Source of the DNA: Sphaerotilus microaerophilus
GTDB lineage: Bacteria; Pseudomonadota; Gammaproteobacteria; Burkholderiales; Burkholderiaceae_C
NCBI RefSeq assembly: GCF_023734135.1
Contig: NZ_AP025730.1
Location: 1,674,001 to 1,738,000, forward strand
DNA: 64,000 bases
Reading direction: 5' to 3'
Positions 1-64,000 of this stretch are shown one piece after another. A program made the translations under genes and the position numbers. The notes beneath the pieces are model-generated. The model searched no databases and was not told the origin of the DNA. It was given only the letters and a program-made list of their open reading frames with translations. Every line of letters starts with the position of its first letter. The stretch's first letter is position 1.

Positions 1-467
1 AGGTAGGTGTAGACCGGGCTGTCGATGCGCTGGGCCGCGCGCAGCGCCTCGATCTGCCCCTTGAGCGCGCGGCGAAAGCGCCGCGCCTCCTGCGCGCCGA
101 CGTCCTTGCCCAGGTGCTCGTAGCTGAGCATCACCGTGTGGCTGGTGTCGAAGGGGTTGCGGAACTGGCTCTCGGCCACGATCAGCGTGCAGTGCGGGCG
201 CAGCGCATAGCGCACCCCCAACTCGAAGGCCGCGTTGATGTTGTAGGTCGACAGGTCCGCGATCACCAGGTCGGCCTCCAGCAGCTGCTGGTACATCGGC
301 ACATCGATGACGCCCGAATGCGCGATCTCGTCGCAGCGGATGCACTCCAGCCCCGCATCCTCGACGGCTTCCTTGATCACCGCGTACGAGGCATCCAGGT
401 CGAGCACCCGGCCGTTGCTGTAGTCGGTCTTTTGACCATAACCCTGGATGACGAAGCAGCGCTTCAC
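1..467 (-). CDS. DUF4071/TPR-S-type protein, N-terminal Rossmann-like domain (partial)
   Basis: This is the 5' part of a gene that runs off the left edge of the window. The start is a GTG at 467, preceded by an AGGAGG ribosome site at 476-482; this decides the start. The visible 155 residues open with KRCFVIQGYGQKTDYSNGRV and continue through DLDASY, DEIAHSG and ADLVIADLSTYNINAAFELG. The last block is the signature of TIR-like/nucleoside-deoxyribosyltransferase-like Rossmann domains. In the full-length family (annotated DUF4071, 'TRAFs-binding' or TPR-S) this domain precedes tetratricopeptide repeats that are thought to sense a signal. The next gene upstream on the same strand encodes a caspase, a known pairing in bacterial conflict systems. 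Family recall is from motifs only. The repeats are outside the window, and a sensor role is inference. Confidence 0.7.
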   Translation of the reverse strand, partial: MKRCFVIQGYGQKTDYSNGRVLDLDASYAVIKEAVEDAGLECIRCDEIAHSGVIDVPMYQQLLEADLVIADLSTYNINAAFELGVRYALRPHCTLIVAESQFRNPFDTSHTVMLSYEHLGKDVGAQEARRFRRALKGQIEALRAAQRIDSPVYTY

Positions 468-693
468 GGTGGAGTGCCTCCTGGTGCGCCGACGTATCCC
501 CGCCGCCGGCTCAGGAGAAGCTTCGACCCGAACTGAGCGATCTGCAAGTGCCGCCGCAGGTGCAACCGATTGGCGTGGGGACATCGCCGCGCCGCCGCGG
601 CACTCCATCACGCTTGTCGTCCGCCAGCACCGCCAGGGTCAACACGGCAGGAGCAAGGGCGGTCGCCGCTGCCGCTGCTCTTGCACGGACCGA

Positions 694-1659
694 TCAGACC
701 TTGAACGGCCGCTGCTTGACGAAGGCCGTCACCGGGCCGAGCGTGAACAGGTTCGGAGACTGGGTCGGCGGCATGCCGGCGCGGATGGTCTGGTGGAACA
801 GCCGGTGGCTGCCCTGGAAGGCGCCCTGGCGCCACACCGCGAGCAGGCGCTCGGTGAAGGCGCCGTTGTGTTCACCGTCCATCGACGTCTGGTTGTCCTG
901 GCAGCCGGAGATCAGGATCACCGCGGGCTTGAACGTTGTCACCACCGCGGTCAGGCGCGAGCTGCCCACGCTCAGGCCAGCAAGCACGGCATCGGGGTCG
1001 GCGCTGACGCCGCCGGCCGCGCGCGCCACCTCCTGCTGCAGGCCGTCGTAGAAGGCCTTGTGCTCGCGGTAGGTGCGCCGGGCGATCGCCGGCGGCATCA
1101 GGCGCGGGCGCGGCCCGGCTGGCGCGGCACCCGGCACCGCTTCGCGCACCACGCTGCCGCTGTGGCAGCTGTCGGACAGCACCAGGATGCGCACCCCGGC
1201 GGCGAAGCGGCTGAGCTCGTAGTACAGCTCGTCGTCGATCAGCTGGCTGTCGAACAGGCACCAGGTTTCATCCTGGCCGTCCGGCTCGTCGGCGTTGATG
1301 TCGGTCACCTGACCGCCGTGGCCGGAGTAACTGAGCAGGAACAGGTCGCCCGCCTTCAACGTCTTGGCCGCCTTGCGCAGCGCCGCCAGCACCTTCGCTC
1401 GCGTGCCACTGCGGGTCAGCAGCAGGGTGGGCTTGATGCCCTGGGACTTGGCCAGCTCGGCCATGTCCAGCGCGTCGAACTCGCAGGCCGTGAGATCGCC
1501 GCTCCAGCCGCCGTAGTGGTCCGGGTCGACTGAGTTCAGGCCGATGTGCAGCGACCAGCCCTTGGGCTGGGTCGCCGTGGCCTTGGGTGCGGCCTCGGCG
1601 GCGGCGGCGTTGGTGGCGGCGGCCTGGGTGGTTGGACGGGTGGTCTTGCGGGTGGCCAT
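694..1659 (-). CDS. Caspase-family (peptidase C14) protein
   Basis: The protein has 321 aa. An Ala/Thr/Lys-rich, probably disordered N-terminus (residues 2-33) precedes a caspase p20-like domain. That domain shows ALN-type [26 protein letters not shown], the catalytic His in SYSGHGG (H114) and the catalytic Cys in LSDSCHSG (C165), so both dyad residues are intact. An acidic stretch before [14 protein letters not shown] is typical of bacterial metacaspase-like enzymes. The C-terminal part ([22 protein letters not shown]) completes the fold. The start chosen is the ATG at 1659 with GGAGGAG just upstream; an upstream in-frame ATG at 1686 lacks such a site. It lies 226 bp upstream of the Rossmann/TPR-S-type gene on the same strand. 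The likely role is a proteolytic effector; the target is unknown. Confidence 0.85.
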
Positions 1660-1864
1660 GCTGGGTCTCCTCCGGGGGGTGAACACGATGGGCGGGCCGG
1701 GCGGCGGCGGGGCGGGTGGCCCCGGCCAACCTGTTGCAGGCGACCCCGGCCGCCCCCGGCGAGTAGAGCGGACGCAGGTCGCTCCTGTCCAGCGCGCCTT
1801 GTATCCAGTGGTGACGGCGCGGCCCGGCCCGGTCGCGCCGGCTGTTCAGCTGCGTTTCGCGCGT

Positions 1865-1956
1865 GGAAGCAAAAAGCCCGCCTTCAGCGTGAAGAAGCGG
1901 GCTTCGTGGACTTCAGCGGACCTCGACGGGGGGCATCGATGGTCCCTCGACAGGAA
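1865..1956. repeat. attL: left direct repeat with duplicated tRNA-Arg 3' end
   Basis: This 92-bp segment matches 20365-20456 with scattered mismatches. It holds a terminator hairpin (1871-1904) followed by GCATCGATGGTCCCTCGACA, the duplicated 3' end of tRNA-Arg with one C missing. The terminator in this copy is probably the original chromosomal one. Confidence 0.85.
1871..1904 (-). terminator. Rho-independent terminator (attL copy)
   Basis: On the minus strand the arms AAGCCCGC and GCGGGCTT (1897-1904 with 1874-1881) and an inner CTTC/GAAG stem are followed by a run of five T. It is probably the ancestral terminator of tRNA-Arg before the island inserted. It now also ends minus-strand transcription leaving the island. 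Confidence 0.8.
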
Positions 1957-2002
1957 CGTCAAAACCGCACCAATGCTGGCCTTGCTGGCTTCTGATAACT
2001 GC

Positions 2003-2025
2003 AGTTACTGCATCGGTTACTGCAT
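2003..2025. promoter_or_regulatory. Integrase arm-type sites, left end
   Basis: Two direct copies of GTTACTGCAT (2003-2013 and 2015-2025) lie about 50 bp inside the left att site. The same GTTACTGCA motif occurs four times just inside the right att site. Shared motifs at both ends next to att sites are typical of arm-type integrase or excisionase binding sites. The assignment is inference from position and repetition. Confidence 0.6.
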
Positions 2026-2053
2026 CCGGCTTGGCACAGGCGGTTGAGTCGGG

Positions 2054-2659
2054 TCAGCCCTTCGGCTCAAGGTACTGATAGAGCGTCTGGCGCGACACGC
2101 TGAACTCACGCGCCAGTGCGGCCCGACCCTTGCCGCCTTGTGCCGCGTCCTTCGCCCGCAGGTCGGCGACCTGTTCAGCGGTCAGCGCAGGCGCCCGGCC
2201 GCGGTACTTCCCCGGCTCTTGCTTGGCGATGGCGATGCCCTCCCGCTGGCGTTCCCGGATCAGCGCACGCTCGAACTCAGCGAAGGCCCCAAGCATCGAC
2301 AGCATCAGGTTGGCCATCGGGCTGGATGCGTCGCCCGTGAAGGTCTGACCTTCCTTCACGAACTCGACGGACACGCCGCGTTCGGTCAGCTCACGCACGA
2401 TGCGGCGCAGGTCATCGAGGTTGCGCGCCAGGCGGTCCATCGAATGCACCACCAGGCAATCCCCCTGACGCACGAAGGCCAGCGCTTCGGCCAGCGCGGG
2501 GCGCTTCGTCGTGCTGCCGCTGGCGTGGTCGGTGAACACACGATCGACTGCCACGCCGTCCAGCTGGCGCGCCGTGTTCTGGTCCACCGTCGACACACGC
2601 ACGTAACCGACCCGCTGGCCGGTGTTCGCCTTGCTGCTGCCCTTGACCGTCGTTGCCAT
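2054..2659 (-). CDS. Serine recombinase (resolvase/invertase family)
   Basis: The protein has 201 aa, the usual length of small resolvases and invertases. The N-terminal catalytic domain shows VGYVRVSTVDQN with the nucleophile Ser23, then HSMDRLARNLDDLRRIV and MLGAFAEFERALIRERQREGI (E-helix). The C-terminus (ALTAEQVADLRAKD to SVSRQTLYQYL) is a Hin/Tn3-type helix-turn-helix. The start ATG is preceded by an AGGGGCAG ribosome site. A cluster of GTGTCAAG repeats lies just upstream and may be its recombination or operator sites. It is the first gene inside the left end of the island and could resolve element dimers or invert DNA. No invertible segment was recognised. Confidence 0.9.
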   Translation of the reverse strand: MATTVKGSSKANTGQRVGYVRVSTVDQNTARQLDGVAVDRVFTDHASGSTTKRPALAEALAFVRQGDCLVVHSMDRLARNLDDLRRIVRELTERGVSVEFVKEGQTFTGDASSPMANLMLSMLGAFAEFERALIRERQREGIAIAKQEPGKYRGRAPALTAEQVADLRAKDAAQGGKGRAALAREFSVSRQTLYQYLEPKG

Positions 2660-2674
2660 CGTCTGCCCCTCAAA

Positions 2675-2805
2675 GTGTCAAGTTGAAGTCTAGACGTTGG
2701 CTTGAGTGTGTCAAGAAAAACAATATGCGACCCTAAACAGACACAATGAAGGCGTGAAAAGTGTCAAGGCTTGGTGTCCATTTGAGGTACACCCTAACTT
2801 GACAC
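2675..2805. repeat. GTGTCAA repeat cluster upstream of the serine recombinase (res-like)
   Basis: GTGTCAAG occurs at 2675-2682, 2708-2715 and 2761-2768, and in inverted form CTTGACAC at 2798-2805. A 15-bp form, ACCCTAACTTGACAC (2791-2805), is matched by ACCCTAAACAGACAC (2730-2744) and in inverse orientation by GTGTCAATCTAGGGT (3134-3148). Position next to a serine recombinase suggests resolvase binding sites. Iterons for another protein are also possible. Confidence 0.55.
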
Positions 2806-2875
2806 ACCGGGCCTTGTAAGGTTCGCCGAACGTCGGTTTGCAGTGCGTTGTGCTTTCGGCTCCCTGTAAATGCAC

Positions 2876-2977
2876 ACGGGGGCAACGGGGGCACGGGGGC
2901 AAGCGGCGTAAGTCCTTGTCACGCTTGGACTTCTCTGCCCCCGCTGGCTGCCCCCGTCCGCTTTCGTCACGGGGGCA
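2876..2977. repeat. Left iteron cluster, six (A)CGGGGGCA/TGCCCCCG copies
   Basis: ACGGGGGCA is seen at 2876-2884, 2885-2893, 2893-2901 and 2969-2977. Inverted TGCCCCCG copies are at 2936-2943 and 2949-2957. A second cluster of six lies at 18483-18599 near the other end. In circularised P4-type DNA the primase-helicase needs two such loci (ori and crr), so a replication role is proposed by analogy. The gap between genes here (2660-3185) holds no convincing coding sequence. Confidence 0.6.
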
Positions 2978-3185
2978 AATTCAGCCTGAAGGCGTCGAAA
3001 CGGGGTGTTTCGTAAGAAATTAGTCAGCTTGCGACGAAATTGGCACATCGAAGGCGCGTGATGTGAGAACCCGGACAAGGCAGAACACGCGGCAAGACGG
3101 CTGTTCGGCCCGGCTCGCACAGCGGGTGCGAAAGTGTCAATCTAGGGTGACCCCACCGCCGGCCGGACCAGCGCGGCCAAGGAGC

Positions 3186-3494
3186 CTAGGCGGCCACCTG
3201 CGCCACCAGCTTGACCCCCAGCGCCTTGCACACCCGTTGAATCGTGTCGAAGCGCGGATGTGCCGTCGGCCGCAGCGCCTTGTAAAGGGCTTCGCGGGTC
3301 AGGCCCGCATCGGCCGCGACAGCCGTCATGCCACGGGCGCGGGCAATCGTTCCGAGCGCATCGGCCAGGGCCGCCGGGTCGTCCTCTTCAAGCACGATGG
3401 TGAGGTATTCGGCGATCGCCTGATCGCTGTCCAGGTGCTCCGCCATGTCGAACTCTGGCAGGTCAGAAGCCTTGATCGTCTTGGTGTCGCTCAT
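3186..3494 (-). CDS. HigA-like antitoxin (addiction module antidote, HTH)
   Basis: The protein has 102 aa. The N-terminal stretch (DLPEFDMAEHLDSDQAIAEYL) matches the toxin-binding leader typical of this antidote family. The C-terminal half is a Cro/XRE-type helix-turn-helix (GMTAVAADAGLTREALYKAL to FDTIQRVCKALGVKL). It follows the toxin gene with a 3-bp gap, so the order is toxin first, as in higBA modules. It should bind and neutralise the toxin and repress the shared promoter, where an inverted repeat is present at 3809-3835. Confidence 0.88.
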   Translation of the reverse strand: MSDTKTIKASDLPEFDMAEHLDSDQAIAEYLTIVLEEDDPAALADALGTIARARGMTAVAADAGLTREALYKALRPTAHPRFDTIQRVCKALGVKLVAQVAA

Positions 3495-3497
3495 GGG

Positions 3498-3794
3498 TCA
3501 ATCCTCAATGTGCCGCGCCAGGGCCTGCGCCGCTGCAATGTCGGCTTGCTGGGTGCTCTTGTCGCCCCCGCCCAGCATCAAGACCAACACGGCGCCGCGC
3601 TGAACGTAGTACATGCGCCACCCGGGGCCAAAGGACTCGCGCATCTCGCACACCCCCTCGCCGACAGCCTTCACGTCGCCCAGGTTGCCGCGTTGCACCT
3701 TTTCCAGTCGGCGCGCCAGGCGGCGCCGGGTCATGCCGTCCTTCAGGCCGGTCAGCCACTGCATGAACTCGGGGGTTTGCCGGACCGTGTACAT
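3498..3794 (-). CDS. HigB/RelE-like toxin (addiction module killer protein)
   Basis: The protein has 98 aa and the RelE-superfamily layout: EFMQWLTGLKDGMTRRRLARRL, GNLGDVKAVGEGVCEMRESF, then GWRMYYVQRGAVLVLMLGGGDKSTQQADI. The last block is the hallmark of the ParE/RelE-like 'killer protein' family that pairs with the adjacent HTH antidote. Such toxins usually cleave translated mRNA. The ATG at 3794 is chosen because homology begins there (MYTVRQTPEF); the longer upstream frame is not family-like. It is the first gene of a two-gene operon behind a palindromic operator. Confidence 0.9.
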   Translation of the reverse strand: MYTVRQTPEFMQWLTGLKDGMTRRRLARRLEKVQRGNLGDVKAVGEGVCEMRESFGPGWRMYYVQRGAVLVLMLGGGDKSTQQADIAAAQALARHIED

Positions 3795-3808
3795 GGGCGG
3801 ACTGTAAT

Positions 3809-3835
3809 CGTTCGTTCTCGTTGGTTCAACGAACG
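3809..3835 (-). promoter_or_regulatory. Operator of the higBA-like module
   Basis: CGTTCGTT (3809-3816) and AACGAACG (3828-3835) form a perfect 8-bp inverted repeat with an 11-bp spacer, 15 bp upstream of the toxin start. This is where HigA-type antitoxins bind to autoregulate. Confidence 0.65.
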
Positions 3836-3907
3836 GGCTTGGCGATTCATGACGCGATCCGCGCCGGGCTGCCCGCCGGTGCTGCCCGGTGCCGTGCGGC
3901 TTCGCCT

Positions 3908-4267
3908 TCAGCCCTCCCGGTCTGCCGCAGGCCCCCACCCCGCGAACACCTTCGCCAAGTCGGCACCGGCCGACTCCTTGCGGCAGCGCCAATCGGTCGC
4001 CACCAGCCAACGATTCATCGGCCGGCCGGTGCCCGTCTTGCTCGAATTGGCGGCCCGCGTGCCATCAAAGACCAGCTCGCCCGCCCTCCGCATTTCGGAC
4101 ACGGTGCAGCTCACCATGTGCCGATCGGCGGGTGACTTCGGGTGCAGGCCCGGGATCTCGGCCATCACGTCCAGGTAGGTCACAGGCCCGTGAACATGGT
4201 TCAGGCGCTCGAAGGCTTCGAGCAGCTGCACCCGCAGCGGGCTTCGAGGCCGGCCCCTCAGTCCCAT
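3908..4267 (-). CDS. Hypothetical protein downstream of the primase-helicase
   Basis: The protein has 119 aa. It starts at an ATG (4267) that overlaps the stop of the DUF927 gene by 10 nt, which points to translational coupling. The sequence (LRVQLLEAFERLNHVHGPVTYLDVMAEI, then MVSCTVSEMRRAGEL) looks like a winged-helix fold with two helices and a possible DNA-contact region. A conserved-looking Gly/Arg/Pro tail (SSKTGTGRPMNRW) follows. No family is recognised. Its position behind the replication gene suggests an accessory replication or copy-control factor, but that is a guess from context. Confidence 0.7.
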   Translation of the reverse strand: MGLRGRPRSPLRVQLLEAFERLNHVHGPVTYLDVMAEIPGLHPKSPADRHMVSCTVSEMRRAGELVFDGTRAANSSKTGTGRPMNRWLVATDWRCRKESAGADLAKVFAGWGPAADREG

Positions 4268-6048
4268 GACGCCACCACGTCGAACACCGCCGGCAGGATG
4301 TGGAACACCGGGGCGTTCCCGATGCCGGGGAGCCGCAGCTTGTGGGTGAGGCGGTCGCGGTCCGTCTTCAGGCAGTCCGCATCCTTCAGCACCTTCGCCA
4401 CGAACTGCGCATCCAGCCCCTTGCACACCTCGTTTCGGAAGGCTTCGGGGAACACCAGGTATTCGACCAGGTGGGCATCGGCGCTGCGCTCGCCGGCCGG
4501 GGCGCGGCTGTCGCAGTACTCATCGGCGCTGTCGTACTTCACCGGCTGGCCGGCCTCATCGATCATGCGTTTGTAGCCGGCGCGCAGCGCGGTGTTCGGC
4601 TTGTGATCGTCCATCGCCCGGTGCCACCAGGTGAACAGCGCGTCGCCGTTCTTCTCCAGATAGGCGCGCACCTGGCGCAGGGCTTCGGCCCTCTCACTGC
4701 TGCCAAAGCCTGCCGGGCGGGCGCCCACCCAGGCGAGGAAGCAGCGCTTCACGCCCTCGGTCGCTGCGCCTTCGGGCCAGCCGGTCAGCCCCTGCCGCGT
4801 GGCCAGCTCGCCCGCTGCAGCGACCAGGGCGAAGCGCCGGCCGACGCGCTTGATCTGCCCGTCCGCCACGTCCGGCACGAAGCGCAGGGCCAGCGCCTCC
4901 ACATCGGCGCGAAGGTCCTTCGGCCAGGTGTCGGAGTGGGCAACCAGCCATTCCAGCCAGGCCCGCCCGATCGCCCCGTGGGTGGACTCGCACACCCGCG
5001 CCAGGTGCTGCGCCAGCGCGGCGCCGCCTTCATGATCGTGCACGGTGTCGAACAACCCGAGCCCCACACCCGCATCGGCCGGCATGTCCACCATGCGCAG
5101 CTCTTGCCCGGCACGGATGCGCGTTCCACCTTCGGCCATGTGCTGGGAAAGGGGGATCTCCCCGGCCGACAACCACAGCAGCCGCCAGGACAACCGCGGG
5201 CGTGCCCCGCCGTTGCGGCCCGCCCGGGCCTTGCCCTGGCCGTTGGCCAACATGTAGGCCGATGGGCCGGCAACCTTCGGATCCAACTGACCGAGTTCGT
5301 CCAGCACCAGCACACCGTCTGAGTGCTGCACGGCCTGGGTTTCCAAACCATTGTCAGTTGCCCTCCATCGCTGCAAATAGTCCTTGCCGCCCCACACCGA
5401 CGCGGCCACCCGTAGCGCGGTGGTCTTGCCGCAGCTCGAATCCCCCCGCAGGTGGAAGCCGCCCGATTCCATGCCCGGCACCCAGCCCAGCACCGGCCCG
5501 GCCAACGCCACCGAGGCCGCGAACAACAGCCGGCTGTTGCCCACGCAGTGCCGGCCGATGCGCTCTTGCCACTGCGCCAGGCTGCCCCGTTGGGTGTAGG
5601 CGTCTTCCATGGGCGCTTCGCTGTGGAACATCAGGCGTTCGGCCGGGGCGTTGCCGTCGGCATTTCCGTCGCCACCGTCGGCGGTCAGCGTCTCCCGCGG
5701 CAGCACGTAGGCGCGGCCCTGCCAGCCCACGCGGTCGACCAGGCGCACGCGGTCGGCCGGGCGCCGGCTCTGCAGGTACTCGGTGAGCCAGCGGCGCCGG
5801 TTGCCGTCGGTTGGGGCGATGAAGCCCATGTCCAGCAGTTCGGCCCGGTAGGCGGCGCCGTCACCGGCCAGCATGGACAGCGGCATCAGCCAGCGGCGCC
5901 CCCGGCCGAACTGTGAATCGAAGTCCAGCAGCAGCGCCCCGCCCTTGTCGTGCATGTCGCGCGCCAGGGCCAGCACCTCCAGGCGGTCACACACCCGGCG
6001 CGCGCTGCCCGTGGTGCCATCGTCGCCGGCCGGCGGGGTGAACCACAC
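4258..6048 (-). CDS. DUF927 helicase module of the island primase-helicase
   Basis: The protein is 596 aa when read from the only in-frame start (GTG at 6048). The DUF927 N-terminal region (ARRVCDRLEVLALARDM, WLMPLSMLAGDGAAYRAEL) leads to a P-loop NTPase with Walker A GDSSCGKTT (202-210) and Walker B VLVLDELGQ (246-254). Family similarity begins upstream of that GTG: the frame continues back through FDRFRVDDSGVWFTPP and GKRSKGRKSNRARSPDDG to about 6189 with no other start codon. The upstream Toprim gene reads directly into this frame if one C is added to the CCCC run at 6188-6191. The native gene is therefore probably a single fusion of about 1095 aa. The likely role is a hexameric replicative helicase at the element's origin. 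Confidence 0.85.
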   Translation of the reverse strand: MWFTPPAGDDGTTGSARRVCDRLEVLALARDMHDKGGALLLDFDSQFGRGRRWLMPLSMLAGDGAAYRAELLDMGFIAPTDGNRRRWLTEYLQSRRPADRVRLVDRVGWQGRAYVLPRETLTADGGDGNADGNAPAERLMFHSEAPMEDAYTQRGSLAQWQERIGRHCVGNSRLLFAASVALAGPVLGWVPGMESGGFHLRGDSSCGKTTALRVAASVWGGKDYLQRWRATDNGLETQAVQHSDGVLVLDELGQLDPKVAGPSAYMLANGQGKARAGRNGGARPRLSWRLLWLSAGEIPLSQHMAEGGTRIRAGQELRMVDMPADAGVGLGLFDTVHDHEGGAALAQHLARVCESTHGAIGRAWLEWLVAHSDTWPKDLRADVEALALRFVPDVADGQIKRVGRRFALVAAAGELATRQGLTGWPEGAATEGVKRCFLAWVGARPAGFGSSERAEALRQVRAYLEKNGDALFTWWHRAMDDHKPNTALRAGYKRMIDEAGQPVKYDSADEYCDSRAPAGERSADAHLVEYLVFPEAFRNEVCKGLDAQFVAKVLKDADCLKTDRDRLTHKLRLPGIGNAPVFHILPAVFDVVASWD

Positions 6049-7544
6049 GCCCGAATCGTCGACGCGGAAACGGTCGAACCCGCCCGGCAGGTCGGCCCCG
6101 CCGTCGCGCTCGCCGGGGTCGCCGGGGTCGCCATCGTCAGGCGAGCGGGCGCGGTTCGATTTGCGGCCCTTGGAGCGCTTGCCCGCAGGGGCTGGTGCGT
6201 CAGGGTCAGCCGGGGCGGATCGTCGCCCAGCGGGCCGGCGCTCGCGTCGGTGGGGGCGTTGCTGTCGGCCGGCCCGGTGTCGTTGGCGTGGTCGTTGGCG
6301 TGGTCGGTCCGCTCGGTGCCGTTGTCATGGCCGGCCAGCTCGCCGGCCTCGTCACCGGCCACCAGGTCGGCACCCGCTGCGCTCGGTGCCCCGGCCAGCA
6401 GGGCCAGTGCCGCGGCCTGCACCTGGGCGCGCACCGCGTCGGCGCCGGCATGGGCGTGCAGGTCGTTGAAGTCCGTCCCGCCCTCGGGTAGGCCGTCAGG
6501 CAGCACCAGGCCGGCACGCCCGCCCGCGGCCTGCACCGCCCGAGCCGCGGCGGCGCCCTTCACCCGGCCGGGGTTGGTGCCGGTGCGGGCCTCGGTGGCG
6601 CGGTCATCGTCGCCACACACCAGCAGCAGGGCACCCGGGTGCAGGCCCTGCAGCGCCAGGGCGCAGGGCTTGAGGTTGCCGGCGTCGAAGCACACCGCCA
6701 CCGGCCAGCCGGTGGCCTCGTGCAGGCTGGCCCCGGTGGCGTAGCCCTCGGCCAGCAGCAGCACGGACGGGGGTGCGGTGCAGGCGTCTGCACCCTGGGT
6801 GCTGGCGTCCGCGGGGGCTGCTGGCGCACCGGCCGGGCCGCCCAGCTCGCCGATCAGGTGCCACAGCCCGGACTTGCGCCCGCCGGGCAGGTAGCGCTTT
6901 TCTGGCGGCTGTTCCGGCTGCTGTCCCGGCTGGTCTCCCACGGGCTTCACCGGGGCGATGCGCTGCACGTTCTGCAGCTCGCCGGCCGCGTTGCGCATGG
7001 GCACCAGCAAAGTCCCATCGGGCAGAAAGCGCACCCCGTGCGGCTGCACGCCCTTGCGGTTCAGGTAGGGGCTCGATCCCGCCTCGCTGGCGTCGGCCCA
7101 CAGCTCCCGCGCCCAGCGGGCGGCATCGTCGGCGCGACGCCGGTACTCCGCTTCTTCGGCCAGGCGCTTGCGCTCGCGTTCGGCCGCAGCAGCGGCCAGG
7201 GCCGCCGGGTCGGGCGCGGGCGCGTCGCCGTCCACATCCGGGAAGCGGAAGCCGTGGTCCTTGGCGATGCCGAACAGCGTTCCCACCTTGACCCGCCCGG
7301 GCTTGCGTGCGCTCTTCCACGTGTCGCGGTCTTCCACCGCGTCCGCGTTGCTGCGCTGCGCCGCCCAGCTCAGCCAGGCATCGGCGCCGGCATCGCCCAC
7401 GCCGTCCCACACCGCAAAGGCCAGCCGCACCCGGTCATCGTGGGTCACGTCCGGCGGGATGAAGCTCAGGGCGTCGCGCACCAGGTCGAGGGTGATCGGG
7501 CGCGACGGGGCTGCGGCGCGGGGCCGGCGGGGGCGAGTTGACAT
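5886..7544 (-). CDS. PriCT-2/Toprim primase module of the island (frameshifted fusion)
   Basis: An N-terminal PriCT-2-like region (about 18-100; LVRDALSFIPPDVTHDDRVRLAFAV) is followed by an Ala/Glu/Arg-rich linker, a primase-associated segment (SPYLNRKGVQPHGVRFLP) and a Toprim_3 domain. The Toprim domain shows the glutamate in LLLAEGYATG and the acidic CGDDDRA and TDFNDLHAH motifs. Credible protein sequence ends near residue 450 (position about 6190). Beyond that the frame is an Arg/Ala-rich antisense-like tail overlapping the DUF927 gene. A one-base loss in CCCC at 6188-6191 explains the break. The protein should synthesise primers for replication of the excised element. Confidence 0.82.
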   Translation of the reverse strand: MSTRPRRPRAAAPSRPITLDLVRDALSFIPPDVTHDDRVRLAFAVWDGVGDAGADAWLSWAAQRSNADAVEDRDTWKSARKPGRVKVGTLFGIAKDHGFRFPDVDGDAPAPDPAALAAAAAERERKRLAEEAEYRRRADDAARWARELWADASEAGSSPYLNRKGVQPHGVRFLPDGTLLVPMRNAAGELQNVQRIAPVKPVGDQPGQQPEQPPEKRYLPGGRKSGLWHLIGELGGPAGAPAAPADASTQGADACTAPPSVLLLAEGYATGASLHEATGWPVAVCFDAGNLKPCALALQGLHPGALLLVCGDDDRATEARTGTNPGRVKGAAAARAVQAAGGRAGLVLPDGLPEGGTDFNDLHAHAGADAVRAQVQAAALALLAGAPSAAGADLVAGDEAGELAGHDNGTERTDHANDHANDTGPADSNAPTDASAGPLGDDPPRLTLTHQPLRASAPRAANRTAPARLTMATPATPASATAGPTCRAGSTVSASTIRACGSPRRPATMAPRAARAGCVTAWRCWPWRATCTTRAGRCCWTSIHSSAGGAAG

Positions 7545-7553
7545 GGGGTCGCT

Positions 7554-8108
7554 TCAGGGGTTGCTACGGCCCGCCGCAGCACGAAGGGCGTGGGTGTCCA
7601 GCCACAACGGCCGACCCGGCAGGGAAACCGCCAGCAGTTCGGATCGGTCTTCCGTCATGACGCGCACCACGCCGGGCCACTCGAAGGTGGCCAGCACGGT
7701 GGACACCGCGGGCGCCAGGCCCAGGTGCAGAGGGCGCGACGCGATGTGCCGGGTGCACTCCACCGACAAGGCCTTGTGAGCCTTGCGGAGCAGTGCCGAC
7801 CGTATCGATGGGGTGTAGGGGTCGTCTGGGTCGGCCTGCAGGTCGACTGCAAGCACGTCAGGCTGGCCCGGTTCAGATGCCACCACCAGGTCATGCAGGC
7901 TGCAGCCGTGGATGTGGTGTATCAGCACCGTGCCGGGGTAGCTGAACTCGGCCTGATAGGCCTGCACCATGCCACCACCCGGCGTGCCATAGGGGGCCGG
8001 GTGGCGGAACTTCACCGGGTTGAAGGGAGGACGCGCCTCGAAGGCCTTGCCCAGCTCCGCATGTGCCAGGCGCAACAGGGACCGCGCGGGGGCTTCTGCC
8101 GTGCTCAT
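7554..8108 (-). CDS. Hypothetical protein (184 aa)
   Basis: The protein is soluble, with no recognised domain. It has mixed alpha/beta character with SYPGTVLIHHIHGCSLHDLVV, VLAVDLQADPDD and a C-terminal PGVVRVMTEDRSELLAVSLPGRPLWLD. It ends 9 bp before the primase gene and starts inside the stop of a 32-aa ORF (ATGA overlap), so it belongs to the replication operon. Function is unknown. Confidence 0.65.
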   Translation of the reverse strand: MSTAEAPARSLLRLAHAELGKAFEARPPFNPVKFRHPAPYGTPGGGMVQAYQAEFSYPGTVLIHHIHGCSLHDLVVASEPGQPDVLAVDLQADPDDPYTPSIRSALLRKAHKALSVECTRHIASRPLHLGLAPAVSTVLATFEWPGVVRVMTEDRSELLAVSLPGRPLWLDTHALRAAAGRSNP

Positions 8109-8203
8109 GGCTTACCTGCGCCACGCGTGCCCGCAACGGGCAGTGCCATGGCCAGCTCTCGCACATCGGTGGCCAGGTCGGCAGGGGGCTGCAATGGTGT
8201 CAC
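8105..8203 (-). CDS. Tiny coupled ORF (32 aa)
   Basis: A 32-codon frame starts at GTG 8203 and reads VTPLQPPADLATDVRELAMA then LPVAGTRGAGKP. Its start overlaps the stop of the 120-aa gene by 4 nt (GTGA). Its stop overlaps the next start by 4 nt (ATGA). Exact overlap at both ends fills what would otherwise be an unexplained 100-bp gap and suggests it is translated. Function is unknown. Confidence 0.5.
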   Translation of the reverse strand: MTPLQPPADLATDVRELAMALPVAGTRGAGKP

Positions 8204-8562
8204 CTGCGGCCCCCGTTGTTGGCTTCGCGGTATTCGCTCATCCGTTCAATGGTCAGGTCGGCAGCGTCTCTCAATGCGTCACAGATCCCGATGCACATCC
8301 GCAGCAAGTTGCCGCGATCAGGCGCAGTGAAGAACGGCGCAAAGGGGGCGCCGTGCTCATCCAACACTTCGCGGTCCAGCTCCTCGCGCTCCAACATCGC
8401 CAGCACGACGCCCAGCCCGCCGACCAAGTTGCGCGAGGTCTCGACCGATCGATTCAGCATCGCGGCGGGCATCAGCTCACCGGCGGCTTCATCCGCCACC
8501 CAGCTGAATGCCCTGAACTGCACCCGATCGGCATCGGTGCTCTTGTTCTCGGTGGTGGTCAT
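8200..8562 (-). CDS. Hypothetical protein (120 aa)
   Basis: The start chosen is the ATG at 8562 with AAGGAA upstream and an ATGA overlap with the preceding gene; an in-frame ATG 30 nt upstream lacks this coupling. The protein is acidic and helical (FRAFSWVADEAAGELMPAAML, LGVVLAMLEREELDREVLDE, LRMCIGICDALRDAADLTIE). No family is recognised. It lies in a run of overlapping small genes typical of the conserved leader operon of satellites. Confidence 0.65.
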   Translation of the reverse strand: MTTTENKSTDADRVQFRAFSWVADEAAGELMPAAMLNRSVETSRNLVGGLGVVLAMLEREELDREVLDEHGAPFAPFFTAPDRGNLLRMCIGICDALRDAADLTIERMSEYREANNGGRR

Positions 8563-8828
8563 GGTTCGTTCCTTTCGTAGGTGGTGGCGCACTCGCTGGC
8601 GCTCAGCAGCTGCGCGGCCAGGCTGCGGGCCTGCGCTGGGTCGAGATGGGCCGTGAAGGTCATCCCGTCGTGTGTGGTGGTCAGGCTCACCCGCCCCTTC
8701 ACCTGCGTGGCTTTGACCTGCAGGGCCGCCCCCAGGTCGGCCGGGCGCGAGGCGGTGGCGGTGTCGCAGGTGCTGGCGCGGGTGGTGGGCGCTGCGTCAT
8801 TGGCGCGCTGGCGGCGGCCCGGCTTCAC
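8559..8828 (-). CDS. Hypothetical protein (89 aa)
   Basis: A basic N-terminus ([19 protein letters not shown]) is followed by a small beta-rich domain ([40 protein letters not shown]). The final helix with '[14 protein letters not shown]' resembles the end of the Ash-linked protein encoded at 9819-10112 (TPMQARHLAQALSAAAD), so the two may be paralogues. It overlaps both neighbours by 4 nt. Function is unknown. Confidence 0.62.
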
Positions 8829-9493
8829 AGCAGCCCCCTTTCAGCGAAGGACACGGACCCGGCGGCGCCGACCACAAAGTGATCGAACACCCGCACATCC
8901 ACCACGGCCAGGGCCGTTTTCAGGCTTTGCGTCAGGAACTCATCCGACCGGGACGGTTCGGGCGTGCCGGACGGGTGGTTGTGGAACAGCACCACGGCCG
9001 CGGCATGCAGTTCAAGCGCTTCCCGCACCACTTCACGCGGGTAGACCGAGGTCTGTGACAGGGAGCCGCGGAACAAGACCCGGCAATCAATCAGCTGGTG
9101 CTGGGCGTCCAGAAACAGGGCACCGAACACCTCGAATGGCAGGCTCCCGAACTGCAAGCGCAGGTAGTCGCGGGCATCCCGGGTGCTGATCATTGCGGGG
9201 CCGCGGTGGACTTGACCTTCCAGCCAGGCCAGCGCCTCAGCCACACACGGCGGGCGTTCGCTTTCCGGGCCGGTCAAGACGATGCACGCACCCGCCGCGG
9301 CCGACTTGGCAGCGCTCGTCAACGGCAGGTAGGTGCTCGGTTGACGCAGCCGCGTCACCTTGGCGGGGTACCGACCACGGCGTGACGGTTGAACCACTGG
9401 CGCTGCGGCAGCGCCAGGCAGCGGGAACACGGGTGCCGACCATGCAGCAGCTTCACCAGCACCCGCGGTGCCGGTCTTCTTGATGGTGGCCAC
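8825..9493 (-). CDS. RadC-like JAB-domain protein
   Basis: The protein is 222 aa from GTG 9493, chosen because it overlaps the upstream stop closely and is where MATIKKT-type homologues begin. The C-terminal JAB/MPN metalloprotease-like domain has [31 protein letters not shown] and the zinc motif HNHPSG (171-176) followed by Ser183-Asp184. The N-terminal 90 residues are a Pro/Ala-rich extension. RadC-like JAB proteins are frequent cargo of integrative elements. Despite the name, no DNA-repair role is established; deubiquitinase-like or anti-defence roles have been proposed for the fold. Confidence 0.88.
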
Positions 9494-9495
9494 GG

Positions 9496-9822
9496 TCAGG
9501 CCTCCTGCGGTTCGGTAGGTGTTGCGGCCTGCGGCGTGCAGTCGGCGTGCGGCACCCAGGCGCCACCAGGGCCAGCCCACAGGCCGTGCTGAAGCAGCGT
9601 CTTCCAGTGGTGATCGCCGGGCTGGTGGGCATGCAGCTCGGGCGCGGCAGCGGCCAGCCAGCGGCGGACGATCTCGGAGCCCACGGCCCCCGCCAGCTGG
9701 CCGGCTTCGCGGTCGCCGTGCGGTGCCGGGTTCGCCTGGCCGATGTGCCAGAGCGCGGCCAGGTGGCTATCGGTGACGCTGGACAGGCCGGCGGGGTCGA
9801 TGTCGAAGGTGACGCGGATCAT
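9496..9822 (-). CDS. Hypothetical protein (108 aa)
   Basis: The N-terminus [20 protein letters not shown] leads into [20 protein letters not shown] and [14 protein letters not shown]. Tryptophans and histidines are abundant near the C-terminus ([12 protein letters not shown]). It overlaps the upstream stop by 4 nt and sits 2 nt before the RadC-like gene. This type recurs in proteobacterial islands, but no function is known to me. Confidence 0.62.
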
Positions 9823-10112
9823 GCTGAACCTCCCGCCGTGGCTTCGGCGGCGTCAGCCGCCGCGCTCAGGGCCTGCGCCAGGTGGCGCGCCTGCATCGGC
9901 GTCAGCGAGCCGCGCAGCAGCAGATCCGCGGCGCCCAGCTCGAAGGACACGCCCCGGGCCAGGCCGGCACGGCGCGTGCTGTACACGCAGGCCAGCTGGC
10001 CACCGAGGTTGAAGGCGCCATGGTTGCGGCGCGTGCGGGAATGCGGGCGGCCTTCAGCCGTGCCCACTGCGGGGAGTGCGGGCGTGCGAATGCCCAGGGT
10101 CGAACCAGCCAT
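9819..10112 (-). CDS. Ash-linked small protein (97 aa; alternative start at 10421)
   Basis: From the ATG at 10112 (GGAGG upstream) the protein begins MAGSTLGIRTPALPAVGTAE and ends in a helical TPMQARHLAQALSAAAD segment. The frame is open upstream to an ATG at 10421 that overlaps the previous stop (ATGA). That 103-residue extension carries the Ash-family pattern (GGIGVPESKGARPPQERLFL, CAQRSGSRSMAARAGVPSG, RYANPA). Ash-family frames lie over the P4 immunity region, where the RNA and not the peptide is functional, so the extension may or may not be translated. The assignment to this family is from recall of the motif. Confidence 0.6.
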   Translation of the reverse strand: MAGSTLGIRTPALPAVGTAEGRPHSRTRRNHGAFNLGGQLACVYSTRRAGLARGVSFELGAADLLLRGSLTPMQARHLAQALSAAADAAEATAGGSA

Positions 10113-10273
10113 GTCGGAGGCTCCTTTGCTACGGTCTACAACCGCCACCCCCCACGCCAATAGGGGGCGGCGGCCCGAAGCAGGGTTGGCGTACCGGAGC
10201 AAAGGAACCGGCGTGCCCGAAGGCACCCCCGCCCGGGCCGCCATTGAACGGGAGCCTGAGCGCTGCGCGCAAA

Positions 10274-10296
10274 GAAAAAGCCGCTCTTGAGGCGGC
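10274..10296 (-). terminator. Intrinsic terminator inside the Ash-type leader
   Basis: On the minus strand GCCGC (10292-10296) and GCGGC (10280-10284) flank a CTCAAGA loop and are followed by five T. It lies about 90 nt after a likely transcription start and well before the gene at 10112, so it could work as an attenuator. Confidence 0.65.
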
Positions 10297-10366
10297 CGCG
10301 CGCCTTTGCTTTCCGGGACGCCAATCCCGCCGGCTTGCGCCGGTAGCCACTGCATGTGCAGAGGTT
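10275..10366 (-). ncRNA. Candidate CI-like immunity leader RNA
   Basis: A promoter-like pair (10373-10403) and an intrinsic terminator (10274-10296) delimit an RNA of about 90 nt within the Ash-type leader. In phage P4 the equivalent region makes CI RNA (about 70 nt), which enforces immunity by terminating transcription of the replication operon. Downstream here lies the replication operon too. The ends are estimates and function is inferred from analogy. Confidence 0.45.
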
Positions 10367-10372
10367 GCACAC

Positions 10373-10403
10373 AGTGTAGCCCCGTGCGCGCGGGTGCTGT
10401 CAA
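10373..10403 (-). promoter_or_regulatory. Probable promoter of the satellite replication operon leader
   Basis: TTGACA (10398-10403) and TACACT (10373-10378) on the minus strand have a 19-bp spacer, slightly long. Located inside the end of the Ash frame, it would drive the leader RNA and, past the terminator, the genes from 10112 to 3908. Confidence 0.5.
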
Positions 10404-10417
10404 GCCCTTCGGTCGCG

Positions 10418-10858
10418 TCATTGCAGCCGCCCCGCGCCCAGCACATGGAGGAATGCCGCCTCAACCGACCCGGCCGGCACGCCCAAGCGGGCGGCAGCGC
10501 GCGCCAGATCAGCCGCAGCGGGCAACCGACCACGCCGCGGGAGCGCGGTCAATAGGGCGGCGCCAGTCACGCCCACCAAGTCGGCCACCCGCTGCAGCAG
10601 GCTGCGCAAGGCGGCATCAGTGGCCCACCGCTGCGCCCGGCGGCGGAAGCTGGCAGACAGGCCCATGCGGCGCCCGCAGGGCTTGCAGGCGGCCATACCG
10701 AAGCCAACAGCCGAACGCACCGCCAGCGGCGCGGCCTCGTTGCTGTCCCGGCCACAGACACAGCAACGGAAGGAACCCGGCCGGCCCCATTCGGCCAGGG
10801 CCGCGGCTTGCTGGTCCTCGCTCAGGTGTGCCGGCGGGTCGTCGGTGCGGCGGTTCAC
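10418..10858 (-). CDS. Hypothetical zinc-ribbon-like protein (146 aa)
   Basis: A CxxC pair in FRCCVCGRDS and a second in AACKPCGRRMG suggest one zinc-binding knuckle within residues 30-65. The C-terminal half is helical (LRSLLQRVADLVGVTGAALL, LARAAARLGVPAGSVEAAFL). It follows alpA with a 4-nt overlap and its stop overlaps the possible ATG at 10421. Such small zinc proteins between alpA and the primase are common in P4-like elements. A nucleic-acid-binding role is only a guess. Confidence 0.65.
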   Translation of the reverse strand: MNRRTDDPPAHLSEDQQAAALAEWGRPGSFRCCVCGRDSNEAAPLAVRSAVGFGMAACKPCGRRMGLSASFRRRAQRWATDAALRSLLQRVADLVGVTGAALLTALPRRGRLPAAADLARAAARLGVPAGSVEAAFLHVLGAGRLQ

Positions 10859-11199
10859 GCCCGCGTCCCTTGACCGGCCAGCAAGTCGGCGCCGGCATCG
10901 GATCGGGCAATCACCTTGGCGATGTAGGCGTCGATCCGGGATTCCGGCCAGGCCACGCAGCGCGCAGAGATGAGCACCGGCCGCAACAGGGGCTCTTCCT
11001 TCGCCAGGGCGTAGATCTTCGATTTTCGGAACCCGACGCGCGCCTCCACCTGATCGATGCGCAGCAAGGTTTCAGAGCGCTTGACCCGGGCCAGTTGGTC
11101 GGGCGGCAGGTCAACCCGGGCAGGGGCGAGTGATTCAGCGGCGCCCAGCCCGTGCGTGATCGGGCGGATTTGAGCGGTGGGCGGGTGTGTCGTTTCCAT
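10855..11199 (-). CDS. AlpA-family transcriptional regulator
   Basis: The protein has 114 aa. The MerR-like AlpA core is LLRIDQVEARVGFRKSKIYA followed by an island-typical RPVLISARCVAWPESRIDAYI. Family members activate excision or integrase expression, or control late genes, in P4-type elements (AlpA in CP4-57, Vis in P4). The N-terminal 40 residues are less conserved and the start (ATG 11199) has only a weak ribosome site, so a shorter product is possible. It is the first gene of the leftward operon. Confidence 0.85.
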   Translation of the reverse strand: METTHPPTAQIRPITHGLGAAESLAPARVDLPPDQLARVKRSETLLRIDQVEARVGFRKSKIYALAKEEPLLRPVLISARCVAWPESRIDAYIAKVIARSDAGADLLAGQGTRA

Positions 11200-11309
11200 C
11201 GTGGCATCCGTGGCGGTGTTTGGACAGCAACGCGATCATCACGAGGTCGGAACGAGTTTTGAAGGGTTCCTGTTCTTGAGGTCGGAGAATCAGAAACGGT
11301 TGTTTGCGG

Positions 11310-12041
11310 TCAGCAGTGCGTGGGATCCATTTCGGATACCACCTTGCAAACCAAGGCGGCGCCGCACGCCAGGCGAACGTCTGTCTTCAGCCTTAACGAC
11401 TCACATTCGGCTAGTTTTTCCATGAACACGGGGAACCATGATTCCTTGCTTCTCGGCGGCAGGGCTCCCGTGATGGCGTAATGTGCATGCGCTACAAACC
11501 AAATGAGCCGCTTTGCCCTGGTCACGCTCACTTTGTTTCCCTGGCTCACGAAACCGTCAAACCTCCCGGCACACAGGCCTGCGACTTGGTGAAGGTCGTC
11601 AACGGTGTCCCAGGCGACATCCAAACGCGACCGTGCACCGCGCCTGACTACCAGCCGACCACGGGGAGCCGCACGACAACGGTCACTGAGCAAGACAGCG
11701 GGCGCCGTGGCGTGGACCAGCTCCTGATACGTGCATTCGACCGCATCCGCTGCGGACTCTGACAGGGCAGCAAGTGCCTTCAGGAGGTCCTGCGCCTTTT
11801 TCACCACATCTTGAAGTGCGTCCCGAGCAACGCCAGGCGAAGAGTCATCATCGAACAAGAGGACGTTGTTTACAGCGCTGTTGCAGGCAGCCACAAACCG
11901 TTCGACTTGCTCCGGCGGCCATTTGGAGCGAGGCCTGTGCCGAAGAATTCCGATCAACTCCGCGCGTAGTGCAGGCGATATCGAGACTGCGTCCGGGTCA
12001 TGCCAACCGGCAGCCCGTTCACTCTTCCATGGCTTCTTCAT
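11310..12041 (-). CDS. Uncharacterised cargo protein (243 aa)
   Basis: The start is the ATG at 12041 with GAGGGG six nt upstream. Although the frame remains open far upstream, that part lies in the repeat array and is not protein-like. The protein is soluble and mostly helical: ALRAELIGILRHRPRSKWPP, EQVERFVAACNSAVNNVLLF, then a possible coiled coil (VVKKAQDLLKALAALSESAA). The C-terminal section has KRLIWFVAHAHYAITGALPP and SKESWFPVFMEKLAECESLR. That C-terminal pattern recurs in hypothetical proteins of mobile elements. It lies between alpA and the first repeat array, in the cargo position of the satellite. Confidence 0.7.
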   Translation of the reverse strand: MKKPWKSERAAGWHDPDAVSISPALRAELIGILRHRPRSKWPPEQVERFVAACNSAVNNVLLFDDDSSPGVARDALQDVVKKAQDLLKALAALSESAADAVECTYQELVHATAPAVLLSDRCRAAPRGRLVVRRGARSRLDVAWDTVDDLHQVAGLCAGRFDGFVSQGNKVSVTRAKRLIWFVAHAHYAITGALPPRSKESWFPVFMEKLAECESLRLKTDVRLACGAALVCKVVSEMDPTHC

Positions 12042-12182
12042 GCACACCCCTCGGCTGTGCCCCCTGCAATGAATGCCGCGCCGGCCGGGCAAGGATTCCC
12101 GGTGTTCGCCCGGCCAAATGCTAGGCGCAGCGGTGGCATTTTCCGTCAACGTGCACACAGGTTCGCCGACGTGCGAAAGGTA

Positions 12183-15100
12183 GGCGGCCAGCCTGGACGA
12201 TCCGGTGGCAGGTGGCTGGCCCGGCCGGTCGGGGCAATCCGGTGACGGGTGGCCGGCCGGTGTCGGCCTGGCAGCAGTGCCCGGCGGCGAGGTCGGTGTC
12301 GACCAGGCCGAAGCGGTCACGCGGGTGGCAGTGCTGGCAGGCCAGCGGGCTGCAACGGCGTGCACCAGGGGCAGCAGCTCGCCGGCAGGCGGCAGGTGGC
12401 CGGCTAGTGTCGGCCTGGCAGCGGTGCCCGGCGGCGCGGGCGGCGTCGACCGGGCCGAAGCGGGCGCGCGGGTGGTGGTGCTGGCCGGCCGGCGGGCTGC
12501 TGCGGTGTGCACCAGGGGCAGCAGCTCGCCGGCAGGTCGGGCGAGCCCGGCCGGTGCGGTGGCGTTGACCAGGTCGGAGCGGTCACGCGGGTGGCGGTGC
12601 TGGCAGGCCAGCGGGCTGCAGCGGTGGGCACCAGGCGCAGCAGCTCGCCGGCAGGGGCGGCAGGCCCGGCCGGCCGGGGCGATCCGTTGACGGGTGGCCG
12701 GTCGGTGTCGGCCTGGCAGCAGTGCCGGCCGGTGCGGTGGCGTCGACCAAGTCGAAGCGGGCGCGCGGGTGGCGATGCTGGCCGGCCAGCGGGCTGCTGC
12801 GGTGTGCACCAGGGGCAGCAGCTCGCCGGCAGGGGCGGCAAGCCCGGGCGGCCTGGGCGATCCGGCGGCAGGTGGCCGGCTGGTGGCGCCGGTGCGATGG
12901 CGTCGACCAGGTCGAAGCGGGCGCGCGGGTGGCGATGCTGGCCGGCCAGCAGGCTGCAGCGGCGTGCACCAGGCGCAGCAGTTCGCCGGCAGGGGCGGCA
13001 AGCCCGGGCGGTCGGGGCGATCCGATGGCGGGTGGCCGGCTGGTGGCGCCGGTGCGATGGCGTCGACCAGGTCGAAGCGGGCGCGCGGGTGGCGATGCTG
13101 GCCGGCCGGCAGGCTGCAGCGGTGGGCACCAGATGCAGCAGCTCGCCGACAGGGGCGGCAGGCCCGGCCGGCCGGGTAATCCGGTGGCAGGTGGCCGGCT
13201 GGTGTCGGCCTGGCAGCGATGCCGGGCGGCGCGGGTGACGTCGACCAGGTCGGAGCGGTCACCCGGGTGGCGATGCTGGCCGGCCTGCGGGCTGCAGCGG
13301 CGGGCACCAGGTGCAGCAGCTCGCCGGCTGGGGCAGCAGGCCCGGCCGGTCGGGGCGATCCGGCGGCAGGCGGTCGGCTGGTGTCGGCTTGGCGGTAGTG
13401 CCCGGCGGTGCGGGCGGCGTCGACCAGGCCGAAGCGGGCGCGCGGGTGGCGATGCTGGCCGGCCGGCAGGCTGCAGCGGCGTGCACCAGGGGCAGCAGCT
13501 CGCCGGCAAGCGGCAGGCACGCCCGCCCGGGGCGATCCGTTGACGGGTGGCCGGCCGGTGCCGGCTTGGCAGCGGTGCCCGGCGGCGCGGTCGGCGTCGA
13601 CCAGACCGAAGCGGGCGCGCGGGTGGCGATGCTGGCCGGCCAGTGGGCTGCAGCGGCGGGCACCAGGTGCAGCAGCTCGCCGGCTGGGTCAGCAGGCCCG
13701 GCCGGTCGGGGCGATCCGGTGACAGGTGGCCGGTCGGTGTCGGCCTGGCAGCAGTGCCCGGCGACGAGGTCGGTGTCGACCAGGCCGAAGCGGTCACGCG
13801 GGTGGCAGTGCTGGCAGGCCAGCGGGCTGCAATGGCGTTCACCAGGGGCAGCAGCTCGCCGGCAGGCGGCAGGTGGCCGGCTAGTGTCGGCCTGGCAGCG
13901 GCGCCCGGCGGTGCGGGTGGCCGGCTGGTGTCGGCCTGGCAGCGGCGCCCGGCGGTGCGGGTAGCTTCGACCAGGCCGAAGCGGGCGCACGGGTGGCGAT
14001 GCTGGCCGGCCTGCGGGCTGCAGCGGTGGGCACCAGGTGCAGCAGCTCGCCGGCTGGGTCAGCAGGCCCGGCCGGTCGGGGCGATCCGGTGACAGGTGGC
14101 CGGTCGGTGTCGGCCTGGCAGCAGTGCCCGGCGACGAGGTCGGTGTCGACCAGGCCGAAGCGGTCACGCGGGTGGCAGTGCTGGCAGGCCAGCGGGCTGC
14201 AACGGCGTGCACCAGGGGCAGCAGCTCGCCGGCAGGCGGCAGGTGGCCGGCTAGTGTCGGCCTGGCAGCGGTGCCCGGCGGCGCGGGCGGCGTCGACCGG
14301 GCCGAAGCGGGCGCACGGGTGGCGATGCTGGCCGGCCTGCGGGCTGCAGCGGCGGGCACCAGGTGCAGCAGCTCGCCGGCTGGGGCAGCAGGCCCGGCCG
14401 GTCGGGGCGATCCGGCGACGGGTGGCCGGCTGGTGTCGGCCTGGCAGCGGCGCCCGGCGGTGCGGGTAGCTTCGACCAGGCCGAAGCGGTCACGCGGTTG
14501 CGATGCTGGCCAGCCAGTGGGCTGCAGCGGCGTGCACCAGGTGCAGCAGCTCGCCGACAGGGGCGGCAGGCCCGGCCGGTCGGGGCGATCCGGTGACAGG
14601 TGGCCGGTCGGTGTCGGCCTGGCAGCAGTGCCCGGCGACGAGGTCGGTGTCGACCAGGCCGAAGCGGTCACGCGGGTGGCAGTGCTGGCAGGCCAGCGGG
14701 CTGCAACGGCGTGCACCAGGGGCAGCAGCTCGCCGGCAGGCGGCAGGTGGCCGGCTAGTGTCGGCCTGGCAGCGGTGCCCGGCGGTGCGGGTAGCTTCGA
14801 CCAGGCCGAAGCGGGCGCACGGGTGGCGATGCTGGCCGGCCTGCGGGCTGCAACGGCGTGCACCAGGGGCAGCAGCTCGCCGGCAAGGGCGGCAGGCCCG
14901 GCCGGTCGGGGCGATCCGGTGACGGGTGGCCGGCCGGTGTCGGTCCGGCAGCAGTGCCCGGCGGTGCGGCGGCGTCGACCAGGTCGAAGCGGTCACGCGG
15001 GTGGCAGTGCTGGCAGGCCAGCGGGCTGCAACGGCGTGCACCAGGGGCAGCAGCTCGCCGGCAGGCGGCAGGTGGCCGGCTAGTGTCGGCCTGGCAGCGG

Positions 15101-15935
15101 TGCCCGGCGGTGCGGGTAGCTTCGACCAGGCCGAAGCGGGCGCACGGGTGGCGATGCTGGCCGGCCTGCGGGCTGCAACGGCGTGCACCAGGGGCAGCAG
15201 CTCGCCGGCAAGGGCGGCAGGCCCGGCCGGTCGGGGCGATCCGGTGACGGGTGGCCGGCCGGTGTCGGTCCGGCAGCAGTGCCCGGCGGTGCGGCGGCGT
15301 CGACCAGGTCGAAGCGGTCACGCGGTTGCGATGCTGGCCAGCCAGTGGGCTGCAGCGGCGTGCACCAGGTGCAGCAGTTCGCCGGCAGGGGCGGCAGGCC
15401 CGGCCGGTCGGGGTGATCCGGCGGCAGGTGGCCGGCTGGTGTCGGCCGGCGGTTGTGCCCGGCGGTGCGGGTGGCGTCGACCAGGTCGGAGCGGTCACGC
15501 GGGTGGCGGTGCTGGCAGGCCAGCGGGCTGCAACGGTGGGCACCAGGTGCAGCAGCTCGCCGGCTGGGGCAGCAGGCCCGGCCGGTCGGGGCGATCCGGC
15601 GGCAGGCGGTCGGCTGGTGTCGGCTTGGCGGTAGTGCCCGGCGGTGCGGGCGGCGTCGACCAGGCCGAAGCGGGCGCGCGGGTGGCGATGCTGGCCGGCC
15701 GGCAGGCTGCAGCGGCGTGCACCAGGGGCAGCAGCTCGCCGGCAGGGGCGGCAGGCCCGGCCGGTCGGGGCGATCCGGTGACGGGTGGCCGGCCGGTGTC
15801 GGTCCGGCAGCAGTGCCCGGCGGTGCGGCGGCGTCGACCAGGTCGAAGCGGTCACGCGGTTGCGATGCTGGCCAGCCAGTGGGCTGCAGCGGCGTGCACC
15901 AGGTGCAGCAGCTCGCCCGCCAGCGCTGCCCGGCG
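12183..15935. repeat. Mosaic GC-rich repeat array 1 (about 23 modules of 178/147 bp)
   Basis: A module marked by ACCAGGxGCAGCAGCTCGCC recurs throughout. Markers at 12371, 12518, 12637, 12815, 12975, 13135, 13313, 13492, 13669, 13848, 14039, 14218, 14365, 14543, 14722, 14869, 15047, 15194, 15371, 15549, 15728 and 15905 give spacings mostly of 177-179 or 147 bp. The shorter form lacks a 31-bp block containing GGCCGGTCGGGGCGATCCGG. A few spacings are 119, 160 or 191. Internal segments come in a limited set of alternative versions combined differently in each module. The array starts about 140 bp upstream of the 243-aa gene and ends exactly at the stop of the 111-aa gene. No continuous reading frame covers it, because 178 is not divisible by three. 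Confidence 0.85.
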
Positions 15936-15937
15936 GT

Positions 15938-16273
15938 TCAGGGAAACTTGTCGACTCTGTCGTGTTCGTCAACGTTGCGCAGGTAAGCGATGCCGTCTTC
16001 CAGCGTGAAGCTGGCTTTGTAGGAGTCATTGGACGTCACGTGGATAGTCCACGGGTTCACATGGACCCCTGGCCTCGTTGACGACGGGACGCTGTGGTTC
16101 TTCAGCTGGTGCAGGTGCAGTTTGCTGGGGGATTGGTCAAGATCCAGGAAGAGCAGGCTTCTGATGGATGCCTGGATCTCGCGCTGCAACTGGGCGTCTT
16201 TCACGCCTTTGAGGGCGCGCACGAACGCGGCGGATGTCGCGACGATGCCGCGTACTACTCGCTCGCCGGCCAT
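15938..16273 (-). CDS. Putative RelE-superfamily toxin-like protein (111 aa)
   Basis: An N-terminal helical region (IVATSAAFVRALKGVKDAQL, QREIQASIRSLLFLDLD) is followed by LHLHQLKN and a beta-rich C-terminus (PWTIHVTSNDSYKASFTLED, GIAYLRNVDEHDRVDKFP). The helix-helix-beta layout and 'LHxHxLKN...WTIHVT..ASF' pattern resemble RelE/ParE-type toxins. No catalytic residue set can be confirmed, so this is tentative. It starts 2 bp after the stop of the 183-aa gene, giving a two-gene operon. Its stop codon coincides with the edge of repeat array 1. GC is lower than in the flanking arrays. Confidence 0.6.
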   Translation of the reverse strand: MAGERVVRGIVATSAAFVRALKGVKDAQLQREIQASIRSLLFLDLDQSPSKLHLHQLKNHSVPSSTRPGVHVNPWTIHVTSNDSYKASFTLEDGIAYLRNVDEHDRVDKFP

Positions 16274-16275
16274 GC

Positions 16276-16827
16276 TCAGGCCAGCAGCCTGACCAGTTGG
16301 GCGTCCAGCTCGGCTGGGGTGGATGCGGCCATGGCGCTGCCGGCTCTTGCCGCATCGATGGCGCAGACGTTGGCGTCGTGAGCGCGGATGGCGCTCGCGA
16401 AGTCGCGAGCCTCAGACTTCAGGGCCTGCGATGCCTGAGCGACTTGGCGCAATGCGTCGCGCACCGCGCCGCGGGAGCGTCCATCGGCTTTGGTGAGTTG
16501 CTCGGCCGCATTGGTTGCTTCGCGTGCCAAGTTGGCCAGCATCGCTTCGAGCCGATCCAGCTCGGTGCGCAAAGCGTCTTGCGGGTCAATCTGGATGGGC
16601 TGAGGGTTGTCCTGCAACTCGGCCACCGCACCCTTGAACCAGATGGCAGAACGCTGCATGCGCGTGGCGCGCTCGGAGAGCCCATTGGCCAGCCAAGAGG
16701 TGAGTGGCGCCACAGAAACCCTGGCCGCAACAAGCAGCCATGATGTCTTGACGGTACGGTGGTCCACAGCGGTGGCTTGGTCACGCGCCATGCCTGCCAG
16801 GTCCATCATCGATACCGCCATTCCCAT
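16276..16827 (-). CDS. Uncharacterised helical protein (183 aa), first gene of cargo operon
   Basis: The ATG at 16827 with AAGAGGG upstream is chosen over an ATG 45 nt earlier. The sequence is almost entirely helical (LLVAARVSVAPLTSWLANGL, DALRTELDRLEAMLANLARE, SRGAVRDALRQVAQASQALK) with coiled-coil potential in residues 80-150. No transmembrane segment is clear and no family is recognised. As the gene directly upstream of a possible RelE-like toxin it may be a non-standard antitoxin or regulator, but nothing in the sequence proves this. Confidence 0.6.
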   Translation of the reverse strand: MGMAVSMMDLAGMARDQATAVDHRTVKTSWLLVAARVSVAPLTSWLANGLSERATRMQRSAIWFKGAVAELQDNPQPIQIDPQDALRTELDRLEAMLANLAREATNAAEQLTKADGRSRGAVRDALRQVAQASQALKSEARDFASAIRAHDANVCAIDAARAGSAMAASTPAELDAQLVRLLA

Positions 16828-17036
16828 GTTCGCCCTCTTGCGCGTGCTGCGCCGCACCATCAACGGCTGCAATGTAGCTTGAATCTTCGTCCCTGCAGGT
16901 GACGTGAATATGGGGGAAGGTACCTAGATCAATGGATGGGCAGGAACCCGCACCAGTGCTGCCGCCTACTGGCGACGGTTGGTCAGGAATACCGAAGCGA
17001 GCGCAACGACGATGCCGAGCACAGCGACTGCGACAC

Positions 17037-17930
17037 GCACTGGGGGCACCAGCTCGCCGGCAGGCGGCAAGCCCGGTCGGGGCGATCCGGCAGCAGGTGG
17101 CCGGCTGGTGTCGGCCTGGCAGCGGTGCCCGGCGGTGCGGGTGGCGTCGACCAGGTCGAAACGGGCGCGCGGGTAAGCGGTGCTGGCAGGCCAGCGGGCC
17201 GCAACGGCGTGCACCAGGGGCAGAAGCTCGCCGGCAAGCGCTGCAGGCCCGGCCGGCCGGGGCGATCCGGTGGCAGGTGGTCGGCCGGTGCGGGTGGCGT
17301 CGCCCAGGCCGAAGCAGTCACGCGGGTGGCAGTGCTGGCCAGGCGGCAGGCTGCAGCGGCGTGCACCAGTGGCAGCAGCTCGCCGGCAGGGGCGGCAAGC
17401 CCGGCCGGCCGGGGCGATCCGGTGGCGGGTGCCGGCCGGTGTCGGACTGCCAGCGGGGCGGGGCGGTGGCGTGGACCAGGCCGAAGCAGTCACGCGGGTG
17501 GCGGTGCTGGCAGGCCAGCGGGCTGCAACGGCGTGCACCAGGGGCAGCAGCTCGCCGGCAGGCGGCAGGCCCGGCCGGTCGGGGTGATCCGGCGGCAGGT
17601 GGCCGGCTGGTGTCGGCCGGCGGTTGTGCCCGGCGGTGCGGGTGGCGTCGACCAGGTCGGAGCGGTCACGCGGGTGGCGGTGCTGGCAGGCCAGCGGGCT
17701 GCAACGGTGGGCACCAGGTGCAGCAGCTCGCCGGCTGGGGCAGCAGGCCCGGCCGGTCGGGGCGATCCGGCGACGGGTGGCCGGCTGGTGTCGGCCTGGC
17801 AGCGGCGCCCGGCGGTGCGGGTAGCTTCGACCAGGCCGAAGCGGGCGCACGGGTGGCGATGCTGGCCGGCCTGCGGGCTGCAGCGGTGGGCACCAGGGGC
17901 AGCAGCTCGCCGGCAGGCCGGGCGATTGCG
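17037..17930. repeat. Mosaic GC-rich repeat array 2 (about 6 modules)
   Basis: The same module family as array 1 resumes 210 bp upstream of the 183-aa gene, with marker segments near 17045, 17220, 17375, 17546, 17724 and 17900. Several modules are near copies of modules in array 1; for example 17571-17715 closely resembles 15404-15543. The two arrays flank the 1.1-kb two-gene cassette at 15936-17036. Confidence 0.82.
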
Positions 17931-18482
17931 GGCGCATCTTGGACTTGCCTTTCCTCGCCCGCACACATTGCAGACGCCTGCACTCCGCCGGAAGGGCGGC
18001 CAGGCGGGGCACATCTTCGCAGCCAGTTTCCGGGGTTTTCCGCTGATGCATCAGCACCAGGGAAGCAAGGCCACGTCACATCGGGCGGAGTCACGCGGCA
18101 CCGGCACGGCAGGGGGCAAGGGCTTGGACCCCCTCCCCCCCAAAAACCTGCGCGCGCAGAAATCTGGGGAACCGGCCGGTCCTCCCCATGGGCAGCCCAG
18201 AGATTCAGACCCCCCTCCCCGGGTGTCCCGTGTCCCTCAAGTTCCCGCCCTGAGGAAGGCATGGGACACGAGGCGCGAATGTCCCCGTATTGCCAGACCC
18301 CAGGGAGGACCCACGGGCCACGGCCCGATGCTGGCAGCCCGGCTGCCGCATCGCCCACCAGGCAGGGCAGTGCAGGGGCGGCGGTGGTCGGCCGGCTCTT
18401 GCTGGCGGCGCCGACAGACTGGCAAGGGCCGGCAGGGGGGTCAGATGTGACTGAGGTTGAACACTTCATCTTCTCCTTCTCT
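17931..18482. other. Non-coding stretch between repeat array 2 and right iterons
   Basis: No convincing gene is seen. An inverted repeat GTGTCCC (18231-18237)/GGGACAC (18264-18270) with an inner CCTCA/TGAGG could form a structured RNA or a protein site. A C-rich tract occurs near 18129-18140. Confidence 0.4.
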
Positions 18483-18599
18483 TGCCCCCGTTGCCCCCGT
18501 TTTGCCCCCGTCCCTGCCCCCGTCCCCCTGATCGGCCGCAAAGCCGCGCCGTTGCTGGGTTCGTGGCCGATTCGAGGCCACTTGCCCCCGTGCCCCCGT
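18483..18599. repeat. Right iteron cluster, six TGCCCCCGT copies
   Basis: TGCCCCCGT occurs at 18483-18491, 18492-18500, 18503-18511, 18515-18523, 18583-18591 and 18591-18599, all in one orientation. It is the counterpart of the cluster at 2876-2977. In the circular form the two would lie about 3 kb apart across the att junction. From 18600 to the integrase stop at 18962 I see no gene. Confidence 0.65.
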
Positions 18600-18961
18600 C
18601 GGGTCGTGCACGCCGGCCAAATCTGCGCGCCACTTCCGGCGCTGCAGCAGACCACCAGGTGAGCGCCACCCGTGCGGCCCGTCTTCCCTTCTGGTGCCCC
18701 TGACAGCCCACCGCCGGCCACAGGCGCGCGAAGACAGAACCCCCGCGCCCCCTCCCTGGGCCGGGCCGTAGATCCGCCCATGGCGGCCCGCTGCTGCCTG
18801 CGTCGCGTGCCGAAGCCCTGCCTGCATGCAGGGCACACAAGCCAGATGGACAACGCCCGGCACAGGGCCGGGCGGGTGTGGGTGCTGGGTGGCTGTGGGG
18901 CGCCTGGCTGACGTTGCAGCAGGGCACCAGGAAGCGGGCGGCAGGGTCGCGCGTGGCCAGC

Positions 18962-20254
18962 TCAGGCAGTGCGCAGGGGCAGCACCTGGGCGCCGCCGCT
19001 GCGCATGGCGTCGACGCGATTGCCCCACCAGTCCAGCAGAGCCCGGCGTTCGGGCAGGTACTCCGCCCGGTTGTAGGCGCCGCGCACGCCGTCGCGCTCT
19101 TCATGGGCCAGTTGGCGTTCGATCACGTCGGCGCGGTGTCCGGCCTCGTTGGCGCTGGTGCTGAACAGCGTCCGCATGCCGTGGGCAGTGGCCTCGCCCT
19201 TGTAGCCCATGCGGGCCAGGGCGCTGTTCAGGGTGTTGGCGCTGATCGGCTTGGACGGATAGAAGGGGCTCGGGAAGACCAGCGGACCCGAGCCGGTCAA
19301 GGGCCGCAGTTCGGCCAGCACGGCCAGCGCCTGGCGCGACAGCGGCACCAGGTGTTCGGTCTTCATCTTCATTCGCTCGCCAGGGATGCGCCACAGGCCG
19401 GCCGCTTCGTCGAACTCCACCCAGCGGGCGCCGCGCAGCTCGCCGGGGCGGACGGCGGTCAGCACCAGGAAGAGCAGGGCGCATCGCATCAGCGGGTCGC
19501 GCCCGTAGCCGGCCAGCTGGCGCAGGAAGGCGGGCGCATCCTGGGCAGACAGCGCCGGCCGGTGCTGGGTGGCTCGGGGCCGCAGGATCTCGGCGGGCTT
19601 CAGGGGATAGGTGGGATCGGTGGTCAGGTGCTCGTGAGCCACCGCGTACCGGAACAGGGAGCGCAGGCGCTGGAAAACCCGGCTGGCCATCTCGGCAGCG
19701 CCTGCGGCTTCGATGCGCTGCACGCACTCGCGCACCTGGCCGGGCGTCACCTCGCCAATGGGTACCCGGCCGATGTGGGGGAAGACGTGGCGTTCAAAGG
19801 AGGCTTCGATCTTCTCCCGGGTGCCCTTGGTCCAGGCCCCTGCGCGGTGGTCCAGCCAGTCGCCGGCCAGGGCCTGCAGGCTGCCAGCCGGCGGCAGCTG
19901 GGCAGCCTCGCGGCGTTGCGCCTCGCGTTCGTCGGCACGCTCGCGGGCAGCCTCGGTCCGTGCGTCCTTGCGGACCTCGCTGGGGTCGGTGCCTGCCGCC
20001 ACCAGGGCGCGGGCGTCGGTGGCCTTCTGCCGGGCCAGCGCCAGGCCGGTAGCAGGGTAGGTGCCCAGGCTCAGGGTCTTGCGCCGGCCGTGGATGCTGA
20101 AGTCGAACCGCCAGGCATGTGACCCGCCCTTGACCAGTGGCAGCAGGTAGAGCCCGGCCCCGTCGCTGATCCGCCCGGCCGGTTTCTGGCCGGTGGTGAT
20201 CGCCTTGAGCATGGCGCGCAAGGCCGTGTCGCTGTTGATGAGATTGAAGGCCAC
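18962..20254 (-). CDS. P4-type tyrosine integrase
   Basis: The protein has 430 aa. The N-terminal DUF4102-type arm-binding domain has SDGAGLYLLPLVKGGSHAWR and GRRKTLSLGTYPATGLALAR. After a charged linker (90-120) come the core-binding SAM-like domain and the catalytic domain with Arg269 (TAVRPGELRG), His358-x-x-Arg361 (HGMR), His384 and the nucleophile Tyr394 (GAYNRAEY). All catalytic residues are present. It is the last gene before attR and the tRNA, transcribed away from the tRNA into the island. Four GTTACTGCA sites directly upstream may tie its expression to arm-site occupancy. It should catalyse insertion into and excision from tRNA-Arg. Confidence 0.95.
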   Translation of the reverse strand: MAFNLINSDTALRAMLKAITTGQKPAGRISDGAGLYLLPLVKGGSHAWRFDFSIHGRRKTLSLGTYPATGLALARQKATDARALVAAGTDPSEVRKDARTEAARERADEREAQRREAAQLPPAGSLQALAGDWLDHRAGAWTKGTREKIEASFERHVFPHIGRVPIGEVTPGQVRECVQRIEAAGAAEMASRVFQRLRSLFRYAVAHEHLTTDPTYPLKPAEILRPRATQHRPALSAQDAPAFLRQLAGYGRDPLMRCALLFLVLTAVRPGELRGARWVEFDEAAGLWRIPGERMKMKTEHLVPLSRQALAVLAELRPLTGSGPLVFPSPFYPSKPISANTLNSALARMGYKGEATAHGMRTLFSTSANEAGHRADVIERQLAHEERDGVRGAYNRAEYLPERRALLDWWGNRVDAMRSGGAQVLPLRTA

Positions 20255-20265
20255 CGCCGGGCTCC

Positions 20266-20325
20266 TGCAGTAACTCGCCGGACCGATGCAGTAACCCGGC
20301 TCTGGTTACTGCGGAAGTTACTGCA
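20266..20325. promoter_or_regulatory. Integrase arm-type sites, right end
   Basis: TGCAGTAAC at 20266-20274 and 20287-20295 and, in opposite orientation, GTTACTGC at 20305-20312 and GTTACTGCA at 20317-20325 form a cluster between the integrase start and attR. The same motif is present inside attL. The sites overlap the likely integrase promoter region, which would allow autoregulation. Confidence 0.6.
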
Positions 20326-20364
20326 CCCGGGCGCGGCTGTCAGCGGATTTCAGCGGAAGTCCAC

Positions 20365-20456
20365 GGAAGCAAAAAGCCCGCCTTCAGAGTGAAGAAGCGG
20401 GCTTCGTGGACTTCGGCGGACCCCGGCGGAAGCATCGATGGTCCCCTCGACAGGAA
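20365..20456. repeat. attR: right direct repeat overlapping tRNA-Arg 3' end
   Basis: This is the partner of 1865-1956. It includes the tRNA 3' end (20439-20456) and an island-borne terminator copy. Differences from the left copy cluster between the terminator and the tRNA segment, as expected if the identical core is only the tRNA part. Confidence 0.85.
20371..20404 (-). terminator. Rho-independent terminator downstream of tRNA-Arg (attR copy)
   Basis: The same stem and five-T tail as at 1871-1904 lie 35 bp after the CCA end of the tRNA. The island appears to have brought this copy and so restored a terminator for the tRNA it interrupted. Confidence 0.8.
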
Positions 20457-20513
20457 TCGAACCTGTATCTGCCGCTTAGGAGGCGGCCGTTCTATCCATT
20501 GAACTACGAGGAG
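20439..20513 (-). tRNA. tRNA-Arg (anticodon CCU)
   Basis: A complete cloverleaf can be drawn: acceptor CTCCTCG/CGAGGGG (one T-G wobble), D arm GTTC/GAAC, anticodon stem GCCGC/GCGGC around loop CTCCTAA (anticodon CCT), and T arm ACAGG-TTCGATT-CCTGT. It has discriminator A and an encoded CCA. It is the integration site of the island and stays intact after insertion. Confidence 0.95.
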
Positions 20514-20609
20514 TCGTCCGGCGCACGGAGCGGGCCGAAGAGAAAGGCCACTGCAGGTGCCGCCCCGGGAGTGGAGGGCGGTTCGAACGGAACCGACTGC
20601 AGGGCCTCG

Positions 20610-20630
20610 GGGGGCACATTGTAGGCCCCC
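20610..20630 (-). terminator. Possible hairpin after tamB
   Basis: GGGGGC (20610-20615) and GCCCCC (20625-20630) form a strong stem about 50 bp downstream of the tamB stop. There is no T-run, so terminator function is uncertain. Confidence 0.35.
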
Positions 20631-20681
20631 TGGCTGCGGGGTTGGCGGGGTGCAGCGGGCCGGCAACGGGGCCCTGGCGGT

Positions 20682-23600
20682 TCAGCGTTGGGGCTTTGTC
20701 GCGGACGGCGAAGCAGCCGGGGCCTGGGCCGGTGCCGGGCCGGCCGAGGTGGCGGCGCCCGGGATGGGCAGGGGCAGCATGCCGGGGGTGCCCCATTTCC
20801 AGGTCCAGATCAGGTCCAGGGCGTTCTCGGTGCCAGTCTGTGCGCGGAAGGTGAAGCGCTGGGCAGCGCGGTAGATCAGCTGCCAGGAGCCGCTGGCGGC
20901 GTTCAGGCCACGTTCGTAGCCGAGGTACCAGCGGCGGCTGAGCTGCTTGCCCAGCGAGACCACGGTTTCGCGGGTGTCGCCGTCCTCCTTGCGCACCGAG
21001 AGCTGGTCCAGGCCGATGCGCTCGATCAGCGAGGGGCTGTCGTCCTCCCCGGTGATGAGGGCGAAGGCGGCGCGCTGCAGCAGCGACAGGTCGGTGCGGC
21101 CCAGGCCGTCCGAAGCGCGGCCGAGCAGGAGGTAGGAGAGCTTGTCGGTCTCGGTCAGCTCGGGCTCGCTGAACAGGCGGATGCGCGGGCTCTGCGCCGT
21201 GCCGGTGATGGCCACGCCCACGCGCAGGTCCTCCAGGTCGGGCTTGGTGGCCTCGATGTCCAGACGAGGGTTGTCCGCCGCGCCGCCGAACAGGATGATG
21301 CCGCGGTCGATGCTCAGCTTCTGGCCGTAGGCGGTGTAGCTGCCTTCCTCGGCCTGGACGTCGCCGTGGATGGCGAGCTTGTTGGCCGGGGTGGTCAGGC
21401 GCAGCTCGCCGGTCAGCCGGGTGGCCAGGCCGCGCCCGGCCAGGTGGAGCTGCTGGCCCAGGCCGACGCGCAGGTCCAGGACGGTGCTGCGCTGTGGACC
21501 GCGGGCGGCGGTGGCTGGGCGCTCGGTGGTGGCGGCGTCGCTGCCGTGGCGCTCCACGCTGACGTCATCGGCCAGTGAAGGGGCGTCGCGCTGGGTGAAG
21601 TCGAAGCGGCCCTCGTCGATGACCAGGCGGCCCTTCAGTGCGGTGCTGCGGGCGTCGACCGTCAGCTCGGCCTGGCCGCTGGCGACGATGCGCCGGTCCA
21701 CCCGCTGCTGGGCGGCGAAGCGGCTGGCCTCGATCTGGGCCACCAGCCGGGGGTTGGCGCCGAACTGAATCTGGCCCGTGGCAGCCAGCCGCCCGGCGCC
21801 GGCCTGCACGCTGAACTGCTCGATGCGGGCGGTGTCGCCAGCCAGTGCGATGCGCACGGCCGCGTCACGCCAGTCCACGCCCTGCAGCAGGTTGCGCACG
21901 GCGAGGCGCTGGCCGACCAGCTCGCCGCTGAACTCGGGGGCGCCGACGCGGCCGGCCACCGCCGCATGGGTGTCGAGCTGGCCGCTCAGGCGCCAGCCGG
22001 CCGGCAGCCAGCGGCCCCAGTGGCCGAGCTGCGCGATGCGCAGGTCGATGCGGCCGCTCAGGGGGGCGCCCGCAGGCGGCCAGAAGGCACCGGGCGGCGC
22101 CTGCACGGACTGCTCGCCGTCGAGGCGCCCGAGGTTGCCGCCGGCCACCTGCTGGGTCAGGCGCCACTGGCCGTCGCGCGCGCTGATGGCCAGCCGCAGG
22201 TCGTCCAGGCCCAGGCGCTGCGGGCCGGCCGGGTTGTCCGGATCCTGCACCAGCAGGTCGCCCTGCAGCCGCCCGATCTCGGCATGGGCGTTGAAGTGCT
22301 GGGGCGTGGCCTGCACCTCGATGCGCCCGCCCATCCGCAGGTCGCCCCCCCAGCCGAAGCCGGGTTGGGCTCGCGCCAGCAGCGGCGCGATGGCCAGCGG
22401 CTCCAGCTCGGCGCGCAGCTGCAGGCTGCGCTGGGGCGCTGCCGCTGCGGCGGCTGCCCCGGGGGTGGCGCTGCCCGGTTCATCGCGCCAGGTCAATTCG
22501 TCCAGCCGCAGGCGGGCGTCGGCCAGGGTGGCCTGCGTGCGGCCCACCTGCACGCTGCTGCCCTCGGGGCCGTGGCTGAGGCGCAGGGGGGTGGTGGCCA
22601 GGCTGATCAGCGTGGCCAGGGTGGGTGGGGCTGCCTGTGGGAGTGCCTGTGGCGACTGGCCCGCCGGTGGTGCCTGGCCTGTCTGCACCGACGGCACCGA
22701 CGGCGTGCCGTTCCCGCCCGGCGCCAGCAGCTCCTGCAGGCTGGCCTGGGACAGCTCACCCTGCCAGGCAAAGCGTGCCGCCGACAGGTCCAGCCGCAGG
22801 TCACCGGCCCCCTGCGCCTGGACGGTGAAGCGCCGCGGGGGAGCCGCAGGCGTGGTCTCGGTCGCGGCCTCCCCGGCGCGTTCGAAGTCGGCCGAGGCCT
22901 GCATCCGGTGGGCCGAGTTGCGGCCTTCGATGCGCAGCTGCAGGGCCTGGAGCAGCGGTTCGGCGCCGCCGAGCCGGCGGGCCTGGATGTCCACGTCGAT
23001 GGGATCGTTGCCGTCGCTGCCGGCCTGCCAGCGGGCCTGCACCCCCGCGACCTGCCACTGCGGTGGCGTGGCCGGCGGGGCGGGGCCTGCCGTGGCCGTC
23101 GTCTGCTGCCAGCCGCGCAGGGGCTGCTCGCTGCCCGCCTGCAGCTGGCCCCGGCTGCGCAGGCGCGGCCAGCGCCCGTCCAGCTCCAGCTGCCCCTGCG
23201 TGTCGCCTGCGAGTGCGAGGGGGTGGGTCGGGTCGATCAGCCGCCACCAGGGCGCCAGGGCCTGCAGGGCGGGGCTGGACCAGTTCAGCCGCCAGCGGTC
23301 CTGGCCGTGGTTGGGGTCGAGGTCAGCGTGCAGTCGCAGCTCGGTGGCCTGTGGCGCGTTCCCGGCATGGAGCTGCAGGTCGGCCAGCAGGTGGGGCACC
23401 GGACCGAGCGCGACGTCGCTCTGCGAGCTGCGCAGCTGCAGCTCGCCTTGCATGGGCACGCCGGCCAGCATGCTGGGATCTAGGTGCAATTGCGCCTCGC
23501 CGCGCAAGGCGGCCAGGCGGGTCAGGCCGGTGGCCGGTGCGGCGCTGCGGCGGTCGGGCAGCTGCAGGTCGATGCGGGCCTGCCCGTCGAGCCGGTGCGG

Positions 23601-25367
23601 ACCACGGCGCAGCGGGTGGTCGCCCGGCCCGGGCCACCAGACCAGCGGGTCGAAGGCGTGCAGGCCGCTGTGCAGCTGCAGGCGCCAGCTGGCCGCATCG
23701 CGGCGCAGTTGCCCGGTGGCTTCCAGGTGCGCGGTGCCGGATTCGGCCCGCAGCTGCTTGAGCTCGACGTGCTGGGCATCGCCCAGCAGCTCCACGCGCA
23801 GCCGCACGGCGGGCAGGCCGGCACCGATGAGGTGGCCGGTCAGGTCGGTGCGCAGGTCCAGCCGGGCACCGTCCGGGGCGAGCTGGTGCAGCGTACCGCT
23901 GGCCGCAGCGGCCTCTCCAGCCGCGGTCGTCGGGGCCGGGGAGGGTGCCCCCAGCGGCCAGGCCAGTTCCAGGGCCAGCGGTCCACCCAGGTGCAGGGCC
24001 GGCGCGGCCTGGTGCAGCTGGGCGGGTTGCAGGGCGGTCAGCCGGGCGGTCAGCCCGAGGTCAAGCCGCCGCGCGGCGCCACTGCCGACCAGCGCCCAGT
24101 GGCCCTCGGCGTCGATCTGCCCGGTGTCCCGTCGGGCACCTTGGCGAGCGTCCGGTGGCGCGGCGGCGAGCTGCAGCCGCAACCTCTCGATGCGCCCCTG
24201 GTCGATCGAGCTGAGCTGGCCGCGCGCCTCCAGCTCGATGCGACGCAGCGGCAGCTCGCCAGCGTCGAGGCGGCCGGGGCGCTGGTTGTCCAGCGCGACT
24301 TGCAGGCCCAGCGGGTTGGCCGCGCGGCCAGGGCTGTCGGCGCTCAGGCGGGCGTCGATCTGCCCCGTCAGCGCGGTGCGCGGCAGGCCGGTGGCCAGGG
24401 GCGCCAGGTCGAGCCCGGCCAGCCGGGCCTGCAGGTGGGCCAGCGGCTGGCGTGCCACGGGTTCCACCTCGGCGTCGGCCTGCAGGGACTGGCCCCGCGC
24501 CGCCAGCTCGGCGTGGATCTGCAGCCGGGCCAGCGGGCCGTGCCCGGTGAGCCGGGCGGACCAGTCGGCTGGCGCTTGGGTTGGGGCGCTGGCGCTGCCT
24601 TCGGGCGCTGGCGGTGAAACTGGCGGCGCGGGCCGGAGCCGCAGCGCGGCGTCGAGGGCCAGGGGCGCGGCAGCGCCGAGCGTGGCCTCTCCCTCCGCCA
24701 GCACGCGGTCCCAGCGCGCCTGCAGGCCCTCCAGGCGGTGCAGCGCGGCCGGGCCGGCACCCAGTTGCAGCCGGCCGGCCAGGCCGCGCACCGGGCGGGC
24801 GCGGATGGCGTCGAAGAGCACTTCGTCGACGCGCACCTCGTCGAGATCCACCTGCAGCGGCAGGATGAGGTGGGTGGGCAGGACGACCGGGTTGGGGTCG
24901 TCCGATGGCCCCTGCAGGTCCACCCGCCGGGCCTGCAGCCGCGCCACCTGCAACCGGGCCGGGCCGGGGCCGGACAGGCTCAGCTGCAGGCCCTGCCAGG
25001 CCAGCGCGTCGATGACCAGCTCGCGGCGGCTGCCCAGCCGCCAGCGCAGCTGCTGCACGGCGAAGTCACCCAGCAGCCGGCCTTGCACGCCCTGCGCCTG
25101 CAGCCCGGGCAGCAGGGCCAGCAGCGCACGCGCACCGGCGGTCGTTCCGAGCGCCCAGGCCAGCGAGGCCGCCACCAGCAGTGCGAGCAGCAGCGCCAGC
25201 AGCGTGGCGATCGCGCCGCGCCAGAGCAGGCTGCGGCGCTGGCGATGCGGCACTGGCGCCGGGGTCGGGGCCGGGGTCGGGGCCGGGGGCGCAGCGAGGC
25301 CGGGCGAGGGATCGGGCCGGGGCGGAGGCAAGGGCGGAGGCAAGGGAGAGGGCGGCGGCAGGCTCAT
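20682..25367 (-). CDS. tamB: Translocation and assembly module inner-membrane protein TamB
   Basis: The protein has 1561 aa. A Pro-rich cytoplasmic N-terminus (residues 3-43) precedes one transmembrane helix (LLALLLALLVAASLAWALG). A very long periplasmic beta-rich body (AsmA/DUF490 type) with many short 'L.L..' repeats follows. The C-terminal DUF490 region is well preserved (GRFDFTQRDAPSLADDVSVE, EEGSYTAYGQKLSIDRGIIL, SYLLLGRASDGLG). With TamA it helps transport lipids or insert outer-membrane proteins across the periplasm. The start ATG at 25367 is chosen because the upstream frame lies inside tamA. It follows tamA by 10 bp, one operon. The C-terminus carries an Ala/Pro tail. Confidence 0.93.
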   Translation of the reverse strand: MSLPPPSPLPPPLPPPRPDPSPGLAAPPAPTPAPTPAPVPHRQRRSLLWRGAIATLLALLLALLVAASLAWALGTTAGARALLALLPGLQAQGVQGRLLGDFAVQQLRWRLGSRRELVIDALAWQGLQLSLSGPGPARLQVARLQARRVDLQGPSDDPNPVVLPTHLILPLQVDLDEVRVDEVLFDAIRARPVRGLAGRLQLGAGPAALHRLEGLQARWDRVLAEGEATLGAAAPLALDAALRLRPAPPVSPPAPEGSASAPTQAPADWSARLTGHGPLARLQIHAELAARGQSLQADAEVEPVARQPLAHLQARLAGLDLAPLATGLPRTALTGQIDARLSADSPGRAANPLGLQVALDNQRPGRLDAGELPLRRIELEARGQLSSIDQGRIERLRLQLAAAPPDARQGARRDTGQIDAEGHWALVGSGAARRLDLGLTARLTALQPAQLHQAAPALHLGGPLALELAWPLGAPSPAPTTAAGEAAAASGTLHQLAPDGARLDLRTDLTGHLIGAGLPAVRLRVELLGDAQHVELKQLRAESGTAHLEATGQLRRDAASWRLQLHSGLHAFDPLVWWPGPGDHPLRRGPHRLDGQARIDLQLPDRRSAAPATGLTRLAALRGEAQLHLDPSMLAGVPMQGELQLRSSQSDVALGPVPHLLADLQLHAGNAPQATELRLHADLDPNHGQDRWRLNWSSPALQALAPWWRLIDPTHPLALAGDTQGQLELDGRWPRLRSRGQLQAGSEQPLRGWQQTTATAGPAPPATPPQWQVAGVQARWQAGSDGNDPIDVDIQARRLGGAEPLLQALQLRIEGRNSAHRMQASADFERAGEAATETTPAAPPRRFTVQAQGAGDLRLDLSAARFAWQGELSQASLQELLAPGGNGTPSVPSVQTGQAPPAGQSPQALPQAAPPTLATLISLATTPLRLSHGPEGSSVQVGRTQATLADARLRLDELTWRDEPGSATPGAAAAAAAPQRSLQLRAELEPLAIAPLLARAQPGFGWGGDLRMGGRIEVQATPQHFNAHAEIGRLQGDLLVQDPDNPAGPQRLGLDDLRLAISARDGQWRLTQQVAGGNLGRLDGEQSVQAPPGAFWPPAGAPLSGRIDLRIAQLGHWGRWLPAGWRLSGQLDTHAAVAGRVGAPEFSGELVGQRLAVRNLLQGVDWRDAAVRIALAGDTARIEQFSVQAGAGRLAATGQIQFGANPRLVAQIEASRFAAQQRVDRRIVASGQAELTVDARSTALKGRLVIDEGRFDFTQRDAPSLADDVSVERHGSDAATTERPATAARGPQRSTVLDLRVGLGQQLHLAGRGLATRLTGELRLTTPANKLAIHGDVQAEEGSYTAYGQKLSIDRGIILFGGAADNPRLDIEATKPDLEDLRVGVAITGTAQSPRIRLFSEPELTETDKLSYLLLGRASDGLGRTDLSLLQRAAFALITGEDDSPSLIERIGLDQLSVRKEDGDTRETVVSLGKQLSRRWYLGYERGLNAASGSWQLIYRAAQRFTFRAQTGTENALDLIWTWKWGTPGMLPLPIPGAATSAGPAPAQAPAASPSATKPQR

Positions 25368-25377
25368 CGTGCCCCCG

Positions 25378-27465
25378 TCACAGGGTGATGCCGACGGTGA
25401 AGTGCAGCCGCAGGCGGCGCAGCTGTTGTCCCCAGGCCAGGTCCACGCGCAGCGCGCCGACCGGGCTGCGCCAGCGCACCCCCGCGCCATAGCCCCAGGC
25501 GGCCGACCAGGTGTTCCAGCCGGTCGCGGCGTTGCCGGCGTCGGCGAACACGGCGCCCCACCAGGCGGGGTGCTTCAGGGAGAAGGGGCGGGCCAGCTCC
25601 AGGCTGCCGGTGGCCAGCACCCGGCCGCCAACGGCCGAGCCGGTGGCGTCGGTCGGCCCCAGGCTCTGGTAGCCGTAGCCGCGCACGGAATCGTCGCCGC
25701 CAGCGCGGAACAGCAGCGTGTACGGCACCGCCACGCTGTTGCGCGAGAAGACCTCGCCCAGCTCCATGCGGGTCTGCCCGTACCAGTTCTCGCCCGGGGT
25801 CCAGTAGGCCGTCAGGCGTGCGTTGCCGCGGCTGAACCAGCCGCTGCGCTGCTCGGTGGCAAAGGAGTGGCCCACGGCGCCGTCGGCGGAGATGCCCCAG
25901 CCCTGGGTGGGCAGCACCGGGTGGTCGAAGCGGCGCCAGACCCACTGGTAGTTGACGCTGGCGGCCGAGGTGTCGTCGGTGACGAGGTTGGTGGCGAGGT
26001 CGCGCGTGAAGGCGCGCTGCAGTTCGACGTAGTAGGTGCGTTCGATGCGCTCGGTGTCCTGGGTGCGGCCCAGGCGCAGCCGCTCGCTGATCACCCGCAG
26101 GCCGCTGGCCTCGGTCTCGCTGAGGCTGCCCGCCACCAGATTGCGGTAGGGGCCGGGTTGGGGGTGCGAGGTGAGGTCCAGCGACAGCGAGCGCGCGTCG
26201 CGGCCCAGTTGCAGCTTGGTCTTGGCCTGCCAGCCCAGGTCGAACGGGCGCTGGTGCAGGTGTTCCAGCGTGACCCGCGGGCCGCTGAGGTCGGAGATGC
26301 CCACGCCGGTCGTGGCCTGCTGGAGCGATCGCTCGCGCACGCGCACGAGGATTGGCGTGGCCTGTGCCAGTTCCGGGTCGGGGTCGTAAGTGACGGCCAC
26401 CGTGTCGAACAGCCCGGTCTTGACCAGGCGGTCCTGGTAGTTCAGCAGGGCCTGCTCGCGCAGGGGCTCGCCCGTGGCGACGTTGCGCAGCGCCAGCACC
26501 GCATCCAGCCGCACCTGGCTCAGGCCCTCGAAGCTGAAGCTGCCGAAGCGAAACAGCGGCCCGCTGGCCACGTCCAGTTGCAGCTTGGCCTGGTGGGCCT
26601 GCGCGTCCACCTGCGCGGCGCTGTGGGCCCAGCTTGCTGCCGGGTAGCCCTCGGTGCGCAGCAGGGTGAGCACGGCCGTCTTGGCGTCGTCCCAGCCCTC
26701 GCGGGTGAAGGGCTGGCCGTTGGGCAGCGCCCATTGGCGGCGCAGCTGTTCGATCAGCGCCCGGGCCGGCCCGTCGCCCGCGGCCGCTGCGGTGGCCAGC
26801 TCCCCGTGCACGTCCAGGCGCAGGCCGCCCACGGTGGTGCGCGGACCAGGGTCGACCCACAGCCGCACCTGGATCACGGGGGCGGCCGTTGTGGTGGCCG
26901 GTGGGGTGGCTGCCGTGGCTGGAGGGGCGGTTGCGGCTTGCGTGCCAGCGCTCGGTGCGCCGCTGTCCTGCGGCAGTTCGGTGCGGGCCTTGGCGCCGAA
27001 GTAGCCCTCGGTCTCCAGCAGCTGGCGCACCTGGGCCGGGGCGGCGCTGAGCAGGCGCATCAGCTCGCCTCGCGTGATGCCCTCCTTGCGGTCGGCGCGC
27101 TGGTAGCGGGCCAGGTCCAGGTAGCGCTCCAACACCGGGCGCAGCGCGTCGGGCGCCTCGATGGTGAGCGCCCAGGTCACGCCCTGCAGTTCCGCATCCT
27201 CGGCGGCTGCGTCGCCGGGTGACATCGGTGCCGAGGCGGCGGCGGCTGGCGCTGCGGGTGTGACCACCGGTGGCGCGGCGGGCGGCCTGGTGGGTGCGGA
27301 GGCAGGTGTCTCGGCGGGTGTCGCCGCAGGGGTCTGTGCCCGCGCAGGCTGGGCCGACAGGCCGAGCAGGCCGCCAGACAGCAGCATGACGGCACAAGCC
27401 GACGGCGCGGGCCGTTTCCGGAGGACCAAGGGCAGAGGAAGCAGGCGGCGGTCGGTCGGGAGCAT
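25378..27465 (-). CDS. tamA: Outer-membrane assembly factor TamA (BamA family)
   Basis: The protein has 695 aa. A signal-peptide-like segment (VMLLSGGLLGLSAQPARAQT) is followed by a Pro/Ala-rich linker and POTRA domains (for example ARYQRADRKEGITRGELMRL, FSFEGLSQVRLDAVLALRNV). The C-terminal 16-strand barrel of the Omp85 family has the signature RFDHPVLPTQGWG, RAGGDDSVRGYGYQSLGP and the terminal strand LRLHFTVGITL. The VRGY motif is the conserved loop-6 motif. It lies directly upstream of tamB. A shorter start at 27387, nearer to the signal peptide, is possible. Confidence 0.92.
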   Translation of the reverse strand: MLPTDRRLLPLPLVLRKRPAPSACAVMLLSGGLLGLSAQPARAQTPAATPAETPASAPTRPPAAPPVVTPAAPAAAASAPMSPGDAAAEDAELQGVTWALTIEAPDALRPVLERYLDLARYQRADRKEGITRGELMRLLSAAPAQVRQLLETEGYFGAKARTELPQDSGAPSAGTQAATAPPATAATPPATTTAAPVIQVRLWVDPGPRTTVGGLRLDVHGELATAAAAGDGPARALIEQLRRQWALPNGQPFTREGWDDAKTAVLTLLRTEGYPAASWAHSAAQVDAQAHQAKLQLDVASGPLFRFGSFSFEGLSQVRLDAVLALRNVATGEPLREQALLNYQDRLVKTGLFDTVAVTYDPDPELAQATPILVRVRERSLQQATTGVGISDLSGPRVTLEHLHQRPFDLGWQAKTKLQLGRDARSLSLDLTSHPQPGPYRNLVAGSLSETEASGLRVISERLRLGRTQDTERIERTYYVELQRAFTRDLATNLVTDDTSAASVNYQWVWRRFDHPVLPTQGWGISADGAVGHSFATEQRSGWFSRGNARLTAYWTPGENWYGQTRMELGEVFSRNSVAVPYTLLFRAGGDDSVRGYGYQSLGPTDATGSAVGGRVLATGSLELARPFSLKHPAWWGAVFADAGNAATGWNTWSAAWGYGAGVRWRSPVGALRVDLAWGQQLRRLRLHFTVGITL

Positions 27466-27546
27466 CGGCGCGCCGGTCAGGCGTGGAGGAAGAAGATCGG
27501 GTCCGCTATTGTGGTCCCGCGCCGGGCCACCGCGGGCGAAGCAGGC

Positions 27547-28728
27547 TCACTTCGACAGCAGCCGCATCGCCTGCTCCAGCCCGGCCAGGGTGAGCGGGAA
27601 CATGCGCTGGTTCATGATCTGCTGCACCATCGCGATGCTCTGGCGGTACTGCCAGACGCCCTGGGGCTCCGGGTTGATCCAGGCGTACTTCGGGAAGGCG
27701 TGCGTGAGCCGCTGCAGCCACTCGGCGCCGGGCTCCTCGTTGTTGTATTCGACGCTGCCGCCGGGCTGGACGATCTCGTAGGGGCTCATCGTCGCGTCGC
27801 CGATGAAGATGAGTTTGTAGTCCTTGTTGTACTTGCGGATGATGTCCCAGGTGGGCGTCTTCTCGGTGTAGCGGCGCCGGTTGTTCTTCCACATGAAGTC
27901 GTAGACGCAGTTGTGGAAGTAATAGAACTCCAGGTGCTTGAACTCGTTCTTGGCGGCGCTGAAGAGCTCCTCGACGCGGTGGATGTGCTCGTCCATCGTG
28001 CCGCCCACGTCCATCAGCAGCAGCACCTTTACCTTGTTGTGCCGCTCGGGGATCATCTTGATGTCGAGCAGGCCGGCGTTCGCCGCGGTGGCGTGGATGG
28101 TGTCGTCCAGCGCCAGCTCCAGCTCGTTGCCCTCGCGGGCGAAACGGCGCAGCCGGCGCAGCGCCACCTTGATGTTGCGCGTGCCGAGTTCCTTGGTGTC
28201 GTCGTAGTCCTGGAAGGCGCGCTGGTCCCAGACCTTCACCGCGCTGCGGTTCTTGCCGGCCCCGCCGATGCGGATGCCCTGCGGGTTGTAGCCGCCGTGG
28301 CCGAAGGGGCTGGTGCCGCCGGTGCCGATCCACTTGCTGCCGCCCTCGTGGCGCGCCTTCTGCTCTTCCAGGCGCTTCTTCAGCGTCTCCATCAGCTCGT
28401 CCCAGCCCATCTTCTCGATCTTGGCCTTCTCCTCGGCGCTCAGCTCCTTCTCCAGCATCTGGCGCAGCCAGTCCAGCGGGATGTCGCGGGTGAAGTCGGT
28501 CAGCATCTCCACGCCCTTGAAGTAGGCGCCGAAGGCGCGGTCGAACTTGTCGAACTGGGCCTCGTCCTTGACCAGCGCGGTGCGGGCCAGGTAGTAGAAC
28601 TTGTCCACCGTCGGGCCGGTTTCGTCATCGATCACGCCGGCCTGCAGGGCTTCGAGCAGGGTCAGGAATTCCTTGACCGAGACCGGCAGCTTGGCCGCGC
28701 GCAGGGTGAAGAAGAAGTCGATGAGCAT
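27547..28728 (-). CDS. VWA domain protein, CoxE-like
   Basis: The protein is 393 aa from ATG 28728 (MLIDFFFTLRAAKLPVSVKE), a start typical of this family. A helical N-terminal half (with LSAEEKAKIEKMGWDELMET) precedes a von Willebrand A domain whose metal site reads MDVGGTMD, a DxGxT form instead of DxSxS. It ends with PKYAWINPEPQGVWQYRQSI. Proteins of this type work with a MoxR AAA+ ATPase as metal or cofactor insertion chaperones. A MoxR gene of the matching kind is at 41388-42242 here, separated by 13 kb. The promoter region is shared with the divergent diguanylate cyclase gene. Confidence 0.88.
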   Translation of the reverse strand: MLIDFFFTLRAAKLPVSVKEFLTLLEALQAGVIDDETGPTVDKFYYLARTALVKDEAQFDKFDRAFGAYFKGVEMLTDFTRDIPLDWLRQMLEKELSAEEKAKIEKMGWDELMETLKKRLEEQKARHEGGSKWIGTGGTSPFGHGGYNPQGIRIGGAGKNRSAVKVWDQRAFQDYDDTKELGTRNIKVALRRLRRFAREGNELELALDDTIHATAANAGLLDIKMIPERHNKVKVLLLMDVGGTMDEHIHRVEELFSAAKNEFKHLEFYYFHNCVYDFMWKNNRRRYTEKTPTWDIIRKYNKDYKLIFIGDATMSPYEIVQPGGSVEYNNEEPGAEWLQRLTHAFPKYAWINPEPQGVWQYRQSIAMVQQIMNQRMFPLTLAGLEQAMRLLSK

Positions 28729-28898
28729 GGGCGGCGTCCCGGTGGAAAGTGGCGTTCGACGCGATGGAGGACCAAGTATGCGCGAACCGGCCTGCCGCGC
28801 GCTGGCGCCCGGCTCAAGTTGGCTGGGGGCGCGTCGAAATGCAGCGGCGACCCCCGGGTGTTCCCCGTGGTGTCCACCGACGCCCCCACCCACCCGCG

Positions 28899-30098
28899 AT
28901 GTCCACCCTGTACCACCTTGCCGCTGCCCAGATGCTGCTTTACGGCGCGATGTGGGCCTGCGCCTGGGTGATCGTGGGCGATGAGCGGCGTGCGGTGCAG
29001 CACTGGCTGGGCTTCACGCTGCTGCTGGCGGCCGGGCTGGGGCTGATTTCCCTGCGCCCCGATGGCAACCCCTGGTTGACCGTGGTGCTGGCCAACTGGG
29101 CCCTGGTCGTTGCGGTCGTGCTGTTCTGGCGGGGCGGGGCCCTGTTCCTGCGGCTGCCACCCCGCGATGCCGAGATGGCCCTGTTGCTGCTGGCCATCGG
29201 GACCCTCGTGGTCTGGCTGGGGCCGCAGCCGCGCCAGGGGTTCTGGCTGCATCCGGGCTTCGTCTGCGCCGGTGCGATCGGCTGGCTGCTGCTGGCCAAC
29301 GCCCGGCGCAGTCACGCTGCGCTGAAGATGCAGTTCGGCGAGCGCACCGCGTGGGTGGTGTCCGCCACGCTGTCCGCCCTTGCCTTGCTGCAGGTGGTCC
29401 GTGCCGTCCAGGGGCTCACGTCGTCGACCCCGGTGCCGATGCATCAGACGCACGCTGCCAACGTCGCGCTCGTCTTTGCGATGCTGGTTTCCTCGGCGGT
29501 GCTGAACATGGTCTACCTCTTCCTGATGGTGCTGCGGCTGCTGCGTCGCCTGACCCATCTGGTGGATCACGACGCGCTGACTGGCCTGCTCAACCGCCGG
29601 TCGATCGAGCGTGCGCTGGTGCGGGCCTGGGTGGGTTGGCGACGCTCGGGCCGGACCTTCGCCGTCGTCAGCATCGACCTGGACCACTTCAAGCAGGTCA
29701 ACGATCGCTGGGGCCACCCGGCGGGCGACGAGGTGCTGCGCGCCTGCGCCGAACTGCTTCAGCGGGGCGTGCGCCAGGTCGACCAGGTTGGCCGAGTGGG
29801 TGGGGAGGAGTTCCTGATCCTGCTGCTCGACAGTGATGAGGCACAGGCGATGGCCACCGCAGAGCGCCTGCGCAGCCAGTTGGCATGCACCGACATCCGC
29901 ACCCACGGCGCCCTGCTGCGCGTCACTTGCAGCATGGGGGTGGCGGTGGCGGATGCCGGCGATGCTGAGCCGGATCAAATGGTGCAGCGCTCCGATGCCG
30001 CGCTGTACCAGGCCAAGCACGACGGGCGCGATAGAGTGGTCTCCGGCGCCCTGGTTGCCACCATTCCCGTTCCAGCCGCTTCACCCACCGAGCGATGA
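28899..30098 (+). CDS. Membrane diguanylate cyclase (GGDEF), copy 1
   Basis: The protein has 399 aa. About six hydrophobic segments in residues 1-215 form an integral-membrane sensor. The GGDEF domain (about 220-385) has DALTGLLNRRSIE, IDLDHFKQVNDRWGHPAGDE and active-site RVGGEEFLILLL. The catalytic GGEEF is intact. No inhibitory-site RxxD is evident just upstream of GGEEF (RQVDQVGRVGGEEF). It should make cyclic di-GMP. Its stop overlaps the start of a closely related second copy, so the two are a tandem duplication in one operon. Confidence 0.92.
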   Translation: MSTLYHLAAAQMLLYGAMWACAWVIVGDERRAVQHWLGFTLLLAAGLGLISLRPDGNPWLTVVLANWALVVAVVLFWRGGALFLRLPPRDAEMALLLLAIGTLVVWLGPQPRQGFWLHPGFVCAGAIGWLLLANARRSHAALKMQFGERTAWVVSATLSALALLQVVRAVQGLTSSTPVPMHQTHAANVALVFAMLVSSAVLNMVYLFLMVLRLLRRLTHLVDHDALTGLLNRRSIERALVRAWVGWRRSGRTFAVVSIDLDHFKQVNDRWGHPAGDEVLRACAELLQRGVRQVDQVGRVGGEEFLILLLDSDEAQAMATAERLRSQLACTDIRTHGALLRVTCSMGVAVADAGDAEPDQMVQRSDAALYQAKHDGRDRVVSGALVATIPVPAASPTER

Positions 30099-31297
30099 GT
30101 GCCCTCCTGCAACTGACCTGTTTCCAGATGCTGATCTATGCCGGCATGTGGATTGCCGGCTGGGTCATCGTGGGCGAGGAGCGCCGCGCCGTGCTGCACT
30201 GGCTGGGCTTCAATCTGCTGTTGGCGGTTGGCCTCGGTTTGGTGTCACTGCGCCCGGCTGGGGATCCCTGGCTGACGGTCGTGCTGGCGAATCTGGTGCT
30301 GGCGGGGGCCTTCCTGTTGCTCTACCGTGGCGGAGCCCTGTTCCTGCGCCTGCCAACGCGCGATGTGGAGGCGACCATGCTCATGCTGAGCTGTGCTGCC
30401 TTTGCGGTGTGGACCGGGCCTGTTCCGACGGGCCCGGGCTGGGTCCACCCCGGTGCGGCCACGGCCGCGTTGATCGGCTGGGTGCTGCTGGCGGCGAGTT
30501 GGCGAAGCCGTGGCGCGCTGGCCGAGCAGTTCGGGCCGCGCACGGCCTGGGTGGCGCTGGCGCCCCAGGTGGTCTACGGCATCGTGCAGGGGATTCGCGC
30601 CTGGCAGATCTTCACCCTCAATGCCTCGGTGGTGCAGTTGCAGACCCAGTCGGCCTCCAACCAGGCGCTGGTATACGTCAGCATGCTGTCGGCCGCGGTG
30701 TTCAACCTGGTGTTCATGTTCCTGATCGTGCTGCGGCTGATGGGGCGGCTGACCTACATGGTCGAGCACGACGGGCTGACCGGCCTGCTCAACCGCCGTG
30801 CCATCGAGACCCTGCTGGAACGCGAGTGGGTGCGCTGGCGACGCATGGGGCAGCCCTTCACCGTCATGGCGCTGGACCTGGACCATTTCAAGCAGATCAA
30901 CGACCGCTGGGGTCACCCCGCCGGGGATGCGGTGCTGCGCAGCACCGCATCGCTGCTGCGCCGCGAGGTGCGCGAGGTGGACAGCGTGGGCCGCGTGGGC
31001 GGGGAGGAGTTCCTGGTGCTCATGCCCGGCTGTGCGCCAGCGTCGGCTGCGTACGTGGCCGAGCGCCTGCGTGGCGTGCTGCGGGCCCGGCCGGTGGACG
31101 TGGGGGCGGCCGAGCCGGTGACCGTGACCGGCAGCATCGGGGTGGCCGCGGTGGAGTCGACCGACATCGATCTCGAGCACCTGTTGCGCCGCGCCGATGC
31201 CGCGCTGTATCTCGCCAAGGCGCAGGGGCGGGACCGCGTGGTCTGTGCTGCGGCGGCCTCTGGCCCGGTCCCAGCGACCCCCGTGCCGGCGATCTGA
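30095..31297 (+). CDS. Membrane diguanylate cyclase (GGDEF), copy 2
   Basis: The protein has 400 aa and matches copy 1 along its length (WVIVGEERRAVLHWLGFNLL, GGALFLRLPTRD, HDGLTGLLNRRAIETLLERE, LDLDHFKQINDRWGHPAGDA, VGRVGGEEFLVLMP). The membrane sensor has diverged more than the GGDEF domain, which suggests different input signals. The start overlaps the previous stop (ATGA), indicating coupled translation. Cyclic di-GMP made here may feed the type IV pilus functions encoded just downstream. Confidence 0.92.
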   Translation: MSALLQLTCFQMLIYAGMWIAGWVIVGEERRAVLHWLGFNLLLAVGLGLVSLRPAGDPWLTVVLANLVLAGAFLLLYRGGALFLRLPTRDVEATMLMLSCAAFAVWTGPVPTGPGWVHPGAATAALIGWVLLAASWRSRGALAEQFGPRTAWVALAPQVVYGIVQGIRAWQIFTLNASVVQLQTQSASNQALVYVSMLSAAVFNLVFMFLIVLRLMGRLTYMVEHDGLTGLLNRRAIETLLEREWVRWRRMGQPFTVMALDLDHFKQINDRWGHPAGDAVLRSTASLLRREVREVDSVGRVGGEEFLVLMPGCAPASAAYVAERLRGVLRARPVDVGAAEPVTVTGSIGVAAVESTDIDLEHLLRRADAALYLAKAQGRDRVVCAAAASGPVPATPVPAI

Positions 31298-31606
31298 GCA
31301 CCTGTGGACGGACTCCTCCATGCCGGCGGGCGACAGCTCGGGTGACCCGGGATGGATGCGCCCAGCTGCGCACCTGCTTCCTTCGCTTGTTTCCTTCCTC
31401 CCCTCGTGCTGGATCCACCGCCGATCCGGTGCTTCGCCACGGAGGGGCCGCGTTGGCTGAGCGCCGGGGTCGGGGGCGCACTCAAGTCCACCGCCGCCGC
31501 CGCCGAAATCGCAAAGAGTCCTGCCTCTTGCGAGCCGGCAAGTGGCCCGGTTTCTCCCGCCTCATCGCTGCCTTGCGTGGCGCCAGGTTTTTCCAGAATC
31601 GTTGTG
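31298..31606 (+). promoter_or_regulatory. Region upstream of the minor pilin operon
   Basis: This 309-bp stretch has no credible gene. It contains an imperfect inverted repeat TCGCAAAGAG (31509-31518)/CTCTTGCGA (31525-31533), about 75 bp before fimT. The repeat is a candidate regulator site or a transcript hairpin. No clear sigma-70 boxes were identified. Confidence 0.35.
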
Positions 31607-32155
31607 ATGTTCCGTCCTGCCTGTCCCCGCACGACCCCCCGGTGCCCGCCTCTGCGCAGCGGCGCACGCGGTTTCACCCTGGTCGAGCTGATGGTCACCC
31701 TCTCCCTGGTGGTCGTGGTGACATTGGTGCTGCTGCCCGGCATGGCGGACTTCAACGCTCGCAACCGCATCAGTGCGCTGGAGGGCGATCTGCTCTCCGC
31801 CGTGGCCCTGGCCCGATCGGAGGCCGCGCGCAACGGCGTGCCGGTGCTGCTGGTGGCGGCTTCCGGCGGGGTGACGGGCAACGCCTACGCGGGTGGCTGG
31901 AGCTTGGTGCTCGACAGCGACGGCGACGGCACGGCCGATGCCTCGGAGACCGTGCTGCGCGTGCGTGAGGCCCTCAGCGGTGACCTGAAGCTCGACGGCA
32001 GCAGCTCGATCACCTTCGGCGCCACCGGCTTCCTCAGCCCGGCCAGCGCTGTGACGCTGACGATCTGCCGGCGCGATGGCAACACGCGCGGCGTGACCGT
32101 CACCATCACGCCCAGCGGCCAGACCGACAGCACGGCCATCACCACCTGCAGTTGA
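31607..32155 (+). CDS. fimT: Minor pilin FimT/FimU (GspH domain)
   Basis: The protein has 182 aa. The prepilin leader ends in SGARG followed by FTLVELMVTLSL (cleavage after Gly22, Glu at +5). A GspH-type domain follows (GDLLSAVALARSEAARNGVP, WSLVLDSDGDGTAD, TICRRDGNTRGVTVTI). It would form part of the pseudopilin priming complex at the tip of type IV pili. It is the first gene of an operon in the order fimT/U-pilV-W-X-Y1-Y2-E, identical to the Pseudomonas order. Whether it is closer to fimT or fimU cannot be told by eye. Confidence 0.88.
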   Translation: MFRPACPRTTPRCPPLRSGARGFTLVELMVTLSLVVVVTLVLLPGMADFNARNRISALEGDLLSAVALARSEAARNGVPVLLVAASGGVTGNAYAGGWSLVLDSDGDGTADASETVLRVREALSGDLKLDGSSSITFGATGFLSPASAVTLTICRRDGNTRGVTVTITPSGQTDSTAITTCS

Positions 32156-32157
32156 CC

Positions 32158-32676
32158 ATGGCGGCTCCCATTCCATCTTCCCTATCCTCCTGCCGCAGGC
32201 AGCGCCAGCGGGGGACCACCCTGCTGGAGGCGCTGGTCACCGTGCTCGTCCTCGGGCTGGCGGGGCTGGCCTATGCCGCACTGCAGGTGCGGGGCGTTTC
32301 ATCCAATGCCAGCGCGGCCTGGCGCACCCAGGCCACCGTGCTCGCATCCACCGTCACCGACCGCATGCGCGGCAACCCGGCCGGGGTCACGGCCGGTGCC
32401 TACAACAGCCTGACCTCGCCCGGCACGGCACTGGCCTGCAGCCTGTCGGTGCCCTGCACCGCCGCGCAGATGGCGACCACCGACTTCGCCAGCTGGCGCA
32501 GCACGCTCGCGCGGGTGCTGCCTGGCGGCAGCGGCGTGGTCTGTCTGGACAGCTCGCCCAACGACGGCACCATCGCTGCGCCGGCCTGCGACGGCAGCGG
32601 GACGCAGCTGGCGGTGAAGGTGTTCTGGAACGAACGGGGCACCGAGTCGCGGTTCGTCACGGTGGTTCGGCCATGA
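32158..32676 (+). CDS. pilV: Minor pilin PilV
   Basis: The protein is 172 aa from ATG 32158 (a TTG six nt earlier is an alternative). The prepilin motif QRG-TTLLEALVTVLVLGLAG has Glu at +5. The rest matches PilV: AAWRTQATVLASTVTDRMRG, NPAGVTAGAY and a C-terminal LAVKVFWNERGTESRFVTVV. It sits between fimT and pilW and overlaps the pilW start (ATGA). Confidence 0.88.
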   Translation: MAAPIPSSLSSCRRQRQRGTTLLEALVTVLVLGLAGLAYAALQVRGVSSNASAAWRTQATVLASTVTDRMRGNPAGVTAGAYNSLTSPGTALACSLSVPCTAAQMATTDFASWRSTLARVLPGGSGVVCLDSSPNDGTIAAPACDGSGTQLAVKVFWNERGTESRFVTVVRP

Positions 32677-33785
32677 ATGCCGCCCTTCGCAGGAACCGGA
32701 GGGCGCGACTGGCGCTGCGCGGCGTCACGCTGGTTGAGTTGATGATCGGCGTCGCGATCGGGCTGTTTCTGGTCACGGTGATGGGGGCGATCTTCCTGGG
32801 CAGCAAGGGCAGCCTGCGTTCGCAGGGCCACGTCGCCCGCCTGCAGGAGAACGCCCGCTTCAGCGTGAATGCCATCTCCGCCGATCTGCGCATGGCGGGT
32901 TTCCGCGGCTGCCGGGGCAACGGCACGGCCTCGCCGGTCAACAACCTGCTGACCACGCCCACCGCGCTGCTCTACAACTTCGGCCAGGGCGTCTGGGCGT
33001 CCCACCACACCGGGTCGGCCTGGTCGCCTGCCCTGCCTTCCGGGGCCGGCGGGCTGCCGAGTTCGGTCGTGCCGAACAGCAACGGCGATGTGCTCACCAT
33101 CCGTCGCAGCGTTGGTGCCGGCATTTCCTTGACGGCCGAGATGGGCAGCGCCACCGCGGACCTGACGGTGACGGCCGGCTCGCCCATCAACAAGGGCGAC
33201 TGGCTGATGGTGTCCGACTGCACGGGGGCGGCGGTGTTCCAGGCCACCAACAACACGCCAGGCGCCTCCGGGACGATCCAGCATGCCACGGGGGGCTCAC
33301 TGACGCCCGGCAACACCAGTGCCAGCCTCGCCAAGACCAGCGCCCCGACCCACACGGGCATCTTCCTCCAGGATGCGCTGGTGCACCGCCTCGCCACGGT
33401 CACCTACTTCCTCGCGCCCAGTACGCGCAGCGGCAAGACCCACCTGCGCTCGCTGTGGTCGCACACGGTGCCGTCCTACGATGGCTCGGCGCAGCCGCAG
33501 GAACTGGTGACGGGTGTCGAGCGCATGCTGGTGCGCCTGGGCATCGACAGCTCGCCTGCCACGGCGGGCGACGGCACGGTGGACGCCTACACCACCGCGG
33601 ACCAGGTCACCGACTGGAGCCGGGTGGTCACCGCCCAGGTTGAGTTGCTGCTGGCCAGCACCGACGACCGGGTCACCAGCGTGGCCCAGCCCTATGTCTT
33701 CGATGGCACGACCACCACACCGAACGACCGGCGCCTGCGCAGCGTGGTCAGCGTCACCGCGTCGGTGCGCAACTCGTTGCGCTGA
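32673..33785 (+). CDS. pilW: Minor pilin PilW
   Basis: The protein has 370 aa. The leader is ALRG-VTLVELMIGVAIGLFLV, and a PilW-family body follows with LQENARFSVNAISADLRMAG, FRGCRGN and VTGVERMLVRLGIDSS. The end, VSVTASVRNSL, is typical. It is required with PilV and PilX for the tip complex. It overlaps pilV by 4 nt and is followed by pilX after 11 bp. Confidence 0.88.
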   Translation: MNAALRRNRRARLALRGVTLVELMIGVAIGLFLVTVMGAIFLGSKGSLRSQGHVARLQENARFSVNAISADLRMAGFRGCRGNGTASPVNNLLTTPTALLYNFGQGVWASHHTGSAWSPALPSGAGGLPSSVVPNSNGDVLTIRRSVGAGISLTAEMGSATADLTVTAGSPINKGDWLMVSDCTGAAVFQATNNTPGASGTIQHATGGSLTPGNTSASLAKTSAPTHTGIFLQDALVHRLATVTYFLAPSTRSGKTHLRSLWSHTVPSYDGSAQPQELVTGVERMLVRLGIDSSPATAGDGTVDAYTTADQVTDWSRVVTAQVELLLASTDDRVTSVAQPYVFDGTTTTPNDRRLRSVVSVTASVRNSLR

Positions 33786-33796
33786 GGGGAGGGGAG

Positions 33797-34387
33797 ATGA
33801 AGTCCATCCTGTCCTGCCGCCACCCGGTGACCGCAGCGCTGCGCTCGCCGCAGCGGGGTTTCTCGCTGCTGGCGGTGCTGATGATGATGGTGGTGCTGGC
33901 CTTCCTCTCCCTGGGCGCGCTCAACACCAGCGTGATCCAGGAACGCATGGCCGGTAACGCCCGCGACCGCGAACTCGCGCTACAGGCTGCCGAGGCTGCG
34001 CTGCGTGATGCAGAGACCCACATCGAGGCCAGCCTGACGATGGACTCCGGCTTCGAGTCCGCCTGCACCAACGGGCTGTGCATGCCCGCGTCCATGGTCG
34101 CCAGCGGGGCCGTGTCCACCCTGCGCTGGAAGACCATCGACTGGAGCAGCGCTGCGGGCAAGAGCCGGGCCTACGGCAGCGCCACGAGCGCCACGGCCCT
34201 GCCCGACGTGGCCGCCCAGCCGCGCTACATCGTCGAGCTGCTGCCCGTGCTGCCGCCGCCCTCGGGCCAGTCGGCCAACCTGGGCAGCAACACCACGGCG
34301 CCGCAGGCGTTTCGCATCACGGCCCGCGGGGTGGGCGTGCGCTCGACCACCGTGGTGATCCTCCAATCCACCTACATCAAGCAATGA
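33797..34387 (+). CDS. pilX: Minor pilin PilX
   Basis: The protein has 196 aa. Its PilX_N-type start, SPQRG-FSLLAVLMMMVVLA, lacks the usual Glu at +5 (Ala instead), as seen in other PilX proteins that probably sit at the filament tip. RMAGNARDRELALQAAEAAL is the family signature. It is preceded by a GGGGAGGGGAG ribosome site and overlaps pilY1 by 4 nt. Confidence 0.87.
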   Translation: MKSILSCRHPVTAALRSPQRGFSLLAVLMMMVVLAFLSLGALNTSVIQERMAGNARDRELALQAAEAALRDAETHIEASLTMDSGFESACTNGLCMPASMVASGAVSTLRWKTIDWSSAAGKSRAYGSATSATALPDVAAQPRYIVELLPVLPPPSGQSANLGSNTTAPQAFRITARGVGVRSTTVVILQSTYIKQ

Positions 34388-37353
34388 ACACCTCCACGAC
34401 GTCGCCGCACTTCCTGCGGCAAGGTGGTGCCTGCCTGATCCTGGCGGGCGCCGTCGTTTCGGCCCATGCGCTCACGCTGGCGGAAGCGCCGCTGTTCCTC
34501 GGCAGCTCGGTCAAGCCGAACCTGCTGGTGATCTACGACAACTCCTACTCGATGGAGGCGCTACTGCCGGGCACCACCGGCGGATCGGATCCCACCGCAG
34601 CGGGCACGCGCGGCAACACGGCCCGACGCGTGCTGCGCCAGAACATCACCGACTTCCAGAGCGCCTTCCGCTGGGGTCTTGAGGCGTTTGCGATGAACAC
34701 GCCGCTGTCCTATCCAAACGCCGGCTGGGATCCGGACTATCCGGTCTTCTACTACAGCTCCAGTCCGATCCTCGGAGTCGGCGAGATCCGCCAGCAGGTA
34801 CAGGACAACAGCACGACCCACTACAACGCGCTGATGTCCTTGCTCGGCACCGAAACGACCGTCACGACGACGTCGGAGATCAAGAATGGTTCGATCGGCA
34901 CTCCCCTGCCGGGGGCCCTGCGCACCGCCAGGCAGTACTTCGGCAACCAGCTCACCGGACTGACCACGCCGATCATCGACAAGACCTGCCAGAAGAGTTT
35001 CGTCGTGCTGGCCACTGACGGCGACCCCACGATCCGACCACCGTTCGGTAGTACGGCCGCCCGCGCCTACACCGCCACGGAAACCTACCGCGGCACGGTG
35101 GCCGCGCCCCAGTACTCGACGGCCGATACCGACATCTTTGACGAGGTCACGGCACTGCGGTCGACGACGATTAGCAACCTGTCGGCCGTCAACGGCACCT
35201 ACGACATCAAGACCTACGTGATCGGTCTGGGTGACGTGGCCAACAACCCGTTGTCGGTGCGTTCGATGAACCGCATGGCCGAGCTGGGTGGTACGGGAGC
35301 CGCCTACCTGGCGGCGGACGAGGACTCGATCAACAACGCCTTCTCGACCATCACCACGGACATTGCAGCCCAGGCCAGCACCAGCAGCTCGGTCACGCTG
35401 AATACTGGGTCCTGGAACACGGGCACCAAGATCTACCAGGCCCGCTTCAATTCGGGGGACTGGTCCGGGCAATTGCTGGCCTTTTCGCTGGCATCCAATG
35501 GCACGCCCGCCACGACCGCCAGCTGGGATGCGGCGACCCGGCTCAATGCGCAGCACTGGAGCACGGGCCGCAACATCCTGACCTACAAGTCCTCCGCTGC
35601 GCTGGGCAGCCGTGGCGTCGCCTTGCGCTGGCCAGCCAACGCCTCCTCGCCAACGGCCACGGAGATCGATGCGGCGATGGTCACGGCGCTGAACAAGAAT
35701 GCCTCGGGCACCACCGATGGCTACGGTTCCCAGCGCCTGCAATGGTTGCGCGGCAACACGGCGCGCGAGACACGCATCTGCACGGGCTGCAGCGCGCCGG
35801 TGTTCCGCAGCCGGCCCACCACTGTGCTGGGCGACATCGTCAACTCGGCGCCGTTGTTCGTGAACGGTGGCGGGCGCTATGTCCGCGACAGCGCCGAGGC
35901 GGCGTCCTACAGTGCCTACAAGTCCGCCCGCATGGCCAAGACGCCGCTGGTGTTCGCAGGGGCCAATGACGGCATGCTGCATGCTTTCAACGCTAACACG
36001 GGTGACGAGGTGTTTGCCTACGTGCCGGGTGCAGTGACCTCGCGGCTGAGCCTGTTGACGGCGCCGACGTACAGCCACCGCTTCACGGTCGATGGTGCAC
36101 TGACCGCGGGTGATGTGTTCTACGGAAGCGCCTGGCACACCCTCCTGGTCGGCGGCTTCGGCGCAGGCGTCAAGGGCCTGTTCGCACTGGATGTGAGCGA
36201 CCCCTCCACGATGGACGAGGCACACGCCAACTCGGTCGTGCGCTGGGAAACCGCCAGCGATGCGGACATCGGGCACATCTTCGGCGAGCCGGTACTGGCC
36301 AAGATGAAGAACGGCAAGTGGATGGCCATCGTGGGCAACGGCTACAACAGCACCAACGGGGTGGCCAAGCTGCTGCTGATCGATGTGGAAACCGGCGCGG
36401 TGACCAAGGTCAGCACCCAGTCGGGCAGCACGACCACGCCCAACGGCCTGTCGTCGGTGGTGGCGGTGAGCTCGGCCAACAATGGCGTGGCCGATATCGT
36501 CTACGCGGGCGACCTGGCGGGCAACCTGTGGCGCTTCGATCTTTCATCGACGTCCACATCCAGCTGGGCGGTTGCCTACAACAACAGCGGCACCCCGGCG
36601 CCGCTGTATGCGGCAGGCAGCTCGCAGCCGATCACGGCCCGCCCGGACGTGTCCGTGCATCCCAGCGGCGGCTACATGGTCGTGTTCGGCACCGGACGCT
36701 ATGTGGACATCGGGGACGACAGCACGACCACCGGCCAGTCGCTCTACGGCCTGTGGGACAGCGGCAGCGCCATCGCTGCCAGCAGCTCGCTGGTGTCGCA
36801 ATCGGTGCTGGGCACGGCAACAGGCGGGGACTCGCGCACCTACCGGATGACCACCTACGCGGTGGGCGCCCCCAGCGGCACCACCTACACCGGCGACAAC
36901 GTCATCACCAGCGCCTCCTATGGCACGGGCAAGCGGGGCTGGAAGATCGACCTGCCTGCCAGTGGCGAGCGCATCGTCACGCAGTCTGCAGTGCGCTATG
37001 GCAAGGTGGTGGTGTCGACCCTGATCCCGTCGCCCGATGCCTGTGCCGCTGGCGGTGATGGCTGGGTGATGGAGCTGGACCTGCTGACCGGTAACCGGCC
37101 CAACACCCCCGCGCTGGACAGTAATGGCGACAACAACGTCACGGATAGCGACGCTCTGGCGTACGCTGGCGGGTCGGCCTATGCGTCCGGGGTGCGCATT
37201 GGCGCCATCCCGGCGGCGCCCGGGTTCATCCGTGCGCAGGACCGGCGCCTGGATGACAAGCTGGTCAACACCTCTGCCGGCACCATCGTGCGCGTCCGCG
37301 AAGCGGGCAACACCGTGAACTCCGGCCGCGTGAGCTGGGAGCAACTGCAATGA
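34384..37353 (+). CDS. pilY1: Type IV pilus tip adhesin/assembly protein PilY1
   Basis: The protein has 989 aa. A signal peptide ([14 protein letters not shown]) is followed by a VWA-like region with a metal-site-type [12 protein letters not shown], then [13 protein letters not shown] and [13 protein letters not shown]. The C-terminal PilY1 beta-propeller shows [40 protein letters not shown] and [17 protein letters not shown] calcium-loop-like stretch, [12 protein letters not shown], lies near the C-terminus. PilY1 caps the pilus with the minor pilins and serves in adhesion and surface sensing. Its GC and codon use look slightly relaxed compared with neighbouring genes. Confidence 0.92.
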
Positions 37354-37694
37354 ACAACCCCTTGGTGCGCTGGCCGGCTCACGCCGCGGCCCTGCTGGTG
37401 CTGCTCGGCATGCTGGCAACGCAGGCGCTCGCTGCGGAGGCCGCACCAGCGGCGGCATCGAGCGGTGTCAGCCTGGCGTCGGGACCGATCGACCACATCG
37501 ACCTCGCGCGACCGGAACTGGTGCTCGGTGGCCAGCGCTACACCTGGGATCCTGCCCGGCTGCGGATGACGGAAGCCGGGGCGGACGTGGACATCTCGTC
37601 GTTGCGGTCTGGGCAGTGGGTTTCTGTCCAGTGGGAGCCGGGCCCGGGGGGCTACCGGCGCATCCGCGCCATCCGGATGGCGACCGTGCGATGA
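37350..37694 (+). CDS. PilY2-like periplasmic protein
   Basis: The protein has 114 aa. A cleavable signal ([20 protein letters not shown]) precedes a small beta-rich domain ([51 protein letters not shown]). It lies between pilY1 and pilE with 4-nt overlaps at both ends, the position of pilY2 in Pseudomonas. Sequence similarity to PilY2 cannot be judged by eye, so the name rests on position, size and signal peptide. Confidence 0.72.
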
Positions 37695-38131
37695 ACCGGC
37701 TTCACCGCACCATGCCGTCTGCCGCGCTGCGCCGAGTGCGCGGCTTCACGTTGGTCGAGATGATGATCGTCATCGCCGTGATCGGCATCCTGACCGCGGT
37801 GGCGCTGCCGTCCTATCGCCAGCATGTGGCCAATTCGAGGCGTGCCGATGCGCGTGCGGCAATCCTCTCGCTCGCACAGGTGATGGAACGCTGGTACACC
37901 GAGCGCGGCACCTACGTCGGTGCCACCGTCGGCGCTTCGGGCATCTACCCCAGTGCCTCGCCGCAGGGCTACTACACGATGAGCATCACGGCGCAGGACG
38001 CCACCACCTTCACGGTCCGGGCGGCACCGACCGGCGCCCAGACGGGGGACGCCTGCGGCAGCTACACCTACACCCAGGCCGGTACGCGCGGCGTCACGGG
38101 CGGGAGCCGGACCGTGGCGCAGTGCTGGTGA
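37691..38131 (+). CDS. pilE: Type IV pilin PilE (minor pilin)
   Basis: The protein has 146 aa. The prepilin leader [21 protein letters not shown] is followed by [20 protein letters not shown] and a ComP/PilE body ([29 protein letters not shown]). A C-terminal disulphide pair is likely ([11 protein letters not shown] to QCW). It is the last gene of the operon and is convergent with the downstream peptidase gene. Confidence 0.9.
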
Positions 38132-38166
38132 GCGATCGCGCCAGGCGCGCCAGCGCCCGCGGGCCC

Positions 38167-40374
38167 TCACACCGGCTTGCGGCGTGACCTGGCGGCAGTG
38201 GTCTTCGTGGCGGCCAGCCGCTTCGTGCCGACCATGACCGCAGGCGTCTGTGCTGGCGCCAGCACGTGGCTGCTCAACCAAGCCTGGAATTCCTCGTACC
38301 ACAGCCGGCTGTTGGCCGGCTTGAGCACCCAGTGGTTCTCATCCGGGAACCAGAGCAGCCGGGCGTCCACCCGCCGTGCCTTGAGGGTGTTGTAGTAGGC
38401 CAGCCCCTGGGCGTCGGGCACGCGGTAGTCGAGCGCGCCGTGGATCACCAGCGTGGGCGTGCTCATGTGGCCGGCGCGGCTGTGCGGGCTCTGCGCGGCG
38501 ATGCGCGCCGGGTCGTCCCAGTACCAGGCGCCCAGCTCCTTGGCGTACCAGTCGTAGGCGTCGTCGGCGAACATCGCCGTCCAGTCGAAGCAGCCGGCGT
38601 GGCAGACGTAGGCGGCGTAGCGCCCTGCCGGCACGTGGCCGTTCATCCAGGCCACCATGTAGCCGCCGTAGCTGCCGCCGGTGGCGTACAGGCGCTGGGG
38701 GTCGGCCCAGGGCTGGGCGAGCAGCCAGTCGCTGGCGGCCTCGATGTCCTGCAGCTCCAACTCGCCCCAGCGGTGCGTGATGCTGTCGGCAAAGGCGTGG
38801 CCGAAGCCGCTGGAGCCGTGGTAGTTCACGCAGGCCACCACCTGGCCGGCAGCGGCCAGCAGGTGGTGGTTCCAGCGCCAGTGCCAGTTGTCGCCAAAGG
38901 CCGCATGGGGTCCACCGTGGATGGTGTGCACCACCGGCCAGCGCCGTGCCGGGTCGAAATCCGGCGGGAAGACCAGTCGCACCTGCACCGCATCGCCCCG
39001 CGCACCGGTGACCTGCAGCACCTCGTTGCGGCCCAGCGCCAGGCGGGCGAGCAGGGCGTCGTTGAAGGCCTCGATGCGCCGAGGTGGCTCGCCCGGCAGC
39101 AGCGCCAAGATCTGCGGCGGGTGGTCGAGCGTGTCCAGCGCCAGCGCCACCGTGCCGGCCACCTTGTCGAAGCCGCCCACCCAGCCGCCCGCATGGACCC
39201 GCTCGGCGCGCTGGTCAGGCAGGTCGAAGCGCCAGAGGTGGCGCGCTCCGCGCTCCTCGGCGCCAAACAGCAGCGCCTGCCCGTCGTCCTCCCAGTGCAG
39301 CGGGGCCTCGACGTCATGGTCCCAGGCCGCGCTCTCGACCTGCCAGCGCCCGCTCTCGCGCTCCCACACCGCGAGCTGCTGCGGCATGGTGTGCTTGATG
39401 CCCTGGTGGCTGGCGATGAAGGCGACGCGCTCGCTGCCGTCGGCCGCTGCCGGGCTGTAGCGCGGTGAATGGCAGTCCCAGGCCTCGTCCTGCACGATGG
39501 CCCGCGGCGCACCGGCCAGACGGGCGCCGTCCAGCTCGATCTCGTAGAGCGCCTGGCGGCCGTCGATGCGCTTTTCCGGCGCCGGGTTGAAGGCGAAGAC
39601 GATGCGCCGCCCGTCGGGCGAGATGTCGAAGCCGCTGGCGGTCGGCTCGGTGCGGCTGAGCTCGCAGGGCGTGCCCTCGAACAGGTCGGTGACGCTGCCG
39701 TCGTCGAGGTTCAGCAGGTGCAGGTGTGGCACGCGATCCTGCGGCAGATGGTGGTCCCAGAAGCGGTAGAGCGGCTCGCTGGTGACGTAGCCACTCGTCT
39801 TCCGATCCTTCCAGGCCTGGTGGCGCCGGGCCTGGGCCTCGCTGCCGCGCTCGTCCGGCCAGACCCAGGCGATGAAGGCGATGCGCCGCCCGTCCGGGAA
39901 CCACTTGAAGGCCTCGATGCCGCCGGCCCGGCTCGTGACGCGCCGGGCCTCGCCGCCGTCGGGGGCGATCAGGTAGAGCTGCGCCTCCTCGTCCTTGCTG
40001 CCTTCCTGCTCGCGCCGGGACAGGAAGGCGATGCGGTCCCCGCGTGGGCTCCAGGCCGGCTCGGTGTCCTTGTCGCCGCTGGTCAGCGCCCGCGGGGCGC
40101 CGCCGAGGGTGGACAGCAGCCACAGCCGGGTGCGGCCCAGGTTCTCGTCCATCGAGAAGCGCTGCACCGCGACCACCGCCTGCGCGCCGTCCGGGCTCAG
40201 GCTGGGCGGGCCCACGCGCTCCATCTGCCAGAGGTCGTTCACCGTGATCGGCTGCCTCGCGGGTGGGCTGGCTGCGGGGCCACCGGCCGGGGCGGCGTCG
40301 GTGTCCGCAGGGGGGGCGGTGGCGGTGGCGGTGGCGCCGGTCGGCGCGCGCGGCGAACGCTTGCGGGTGGCCAT
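38167..40374 (-). CDS. S9-family peptidase (acylaminoacyl-peptidase-like)
   Basis: The protein has 735 aa. An Ala/Thr-rich N-terminal tail precedes a WD40-like beta-propeller (LSPDGAQAVVAVQRFSM, EPAWSPRGDRIAFLSRR, SPDGRRIVFAFNPAP). The C-terminal alpha/beta-hydrolase domain has VVHTIHGGPHAAFGDNW, the nucleophile in ATGGSYGGYMVAW, Asp in HGALDYRVP and His in PDENHWVLK. The triad is complete. No signal peptide is visible, so it is probably cytoplasmic, trimming oligopeptides or acylated peptides. The tail after the catalytic domain is basic. Confidence 0.93.
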   Translation of the reverse strand: MATRKRSPRAPTGATATATAPPADTDAAPAGGPAASPPARQPITVNDLWQMERVGPPSLSPDGAQAVVAVQRFSMDENLGRTRLWLLSTLGGAPRALTSGDKDTEPAWSPRGDRIAFLSRREQEGSKDEEAQLYLIAPDGGEARRVTSRAGGIEAFKWFPDGRRIAFIAWVWPDERGSEAQARRHQAWKDRKTSGYVTSEPLYRFWDHHLPQDRVPHLHLLNLDDGSVTDLFEGTPCELSRTEPTASGFDISPDGRRIVFAFNPAPEKRIDGRQALYEIELDGARLAGAPRAIVQDEAWDCHSPRYSPAAADGSERVAFIASHQGIKHTMPQQLAVWERESGRWQVESAAWDHDVEAPLHWEDDGQALLFGAEERGARHLWRFDLPDQRAERVHAGGWVGGFDKVAGTVALALDTLDHPPQILALLPGEPPRRIEAFNDALLARLALGRNEVLQVTGARGDAVQVRLVFPPDFDPARRWPVVHTIHGGPHAAFGDNWHWRWNHHLLAAAGQVVACVNYHGSSGFGHAFADSITHRWGELELQDIEAASDWLLAQPWADPQRLYATGGSYGGYMVAWMNGHVPAGRYAAYVCHAGCFDWTAMFADDAYDWYAKELGAWYWDDPARIAAQSPHSRAGHMSTPTLVIHGALDYRVPDAQGLAYYNTLKARRVDARLLWFPDENHWVLKPANSRLWYEEFQAWLSSHVLAPAQTPAVMVGTKRLAATKTTAARSRRKPV

Positions 40375-40523
40375 GGATCGGCTCCTCTGGGTGTGCGTGA
40401 CCCGTTGTCAGGGTGTTGTCCTGCCGCGCCGGCCCCAACCGCTGCCGCCGGGCTGGTGAGGATGATAGTGCGCAGGAACGCGCTCTCGGTGGCCGCCGCG
40501 CTACCGGCCTGCGCAGCAGGCCT

Positions 40524-41117
40524 TCAGCGTGGGCGCGCCAGCTGCCACTCCAGATGGGCGCGGATCTCCGGCCACTCACCGGCGGTGACGCTGTACATCA
40601 CCGTGTCGCGCACCGTGCCGTCGCGGCGCAGCGCGTGGTGGCGGATCACGCCGTCACGCTTGGCGCCCAGGCGCTCGATGGCGCGCTGGCTGGCGAAGTT
40701 GAAGTGGTCGGTGCGCCAGCCGACCACCTTCGCGCCCAGGGTGTCGAAGGCATGCTGCATCAGCAGCAGCTTGCAGGTGGTGTTGGCGGCGCTGCGCTGG
40801 CGGCTGCGGGCATACCAGGTCCAGCCGATCTCCAGGCGATCGAGCGCCGGCACGATGTCGTGGAAGCTGGTGCAGCCGATCACCTCGCCGCTGGCGCTGT
40901 CCAGCACCGCGAAGGGCAGCCGCGATCCCTCGGCCTGCATCTTCAGCGCCTGCTCGATGTAGGCACGCGTCTGCGCCGGCTCGGGCACCGAGGTGACGCG
41001 GATCGTCCAGAGCTCGCCATCGGCGGCGGCGGCACACAGGCCGGCCTCGTGTTCCAGCGCCAGCGGCACCAGGCGCACGGGGGCGCGTTCGAGCGTGACG
41101 GGGCGGACGTCGATCAT
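40524..41117 (-). CDS. GNAT acetyltransferase, RimJ/RimL-like
   Basis: The protein has 197 aa. Family features are RLVPLALEHEAGLCAAAADG, LPFAVLDSASGEVIGCTSFH, the beta-bulge/acetyl-CoA part LEIGWTWYARSRQRSAANTT, and KVVGWRTDHFNFASQRAIER followed by GAKRDGVIRHHALRRDGTVR. This subgroup acetylates N-terminal or small-molecule amines. The substrate is unknown. It lies 17 bp downstream of the small membrane protein gene. Confidence 0.88.
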   Translation of the reverse strand: MIDVRPVTLERAPVRLVPLALEHEAGLCAAAADGELWTIRVTSVPEPAQTRAYIEQALKMQAEGSRLPFAVLDSASGEVIGCTSFHDIVPALDRLEIGWTWYARSRQRSAANTTCKLLLMQHAFDTLGAKVVGWRTDHFNFASQRAIERLGAKRDGVIRHHALRRDGTVRDTVMYSVTAGEWPEIRAHLEWQLARPR

Positions 41118-41134
41118 CCCGGCAGCCCGTCCGA

Positions 41135-41359
41135 TCAGGGCTCGCGGCGCCGCAACAGCTTGCGCGCCAGGCCGCGGCCCACGCCGGCGCCCAGGCCAAC
41201 CAGCAGGATGCCGGCCACCGAGGCCGTGCCCCAGCCCGATTCGCTCATGAAGTCCAGCCCCAGGGAGCGCGCGATCAGCCCGCCCGCCAGCGCGCCGGCG
41301 ACGAAGCCCAGTGCATCGACCAGGCCCTCGGCCAGCGCATTCTTGATCTGGGCGTCCAT
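41135..41359 (-). CDS. Small Gly/Ala-rich membrane protein (74 aa)
   Basis: Two hydrophobic segments, LVDALGFVAGALAGGLIA and ASVAGILLVGLGAGVGRG, and a basic C-terminus (LARKLLRRREP) suggest a two-helix inner-membrane protein. GxxxG-type glycine spacing resembles GlsB/YeaQ-like proteins, but I cannot assign it. It lies between the MoxR gene and the acetyltransferase gene in one leftward run. Confidence 0.72.
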   Translation of the reverse strand: MDAQIKNALAEGLVDALGFVAGALAGGLIARSLGLDFMSESGWGTASVAGILLVGLGAGVGRGLARKLLRRREP

Positions 41360-41387
41360 GCTCAGCTCCTGTCCCGGGTCCCCGCCG

Positions 41388-42242
41388 TCAGCGGTTGCGG
41401 CTCTGCATGAAGACCAGCTTCTCGAACAGCGTCAGGTCCTGCTCGTTCTTCAGCAGCGCACCCACCAGCGGCGGCACGCTGACCTTCTCGTCGCGGCTGT
41501 GCAGCGCCTCGGCCGGGATGTCCTCGGCCACCAGCAGCTTGAGCCAGTCGAGCAGCTCGGAGGTGCTGGGCTTCTTCTTCAGGCCGGGCAGGTTGCGCAC
41601 GTCGTAGAAGTTCTTCAGCGCGGCGGCGAGCAGTTCCTTCTTCAGGTCCGGGAAGTGCACGTCGACGATGCGCTGCATCGTGTCCGCATCCGGGAACTTG
41701 ATGTAGTGGAAGAAGCAGCGGCGCAGGAAGGCGTCGGGCAGCTCCTTCTCGTTGTTGGAGGTGATGAACACCAGCGGCCGGTGCTTGGCCCGGACCAGCT
41801 CGCGCGTCTCATAGACGTAGAACTCCATGCGGTCGAGTTCACGCAGCAGGTCGTTGGGGAACTCGATGTCGGCCTTGTCGATCTCGTCGATCAGCAGCGC
41901 CACCGGCCGGTCGGTGGTGAAGGCCTGCCAGAGCGTGCCCTTGACGATGTAATTGCGGATGTCGCGCACCTTCTCGGCGCTGTCGGCGTCCGAGAGCTGG
42001 CTGTCGCGCAGGCGGCTGACCGCGTCGTACTCGTACAGGCCCTGCTGCGCCTTGGTGGTGCTCTTGATGTGCCACTGCAGCAGCGGCAGGCCCAGCGCGG
42101 TGGCGACCTCCTCGGCCAGCATGGTCTTGCCGGTGCCGGGCTCGCCCTTGACCAGCAGCGGGCGTTGGAGGGTGATGGCGGCGTTGACCGCGAGCATCAG
42201 GTCCTGGGTGGCGACGTATTGGTCGGATCCGGTGAACTTCAT
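41388..42242 (-). CDS. MoxR-family AAA+ ATPase
   Basis: The protein has 284 aa. Walker A is GEPGTGKT (33-40) and Walker B is LLIDEID (116-122). Sensor-1-like VFITSNNEKELPDAFLRRC and a typical start (TGSDQYVATQDLMLAVNAAI) match the MoxR subgroup that pairs with CoxE-like VWA proteins. The pair usually remodels or activates a metalloenzyme. The VWA partner of the right type is at 27547-28728. Together with the small membrane protein it may form a leftward operon. Confidence 0.93.
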   Translation of the reverse strand: MKFTGSDQYVATQDLMLAVNAAITLQRPLLVKGEPGTGKTMLAEEVATALGLPLLQWHIKSTTKAQQGLYEYDAVSRLRDSQLSDADSAEKVRDIRNYIVKGTLWQAFTTDRPVALLIDEIDKADIEFPNDLLRELDRMEFYVYETRELVRAKHRPLVFITSNNEKELPDAFLRRCFFHYIKFPDADTMQRIVDVHFPDLKKELLAAALKNFYDVRNLPGLKKKPSTSELLDWLKLLVAEDIPAEALHSRDEKVSVPPLVGALLKNEQDLTLFEKLVFMQSRNR

Positions 42243-42316
42243 GCGCTGCAGCAGGTGAGGTGGACGGGCCGACCCAGTATATCGGCGTGCGCTGCGGCGC
42301 GCCGCCGCCGCCCGGA

Positions 42317-44227
42317 TCAGGCCCGGTGCAGCGAATCGGCGTGTTGATGCGACGCGAGCTCGGCGTAGGCCACGAGCCGCAGTTTGCCGGCGGACTTGCC
42401 GGCGTACATGGCGGCGTCGGCCTCGCGCATCCAGGCGTTCGCGTCACGCACCGGGCCGCTGGCCAGGCTGTATCCGACCGTTCCTCCGATGCGGCGCAGT
42501 TGGCCGCCGGCCAGCAGGAGCGGCTGCTCGAACTGCGCCAGCAACTTGCAGCCGACGGCGGCAGCATCGGCCGGGGTGTTCAGCCCGGTGGCCAGCACCA
42601 CGAACTCGTCGCCACCGATGCGCGCCACCAGATCGCCGGCGCGCGTGGCCCCCTTGAGCCGCTGTGCCAGCGTGGTGAGCACCGCGTCACCGGCCTCGTG
42701 GCCGAGTTGGTCATTGATCTGCTTGAAGCCGTCCAGGTCCAGCAAGAACAGGGCCTTCAGCGGCGCGCGGCCATCGGCACGCGGACCGTCGCCGATGCCC
42801 GCAGCGAGGACACGTTCGAGTCCGCGCCGATTGGCCAGCCCCGTCAGCGGGTCGGTGTGCGCCAGCGCGTCAAGCAGGTCGTGCTCACGGCGGGAGCGTT
42901 CGGCCGCCTCGCGCAGATGCTCGACGCGCAGGCCCAGTACCATCAGCCAGCACAGCATTTCGCCCGTGGCGCCGAACTGCGCCCCGTAGAGGGTCCAGCC
43001 GTTGACGGGAAGCAGGCCGCGCAACAAGGTGGTGATGACCAGCATCCCGGCGGCAAACGACAGCCAACCGGCCACCATGAAGGGAGCGGCCCGATCGTCG
43101 CGGCGCCAGCGCATCACGACCACCGGCAGGAACAGCGCCACGTGGCAGACCACGCCGATCGAGGCGGCCAGCGCGCCTTGTCGATAGCTGATCAAGCCCA
43201 GCAGAAAGGCCGCCAGCAGGGTCAACACGATGGCCGCGGCGATCTGCACGGCCGTGGCCAGGCGTGGCCAGGACTGCCGGACCTCCAGGGCATACAGGCA
43301 GAAGTACAGGTTGGCGGCCACCACCGCGAGGGACGAGCCGGCCGAGACTTGCGTTGCCAGCCAGGCGCTGTCGGGCCAGAGGTACTGTGCCCCGACACCG
43401 TAGATCGCCAGTGCGAAGGCGCCGTTGGCACAGAGCACACCGGCATAGGCCAGGAAGGCCGGCTGGCGCAGGCTGATCCAGCGCGAGAGGCTGTAGGCCA
43501 GCATGAACAGCATCAGCCCGCCCAGGATGCCGAAGAGGATCTGGTCGCGGCTTTCCAACTCGTTGACGCTGGACCAGGGCATGAAGTGCAGCGGCACGAT
43601 GACAGCGGTCATTGTGCGGATGCGGACCATCACGTCGTAGGACTGGCCGGGCTGCAGGTGCAGGTCGGCGCTCAGTGCCCTGGTCTGCAGGGGGCGCTGC
43701 GAAAAGGGCGTGAGCGAGCCGGTGCGGCTTTGGTGCACGACCAGGCCCTGGCGGTCGAACACGACGAAGTCCACTTCGTTGAGCAGCGGGTACTCCAGGC
43801 GCGCCACCCAGTTGCCCGGCGCGTGTGCGCCGATCGCCACCGGGATGTGCAGCCAGACGGCCGAGGCACGCTGGCCCAGGTTCTGGTACGGCGTGCGAGG
43901 AACCTCGAATTGGCTGAGCGAGCGCCAGGCCGCCCGTGCGTCCTGGCTGTTGCTGGCATCCTCCAGGATGCGGGTGACCGGCCAGGCCGCCGCAGCGCGC
44001 GTGTGTGTGTCCAGCCTCAGGACGTCGCTGGACTGTTGCGCGGGCGCCTCGCTGCGCGCCGGTGCCCCGGCCAGCACCGCCAGGCAGGCCAGCACCACCG
44101 CCAGCAGGGCCTGGGGCGTGTGCCAGAGGGTCCTGCCGCGCTGCAGGCGCAGTTCGCCGAAAGCCGCCCGCAGCATTCGCAGCTGCTGGGCCAGTCGGTT
44201 CGAGAGGGGCGGCCTGGGAGGGGGCAT
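42317..44227 (-). CDS. 7TMR-DISM diguanylate cyclase (GGDEF)
   Basis: The protein is 636 aa from ATG 44227; the start is uncertain because the frame is open further upstream. A signal or membrane segment (ALLAVVLACLAVLAGAPARS) is followed by a periplasmic DISM-type ligand domain (WLHIPVAIGAHAPGNWVARL, EVDFVVFDRQG). Then come seven transmembrane helices and a C-terminal GGDEF domain with HTDPLTGLANRRGLERVL, LDLDGFKQINDQLGHEAGDA and catalytic RIGGDEFVVLATG. It is the third diguanylate cyclase of the window and is unrelated in its sensor to the tandem pair. DISM domains bind small ligands such as carbohydrates. Confidence 0.92.
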   Translation of the reverse strand: MPPPRPPLSNRLAQQLRMLRAAFGELRLQRGRTLWHTPQALLAVVLACLAVLAGAPARSEAPAQQSSDVLRLDTHTRAAAAWPVTRILEDASNSQDARAAWRSLSQFEVPRTPYQNLGQRASAVWLHIPVAIGAHAPGNWVARLEYPLLNEVDFVVFDRQGLVVHQSRTGSLTPFSQRPLQTRALSADLHLQPGQSYDVMVRIRTMTAVIVPLHFMPWSSVNELESRDQILFGILGGLMLFMLAYSLSRWISLRQPAFLAYAGVLCANGAFALAIYGVGAQYLWPDSAWLATQVSAGSSLAVVAANLYFCLYALEVRQSWPRLATAVQIAAAIVLTLLAAFLLGLISYRQGALAASIGVVCHVALFLPVVVMRWRRDDRAAPFMVAGWLSFAAGMLVITTLLRGLLPVNGWTLYGAQFGATGEMLCWLMVLGLRVEHLREAAERSRREHDLLDALAHTDPLTGLANRRGLERVLAAGIGDGPRADGRAPLKALFLLDLDGFKQINDQLGHEAGDAVLTTLAQRLKGATRAGDLVARIGGDEFVVLATGLNTPADAAAVGCKLLAQFEQPLLLAGGQLRRIGGTVGYSLASGPVRDANAWMREADAAMYAGKSAGKLRLVAYAELASHQHADSLHRA

Positions 44228-44355
44228 GGGTGGGCGGGTGGCGGTCGGTGGCGGAGGCTGATCACGGCGCGGTGCACCTCCATGCAGCGGTTTCGACCTG
44301 CGATGCACCAACTTGAGCGCTCCCTTGGGCGCCGCTTGGGCGGCGGCCGTGCCGA

Positions 44356-44694
44356 TCAGCCTAGCGGCGGTAGTCCGTGGCGCAAGCGGGCGCGGCTGCA
44401 GGCATCGTCGCCCCGGCCCAGCGGCGCGAGCAGGCCGAACTCCCGGCAGGGCCCGGGCCGCCACTCGTAGATGCCGCAGCCGGCGCGCTGACCCACCGTG
44501 CCGGTGAGCGCCGCGCAGCGCGGCGGGGTGTGGTCGGTGCCGCGCAGGCGCGCCAGCGTGTCGCTGAGTTCGACCGCCAGGCCATCGGGCACACAGCCGC
44601 CGCGGCTGGCCAGCTCCTCGCAGGAGAAGTCGACGCGAAAGCTCGCGCAGCAGGCACCGCAGCGCAGGCAGGGGTTGTCGGTGGGAGTGCTCAT
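44356..44694 (-). CDS. YkgJ-family cysteine-cluster protein
   Basis: The protein has 112 aa. The family cysteine pattern is complete: NPCLRCGACCASFRVDFSCE near the start, then PPRCAALTG, GCGIYEWRPGPCREF and a last Cys in DDACSRARLRHGL. Such proteins bind a metal or Fe-S cluster through these cysteines. The precise role is unknown. It follows the ABC ATPase gene by 10 bp in the same leftward run. Confidence 0.9.
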   Translation of the reverse strand: MSTPTDNPCLRCGACCASFRVDFSCEELASRGGCVPDGLAVELSDTLARLRGTDHTPPRCAALTGTVGQRAGCGIYEWRPGPCREFGLLAPLGRGDDACSRARLRHGLPPLG

Positions 44695-44704
44695 GTCGGT
44701 CGAC

Positions 44705-45424
<720 letters not shown>

Positions 45425-45432
45425 GGGTGAGG

Positions 45433-46674
45433 TCACAGCCGGATCGCCTGCGCCGGGTCGAGCGCGGCGGCACGGCGCGCCGGTGCGACCGCCGCCAGGA
45501 TGCCGCAGACGGTGGCCAGGGCGGCGATGCGCATCGCCATGCCGGGTGCCAGCGCGATCTGGAACAGCGGCTGCCCGTCCGAGCCGCGCACGAAGGTCAC
45601 GAAGGCCCACACCAGCGCGGCCGCCAGCAGCACGCCCAGCAGCGAGCCGATCGCACCGACGATGGCGCCCTGCAGCAGGAAGACGCGCAGCATCTGCCCC
45701 TGCGTGGCACCCATCGCGCGCAGGATGCCGATCTCGCGCTGCTTCTGCACGACAGACACCACCAGCACGCTGGCGATGCCCAGCACGACCACGACCATCA
45801 CCACGCCGCGGATCAGCCCGGTGCTGACCGACTGCGCATTCAGCGCCGACACCAGCTGGGCGTTGGCCTGCTGCCAGCTCTCCACCTTCAGCGGCAGTTC
45901 ACGCTGCAGCCGGTCGGCCAGGTCCTGCGCGGACCAGACGTCGGCCAGCGCCAGCTCCAGCACGGTGGCGCCACCGGGCAGGCCGAGCAGGCTCTGCGCC
46001 GCGCGCAGCGGCACGAGGACGGTGCGCCGGTTCAGGTCCCGCACGCCCAGGTCGACCAGCGCGGTGACGCGCACCGAATCGCTGATGCTGCCCGCGGAAC
46101 CGTTGCCCGTGGTCAATGCCACCCGGTCGCCGATGCGCACGCCCAGGTCATCGGCCAGCTCGCGCCCGAGGATGGCCTCGCCCGGCCCCAGCCGCGCCTC
46201 GCCGGCCACCACCTTGCTGCGCAGGCCGATGATGCGGTCATAGCGGTCCAGGTCGACGCCCATCAGCGCGATCGATTTCGCCGCCTCGCTGCGCAGCGCC
46301 AGCGCGGCGCCGGACACCATCGGCGACACGGCGCTCACCTCCGGCCGCGCCTCCAGCAGCGGCACCAGGGCCTGCCAGTTGCCGATCGAGCGCAGGCGCT
46401 GGGCGCGCGGCTGGGTCATCGTCAGCGTGGCTCCTCCCGAGGCCGGAGTGCGCGCCGGGCTGACTTCGTCGTCGGGCGCCTTCAGCGTCACGTGGGCCTG
46501 CGCCCCCAGCGTCTTGGCCAGGGTGTTGGCTTGCAGGCCGCTGATGAGTGCTGAGATGTAGGCCACCACCGCGACGCCGGCCGCCACGCCGACGATGATC
46601 AGCAGCGTCTGCATGCGCCCCTCGCGCAGGAAGCGCAGGGCAACGCGGCGTTCAAAACCCAGCCAGTCGAGCAT
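45433..46674 (-). CDS. ABC transporter permease (FtsX/MacB fold)
   Basis: The protein has 413 aa. An N-terminal transmembrane helix (MQTLLIIVGVAAGVAVVAYI) precedes a periplasmic core (VSAVSPMVSGAALALRSEAA, VRVTALVDLGVRDLNRRTVL). Three C-terminal helices contain the FtsX signature QKQREIGILRAMGATQGQML. The ATG at 46674 is chosen over a TTG nine nt earlier. It works with the adjacent ATPase and the membrane-fusion protein upstream as a tripartite exporter. The substrate is not evident. Confidence 0.9.
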   Translation of the reverse strand: MLDWLGFERRVALRFLREGRMQTLLIIVGVAAGVAVVAYISALISGLQANTLAKTLGAQAHVTLKAPDDEVSPARTPASGGATLTMTQPRAQRLRSIGNWQALVPLLEARPEVSAVSPMVSGAALALRSEAAKSIALMGVDLDRYDRIIGLRSKVVAGEARLGPGEAILGRELADDLGVRIGDRVALTTGNGSAGSISDSVRVTALVDLGVRDLNRRTVLVPLRAAQSLLGLPGGATVLELALADVWSAQDLADRLQRELPLKVESWQQANAQLVSALNAQSVSTGLIRGVVMVVVVLGIASVLVVSVVQKQREIGILRAMGATQGQMLRVFLLQGAIVGAIGSLLGVLLAAALVWAFVTFVRGSDGQPLFQIALAPGMAMRIAALATVCGILAAVAPARRAAALDPAQAIRL

Positions 46675-46707
46675 CAGGGGCAATCGAGGGAATGGGGGCG
46701 GGGCGGC

Positions 46708-47976
46708 TCAGCGGCCCATCGCGTTGGTCAGCGTGGCGCCGGCATCGTCGGCCTTGGCGCGGCGGGTCACGGTGGCGAGCGGGGCCACGTCGGCGCGCAC
46801 GCGCGAGCCGGGCGGCGGCGCTGCGCCGGTGAGCAGCACGTCGCCGGCCGACAGGCCGGACAGCACCTCGGCGGCGTCCAGCGTGCGCAGGCCCAGCCGC
46901 ACCGTGACGGCCTCGACGCGGCCGTCCCGCACCCGCCAGACGGTGGCGCTGCCGTCCGCGGCGCTGCGCAGGGCGGCGATCGGCAGCACCAGGGCGCGCT
47001 CGCGCCGGGCGGTGTCGACCTCGACCGACAGCGTCATGTCCTCGCGCAGGAAGGCCGGCACCGGCGCGTCCACGGCAAAGCGCACCTCGACCGCGCCGCG
47101 CTGGGCATCGACCAGCGGCGCGATGCTGCGCACCCGGGCCGTGAAGCGCTGGCCAGGGAAGGCGTCGGCCAGCACCGCGGCGCCCTGGCCGACCTGCAGT
47201 TGCTCCAGGTAGCGCTCGTCCACCTGGGCGAGCAGCTCGGTCGGCCCGTCCAAGGCGAGCGCCAGCAGCGCACGGCCGGGCTGCACGATCTGGCCGGGCT
47301 CGACCAGCCGGTCCAGCACCTGGGCGGCGGCAGGGGCGGTGACGGTGGTCTGCGCCAGCCGAGCGCGGGCGGACTGGGTGGCCGCCTGGGCCAGGGCCAG
47401 CTGCGCCTGCGCCTGCGCCACGTCGCTGCCCTGGTCGCCGATGGCCGTGGCCTGGGCGCGGGCGCTGTCGCGCTGGGCCTGTGCCACCGAGACGGCGCGC
47501 TGGGCATCGTCCAGCTTCGCCGGGCTGAGGAAGCCCTGCGCGATCAGATCCTGGCTGCGTTTCAGCTCGGCCTGCGCCGCCAGCAGCACCGATTCGGCCT
47601 GGGCGACCCCCGCCTGCGCGGCGCTGCGGCCGGTGCTGCGCAGGCCGGCCAGCCGCGCGGCGGCCTGCTGCTCGCCGGCCTGCGCCTGCGCCAGCGCGGC
47701 ACGCAGCTCGTCATTTTCCAGTTGCAGCAGCCGCTCGCCAGGCCGAACGCGCTCGCCCTCGCGGACCTTGACCTCGACGACGCGGCCGGTGAGCGTGCTG
47801 CCCAGTTCGACGCGCGACAGCGCCGCCACCCGGGCCGAGAACTGCAGCGTGCGCAGCAGGGGCGCCGGTTGCAGCTGCACGGCGGTGGCGGCCGGGGCGC
47901 GCAGTTGCCAGAAGGCCACGCCACCCGCCAGCGCGGCGGCAGCGACGAGCAGGGCAATCAGCGATCGGCGGGTCAT
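46708..47976 (-). CDS. HlyD/RND-type periplasmic adaptor subunit
   Basis: The protein has 422 aa. A signal-anchor (LIALLVAAAALAGGVAFWQL) is followed by a biotinyl-lipoyl half-motif (VELGSTLTGRVVEVKVREGE) and a long alpha-hairpin rich in Ala/Gln. The second lipoyl half (TTVTAPAAAQVLDRLVEPGQ) and the beta-barrel/membrane-proximal domains (RFTARVRSIAPLVDAQRGAV) complete the adaptor. It lies upstream of the permease and ATPase genes and so belongs to a MacA/DevB-like export system. No outer-membrane channel gene is adjacent. Confidence 0.92.
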   Translation of the reverse strand: MTRRSLIALLVAAAALAGGVAFWQLRAPAATAVQLQPAPLLRTLQFSARVAALSRVELGSTLTGRVVEVKVREGERVRPGERLLQLENDELRAALAQAQAGEQQAAARLAGLRSTGRSAAQAGVAQAESVLLAAQAELKRSQDLIAQGFLSPAKLDDAQRAVSVAQAQRDSARAQATAIGDQGSDVAQAQAQLALAQAATQSARARLAQTTVTAPAAAQVLDRLVEPGQIVQPGRALLALALDGPTELLAQVDERYLEQLQVGQGAAVLADAFPGQRFTARVRSIAPLVDAQRGAVEVRFAVDAPVPAFLREDMTLSVEVDTARRERALVLPIAALRSAADGSATVWRVRDGRVEAVTVRLGLRTLDAAEVLSGLSAGDVLLTGAAPPPGSRVRADVAPLATVTRRAKADDAGATLTNAMGR

Positions 47977-48001
47977 GCGGCCATTCTTGCACTGGCCTGG
48001 C

Positions 48002-49954
48002 TCAGTCCCGGCTGGCCAGGGCCTTGGCGATGCGTTGGCGCCCGACCTTCGCCTTGGGCACGGGGACGTCGAACCAGGTGCGCACGTCCTCCTCCAGCCC
48101 GATGCCGTGCATGAAGTTGTAGACCGCCTTCTTCAACCCGACGCCCAGCGCGTCGTGGTCGACGCCGGTGGGGTCGATGAAGCCGATGTCGTTCTTCGCA
48201 AAGGTCACCGGCGGCAGCGGTTTCAGCGTGATGCCGTACTTGTCCGGCTCCAGCCCGACGGGCGAGTGCACCGTGCAGGCGAAGCGGTGGAAGAAGCCGG
48301 ACTGGATGCAGCCCGCGGCGAAGAGCTGGCGCACGTACTCCAGCGCGTCCACCGTGTCCTGCACCGTCTGGGTCGGGAAGCCGTACATCAGGTAGGCGTG
48401 CACCAGGATGCCGGCCTCGGAGAAGGCCCGGGTCACGCGCGCCACCTGCTCCACCGTGACGCCCTTGGCCATCAGCGCCAGCAGCCGGTCGGAGGCCACC
48501 TCCAGCCCGCCGGACACCGCGATGCAGCCGCTGGCGGCGAGCTGCTCGCACAGCGCCGGGGTGAAGGTCTTCTCGAAGCGGATGTTGCCCCACCAGGAAA
48601 TCGGCGGGCGACCGAGCTCGCCGCGGCGGATCAGCTCGGCCGACAGCGCCTTCAGCGCCTTGGGCGGCGCGGCTTCATCGACGAAGTGGAAGCCCGTCTG
48701 GCCGGTTTCGTCGACGATGGCCTCGATGCGGTCGGCCAGCAGCTCGGCCGAGGCGCCCTCGTAGCGGCCGATGTAGTCCAGGCTGACGTCGCAGAAGCTG
48801 CACTTCTTCCAGTAGCAGCCCTGCGCGACGGTGAGCTTGTTCCAGCGCCCGTCGCTCCAGAGCCGGTGCATCGGGTTGAGCAGGTCGAGCAGCGAGAGGT
48901 AGCGCGCGAGCGGCAGGCCGTCCCAGGTGGGCGTGCCGACCTCGGCGAAGGCAATGTCTGGCTCGGCCAGGTTGATGTATCGAACCGCGCCCGCCGATGG
49001 GCCGTCGGCCTCGCGCCGGAAGGTGCGCACCAGCCGGCTCGGGCCGCGCTCGCCGCGCAGGTGCTCCAGCAGCGCCAGCAGCGGGCGCTCGCCAGCGTCC
49101 AGCGTGACGTAGTCGAAGAAGTCGAACACCCGCGGCTCGGCCAGCTCGCGCAGCTCGGTGTTGACGAAGCCGCCGCCCAGCACGGTGACGATCACCGGAT
49201 CCTGGGCCTTGATGGCCTGGGCGATGCGAAAGGCCGCGTAGACCGAGCCGGGGAAGGGCACCGACAGCAGCACGACGCTCGGCCGGTGGCGCGCCAGCGC
49301 CTCGAGCGTGAGCGCGCGCAGCAGGTCGTCGACCAGCGTCGGCGGCGCGGCGAGGGCCATCGCCAGCGGCTCGAAGGTCGGCTGGCTCATCGCCAGCGAT
49401 TCGGCGTAGCGCACGAACTCGAAGCGGGGGTCCACCGCCTCGCGCAGCACGTCGGCCAGATCGTTGAGGTAGAGCGTGGCGTAGTGGCGGGCGCGGTCGT
49501 GGGTACCCAGCGCGCCGAAGGCCCAGGCCATCGGGTCGCCGCCGCCGTCGTCGCCAGCCCCGTCGCCCGTGGCGTCGGCGTAGGCGTGGAGCGCGTCGAA
49601 GCGCGGGCCCTCGGGCAGCAGGTCGCGCGCGACGATGCGGTGCATCAGCGTCGAGTCGCGCCCCTGCAGGAAGGCGATCACCGGTCCGATCGTGCGGCGG
49701 TACGCGGCGAAGTGCTCGAGAAAGCCCGCCAGCCGCGGCGAGCGCTGCGCCAGCGGCAGCGCCTCGGCGCGCGCGCGCACCGCATCCAGGCCGGCGGGCG
49801 TGAACAGCCGCAGGATCAGCGCCAGTGCCAGGTCCTCCTGCACCGCGTCGACGCCGCGCGCGCGCAGGAAGCCGGTGAGGTAGGCGGTCGACGGGTAGGG
49901 CGTGTTCAGCTGCGTCATCGGCGGGATGACGCTGAGCACGCGTTGCGGGTTCAT
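48002..49954 (-). CDS. B12-binding-type radical SAM protein
   Basis: The protein has 650 aa. The N-terminal region (RVLSVIPPMTQLNTPYPSTA, HRPSVVLLSVPFPGSVYAAF, IVTVLGGGFVNTELRE) has the shape of a cobalamin-binding-type Rossmann domain. The radical SAM core follows, with cysteines in QGCYWKKCSFCDVSLDYIGR. The spacing is C-x4-C-x2-C, not the usual C-x3-C-x2-C. FHFVDEAAPPKALKALSAEL and SGGLEVASDRLLALMAKGVT are the later strand motifs. The substrate is unknown. It lies 9 bp downstream of argH. Confidence 0.88.
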   Translation of the reverse strand: MNPQRVLSVIPPMTQLNTPYPSTAYLTGFLRARGVDAVQEDLALALILRLFTPAGLDAVRARAEALPLAQRSPRLAGFLEHFAAYRRTIGPVIAFLQGRDSTLMHRIVARDLLPEGPRFDALHAYADATGDGAGDDGGGDPMAWAFGALGTHDRARHYATLYLNDLADVLREAVDPRFEFVRYAESLAMSQPTFEPLAMALAAPPTLVDDLLRALTLEALARHRPSVVLLSVPFPGSVYAAFRIAQAIKAQDPVIVTVLGGGFVNTELRELAEPRVFDFFDYVTLDAGERPLLALLEHLRGERGPSRLVRTFRREADGPSAGAVRYINLAEPDIAFAEVGTPTWDGLPLARYLSLLDLLNPMHRLWSDGRWNKLTVAQGCYWKKCSFCDVSLDYIGRYEGASAELLADRIEAIVDETGQTGFHFVDEAAPPKALKALSAELIRRGELGRPPISWWGNIRFEKTFTPALCEQLAASGCIAVSGGLEVASDRLLALMAKGVTVEQVARVTRAFSEAGILVHAYLMYGFPTQTVQDTVDALEYVRQLFAAGCIQSGFFHRFACTVHSPVGLEPDKYGITLKPLPPVTFAKNDIGFIDPTGVDHDALGVGLKKAVYNFMHGIGLEEDVRTWFDVPVPKAKVGRQRIAKALASRD

Positions 49955-49963
49955 GTCAGCTGG

Positions 49964-51394
49964 TCACTGCAACCGCGCCAGGTGCCGGGCGATCTGCGCG
50001 CGCACCTGCACTGGCGCGGTGCCACCCAGCGTGTTGCGCGCGTTCAACGAGCCGGCCAGGGTCAGCGCCTCGCTGACGTCGGCGGTGATGCGCGCGTCGT
50101 AGCCCTGCAGCGTGGCCAGCGGCAGCTCGGCCAAGTCCTTGCCCAGCGCGATGGCGTCCTTGACCGCGTGGGCCACCACCTCGTGCGCGTCGCGGAAGGG
50201 CAGGCCCTTCTTGACCAGGTAGTCGGCCAGGTCGGTGGCGGTGGCGTAGCCCTTGAGCGCGGCGCGCTCCATCGCGTCGGCCTTGACGGTCAGGCCGCCG
50301 GAGCGTGAACCGTCGGCCGCCACCTCGCCGCCGATCATCTCGGCCATGATGCGCAGCGTGTCCTTGACCGTGTCGACGGTGTCGAACAGCGGTTCCTTGT
50401 CTTCCTGGTTGTCCTTGTTGTAGGCCAGCGGCTGGCCCTTCATCAGGGTGATCAGGCCCATCAGGTGGCCGACCACGCGGCCGGACTTGCCGCGGGCGAG
50501 CTCGGCCACGTCGGGGTTACGCTTCTGCGGCATGATCGACGAGCCGGTGCAGTAGCGGTCGCTGAGGTTGATGAAGCCGAAGTTCTGGCTCATCCAGACC
50601 ACGATCTCCTCGGCCAGGCGCGAGACGTGGATCATCACCAGCGACGCGAAGCTGGTGAACTCGATGGCGAAGTCGCGGTCGCTCACCGCGTCCAGGCTGT
50701 TCTGGCACACGCCCTCAAAGCCCAGCGTGCGGGCCACGCGCTCGCGGTCCAGCGGGTAGCTGGTGCCGGCCAGCGCGGCCGCGCCCAGCGGCAGGCGGTT
50801 GACGCGCCGGCGCAGGTCGGCCAGGCGCTCGGTGTCGCGGGCGAACATCTCGACGTAGGCCAGCAGGTGGTGGGCAAAGCTCACCGGCTGCGCGACCTGC
50901 AGGTGCGTGAAGCCGGGCAGGATGACGTCCACGTTCTGCTCGGCCACGGCCACCAGGGAGCGCTGCATGTCGGTCAGCAGCAGGGCGATCTGGTCGATCT
51001 CTGCGCGCAGCCACAGGCGTACGTCGGTGGCGACCTGGTCGTTGCGCGATCGGCCGGTGTGCAGGCGCTTGCCGGCGTCGCCCACCAGCGTGGTCAGGCG
51101 CGCCTCGATGTTCAGGTGCACGTCTTCCAGGTCCAGCTTCCACTCGAAGCTGCCGGCCTCGATCTCGCTGCGGATTTGCGTCATGCCGCGCTCGATGTCG
51201 GCCAGGTCCTGCGTGCTGATGATGCCCTGGGCGGCCAGCATGGCGGCGTGGGCGAGCGAGCCCTCGATGTCGGCCTGCCAGAGGCGCTTGTCGAAGAACA
51301 CGCTGGCCGTGTAGCGCTTGACCAGTTCGCTCATCGGCTCGGAGAACAGGGCGGACCAGGCTTGCGCCTTCTTGTCGAGTTGGTGGGTGCTCAT
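49964..51394 (-). CDS. argH: Argininosuccinate lyase
   Basis: The protein is 476 aa, slightly longer than E. coli ArgH. Signature motifs are [35 protein letters not shown] and the flexible catalytic loop [20 protein letters not shown]. It releases fumarate and arginine from argininosuccinate, the last step of arginine synthesis. The start ATG at 51394 gives the usual N-terminus ([20 protein letters not shown]). It is divergent from the AlgZ-type kinase gene with only 26 bp between starts, so promoters overlap. Confidence 0.97.
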
Positions 51395-51420
51395 AATCAC
51401 TTGGATTGTAGAGAGAGCCC

Positions 51421-52515
51421 ATGCCCGAGCCGACGCGCGCGCCTTCTTCCACCCCCCCTTTGCCCCCGCCCGCCCTGCTGCGCGGCGGGCCGCTGGCCGA
51501 GGTCTGCCAGGGCGGCGTGGTATTGCGCACGCTGTTGTTCGTGCATGGCGTGGTGGCACTGGGGCTGCTGTGGCGCAGCGCGGACCTGGCCGACTGGAGC
51601 CTGCGCCTGTCGCTCGCGGTGCTGCCGGTGCTGCCGGCCACGCTGCTGTGGCTGGCCGGGCTGTGCGCCGGGCAACCGCGCATGCTGGGCTGGAGTGAGC
51701 CGCGACGCTGGTTCGCGCTGGGGGCGTGGGGTGCGCTCTGCGCGCTCGGTGGGGGGCTGATCGCCCGGGCACTGGATGCCTGGCTGGGCTGGGGGGCGGC
51801 GGCCGACACGGTGGCCGCAGCGTCCTTTCCGGGGGCGCTGGCCTGGCCGGCCTGCGGTGCGGCCCTGGCGCTGGCGGTGGGCCACTGGCTGGCGCAGCGC
51901 GAGCGCCAGCGCGTGCCTGCGGCGACCCAGGCCAGGCTGGCTGAGCTGCAGTCGCGCATCCGGCCGCACTTCCTCTTCAACGCCCTCAACAGCGCGATCG
52001 CATTGGTGCAGGTCGACCCCGAGCGCGCCGAGGGCGTGCTGGAGGACCTGGCCGAGTTGTTCCGCGCCGCGCTGGTCAGCGGTGGCGACCAGGTCAGCCT
52101 GGGGCAGGAGATTGAGCTGGCGCGGCGCTACCTGGCGATCGAGCAGGTGCGCTTTGGCGCGCGGCTGCGGGTGCAGTGGGTGCTGGAGCCGGCGGCGGAG
52201 AGCGCCAGCGTGCCCTCGCTGCTGCTGCAGCCGCTGGTCGAGAACGCGGTGCGCCACGGCGTGGAGCCGTCACCCGACGGCGGCGAGCTGATCATCCGCA
52301 CCCAGGTGCACCGCGGCCAGGCACTGGTGTCGATCACCAACACCGTGTCGGGTGGGCCGGCGCGCGAGGGCGGGCACGGCATCGCGCTGCGCAACGTGCG
52401 TGAGCGCCTGGCCCTGCTGCACGATGTGACGATGCGCTTCGAGGCCGGGTTGGTCGAGGGCGGGCGCTACCGGGTGCGCATCGCCGTGCCGCTGGTGGCG
52501 CAGCGATCGGGCTGA
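51421..52515 (+). CDS. algZ: AlgZ/LytS-type sensor histidine kinase
   Basis: The protein has 364 aa. A Pro-rich N-terminus is followed by about four membrane helices (50-155). The His_kinase domain has phospho-acceptor [20 protein letters not shown] and N-box [21 protein letters not shown]-box sequence occurs in [20 protein letters not shown]. This is the LytS/YehU/AlgZ class, which lacks a separate DHp dimer motif. The response regulator gene follows after 39 bp. AlgZ naming rests on this pairing and on argH synteny. Confidence 0.9.
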
Positions 52516-52554
52516 TGCGGGTGCTGGCGCAGGTGCGGTCAGGAGGAGAGCGGG

Positions 52555-53376
52555 ATGGCGTTGCGGGTGTTGATCGTTGACGATGAAGAGCTGGCGCGGC
52601 TGCGGCTGCGCACGCTGCTGGCCGATTGCGTCAGCCCGTCGGTGCAGGTGGCCGGCGAGGCGGGCAGTGCCGCGGCGGCGCTGCAATGGCTGGCCACGCA
52701 GCGCGCCGATGTGCTGCTGCTCGACATCCACATGCCGGGGCTGGACGGGCTGCAACTGGCGCAGCGCCTGCGCGGTCTGCCGCGCCGGCCGGCGCTGATC
52801 TTCGTCACCGCGCACCCGGAACACGCGCTGGCGGCCTTCGAGGTGCAGGCGATCGACTACCTGACCAAGCCGGTGCGGCGTGCCCGCCTGCAGGAGGCGC
52901 TGGAGCGGGCCGCACACTGGCTGCAGCAGGAGTCGTTGGCGCCTCCCTCGGGCTTTGGCGGGATGGGCGCGGCGCTGCCGGGCGCATCGGCGGCGTCCGG
53001 CGGCGTGATCATCGTGCACGACCGGGGCGAGCGGGTGCGGGTACCGCTGGCGGAACTGCTCTACCTGCGGGCCGAGGCCAAGTATGTCTGCCTGCGCACG
53101 GCGCAGCGCAGTTACCTGATCGACGAGCCGCTGTCGGAACTGGAGCAGCGCCTGGACGGTGGTTTCGTGCGGGTGCACCGAAATGCGTTGGTGGCGGTCT
53201 CGGCGGTGCGTGCACTGGAGCGGCACCCGGTGGCCGATGCCCCGGCGACCGGGTTCGATGGCGATGCCTCTGCCGATGCGGTGGGCTGGGCGGTGCAGAT
53301 CGCCTTCACCGACGAATGGCTGGCCGTCTCGCGCCGCCAGCTGCGCCAGGTGCGTGCGGCGCTCGAGGCGCACTGA
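52555..53376 (+). CDS. algR: AlgR-type LytTR response regulator
   Basis: The protein has 273 aa. The receiver domain has acidic pair DDEE, phospho-acceptor Asp in VLLLDIHMPGLDGLQLAQRL, Thr in IFVTAHPEHALAAFEVQAID and Lys in YLTKPVRRARL. After a Gly/Ala-rich linker the LytTR DNA-binding domain begins at DRGERVRVPLAELLYLRAEA and includes KYVCLRTAQRSYLIDEPLSE and GGFVRVHRNALVAVSAVRAL. A ribosome site AGGAGAG precedes the ATG. In Pseudomonas AlgR activates the fimU-pilE operon; the same operon is present in this window at 31.6-38.1 kb. Confidence 0.92.
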   Translation: MALRVLIVDDEELARLRLRTLLADCVSPSVQVAGEAGSAAAALQWLATQRADVLLLDIHMPGLDGLQLAQRLRGLPRRPALIFVTAHPEHALAAFEVQAIDYLTKPVRRARLQEALERAAHWLQQESLAPPSGFGGMGAALPGASAASGGVIIVHDRGERVRVPLAELLYLRAEAKYVCLRTAQRSYLIDEPLSELEQRLDGGFVRVHRNALVAVSAVRALERHPVADAPATGFDGDASADAVGWAVQIAFTDEWLAVSRRQLRQVRAALEAH

Positions 53377-53424
53377 ACTGGCAGGATCGGCACGCGAGCG
53401 GCGCTGGCCGCAGGCGAGCTGCGA

Positions 53425-54684
53425 TCAGGCGTCGCCAGCTCCCGGGGCGGGCGCGGTGGCTGCAGGTGCAGCACTAGCCGCCTTGCGGGCCTGCCAGTGA
53501 CTGCGGGCGGTCTTGGCGACACGGCTCAGCCTGTACAGCGCCTGGTGGTACCAGGGCAGCTTGAGCGCGTGCAGGCGGTAGGTACGCCGCTCGATCGGGT
53601 ACCAGGAGGCCAGGGCCCGCCGGTTCGCCAGCGGCTCATCCATGCCCAGGGCGTCGGACTCGTCGCAGGGCCCGCCGAAGAGCTGCTGCACCGCCAGCAT
53701 GCGCAGGTAGGTGCCGGGCGAGTACTTGTTGAACTCGGGGTCGTAGGTCCAGTGGCGCTCGAACATGACCGAGCCCTGGCGCATGCGCACCAGCCCGGCG
53801 ATGTCCTTGCCCCCTGAGCGCAGCAGCCACACCGACGCCTGCTGCGTAGCGGCCAGCTGGGGCAACAGCGCGCGCAAGAAGTCCTGCTCGCGCGGATCGG
53901 CCCAGAGCTCCACCTTGGCCTCGGCCTTCCAGCTGCGCGCCTCGATGGCGAGGTAGCGGTTGCAGGCCGCCTCGATCTGTTGCGGGTCGTCGATGATGTC
54001 GAGCTGCAGGTCCGGGCAGGCCTCCTTCAGCTGGCGCTCGGCACGGCGGAAGCTCTGGCGTGTCTGGCTGGAACGGGCCTTGAAGTAGTTGTCCCAGCTG
54101 CCCTCGATCGGCAGGATGCCTGAGTAGGTGATGGGGTTGACCGTCGGTGTGAGTCCCTCCCGGCGCAACCCTTCCAACGTCTGCGGATTCAGCGCCAACG
54201 AGCCCTCATCGATCTCTCGGATGTCGATGATCTCCCAGTCGCGCCGGTGCGCCAGCAACTGCTCGAACGCAGCCTGCCACACCTTGTCTGCGCCGATGGT
54301 GTGCAGCACGCCGGGACGGTCGCCAGCCAGGGTGGACAGGTGCGAGACGATGCGCACCGGCAGTCCCAGGTAGCGCACGCGCGACACCAACAGCGGCAGC
54401 AGCCCCACCAACAGGCCACGCTGTCGCATCACCACGAACCAGGCCTGGTCGGTCGGCTCGGCCAGGAACTTCCAGGAGGTCTCGACGAACCCCGGCGTGA
54501 TGAAGATGCTGGGCCGCTCCATGCGGGTGACCGCGTCCGACCATTCGGCACGCAGGGTCTCGAAGTGCTGTGCTCCCTGAAGCAGCGACACCTCGTACGG
54601 ACCAGTGGCGGACGAGGTGGCGCAGGTGTTCATCGGGAGGGGGCACACCGCAGAGGCGGCGGGGATTGCGTGAGTGGTGGGCAT
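53425..54684 (-). CDS. FemAB/BioF2-type acyltransferase (GNAT superfamily)
   Basis: The protein is about 419 aa. The start is uncertain: in-frame GTG 54738 and ATG 54633 are alternatives, and none has a strong ribosome site. The BioF2-like region covers most of the protein: RPSIFITPGFVETSWKFLAE, GLLVGLLPLLVSRVRYLGLP, SWDNYFKARSSQTRQSFRRA, then GGKDIAGLVRMRQGSVMFER and FNKYSPGTYLRMLAVQQLFG. Such enzymes transfer acyl or aminoacyl groups and are common in exopolysaccharide loci. The locus has a second relative at 57672-58772. It is convergent with algR. Confidence 0.85.
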   Translation of the reverse strand: MPTTHAIPAASAVCPLPMNTCATSSATGPYEVSLLQGAQHFETLRAEWSDAVTRMERPSIFITPGFVETSWKFLAEPTDQAWFVVMRQRGLLVGLLPLLVSRVRYLGLPVRIVSHLSTLAGDRPGVLHTIGADKVWQAAFEQLLAHRRDWEIIDIREIDEGSLALNPQTLEGLRREGLTPTVNPITYSGILPIEGSWDNYFKARSSQTRQSFRRAERQLKEACPDLQLDIIDDPQQIEAACNRYLAIEARSWKAEAKVELWADPREQDFLRALLPQLAATQQASVWLLRSGGKDIAGLVRMRQGSVMFERHWTYDPEFNKYSPGTYLRMLAVQQLFGGPCDESDALGMDEPLANRRALASWYPIERRTYRLHALKLPWYHQALYRLSRVAKTARSHWQARKAASAAPAATAPAPGAGDA

Positions 54685-54902
54685 CTGAGCAGCTGCGCGT
54701 GTCCGGGCGGCGAAAGCCGCGGAAGGACCGGACGACACGGCCTGTCACATTATTGGCCCTAACCTTAAGCGTGGCTTTAGCACGCGTGCCCGAGTGCGGG
54801 GTCGGCGTGCAGGCGTACGCGTGCATTCTTGGAAAATGCCCCGGCTCATGGTGTGCCTTGGCATGGCCGGCGGGCCGAGAGGGCGGTGTCCGGTATGGGC
54901 CG

Positions 54903-56201
54903 TCAACCTTCCAGCGAAGCCAGCAGCTGCTGCACATGATCGCCATTGCACCGCCGATACAGGTCCTCGACCGAGATGGTCGAGTCCTGGAAACGGTCCA
55001 GCGCGGCATGCACACCCGCCAATTCGGTCTTGCAGAACGGGAAGAGCGTTTCTGCCGAGCCGCGGAGGATGCGTGCGGCGCTGCGGCGCACCTCCTGCTC
55101 AGGCACCTGGCCGGCCTCCAGGCCGCTGCCGTCGGGGTTCAACAGGCCGCGTGCCAACAACTGCTGCCGCACCCTCGGCTCATCGTGCTCATCCATCAGG
55201 GCAACGAGCACGCGGATCATGTTGTTCATCACGGTGCGTCCCTCGGCACCGCGGGCCAGTGGCACGGTGAAGTGCGAGAGCGCATCCTCGACCCACTCGC
55301 GCTCTTGTCGAGAGCAGAGCTGCGGATGGTCCTGCAGAAGCATCAGGGCCTGGGAGCACAGCGCCTGGTGGAGCTTGATCAGCAACTCCAGCCTGGAAGA
55401 CGCGTAGACATAGGCGTAGAAGCCATCCCAGTCGTCAACACTGTTGTAGACCCGCAGGGCCTCGGGTGATTTCAGCTCGCCCTTGAAGGAGCCGTTCCAG
55501 GCGACGTCCGCAAACTGGATGATGAGTTTCTTGCTGCCGGCGCAGCCACGGGTTCCATCGCCGGAAATCAGCGAGCGCGAGCTGTCTGCCAGTGCGTACA
55601 ACTCCTCGGCGCCCTTCGGCTCCGGATCCAGCGGGATCAGGCTGCCCATTTCCATGAGCGCTCGCACGACCATGAAGGGGCCGACGCCGAGTGTGAAAAA
55701 CGCGGTTTCCAGTGGCGGCAGCGACCCGCTCTCGATGCGGCGCTCCTTGCGGCGCGCGTGGAAAGCCGTGAGTGCTGCGCCCATCTTCGAGAAGACGTAA
55801 CTCTGCAGCAGGTTGAAACGCTCGTCCGTCAGGCCGCGGCGCTGGATATAGTTATTGCGCAGCAACGTGGCCAATTGAATGGCATTCTGCAGTTCGGCCA
55901 GCACATGGCGGGACGCGGTGATATTCGTGAGCAGGCCGTGGCGTGTCCCTTCGAACTTGCAGGTGCGGAATTCAGTGTCGACCACGACCTTGTAACGTTC
56001 GGGGGCCGTGTTGGCCTCGCCAATCTGCCTGCCCTCCGTCGAGAAGAACGAGGAGATACCCAACCACACGTCATGGTCAAACTCCATGTTGGGGCGGTGG
56101 TATGGAGGGGGGCTGATGGCTGAATAAGCCTTGACCGCAATCGGGTTGATCTTGGGCGAGTAGTAGGCCGACTTGATCATCGACTTGACCGGGTTCCCCA
56201 T
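54903..56201 (-). CDS. Uncharacterised protein (432 aa) in the polysaccharide locus
   Basis: The start ATG 56201 has AAGGAG upstream. The N-terminus (MGNPVKSMIKSAYYSPKINP) is followed by DVWLGISSFFSTEGRQIGEA and a long helical region (ASRHVLAELQNAIQLATLLR, NNYIQRRGLTDERFNLLQSY). Later come the hydrophobic VGPFMVVRALMEMGSLIPLD, then CAGSKKLIIQFADVAWNG and REWVEDALSHFTVPL. I do not recognise a family. It has no signal peptide. Codon use is somewhat less GC-biased than in flanking genes. An inverted repeat 150 bp upstream may control it. Confidence 0.75.
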   Translation of the reverse strand: MGNPVKSMIKSAYYSPKINPIAVKAYSAISPPPYHRPNMEFDHDVWLGISSFFSTEGRQIGEANTAPERYKVVVDTEFRTCKFEGTRHGLLTNITASRHVLAELQNAIQLATLLRNNYIQRRGLTDERFNLLQSYVFSKMGAALTAFHARRKERRIESGSLPPLETAFFTLGVGPFMVVRALMEMGSLIPLDPEPKGAEELYALADSSRSLISGDGTRGCAGSKKLIIQFADVAWNGSFKGELKSPEALRVYNSVDDWDGFYAYVYASSRLELLIKLHQALCSQALMLLQDHPQLCSRQEREWVEDALSHFTVPLARGAEGRTVMNNMIRVLVALMDEHDEPRVRQQLLARGLLNPDGSGLEAGQVPEQEVRRSAARILRGSAETLFPFCKTELAGVHAALDRFQDSTISVEDLYRRCNGDHVQQLLASLEG

Positions 56202-56350
56202 GGCTCGGTGCTCCTTGACGGTGGATGTTGCGCAACTGTAGTCGGTGTGAACCGGGCGCCCTGACGACGCTTTGGTGGGCACGCCCGCATGGCCCGGCAT
56301 TGGGCCAAGTCAGTGTGTGCCTGTTCACAGGCGAGGCCGCGATGATGGAT

Positions 56351-56367
56351 GAGTCAAATGATGACTC
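56351..56367. promoter_or_regulatory. Inverted repeat upstream of the 432-aa gene
   Basis: GAGTCA (56351-56356) and TGACTC (56362-56367) form a perfect 6-bp repeat with a 5-bp spacer in an AT-richer patch. The 307-bp gap 56202-56508 has no gene. Confidence 0.35.
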
Positions 56368-56508
56368 TTGTGACAAATCGCAAAAGGTGGCCGCTTTCAC
56401 GGGTCGGCGAAGGGGGCTGCGAGGCTGTCAGCGTGCTGGCCGGCGAGTCAAGTTGCCCGTTGTCGGACGGGCCTCAGGATCCCGCAGGGCCTCGAAGGGC
56501 TCCGTTGT

Positions 56509-57288
56509 TCAGTGGGCGACGGGGCGTGTCAGGCGCGCATACACCATGCGGTTGAACCACCACCTTTGGCCGACGTCCCGCGTGGAAATCTCCAGCCCCA
56601 GGGCACGCGCGTGCTCGCAGAATGCCGAGATTCTCTGTGGGTCCATCCGTTTGTCGACCACAGGGCCGTTGAATACGAGGCCGCCCCCTGGAGCCAGCAG
56701 GGCCACCAGGCGTGCCAGTTGCGCGCGGGCCAGGCCGGCATCGTTCATCGTCGGCAGGCACATCGCATCCTCGACGATCAGGTCAAAGCGTTGGTCGGTA
56801 GCGCCCATCTGGGTGGTGATGGCCACCTCATCGCCCGTGAGGATGTGGATGTGGGGCAGGTCGTCGATCCCGAAGTACCGTCGGGCGACATCAACGATCA
56901 CCGGGTCGAGTTCGAGCACAGTGATCGTTGCGGGCTGGAGTTCGCGGGTCAGTACCTTCAGCCCGGTTCCGCCGCCCAGTCCGCACATGAGGACGCGGGG
57001 GTGAGGCGCCAATTCAAAGGGGACGCGGTGCAGGTGCCCCCAGTATTCGCGATACAGCTCGGTTTCGCCGCCGCTCGTCATGCCAAAGGAATGGCAGCGA
57101 CCGTCGAGCAGCAGCCGCCGCTCCCGGCCCAGATCCACCACCTTGACCTCGCCGTTGTAGTTGGATGAGGCCGTATATCGGGTTTGGTGGCGATGCATGA
57201 TCCTGCGCAGATGGCGGATTTGCCGGTTGGGCGATGCGATATACCGCTGCACCGTGGATATCAGGCGGGTGGCCTTCTGCAATATCAT
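56509..57288 (-). CDS. Spermidine-synthase-like methyltransferase-fold protein
   Basis: The protein has 259 aa. A basic N-terminal tail precedes a small beta domain (YNGEVKVVDLGRERRLLLDG) and a Rossmann domain with RVLMCGLGGGTGLKVLTREL, ITVLELDPVIVDVARRYFGI and FDLIVEDAMCLP. This order is that of spermidine-synthase-family proteins. The canonical polyamine-binding D-[AS]-[FY]-x(2,3) motif is replaced by EDAMCLP, so a polyamine substrate is doubtful. It may be a methyltransferase-fold protein of the polysaccharide locus. Confidence 0.82.
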   Translation of the reverse strand: MILQKATRLISTVQRYIASPNRQIRHLRRIMHRHQTRYTASSNYNGEVKVVDLGRERRLLLDGRCHSFGMTSGGETELYREYWGHLHRVPFELAPHPRVLMCGLGGGTGLKVLTRELQPATITVLELDPVIVDVARRYFGIDDLPHIHILTGDEVAITTQMGATDQRFDLIVEDAMCLPTMNDAGLARAQLARLVALLAPGGGLVFNGPVVDKRMDPQRISAFCEHARALGLEISTRDVGQRWWFNRMVYARLTRPVAH

Positions 57289-57599
57289 GGTTCCTCATCC
57301 TCGCGGTTCTGGTTCTGCCTGCGTGCAGCGGTTTTGTGGTGAATCCTGTCTTCATCACCGTCGGCCCGGGCATGGCGAGGTTGGAGACAGGCCGATGCTT
57401 CGGCAGGTCAATGAATTTTGCATATCACGGATGAAATTGCAAGTGCGGGCCGCACGGCGGCGCCAGCCTCTGTGACGCGGGATCGTTTCCCATGCGGGAT
57501 GTCTCCCCCTTGAATAAGGGGTTTTTGCTGCGGGATGTGCACTAAGTAGCGTTGCGTAACGAAACTGACCTTTGGTGCGGATGTTTTCAGTGGCCCGGA

Positions 57600-57639
57600 T
57601 GGCACCATTTCGGCTGTGCCACCTGCTGCGGGGCAGGTG
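57600..57639 (+). promoter_or_regulatory. Inverted repeats upstream of the second BioF2-type gene
   Basis: TGGCAC (57600-57605)/GTGCCA (57616-57621) and directly after it CACCTGC (57620-57626)/GCAGGTG (57633-57639) lie 33-72 bp before the ATG. They are candidate operator or transcript-structure elements. The divergent gap 57289-57671 has no credible gene. Confidence 0.4.
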
Positions 57640-57671
57640 AAGAAACATCTATCGAAGGCGGATAACCATCC

Positions 57672-58772
57672 ATGTCAACCCCTCAATTGAGCATCCTCGT
57701 CCCGACTCGGCCTGCAGAGATCGAGTCGCTGCGAGCTGAGTGGAACCAGTTGGCGCAGCGCCATCGCAGTCCGACCCACCGCATCGAGTGGGCACAGGCC
57801 TGCATGGACACGCTGTGGCACCCGGAAAGCGGGGCGCTGAGGCTCTACCTGGTGCGGCGGGAGGGGCGGCTGACGGCGCTGGCGATCATGCGCATGCGCA
57901 GGGAGTGGGGGTCGGTGTACTTCGAGGACCTGGGGACGCGGGAGATGCAGGAGCCCACGGACCTGCTGTACGAAACGCGTGAAGATCTCGCTTTTCTGCT
58001 CGATGGCATGCTGGGTCAGGGCTGGCCCTTCGTGCTGTGCCGTCTGCCGGGGGAGTCGCTGGTTCCCGAGGTGTTGGCCGAGCGACTGCGGGGGCGGGGC
58101 AAGATGCGGGTCATCGAGGGGCGCAACTACCCCTACGTCCCGCTGGAGCAGTTTCCCGAGGCCGAGCTCAACAGCGGGCGCAAGTCAGACCTGCGCCGCA
58201 TGCGGCGCCGTGCCGAACAGCGCGGCCCCGTCCGTGTCGAGTTGGGATGCCCGCCGGTGCATGAGGTGCAAGGTCTGCTGGACCTGGCTGTCGAGATCGA
58301 GGCGGCGAGCTGGAAACTGGGTACGCCGCATGCGCTGAAGCTGAACAAGAAGACCCTGGGTTTCCTGCGCAACCTGCTGCCCAGGGCGGCAGAGTCCGGC
58401 ACCCTGCGCATGGCGTTCATGTACATCGGGGATCAGCCGGTGGCGATGCAGATCGCGATTGCCTGTGGCGGTGGCTACTGGCTGCTGAAGATCGGCTACG
58501 ACGCTTCGCTGGGCTCGATGGCGCCCGGCCAGTTGCTGATGCAAGACACCATCAAGGCCAGCGTGGACGCAGGGCTGCGGTCGTATGAGTTGTGGGGACA
58601 TGCGGCCGAGTGGACGCGCATGTGGACGTCCCACGAGATGGCCAGCCACTGCGTGGAGGCCTATCCGCTGGGGCTGCGCAGTGCACGCCGGATCGCCGCC
58701 ATGGCGGTGCGCAAGATCTCTGCGCGCGCCAGGGCAGCGATGTCCGGCGGCAAGGCCGAGGCGCCCACCTGA
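57672..58772 (+). CDS. FemAB/BioF2-type acyltransferase, second copy
   Basis: The protein has 366 aa. It shows the same architecture as the protein at 53425-54684: RAEWNQLAQRHRSPTHRIEW, LRLYLVRREGRLTALAIMRM, SGRKSDLRRMRRRAEQRGPV, then GDQPVAMQIAIACGGGYWLL and PGQLLMQDTIKASVDAGLRS. The C-terminal GNAT-like half is well preserved. The two copies are divergent enough to have different substrates. It is convergent with the dikinase-like gene downstream. Confidence 0.87.
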   Translation: MSTPQLSILVPTRPAEIESLRAEWNQLAQRHRSPTHRIEWAQACMDTLWHPESGALRLYLVRREGRLTALAIMRMRREWGSVYFEDLGTREMQEPTDLLYETREDLAFLLDGMLGQGWPFVLCRLPGESLVPEVLAERLRGRGKMRVIEGRNYPYVPLEQFPEAELNSGRKSDLRRMRRRAEQRGPVRVELGCPPVHEVQGLLDLAVEIEAASWKLGTPHALKLNKKTLGFLRNLLPRAAESGTLRMAFMYIGDQPVAMQIAIACGGGYWLLKIGYDASLGSMAPGQLLMQDTIKASVDAGLRSYELWGHAAEWTRMWTSHEMASHCVEAYPLGLRSARRIAAMAVRKISARARAAMSGGKAEAPT

Positions 58773-58805
58773 CGGCGGTGCCCGCGGCGGTCCTCGCCGT
58801 GGGTG

Positions 58806-60848
58806 TCAGGCGCGCAGGCGCTCGGCGATGCGCCGGGGGCTGATCAGGTAGGTCAGTTTGCGCACGCGGCGCATCAGGCGCTCGCCGGCCGACTCCTCCA
58901 GCTTGGTGCGGGCGCGGTCCAGGCTGTAGACGATGGTGTAGGGCCGGGCCTGCACGATCACGAAGCGGCCGTCTTCGACCAGCACAAACTCCACATCCAT
59001 CGCGTTGGCGCTGCCGGCATGTTCCGGCAGCAAAACGTCGTGGATACGCATCAGCTGTTCGGTCAGCGCCATGACCTGACGCTCCGTCAGGATGCTGCGA
59101 CCCTGCGTCAACGAGCTGCGGCTGAGTTGGTCGATGACGTACTGGTCCAGGGGTGCCAGGATGAGGTACTGCTCGGGCAACTCGTTGCCGACGGCGCCGG
59201 TGACGGTGGTGCCTGCCACCTGCACGTTGATGAAGGCCGAGCGGCCGCTGCCCGGCTTGAACGGGTTGCCGGTGATGGCCACGCCGGTGGCCACGGCCTG
59301 CTCGACGAAGGGCTGCACGAGCACCCCCATCGCGACCGCGCGGTGGTCGATGCGGTACCACTCTCTCTCTTCGTAGGCGCGCTGCAGCCAGACGCTGGCC
59401 CAGACGAAGCGCAGGGCATCGGCGATCTGTGCCTGCGTGGGCGAGGGCGGCACGGCGATGCTCTCGTACAGGCCGGCGCCATTGAAGCCCGCCAGGTCCT
59501 CGGCGTTGGTGCTGCTGCGCAGGATGAAGCGGCCTGTGCTGCCGAGGGCGCGCAGCTTGCCGTCGATGGCGGCGAGCAAGGATGGATCCACCGGGTGCGA
59601 CGAGATCCGCTCGCGCAGCTGCTTGAGCCGGCCGGCCCGCACGGTGGCGCTGGTCGCGAACTCCGGATCGGCCAGCATCGCGTCGATCTCGCCATCGATT
59701 CCGGCCGATCGCAGGTGCTGGACGTAGGTCGAGAAGGGCAGTGCGAAGCCGCCAGGGGTCTCGATGCCCTCCACGCGGCTCAGGTCACCGAGCTGGGCCG
59801 ACTTGGCGCCGACGCAGCGCACGGCGTCCTTCGGCAGCGCGTCGATGTTGAAGAGCTCGCTGGTATCGAGTTCCCGTTCCGGGACGAAGGTGGCCTCCGG
59901 GCGCATGCGTGCCCAGGCCGCTTCGGCGTCGGGCAGGGTGGCGCGCTCGACGGCGTAGTCCTGGCCTGCCACCGTCAGCTTCACCAGTTCTCCCTCCAGC
60001 CCGGTGAACAGGGCCCGGTCTGCCGCGCCGCGCAGGGCCATGTCAGGTGTGTTGCGGTTGCGGCTGAGCACCGCGACGTGGGCCAGCGGGGCCTGCAGCT
60101 CACTGGTGACCAGCGCCGCCACCGGCGGGATCTCGTCGGGGACGTGGTCGATCACGACGACGTCGTAGGGGCGCACCGAGGACACGTCCAGCCGGCCGCG
60201 CACGATGCGCAGGTAGCCGTAGGCCTCGCCGACGACCACGGGCTGGTACTCGATCGACGCATTGATCGCGTCGCGCGACAGCACCGGGACTTTGCCGTCG
60301 AACGCTTCGGCGATCTCGATCTGGCTCGGCGACGATGGTCGGAACCGCAGGTCCGAGGTCAGCGCAACGCGCGCAGCGATGAGCTGGTGCAGCCTGGCGA
60401 TCTGGGGGCCCTTCATCGAGTCGCCACAGGTCAGCTCCAGGGTCCAGTGGTCGCCGTCGAGGTAGTGCAGGATCGACCCCAGCAGGTAGCGCCTGTCGTC
60501 GTGGTCGTATTCGTGGATCAGGAAGTGGTCGTGGACCGTCAGCGGGTTGATGTGCCTCAGGACGAACTCGTAGTGGGTTTCCCACTTCTTGGAATTGAAA
60601 AAATAGATGCGATCGCCCTGGTGCTGGTCGATCACGAACTTGGCCGACTCGGTTCGCGCGGTCGTGTTGTAGCCGTGCCGCACGGAAATCGCATGCCAAT
60701 GCGAGGGCGTGTCGATGCGGTCGATGTGGTCGACGTTGGCTTGGCGGGAGAGGGAGAGGGAGAGGAATCCGAGCATCGGCGTAGGCGAGGCAGCAAGGGG
60801 CACTCGCGAGCAAAAGGAAGGGCCAGGGGCCGGGGCGACATGCGCCAT
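58806..60848 (-). CDS. Dikinase-like phosphotransferase (PEP-synthase ATP-grasp, GWD-type order)
   Basis: The protein is up to 680 aa; an alternative start at 60776 would remove 24 residues. An N-terminal region of about 220 residues (RHGYNTTARTESAKFVIDQH, DRIYFFNSKKWETHYEFVLR) precedes a swivelling phosphohistidine domain with His257 (LQAPLAHVAVLSRNRNTPDM). The C-terminal half is the ATP-grasp PPDK_N domain (VGAKSAQLGDLSRVEGIETP, GRFILRSSTNAEDLAGFNGA, VMDVEFVLVED-like end). A PEP-binding TIM barrel is absent. Histidine domain before ATP-grasp is the order of glucan water dikinase, not of PEP synthase. A role in phosphorylating a polysaccharide is inference from this order and the locus. Confidence 0.82.
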   Translation of the reverse strand: MAHVAPAPGPSFCSRVPLAASPTPMLGFLSLSLSRQANVDHIDRIDTPSHWHAISVRHGYNTTARTESAKFVIDQHQGDRIYFFNSKKWETHYEFVLRHINPLTVHDHFLIHEYDHDDRRYLLGSILHYLDGDHWTLELTCGDSMKGPQIARLHQLIAARVALTSDLRFRPSSPSQIEIAEAFDGKVPVLSRDAINASIEYQPVVVGEAYGYLRIVRGRLDVSSVRPYDVVVIDHVPDEIPPVAALVTSELQAPLAHVAVLSRNRNTPDMALRGAADRALFTGLEGELVKLTVAGQDYAVERATLPDAEAAWARMRPEATFVPERELDTSELFNIDALPKDAVRCVGAKSAQLGDLSRVEGIETPGGFALPFSTYVQHLRSAGIDGEIDAMLADPEFATSATVRAGRLKQLRERISSHPVDPSLLAAIDGKLRALGSTGRFILRSSTNAEDLAGFNGAGLYESIAVPPSPTQAQIADALRFVWASVWLQRAYEEREWYRIDHRAVAMGVLVQPFVEQAVATGVAITGNPFKPGSGRSAFINVQVAGTTVTGAVGNELPEQYLILAPLDQYVIDQLSRSSLTQGRSILTERQVMALTEQLMRIHDVLLPEHAGSANAMDVEFVLVEDGRFVIVQARPYTIVYSLDRARTKLEESAGERLMRRVRKLTYLISPRRIAERLRA

Positions 60849-61128
60849 CGTCGCCGCAGCGACCTCGCCCAGTGTACGGAGGCTCGGGAGGGGTCTTGCG
60901 CAAGATGCAACACGCCGGGCCGGCGGTTTGTGCAGTTTCCACGACAGGTCGGGCTGTCATGCGGAGACTCCCCCAATCGAGTGGGGTATGCGACCGGAGT
61001 TCGTGCAGGAATGGCCTCGCGGGGGCCGCCGTCAACGGTGCCGGGCCACAACCCGGTTAGCATCGAAAGCTGTGCTGCAATGCCGCAGCCGATCCGCCCT
61101 GCCCTTTTTGAACCACCCCGAACGCTGC

Positions 61129-62613
61129 GTGACTCTGCTGTCTTCCTTCGCCCGGCACACCCGGAACTACTCGTTGGCGAGTTCCCTGGTGATGGTCGCG
61201 GGGCTGGTCTCGTTTCCCATCCTCACGCGCTTGCTGCCGTTGGCTGATTATGGGGTGATGAGTCTGGTGTCGTCGTCGCTGGGGTTCGCAGTGGCCTTGG
61301 GCAAGCTGGGCATGCAGCATGCGGCGCTGCGGTTTTACAGCGAAGTGCGCGCCGGCAAGCATCCGGGGGTGGACCTGCGCCAGTTCGCCGCGACGGTCAT
61401 CTACGGCATGGGCCTGCTGGGCCTGGTGGCCTGCGCTCTGTGGCTGCTGGCTGCCTGGCTGCTGCCAGCCGGCCTCTGGGACGATCCCCGCATGCCCTGG
61501 CTGATGACGATGACTGCGGTGCTGGTGCCGCTGCGGGTGATCGACAGCGCCGTCGGCAACCTGCTGCGCGCGCAGGAGCAAAGCGGCCTGCTGGCGATCA
61601 TGGGGGTGCTCAAGCGCTACGTGAGCCTGGCAGCGATCCTGGGCGCCGTGATCCTGATCGCGCCGACGGTCTGGAGTTTCTTCGGAGCCACGGTGGTGCT
61701 GGAGATCGTGGCAGTCGTCGCGATGTTGTGGTGGGTGTTTCGCACCGATTGGCCGCGCTGGCGCGAGCGCTCCCCTGTCCTGTTCCGGGCCATGGTGGTC
61801 TTCGCCGTGCCGATGACGGGGTTCGAGCTGTCGTCGCTGGTGATGCAGATGGGCGACCGCTACGTGCTGCAGGCCATGCTGGGGGCCGAGGCGGTGGGGC
61901 TGTATTCGGCGGCCTACAACCTGTCCGACTACATCAAGCTGGCGCTGTTCACGGCGATGAGCTCCGCGGCCCTGCCCATGTGTGTGCGCCTGGCCGAGAG
62001 CGAGGGAACGGCGGCGGTGGAGGCCTTCCTGGTGACCTTCACCCGCACCTTCCTGCTGATCGGCCTGGGCGTGGTCGCCGCGATGGCCGCGGTGGGCGGG
62101 GACCTGATGGCCGTGCTGGCCTCGGCCAAGTACCAGCCCGCGGCCGTGGTGATCCCCTGGGTGATGCTGGGGATGATGTTCGAGGCCTACATCGTCATCG
62201 CCGGTGTCGGCCTGTACCTGCGCAAGCGTTCCATCGTCACGATGGGCATGGTCGCCGGTGGCGCCGTGCTGAACGTCGTGCTCAACCTGCTGCTGGTGCC
62301 CCGCCTGGGCATCCAGGGTTCGGGCGTGGCCAACCTGTGCAGTTATGCGGCCGTGGTGGCCATTGCCCTGCTGGCGACGCGGCGTACGCTGCGTCCGCCG
62401 CCCTTCGCCCTGGGTTTCCTGAAGTTCGGCCTGATGGCCGTGGCGGCCTATCTGGTCGCCAACCAGGTGCACGCCAACTGGGCTGTGGTGTCGCTGCTGC
62501 TGCGCGGTTCTGTGGCCGTGCTGGTGTATGCCGCGCTGGCCCTGCTGCTGGACCAGCGCGCACGGCAGCTGCTGGGCCAAAGTTGGGCGAAACTCAAGGT
62601 AAGGAGGAAGTGA
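61129..62613 (+). CDS. Polysaccharide flippase (Wzx/MATE-like)
   Basis: The protein is 494 aa from GTG 61129. About 12-14 hydrophobic segments are seen (YSLASSLVMVAGLVSFPILT, TVIYGMGLLGLVACALWLLA, AVLNVVLNLLLVPRLGIQGS). The family signature RVIDSAVGNLLRAQEQSGLL and MQMGDRYVLQAMLGAEAVGL fits lipopolysaccharide/O-antigen translocases that flip undecaprenyl-linked units across the inner membrane. A TTG at 61108 is an alternative start. The deacetylase gene follows with 1 bp between stop and start. Confidence 0.9.
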   Translation: MTLLSSFARHTRNYSLASSLVMVAGLVSFPILTRLLPLADYGVMSLVSSSLGFAVALGKLGMQHAALRFYSEVRAGKHPGVDLRQFAATVIYGMGLLGLVACALWLLAAWLLPAGLWDDPRMPWLMTMTAVLVPLRVIDSAVGNLLRAQEQSGLLAIMGVLKRYVSLAAILGAVILIAPTVWSFFGATVVLEIVAVVAMLWWVFRTDWPRWRERSPVLFRAMVVFAVPMTGFELSSLVMQMGDRYVLQAMLGAEAVGLYSAAYNLSDYIKLALFTAMSSAALPMCVRLAESEGTAAVEAFLVTFTRTFLLIGLGVVAAMAAVGGDLMAVLASAKYQPAAVVIPWVMLGMMFEAYIVIAGVGLYLRKRSIVTMGMVAGGAVLNVVLNLLLVPRLGIQGSGVANLCSYAAVVAIALLATRRTLRPPPFALGFLKFGLMAVAAYLVANQVHANWAVVSLLLRGSVAVLVYAALALLLDQRARQLLGQSWAKLKVRRK

Positions 62614-62614
62614 G

Positions 62615-63394
62615 TTGGCGACCCACACCGTGCTGATGTACCACGCCATCCCCGATGATGCGCGTGCCGAGGCGGGCGTCGATCCGCACTACAGCGTGCT
62701 GCGCAGCCAGTTTGCCGCCCACTTGCAGCTGATCGCCGAGTGCGGTGCGCGAGCGGCCAGCGTGCGGGCGATGCTCGACAACCCGACAGGCAGCCGCCTG
62801 GTCGGCGTGACCTTTGACGACGGCCACCGATCCAACCACACCGCCGCCGCGATGCTGCGCGACGCGGGGGGCTCGGCCGACTTCTTCGTCAACCCGTCCA
62901 CCGTCGGTACCGGCCACTTCTGCAGCTGGGCGCAGCTGCGCGAGATGGCCGGCTGGGGCATGTCGATCCAGTCGCACGGCCAGAACCACCGCTTCCTGAA
63001 CGATCTGCGCCCGGACGAGGTGGAGATGGAGCTGGCGCGCTCGAAGGAGATCATCGAGCAGGAGCTGGGCCGGGCCGTGACGCTGTTCGCGCCTCCAGGA
63101 GGCAGGCAGTCGCCGGATCTCGAGGCGGTGGCCCGCCGGCTGGGCTACGAGCGCATCTGCTCCTCGCGTGTCGGCCTGTGGGGCGATGGTGCCGGTGGCC
63201 CGTTGGAGGTGCCGCGCCTGGCGGTGCTGATGCAGACCGGGCTGCCGCAGCTGCGCCGCTGGGTCACGCAGGCGCCGTTGGAGATGGTCTGGCAGCGCGG
63301 GCGCTACAACGCGCTGCGCCAGGCCAAGCGCCTGCTCGGCAACGGCGCCTATGTGCGCCTGCGTGGCGCGCTGTTGCGCGACGCGGCGCGTTGA
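62615..63394 (+). CDS. Polysaccharide deacetylase (NodB homology)
   Basis: The protein is 259 aa from a TTG start at 62615, which a GGAGG site 8 nt upstream makes likely. The NodB fold has TVLMYHAIPDDA, the metal/catalytic GVTFDDGHRSNHTAAAML (TFDDG), SHGQNHRFLND (the His pair) and FAPPGGRQSPDLEAV (motif 3). The TFDDG and SHGxxH motifs are intact, so it should remove N-acetyl groups from an exopolysaccharide. It has no signal peptide and may act on the cytoplasmic side. Confidence 0.92.
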   Translation: MATHTVLMYHAIPDDARAEAGVDPHYSVLRSQFAAHLQLIAECGARAASVRAMLDNPTGSRLVGVTFDDGHRSNHTAAAMLRDAGGSADFFVNPSTVGTGHFCSWAQLREMAGWGMSIQSHGQNHRFLNDLRPDEVEMELARSKEIIEQELGRAVTLFAPPGGRQSPDLEAVARRLGYERICSSRVGLWGDGAGGPLEVPRLAVLMQTGLPQLRRWVTQAPLEMVWQRGRYNALRQAKRLLGNGAYVRLRGALLRDAAR

Positions 63395-63404
63395 GGACGT
63401 TGCC

Positions 63405-64000
63405 ATGAGCTGGGCCCACATCCTGTTCTGGTCCGCGCTGGTGGTGCTGGTGTACACCTACGCCGGCTATCCGCTCTGGCTGGCCCTGCGTGCCCGCCTG
63501 GCGCCGCGACCGCCGCAGCGCCGCGAGGGCTACCGGCCGCGCGTGGCCATCCTGGTGGTGGTGCACAACGAGGCGGCGCGCATCGCCGCCAAGATCGACT
63601 CCTGCCTGGCGCAGGACTACCCGGCCGACCGCCTGCGTGTGCTGGTGGTGTCCGACGGCTCGACCGACCGCACCGCCGACGTGGTGGCCGGCTATGCCGA
63701 CCGCCGCGTCAGCTGGCTGCCCTGTGCGCAGCGGCGCGGCAAGGCCGCCTGCCTGAACGACGGCGTGGCCGCCTGCGACGACGAGGTGATCGTCTTCACC
63801 GACGCGCGCCAGCGCCTGTCCGCCGATGCGGTGTCGCGCCTGGTGGCGGTGCTGAGCGATCCGGCCTACGGCGCCGTGTCCGGCGAGCTGGTGTTCGTCA
63901 AGGACGAGGCCAGTGCCTTCGGCGAGGGCGTGGACGCCTACTGGCGCTACGAGAAGTTCATCCGCCGCCACGAGGCGCTGGTGGGTTCGGTGGTGGGCGT
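63405..64000 (+). CDS. Family-2 glycosyltransferase (partial, runs off the window)
   Basis: The 5' part encodes 198 residues. An N-terminal membrane helix (FWSALVVLVYTYAGYPLWLA) precedes a GT-A domain with VAILVVVHNEAARIAAKIDS, VVSDGSTDRTADVVAGYADR, GKAACLNDGVAAC and VFTDARQRLSADAVSRLVAV. The nucleotide-sugar DGSTD and the metal-binding DAR (in place of DxD) are visible. The layout is that of processive exopolysaccharide or poly-N-acetylglucosamine-type synthases. The start ATG is 10 bp after the deacetylase stop, so it is in the same operon. Confidence 0.9.
   Translation, partial: MSWAHILFWSALVVLVYTYAGYPLWLALRARLAPRPPQRREGYRPRVAILVVVHNEAARIAAKIDSCLAQDYPADRLRVLVVSDGSTDRTADVVAGYADRRVSWLPCAQRRGKAACLNDGVAACDDEVIVFTDARQRLSADAVSRLVAVLSDPAYGAVSGELVFVKDEASAFGEGVDAYWRYEKFIRRHEALVGSVVG

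What the first reader, a model, noticed from the sequence alone, without database searches (positions are those of the whole stretch)
12183..17930. Two large mosaic repeat arrays in the cargo zone of a P4-like satellite
About 29 GC-rich modules fill 4.6 kb in two blocks. Spacings fall into two main classes, 177-179 and 147 bp, that differ by one 31-bp block. Inside each module short segments occur in a few alternative versions combined in different ways (for example the GCGAGG/ACGAGG/GTGCGG variants, or GGCCTGGCAG/GGTCCGGCAG/GGCTTGGCGG). This is not a CRISPR, an integron array (no attC core, no intI) or a simple satellite. The mosaic points to frequent recombination or to selection for diversity. 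One array ends exactly at a stop codon and the other begins just upstream of the operon. I know of no described system of this form.
Basis: seen in the sequence. Interest (0 to 1): 0.82.

Follow-up and report, generated by a model that had tools for sequence, protein, structure and literature searches.

The report
Repeat arrays bracketing satellite cargo genes
Long GC-rich repeat arrays lie beside or around toxin-antitoxin-like cargo in a family of satellite-like islands integrated at tRNA and tmRNA genes, in matching positions in several bacterial species but with different letters, which suggests that they are homology tracts through which these islands swap or shed cargo by recombination.

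Summary
Modules are true mosaics: four-gamete conflict rises with distance (0 of 2000 permutations) and linkage decays; the blocks share a 212-bp exact stretch across the cargo. Module length does not keep a reading frame, the attC core is absent, and no RNA covariation shows.

They are not unique. Seven of 13 genus genomes (window included) and one genome of another genus carry such arrays in integrase-bearing islands at five kinds of RNA-gene site, 0.6-1.04 kb past the integrase, in five of them ending 14-130 bp before the int-alpA RNA, sometimes also at the far end. Between arrays lie a RelE-fold pair (window), HicAB, BrnTA plus resolvase, or a Bro protein. Sequence is clearly shared only within groups, and array kinship disagrees with integrase kinship.

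Best reading (0.5): homology platforms around cargo slots, used for exchange and loss. Main rival (0.33): tolerated tandem repeats. No population data or experiment decides. The window's gene pair occurs elsewhere without arrays.

The parts
12183..15921 (-). Array block 1, 3739 bp, 22 module starts, GC 78%; strand given is that of the island's genes
17040..17925 (-). Array block 2, 886 bp, GC 79%; its cargo-side end is 19 nt into a module
16276..16827 (-). Cargo ORF A, 183 aa by its homologue cluster (open frame from 16872, 198 aa); no family match above cut-off
15938..16273 (-). [not shown]
17926..18961 (-). About 1 kb spacer between integrase end and array; partly alignable with the spacers of four other islands
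18962..20254 (-). Tyrosine integrase, 430 aa
20439..20513 (-). tRNA-Arg(CCT), integration site
20400..20445 (.). Integrase-side attachment repeat (imperfect direct repeat with about 1900-1946)
1900..1946 (.). Far attachment repeat; the island is about 18.5 kb
12062..12131 (-). int-alpA RNA (RF02996, 49.5 bits), 51 bp from block 1
11310..12041 (-). ORF C, 243 aa, no family match; no BLASTP similarity to the gene at this place in G012
10855..11199 (-). AlpA-family regulator
10163..10248 (-). C4 antisense RNA (RF01695)
8825..9580 (-). RadC-like JAB protein
5886..7544 (-). PriCT-2/Toprim part of the primase-helicase
4258..6048 (-). DUF927 part of the primase-helicase (one gene in relatives)
3186..3758 (-). 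Gp49-like (just under cut-off) / HTH antidote addiction pair at the far cargo slot, no array here
2054..2659 (-). Serine resolvase-family protein near the far end

Best explanation
The arrays are homology platforms beside two cargo slots of a satellite-like island, one between the integrase and the int-alpA/alpA regulatory region and one between the primase-helicase and the far attachment site. Shown: position, mosaic structure, long exact stretches shared by arrays on either side of cargo, recurrence with different cargo, and lack of a sequence shared by all arrays. Inferred: general homologous recombination between arrays, within an island, between islands resident in one cell, or with incoming island DNA, inserts, replaces or deletes the small cargo operon between them. 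The same process keeps the modules of one island alike, makes them mosaic, and lets the sequence drift apart between lineages. No dedicated recombinase or recognition site is needed; what would be conserved is having long same-orientation repeats on the two sides of the slot.
For: Cargo between two array stretches in four islands: RelE-fold pair (window), HicAB (L198 11270-11859; arrays 10341-11243 and 11872-15000), BrnTA plus resolvase between a 144-bp array fragment and a 445-bp array (L266), C4 RNA plus Bro-N gene (L200). Exact stretches shared: 212 bp across the window's cargo, 176 bp across HicAB in G004, and 110 bp between G004's near and far arrays, about 14-16 kb apart. G001's near and far arrays are 84-95% identical over 120-238 bp in their seven longest pairings, across 8.6 kb. 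Recombination inside modules. Array kinship against integrase kinship: G005 array tiles match G004 at 92 of 100 bases (57 of 57 tiles; reverse direction 76, 218 of 243) though the integrases are 61% identical, while G006 tiles match G004 at 53 (64 of 74; reverse 51, 227 of 243) though integrases are 89% and helicases 89% identical. A remnant island in G004 at tRNA-Met carries a 0.2-kb array piece matching the tRNA-Ala island's arrays at 84 of 100 bases (6 of 6 tiles). Window and G012 share integrase (88%) and helicase (84%) while ORF C shows no similarity. Cargo stops lie 16 and 12 bp from the array in the window and G004.
Against: No swap, loss or copy-number change was observed: one genome per species was available. 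What lies between the near-side array ends in G012, G006 and G005 is in assembly gaps, so swaps cannot be counted. G001 and G008 have near arrays with no gene called between array stretches, G009's related island has no array, and the window's far slot has none. The discordance rests on one integrase comparison per pair, and the core of G005's array-bearing island was not found. Array kinship follows one host gene's identity (G004-G005 87%, G004-G006 83%), so within-host homogenisation would explain it without cargo exchange. In G006 and G004 the Bro gene ends 318 and 345 bp from the array, not at its edge.
Confidence: 0.5

Rival explanations
1. The arrays are tolerated tandem repeats: slippage and unequal crossing-over expand GC-rich sequence wherever the island has non-essential DNA, that is around cargo. 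Exchange across cargo is a by-product, not a function.
For: Little or no similarity between array groups; the mosaic fits unequal exchange; no array detected upstream of the RNA in 78 of 82 int-alpA loci examined; arrays without recognised cargo in G001 and G008.
Against: Similar placement in islands at tRNA-Arg, tRNA-Ala, tRNA-Phe and tmRNA sites and in two genera; a quarter of an 18.5-kb mobile element is a heavy load for bacterial DNA to keep (inference).
Confidence: 0.33
2. The arrays act through transcription: C-rich Rho-type termination or structured RNA that insulates cargo from the regulatory RNAs and the replication operon.
For: All 16 pieces measured in five genomes have C over G on the sense strand, as do the three G008 zones; arrays stop just before int-alpA RNA.
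Against: Skew is reversed in the G001 near and far arrays and in G064; one module folded on both strands gives z of -1.3 and -1.2; covariation term -0.06 on 22 modules.
Confidence: 0.07
3. The arrays are stuffer DNA that tunes island length for packaging in helper capsids.
For: The two islands with both attachment repeats on one contig measure about 18.5 and 19.6 kb.
Against: Only two lengths; no capsid or packaging gene among the island proteins scanned; does not predict placement around cargo.
Confidence: 0.05
4. The arrays are integron-like or other site-specific cassette sites.
For: The genome encodes an integron integrase elsewhere; cargo operons are small.
Against: GTTRRRY absent in the six arrays tested, both strands; no 10-mer common to the arrays of five genomes; the 28 own-genome hits of a module all lie in the window (40 of 195 candidates scored).
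Confidence: 0.03

Closest known systems
Cargo hotspots of P4-like satellites and P2-like phages (PMC9122126, passages seen by term search)
   Same: Variable accessory operons at a fixed place in an integrated satellite; how the hotspot is exchanged is left open there (cos ends plus homologous recombination are suggested).
   Different: No repeat arrays appear in the passages seen, and 'tandem' occurs 0 times in the main text; different island family; cargo seen here is mainly TA-like.
Trypanosome VSG cassettes with 70-bp repeats (PMC8612549 and PMC4858185, titles and abstract starts in a search listing)
   Same: Cassettes exchanged by homologous recombination that is helped by blocks of repeats.
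   Different: Eukaryotic surface antigen genes; studied by experiment there, not here.
Integron cassette arrays (recalled)
   Same: Small cargo units exchanged at repeated sites.
   Different: Site-specific IntI/attC; the attC core is absent here.
Islands with int-alpA RNA and C4 antisense RNA (RF02996, RF01695)
   Same: The window's island carries both RNAs.
   Different: In 78 of 82 int-alpA loci examined no array was detected upstream of the RNA.

Membership tests
P4-like phage satellite | tRNA-site tyrosine integrase | tested here: met
P4-like phage satellite | AlpA regulator and C4-type RNA | tested here: met
P4-like phage satellite | primase-helicase replication protein | tested here: met
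   PriCT-2, Toprim and DUF927, in two overlapping frames in the window; not tested against the P4 alpha protein itself
P4-like phage satellite | psu, sid, delta capsid-hijack genes | tested here: inconclusive
   Psu not found in the genome, but the search rang in no control genome; none among the Pfam hits of the island ORFs scanned
Integron cassette array | attC core GTTRRRY in each unit | tested here: not met
   0 in six arrays, both strands
Integron cassette array | intI next to the array | tested here: not met
   integrase here is of phage type; the one match over the intI cut-off lies elsewhere
CRISPR array | short identical repeats with unrelated spacers | tested here: not met
   27 modules of 119-191 bp that align along their length
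Repeat protein gene | module length keeps reading frame | tested here: not met
   27 spacings mod 3: 11, 9 and 7
Type II toxin-antitoxin (ORF A/B) | RelE-superfamily toxin fold in one gene | tested here: met
   [not shown]
Type II toxin-antitoxin (ORF A/B) | toxicity and neutralisation by the partner | not testable with these tools
   needs an expression assay

The most novel reading that the evidence does not exclude
A class of mobile islands has evolved repeat arrays as built-in recombination platforms beside its cargo slots, conserved in position but not in sequence, so that islands sharing a host lineage exchange toxin-antitoxin and other cargo by ordinary homologous recombination: a bacterial counterpart, in working principle, of repeat-flanked antigen cassettes.
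Probability: 0.4. Interest if true: 0.82.

Novelty: new variant of a known kind. Interest (0 to 1): 0.64.

Why it matters
How satellites change their cargo is an open question; the P4 hotspot paper suggests recombination routes and calls for experiments (PMC9122126, passages). Arrays in matching positions with drifting sequence would be a physical structure for it, testable by long-read population sequencing and a simple recombination assay. Several draft contigs here end inside arrays, so the cargo of such islands may be missed in draft assemblies.

Tried and rejected
RNA function: one module folded on each strand (z -1.27 and -1.23); RNAalifold on 22 of 29 pieces gave a covariation term of -0.06. 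Rut-type C richness: fails in G001 and G064. Protein coding: frames not kept; stop counts are below shuffles in several of the eight arrays tested, which I did not explain further. Common protein-binding motif: no 10-mer is common to the arrays of five genomes; eight 8-mers are common to four groups against 0.66 expected, maximum 5 in 200 shuffles; this hint of shared ancestry or composition stays open. CTGGTCGA or E. coli Chi as a recombination signal: not universal. A window-derived 28-bp core scores above all 60 shuffles in G012, G064 and G001, but not in G004, G005, G006 or G008; background 1-kb stretches reached 6.5 and 17.8 bits on the two strands, so only G064 (20.9) stands out clearly. 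Arrays made of host gene pieces: 47 bp of a G004 module resembles a gene that I read as a thioesterase (by recall, no family search) at 87-89% in several genomes; chance in GC-rich codons not excluded. A 327-bp query found nothing in plasmids or phages, an exact pattern nothing in genome contigs. One IMG/VR hit to a 20-base pattern had no array. AlpA searches gave 4 loci in genome contigs, one of them the G012 record, and none in IMG/VR.

Of 148 other genomes, 47 gave hits (E 5e-8 to 1e-3); those of G012 led to its arrays. Of the rest I scanned L022 (G078) with TRF, no array, and fetched a G003 stretch that I did not analyse; the others were treated as chance. Searches scored only a few candidates per genome (2 to 40), so arrays can have been missed.

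The short contigs of ORF B homologues (20 of 39 under 2 kb) could reflect array breaks, but metagenome contigs are often short; not used.

Literature searches showed no description of such arrays; only titles and abstract starts were seen, plus passages of PMC9122126 and PMC8628076.
Full report
OBSERVATION. Two blocks of GC-rich modules fill 12183-15921 and 17040-17925. A degenerate 39-mer of the module occurs 27 times against 0 in 100 shuffles. The split at module starts gives 29 pieces; 27 are at least 110 bp. A 178-bp module searched in the own genome gave 28 hits, all in these blocks, with 40 of 195 candidates scored.

SURROUNDINGS. On the minus strand the order is tRNA-Arg(CCT), integrase, 1-kb spacer, block 2, ORF A, ORF B, block 1, int-alpA RNA, ORF C, AlpA, C4 RNA, RadC-like gene, primase-helicase, a Gp49/HTH addiction pair, and a resolvase-family gene. 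An imperfect direct repeat near 20400-20445 and 1900-1946 gives an island of about 18.5 kb; arrays make up a quarter of it.

RECURRENCE. RF02996 was found in 95 of 399 family genomes. Of its listed loci I fetched 80 (not all that were listed), plus L042 and the window: 82. An array directly upstream was detected in 4: window, G012, G006 (TRF) and G064, of another genus (self-comparison). Three further loci had repeats not of this kind by position or gene context (L087 and L116 downstream of the RNA, L091 in a long ORF). DNA searches in the 13 genus genomes and a helicase search led to G004, G005, G001 and G008. In all, 7 of 13 genus genomes (G000, G001, G004, G005, G006, G008, G012) and G064 carry arrays; G009's helicase-bearing island and its int-alpA locus have none. 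G002, G003, G007, G010 and G011 were not searched for arrays of unknown sequence, except stretches L208 (G002), L206 (G010) and L258 (G011), which showed no array of this kind.

ARCHITECTURE. The gap from integrase end to array is 1036 (window), 894 (G012), 1005 (G004), 966 (G006), 1040 (G005), about 730 (G001), about 610 (G008) and about 890 bp (G064). The gap from array to int-alpA RNA is 51, 29, 14, 98 and about 130 bp in window, G012, G004, G006 and G064; no RF02996 match was seen in the G001 and G008 islands. Sites: tRNA-Arg(CCT) for window, G012, G001; tRNA-Ala(CGC) for G004 and G006; tRNA-Phe for G005; tmRNA for G008 and G064; a remnant at tRNA-Met in G004. Far-end arrays: G012, G004, G006, G001, and a G064 contig. 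The G012, G006 and G005 contigs end in or within about 60 bp of arrays, as repeat-broken assemblies do.

MOSAIC AND EXCHANGE. Among 37 biallelic sites in 27 modules, conflict between neighbouring sites is 0.261 against 0.447 for all pairs; none of 2000 permutations was as low, and mean r2 falls from 0.19 within 20 bp to 0.02-0.06 beyond 100 bp. The longest exact stretch between blocks 1 and 2 is 212 bp; within block 1 it is 341 bp; in G004 176 bp across HicAB and 110 bp to the far array. G012's 140-bp matches lie at contig ends and may be assembly overlap; its inner match of 112 bp does not.

SEQUENCE FAMILIES. Window and G012 arrays are homologous (local score 94.8, shuffle maximum 27.4); G004, G005 and G006 form a second group; between the groups scores lie from below to somewhat above the shuffle maximum. 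G001 and G008 show weak similarity to others, G008-G012 being the highest (51.2 against 23.4). G064 shares a 28-bp core with the window (20.9 bits, 0 of 60 shuffles). Position is thus conserved better than sequence.

DISCORDANCE. Integrase identity: G004-G006 88.6%, G004-G005 61%; helicase G004-G006 89%. Array tiles of 100 bases: G005 to G004 92 matched (57 of 57), G004 to G005 76 (218 of 243); G006 to G004 53 (64 of 74), G004 to G006 51 (227 of 243). One host gene: G004-G005 87%, G004-G006 83%. Arrays therefore follow the host lineage more than the integrase, as expected if islands in one lineage exchange array DNA. P4-like integrases too are reported to have a history of their own (PMC8628076, passages).

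MECHANISM. Taken together the arrays behave as long same-orientation homology around cargo slots. In the window the block-2 end (first 19 nt of a module) and the block-1 start (4 nt before a module start) leave the module phase nearly continuous across the cargo, as expected if cargo was set into one array; this is inference from one locus. Whether exchange is the reason the arrays exist or their by-product cannot be told from single genomes.

COMPARISON AND NOVELTY. Integron, CRISPR and repeat-protein readings fail their tests. Membership in P4-like satellites stays open because capsid genes could not be tested well. Works-like analogies are the P4/P2 cargo hotspots and repeat-flanked VSG cassettes. 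None of the eight literature searches listed under Tried and rejected showed such arrays in satellites, as far as titles and abstract starts tell.

Noticed in passing
G000:C1:5410222-5411169: A true integron integrase (TIGR02249, 467 bits, cut-off 265) far from the window.
   Followed up: no
L042:5266-8337: The G012 island carries a 1023-aa gene matching phage tail fibre / central tail fibre J families (PHROG 5616, 31) between a RadC-like gene (by resemblance) and the helicase, odd cargo for a satellite.
   Followed up: partly
window 4258-7544: The primase-helicase lies in two overlapping frames (552 and 596 aa), while relatives have one gene of 1061-1091 aa.
   Followed up: no
L198:15102-15896 and L156:428-1225: The gene after int-alpA RNA aligns over only 83 residues (84%) between G004 and G006, and not at all between window and G012, although integrase and helicase are 84-89% identical within each pair.
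   Followed up: partly
L200:8325-9437: A Bro-N protein whose C-terminal part resembles the C-terminus of the island helicase (59%, residues 922-1059); a C4 RNA precedes it.
   Followed up: no
L149 array (original 1708-3194, minus strand): The G064 array contains 15-bp palindromes in two versions besides the shared core (sequence).
   Followed up: no
L198:12426-12472: A 47-bp module segment is 87-89% like a gene conserved in several genera, read by me as a thioesterase; capture or chance.
   Followed up: partly
L076 (G000:C1:4828709): A second int-alpA locus in the same genome, near tRNA-Thr, without an array.
   Followed up: no
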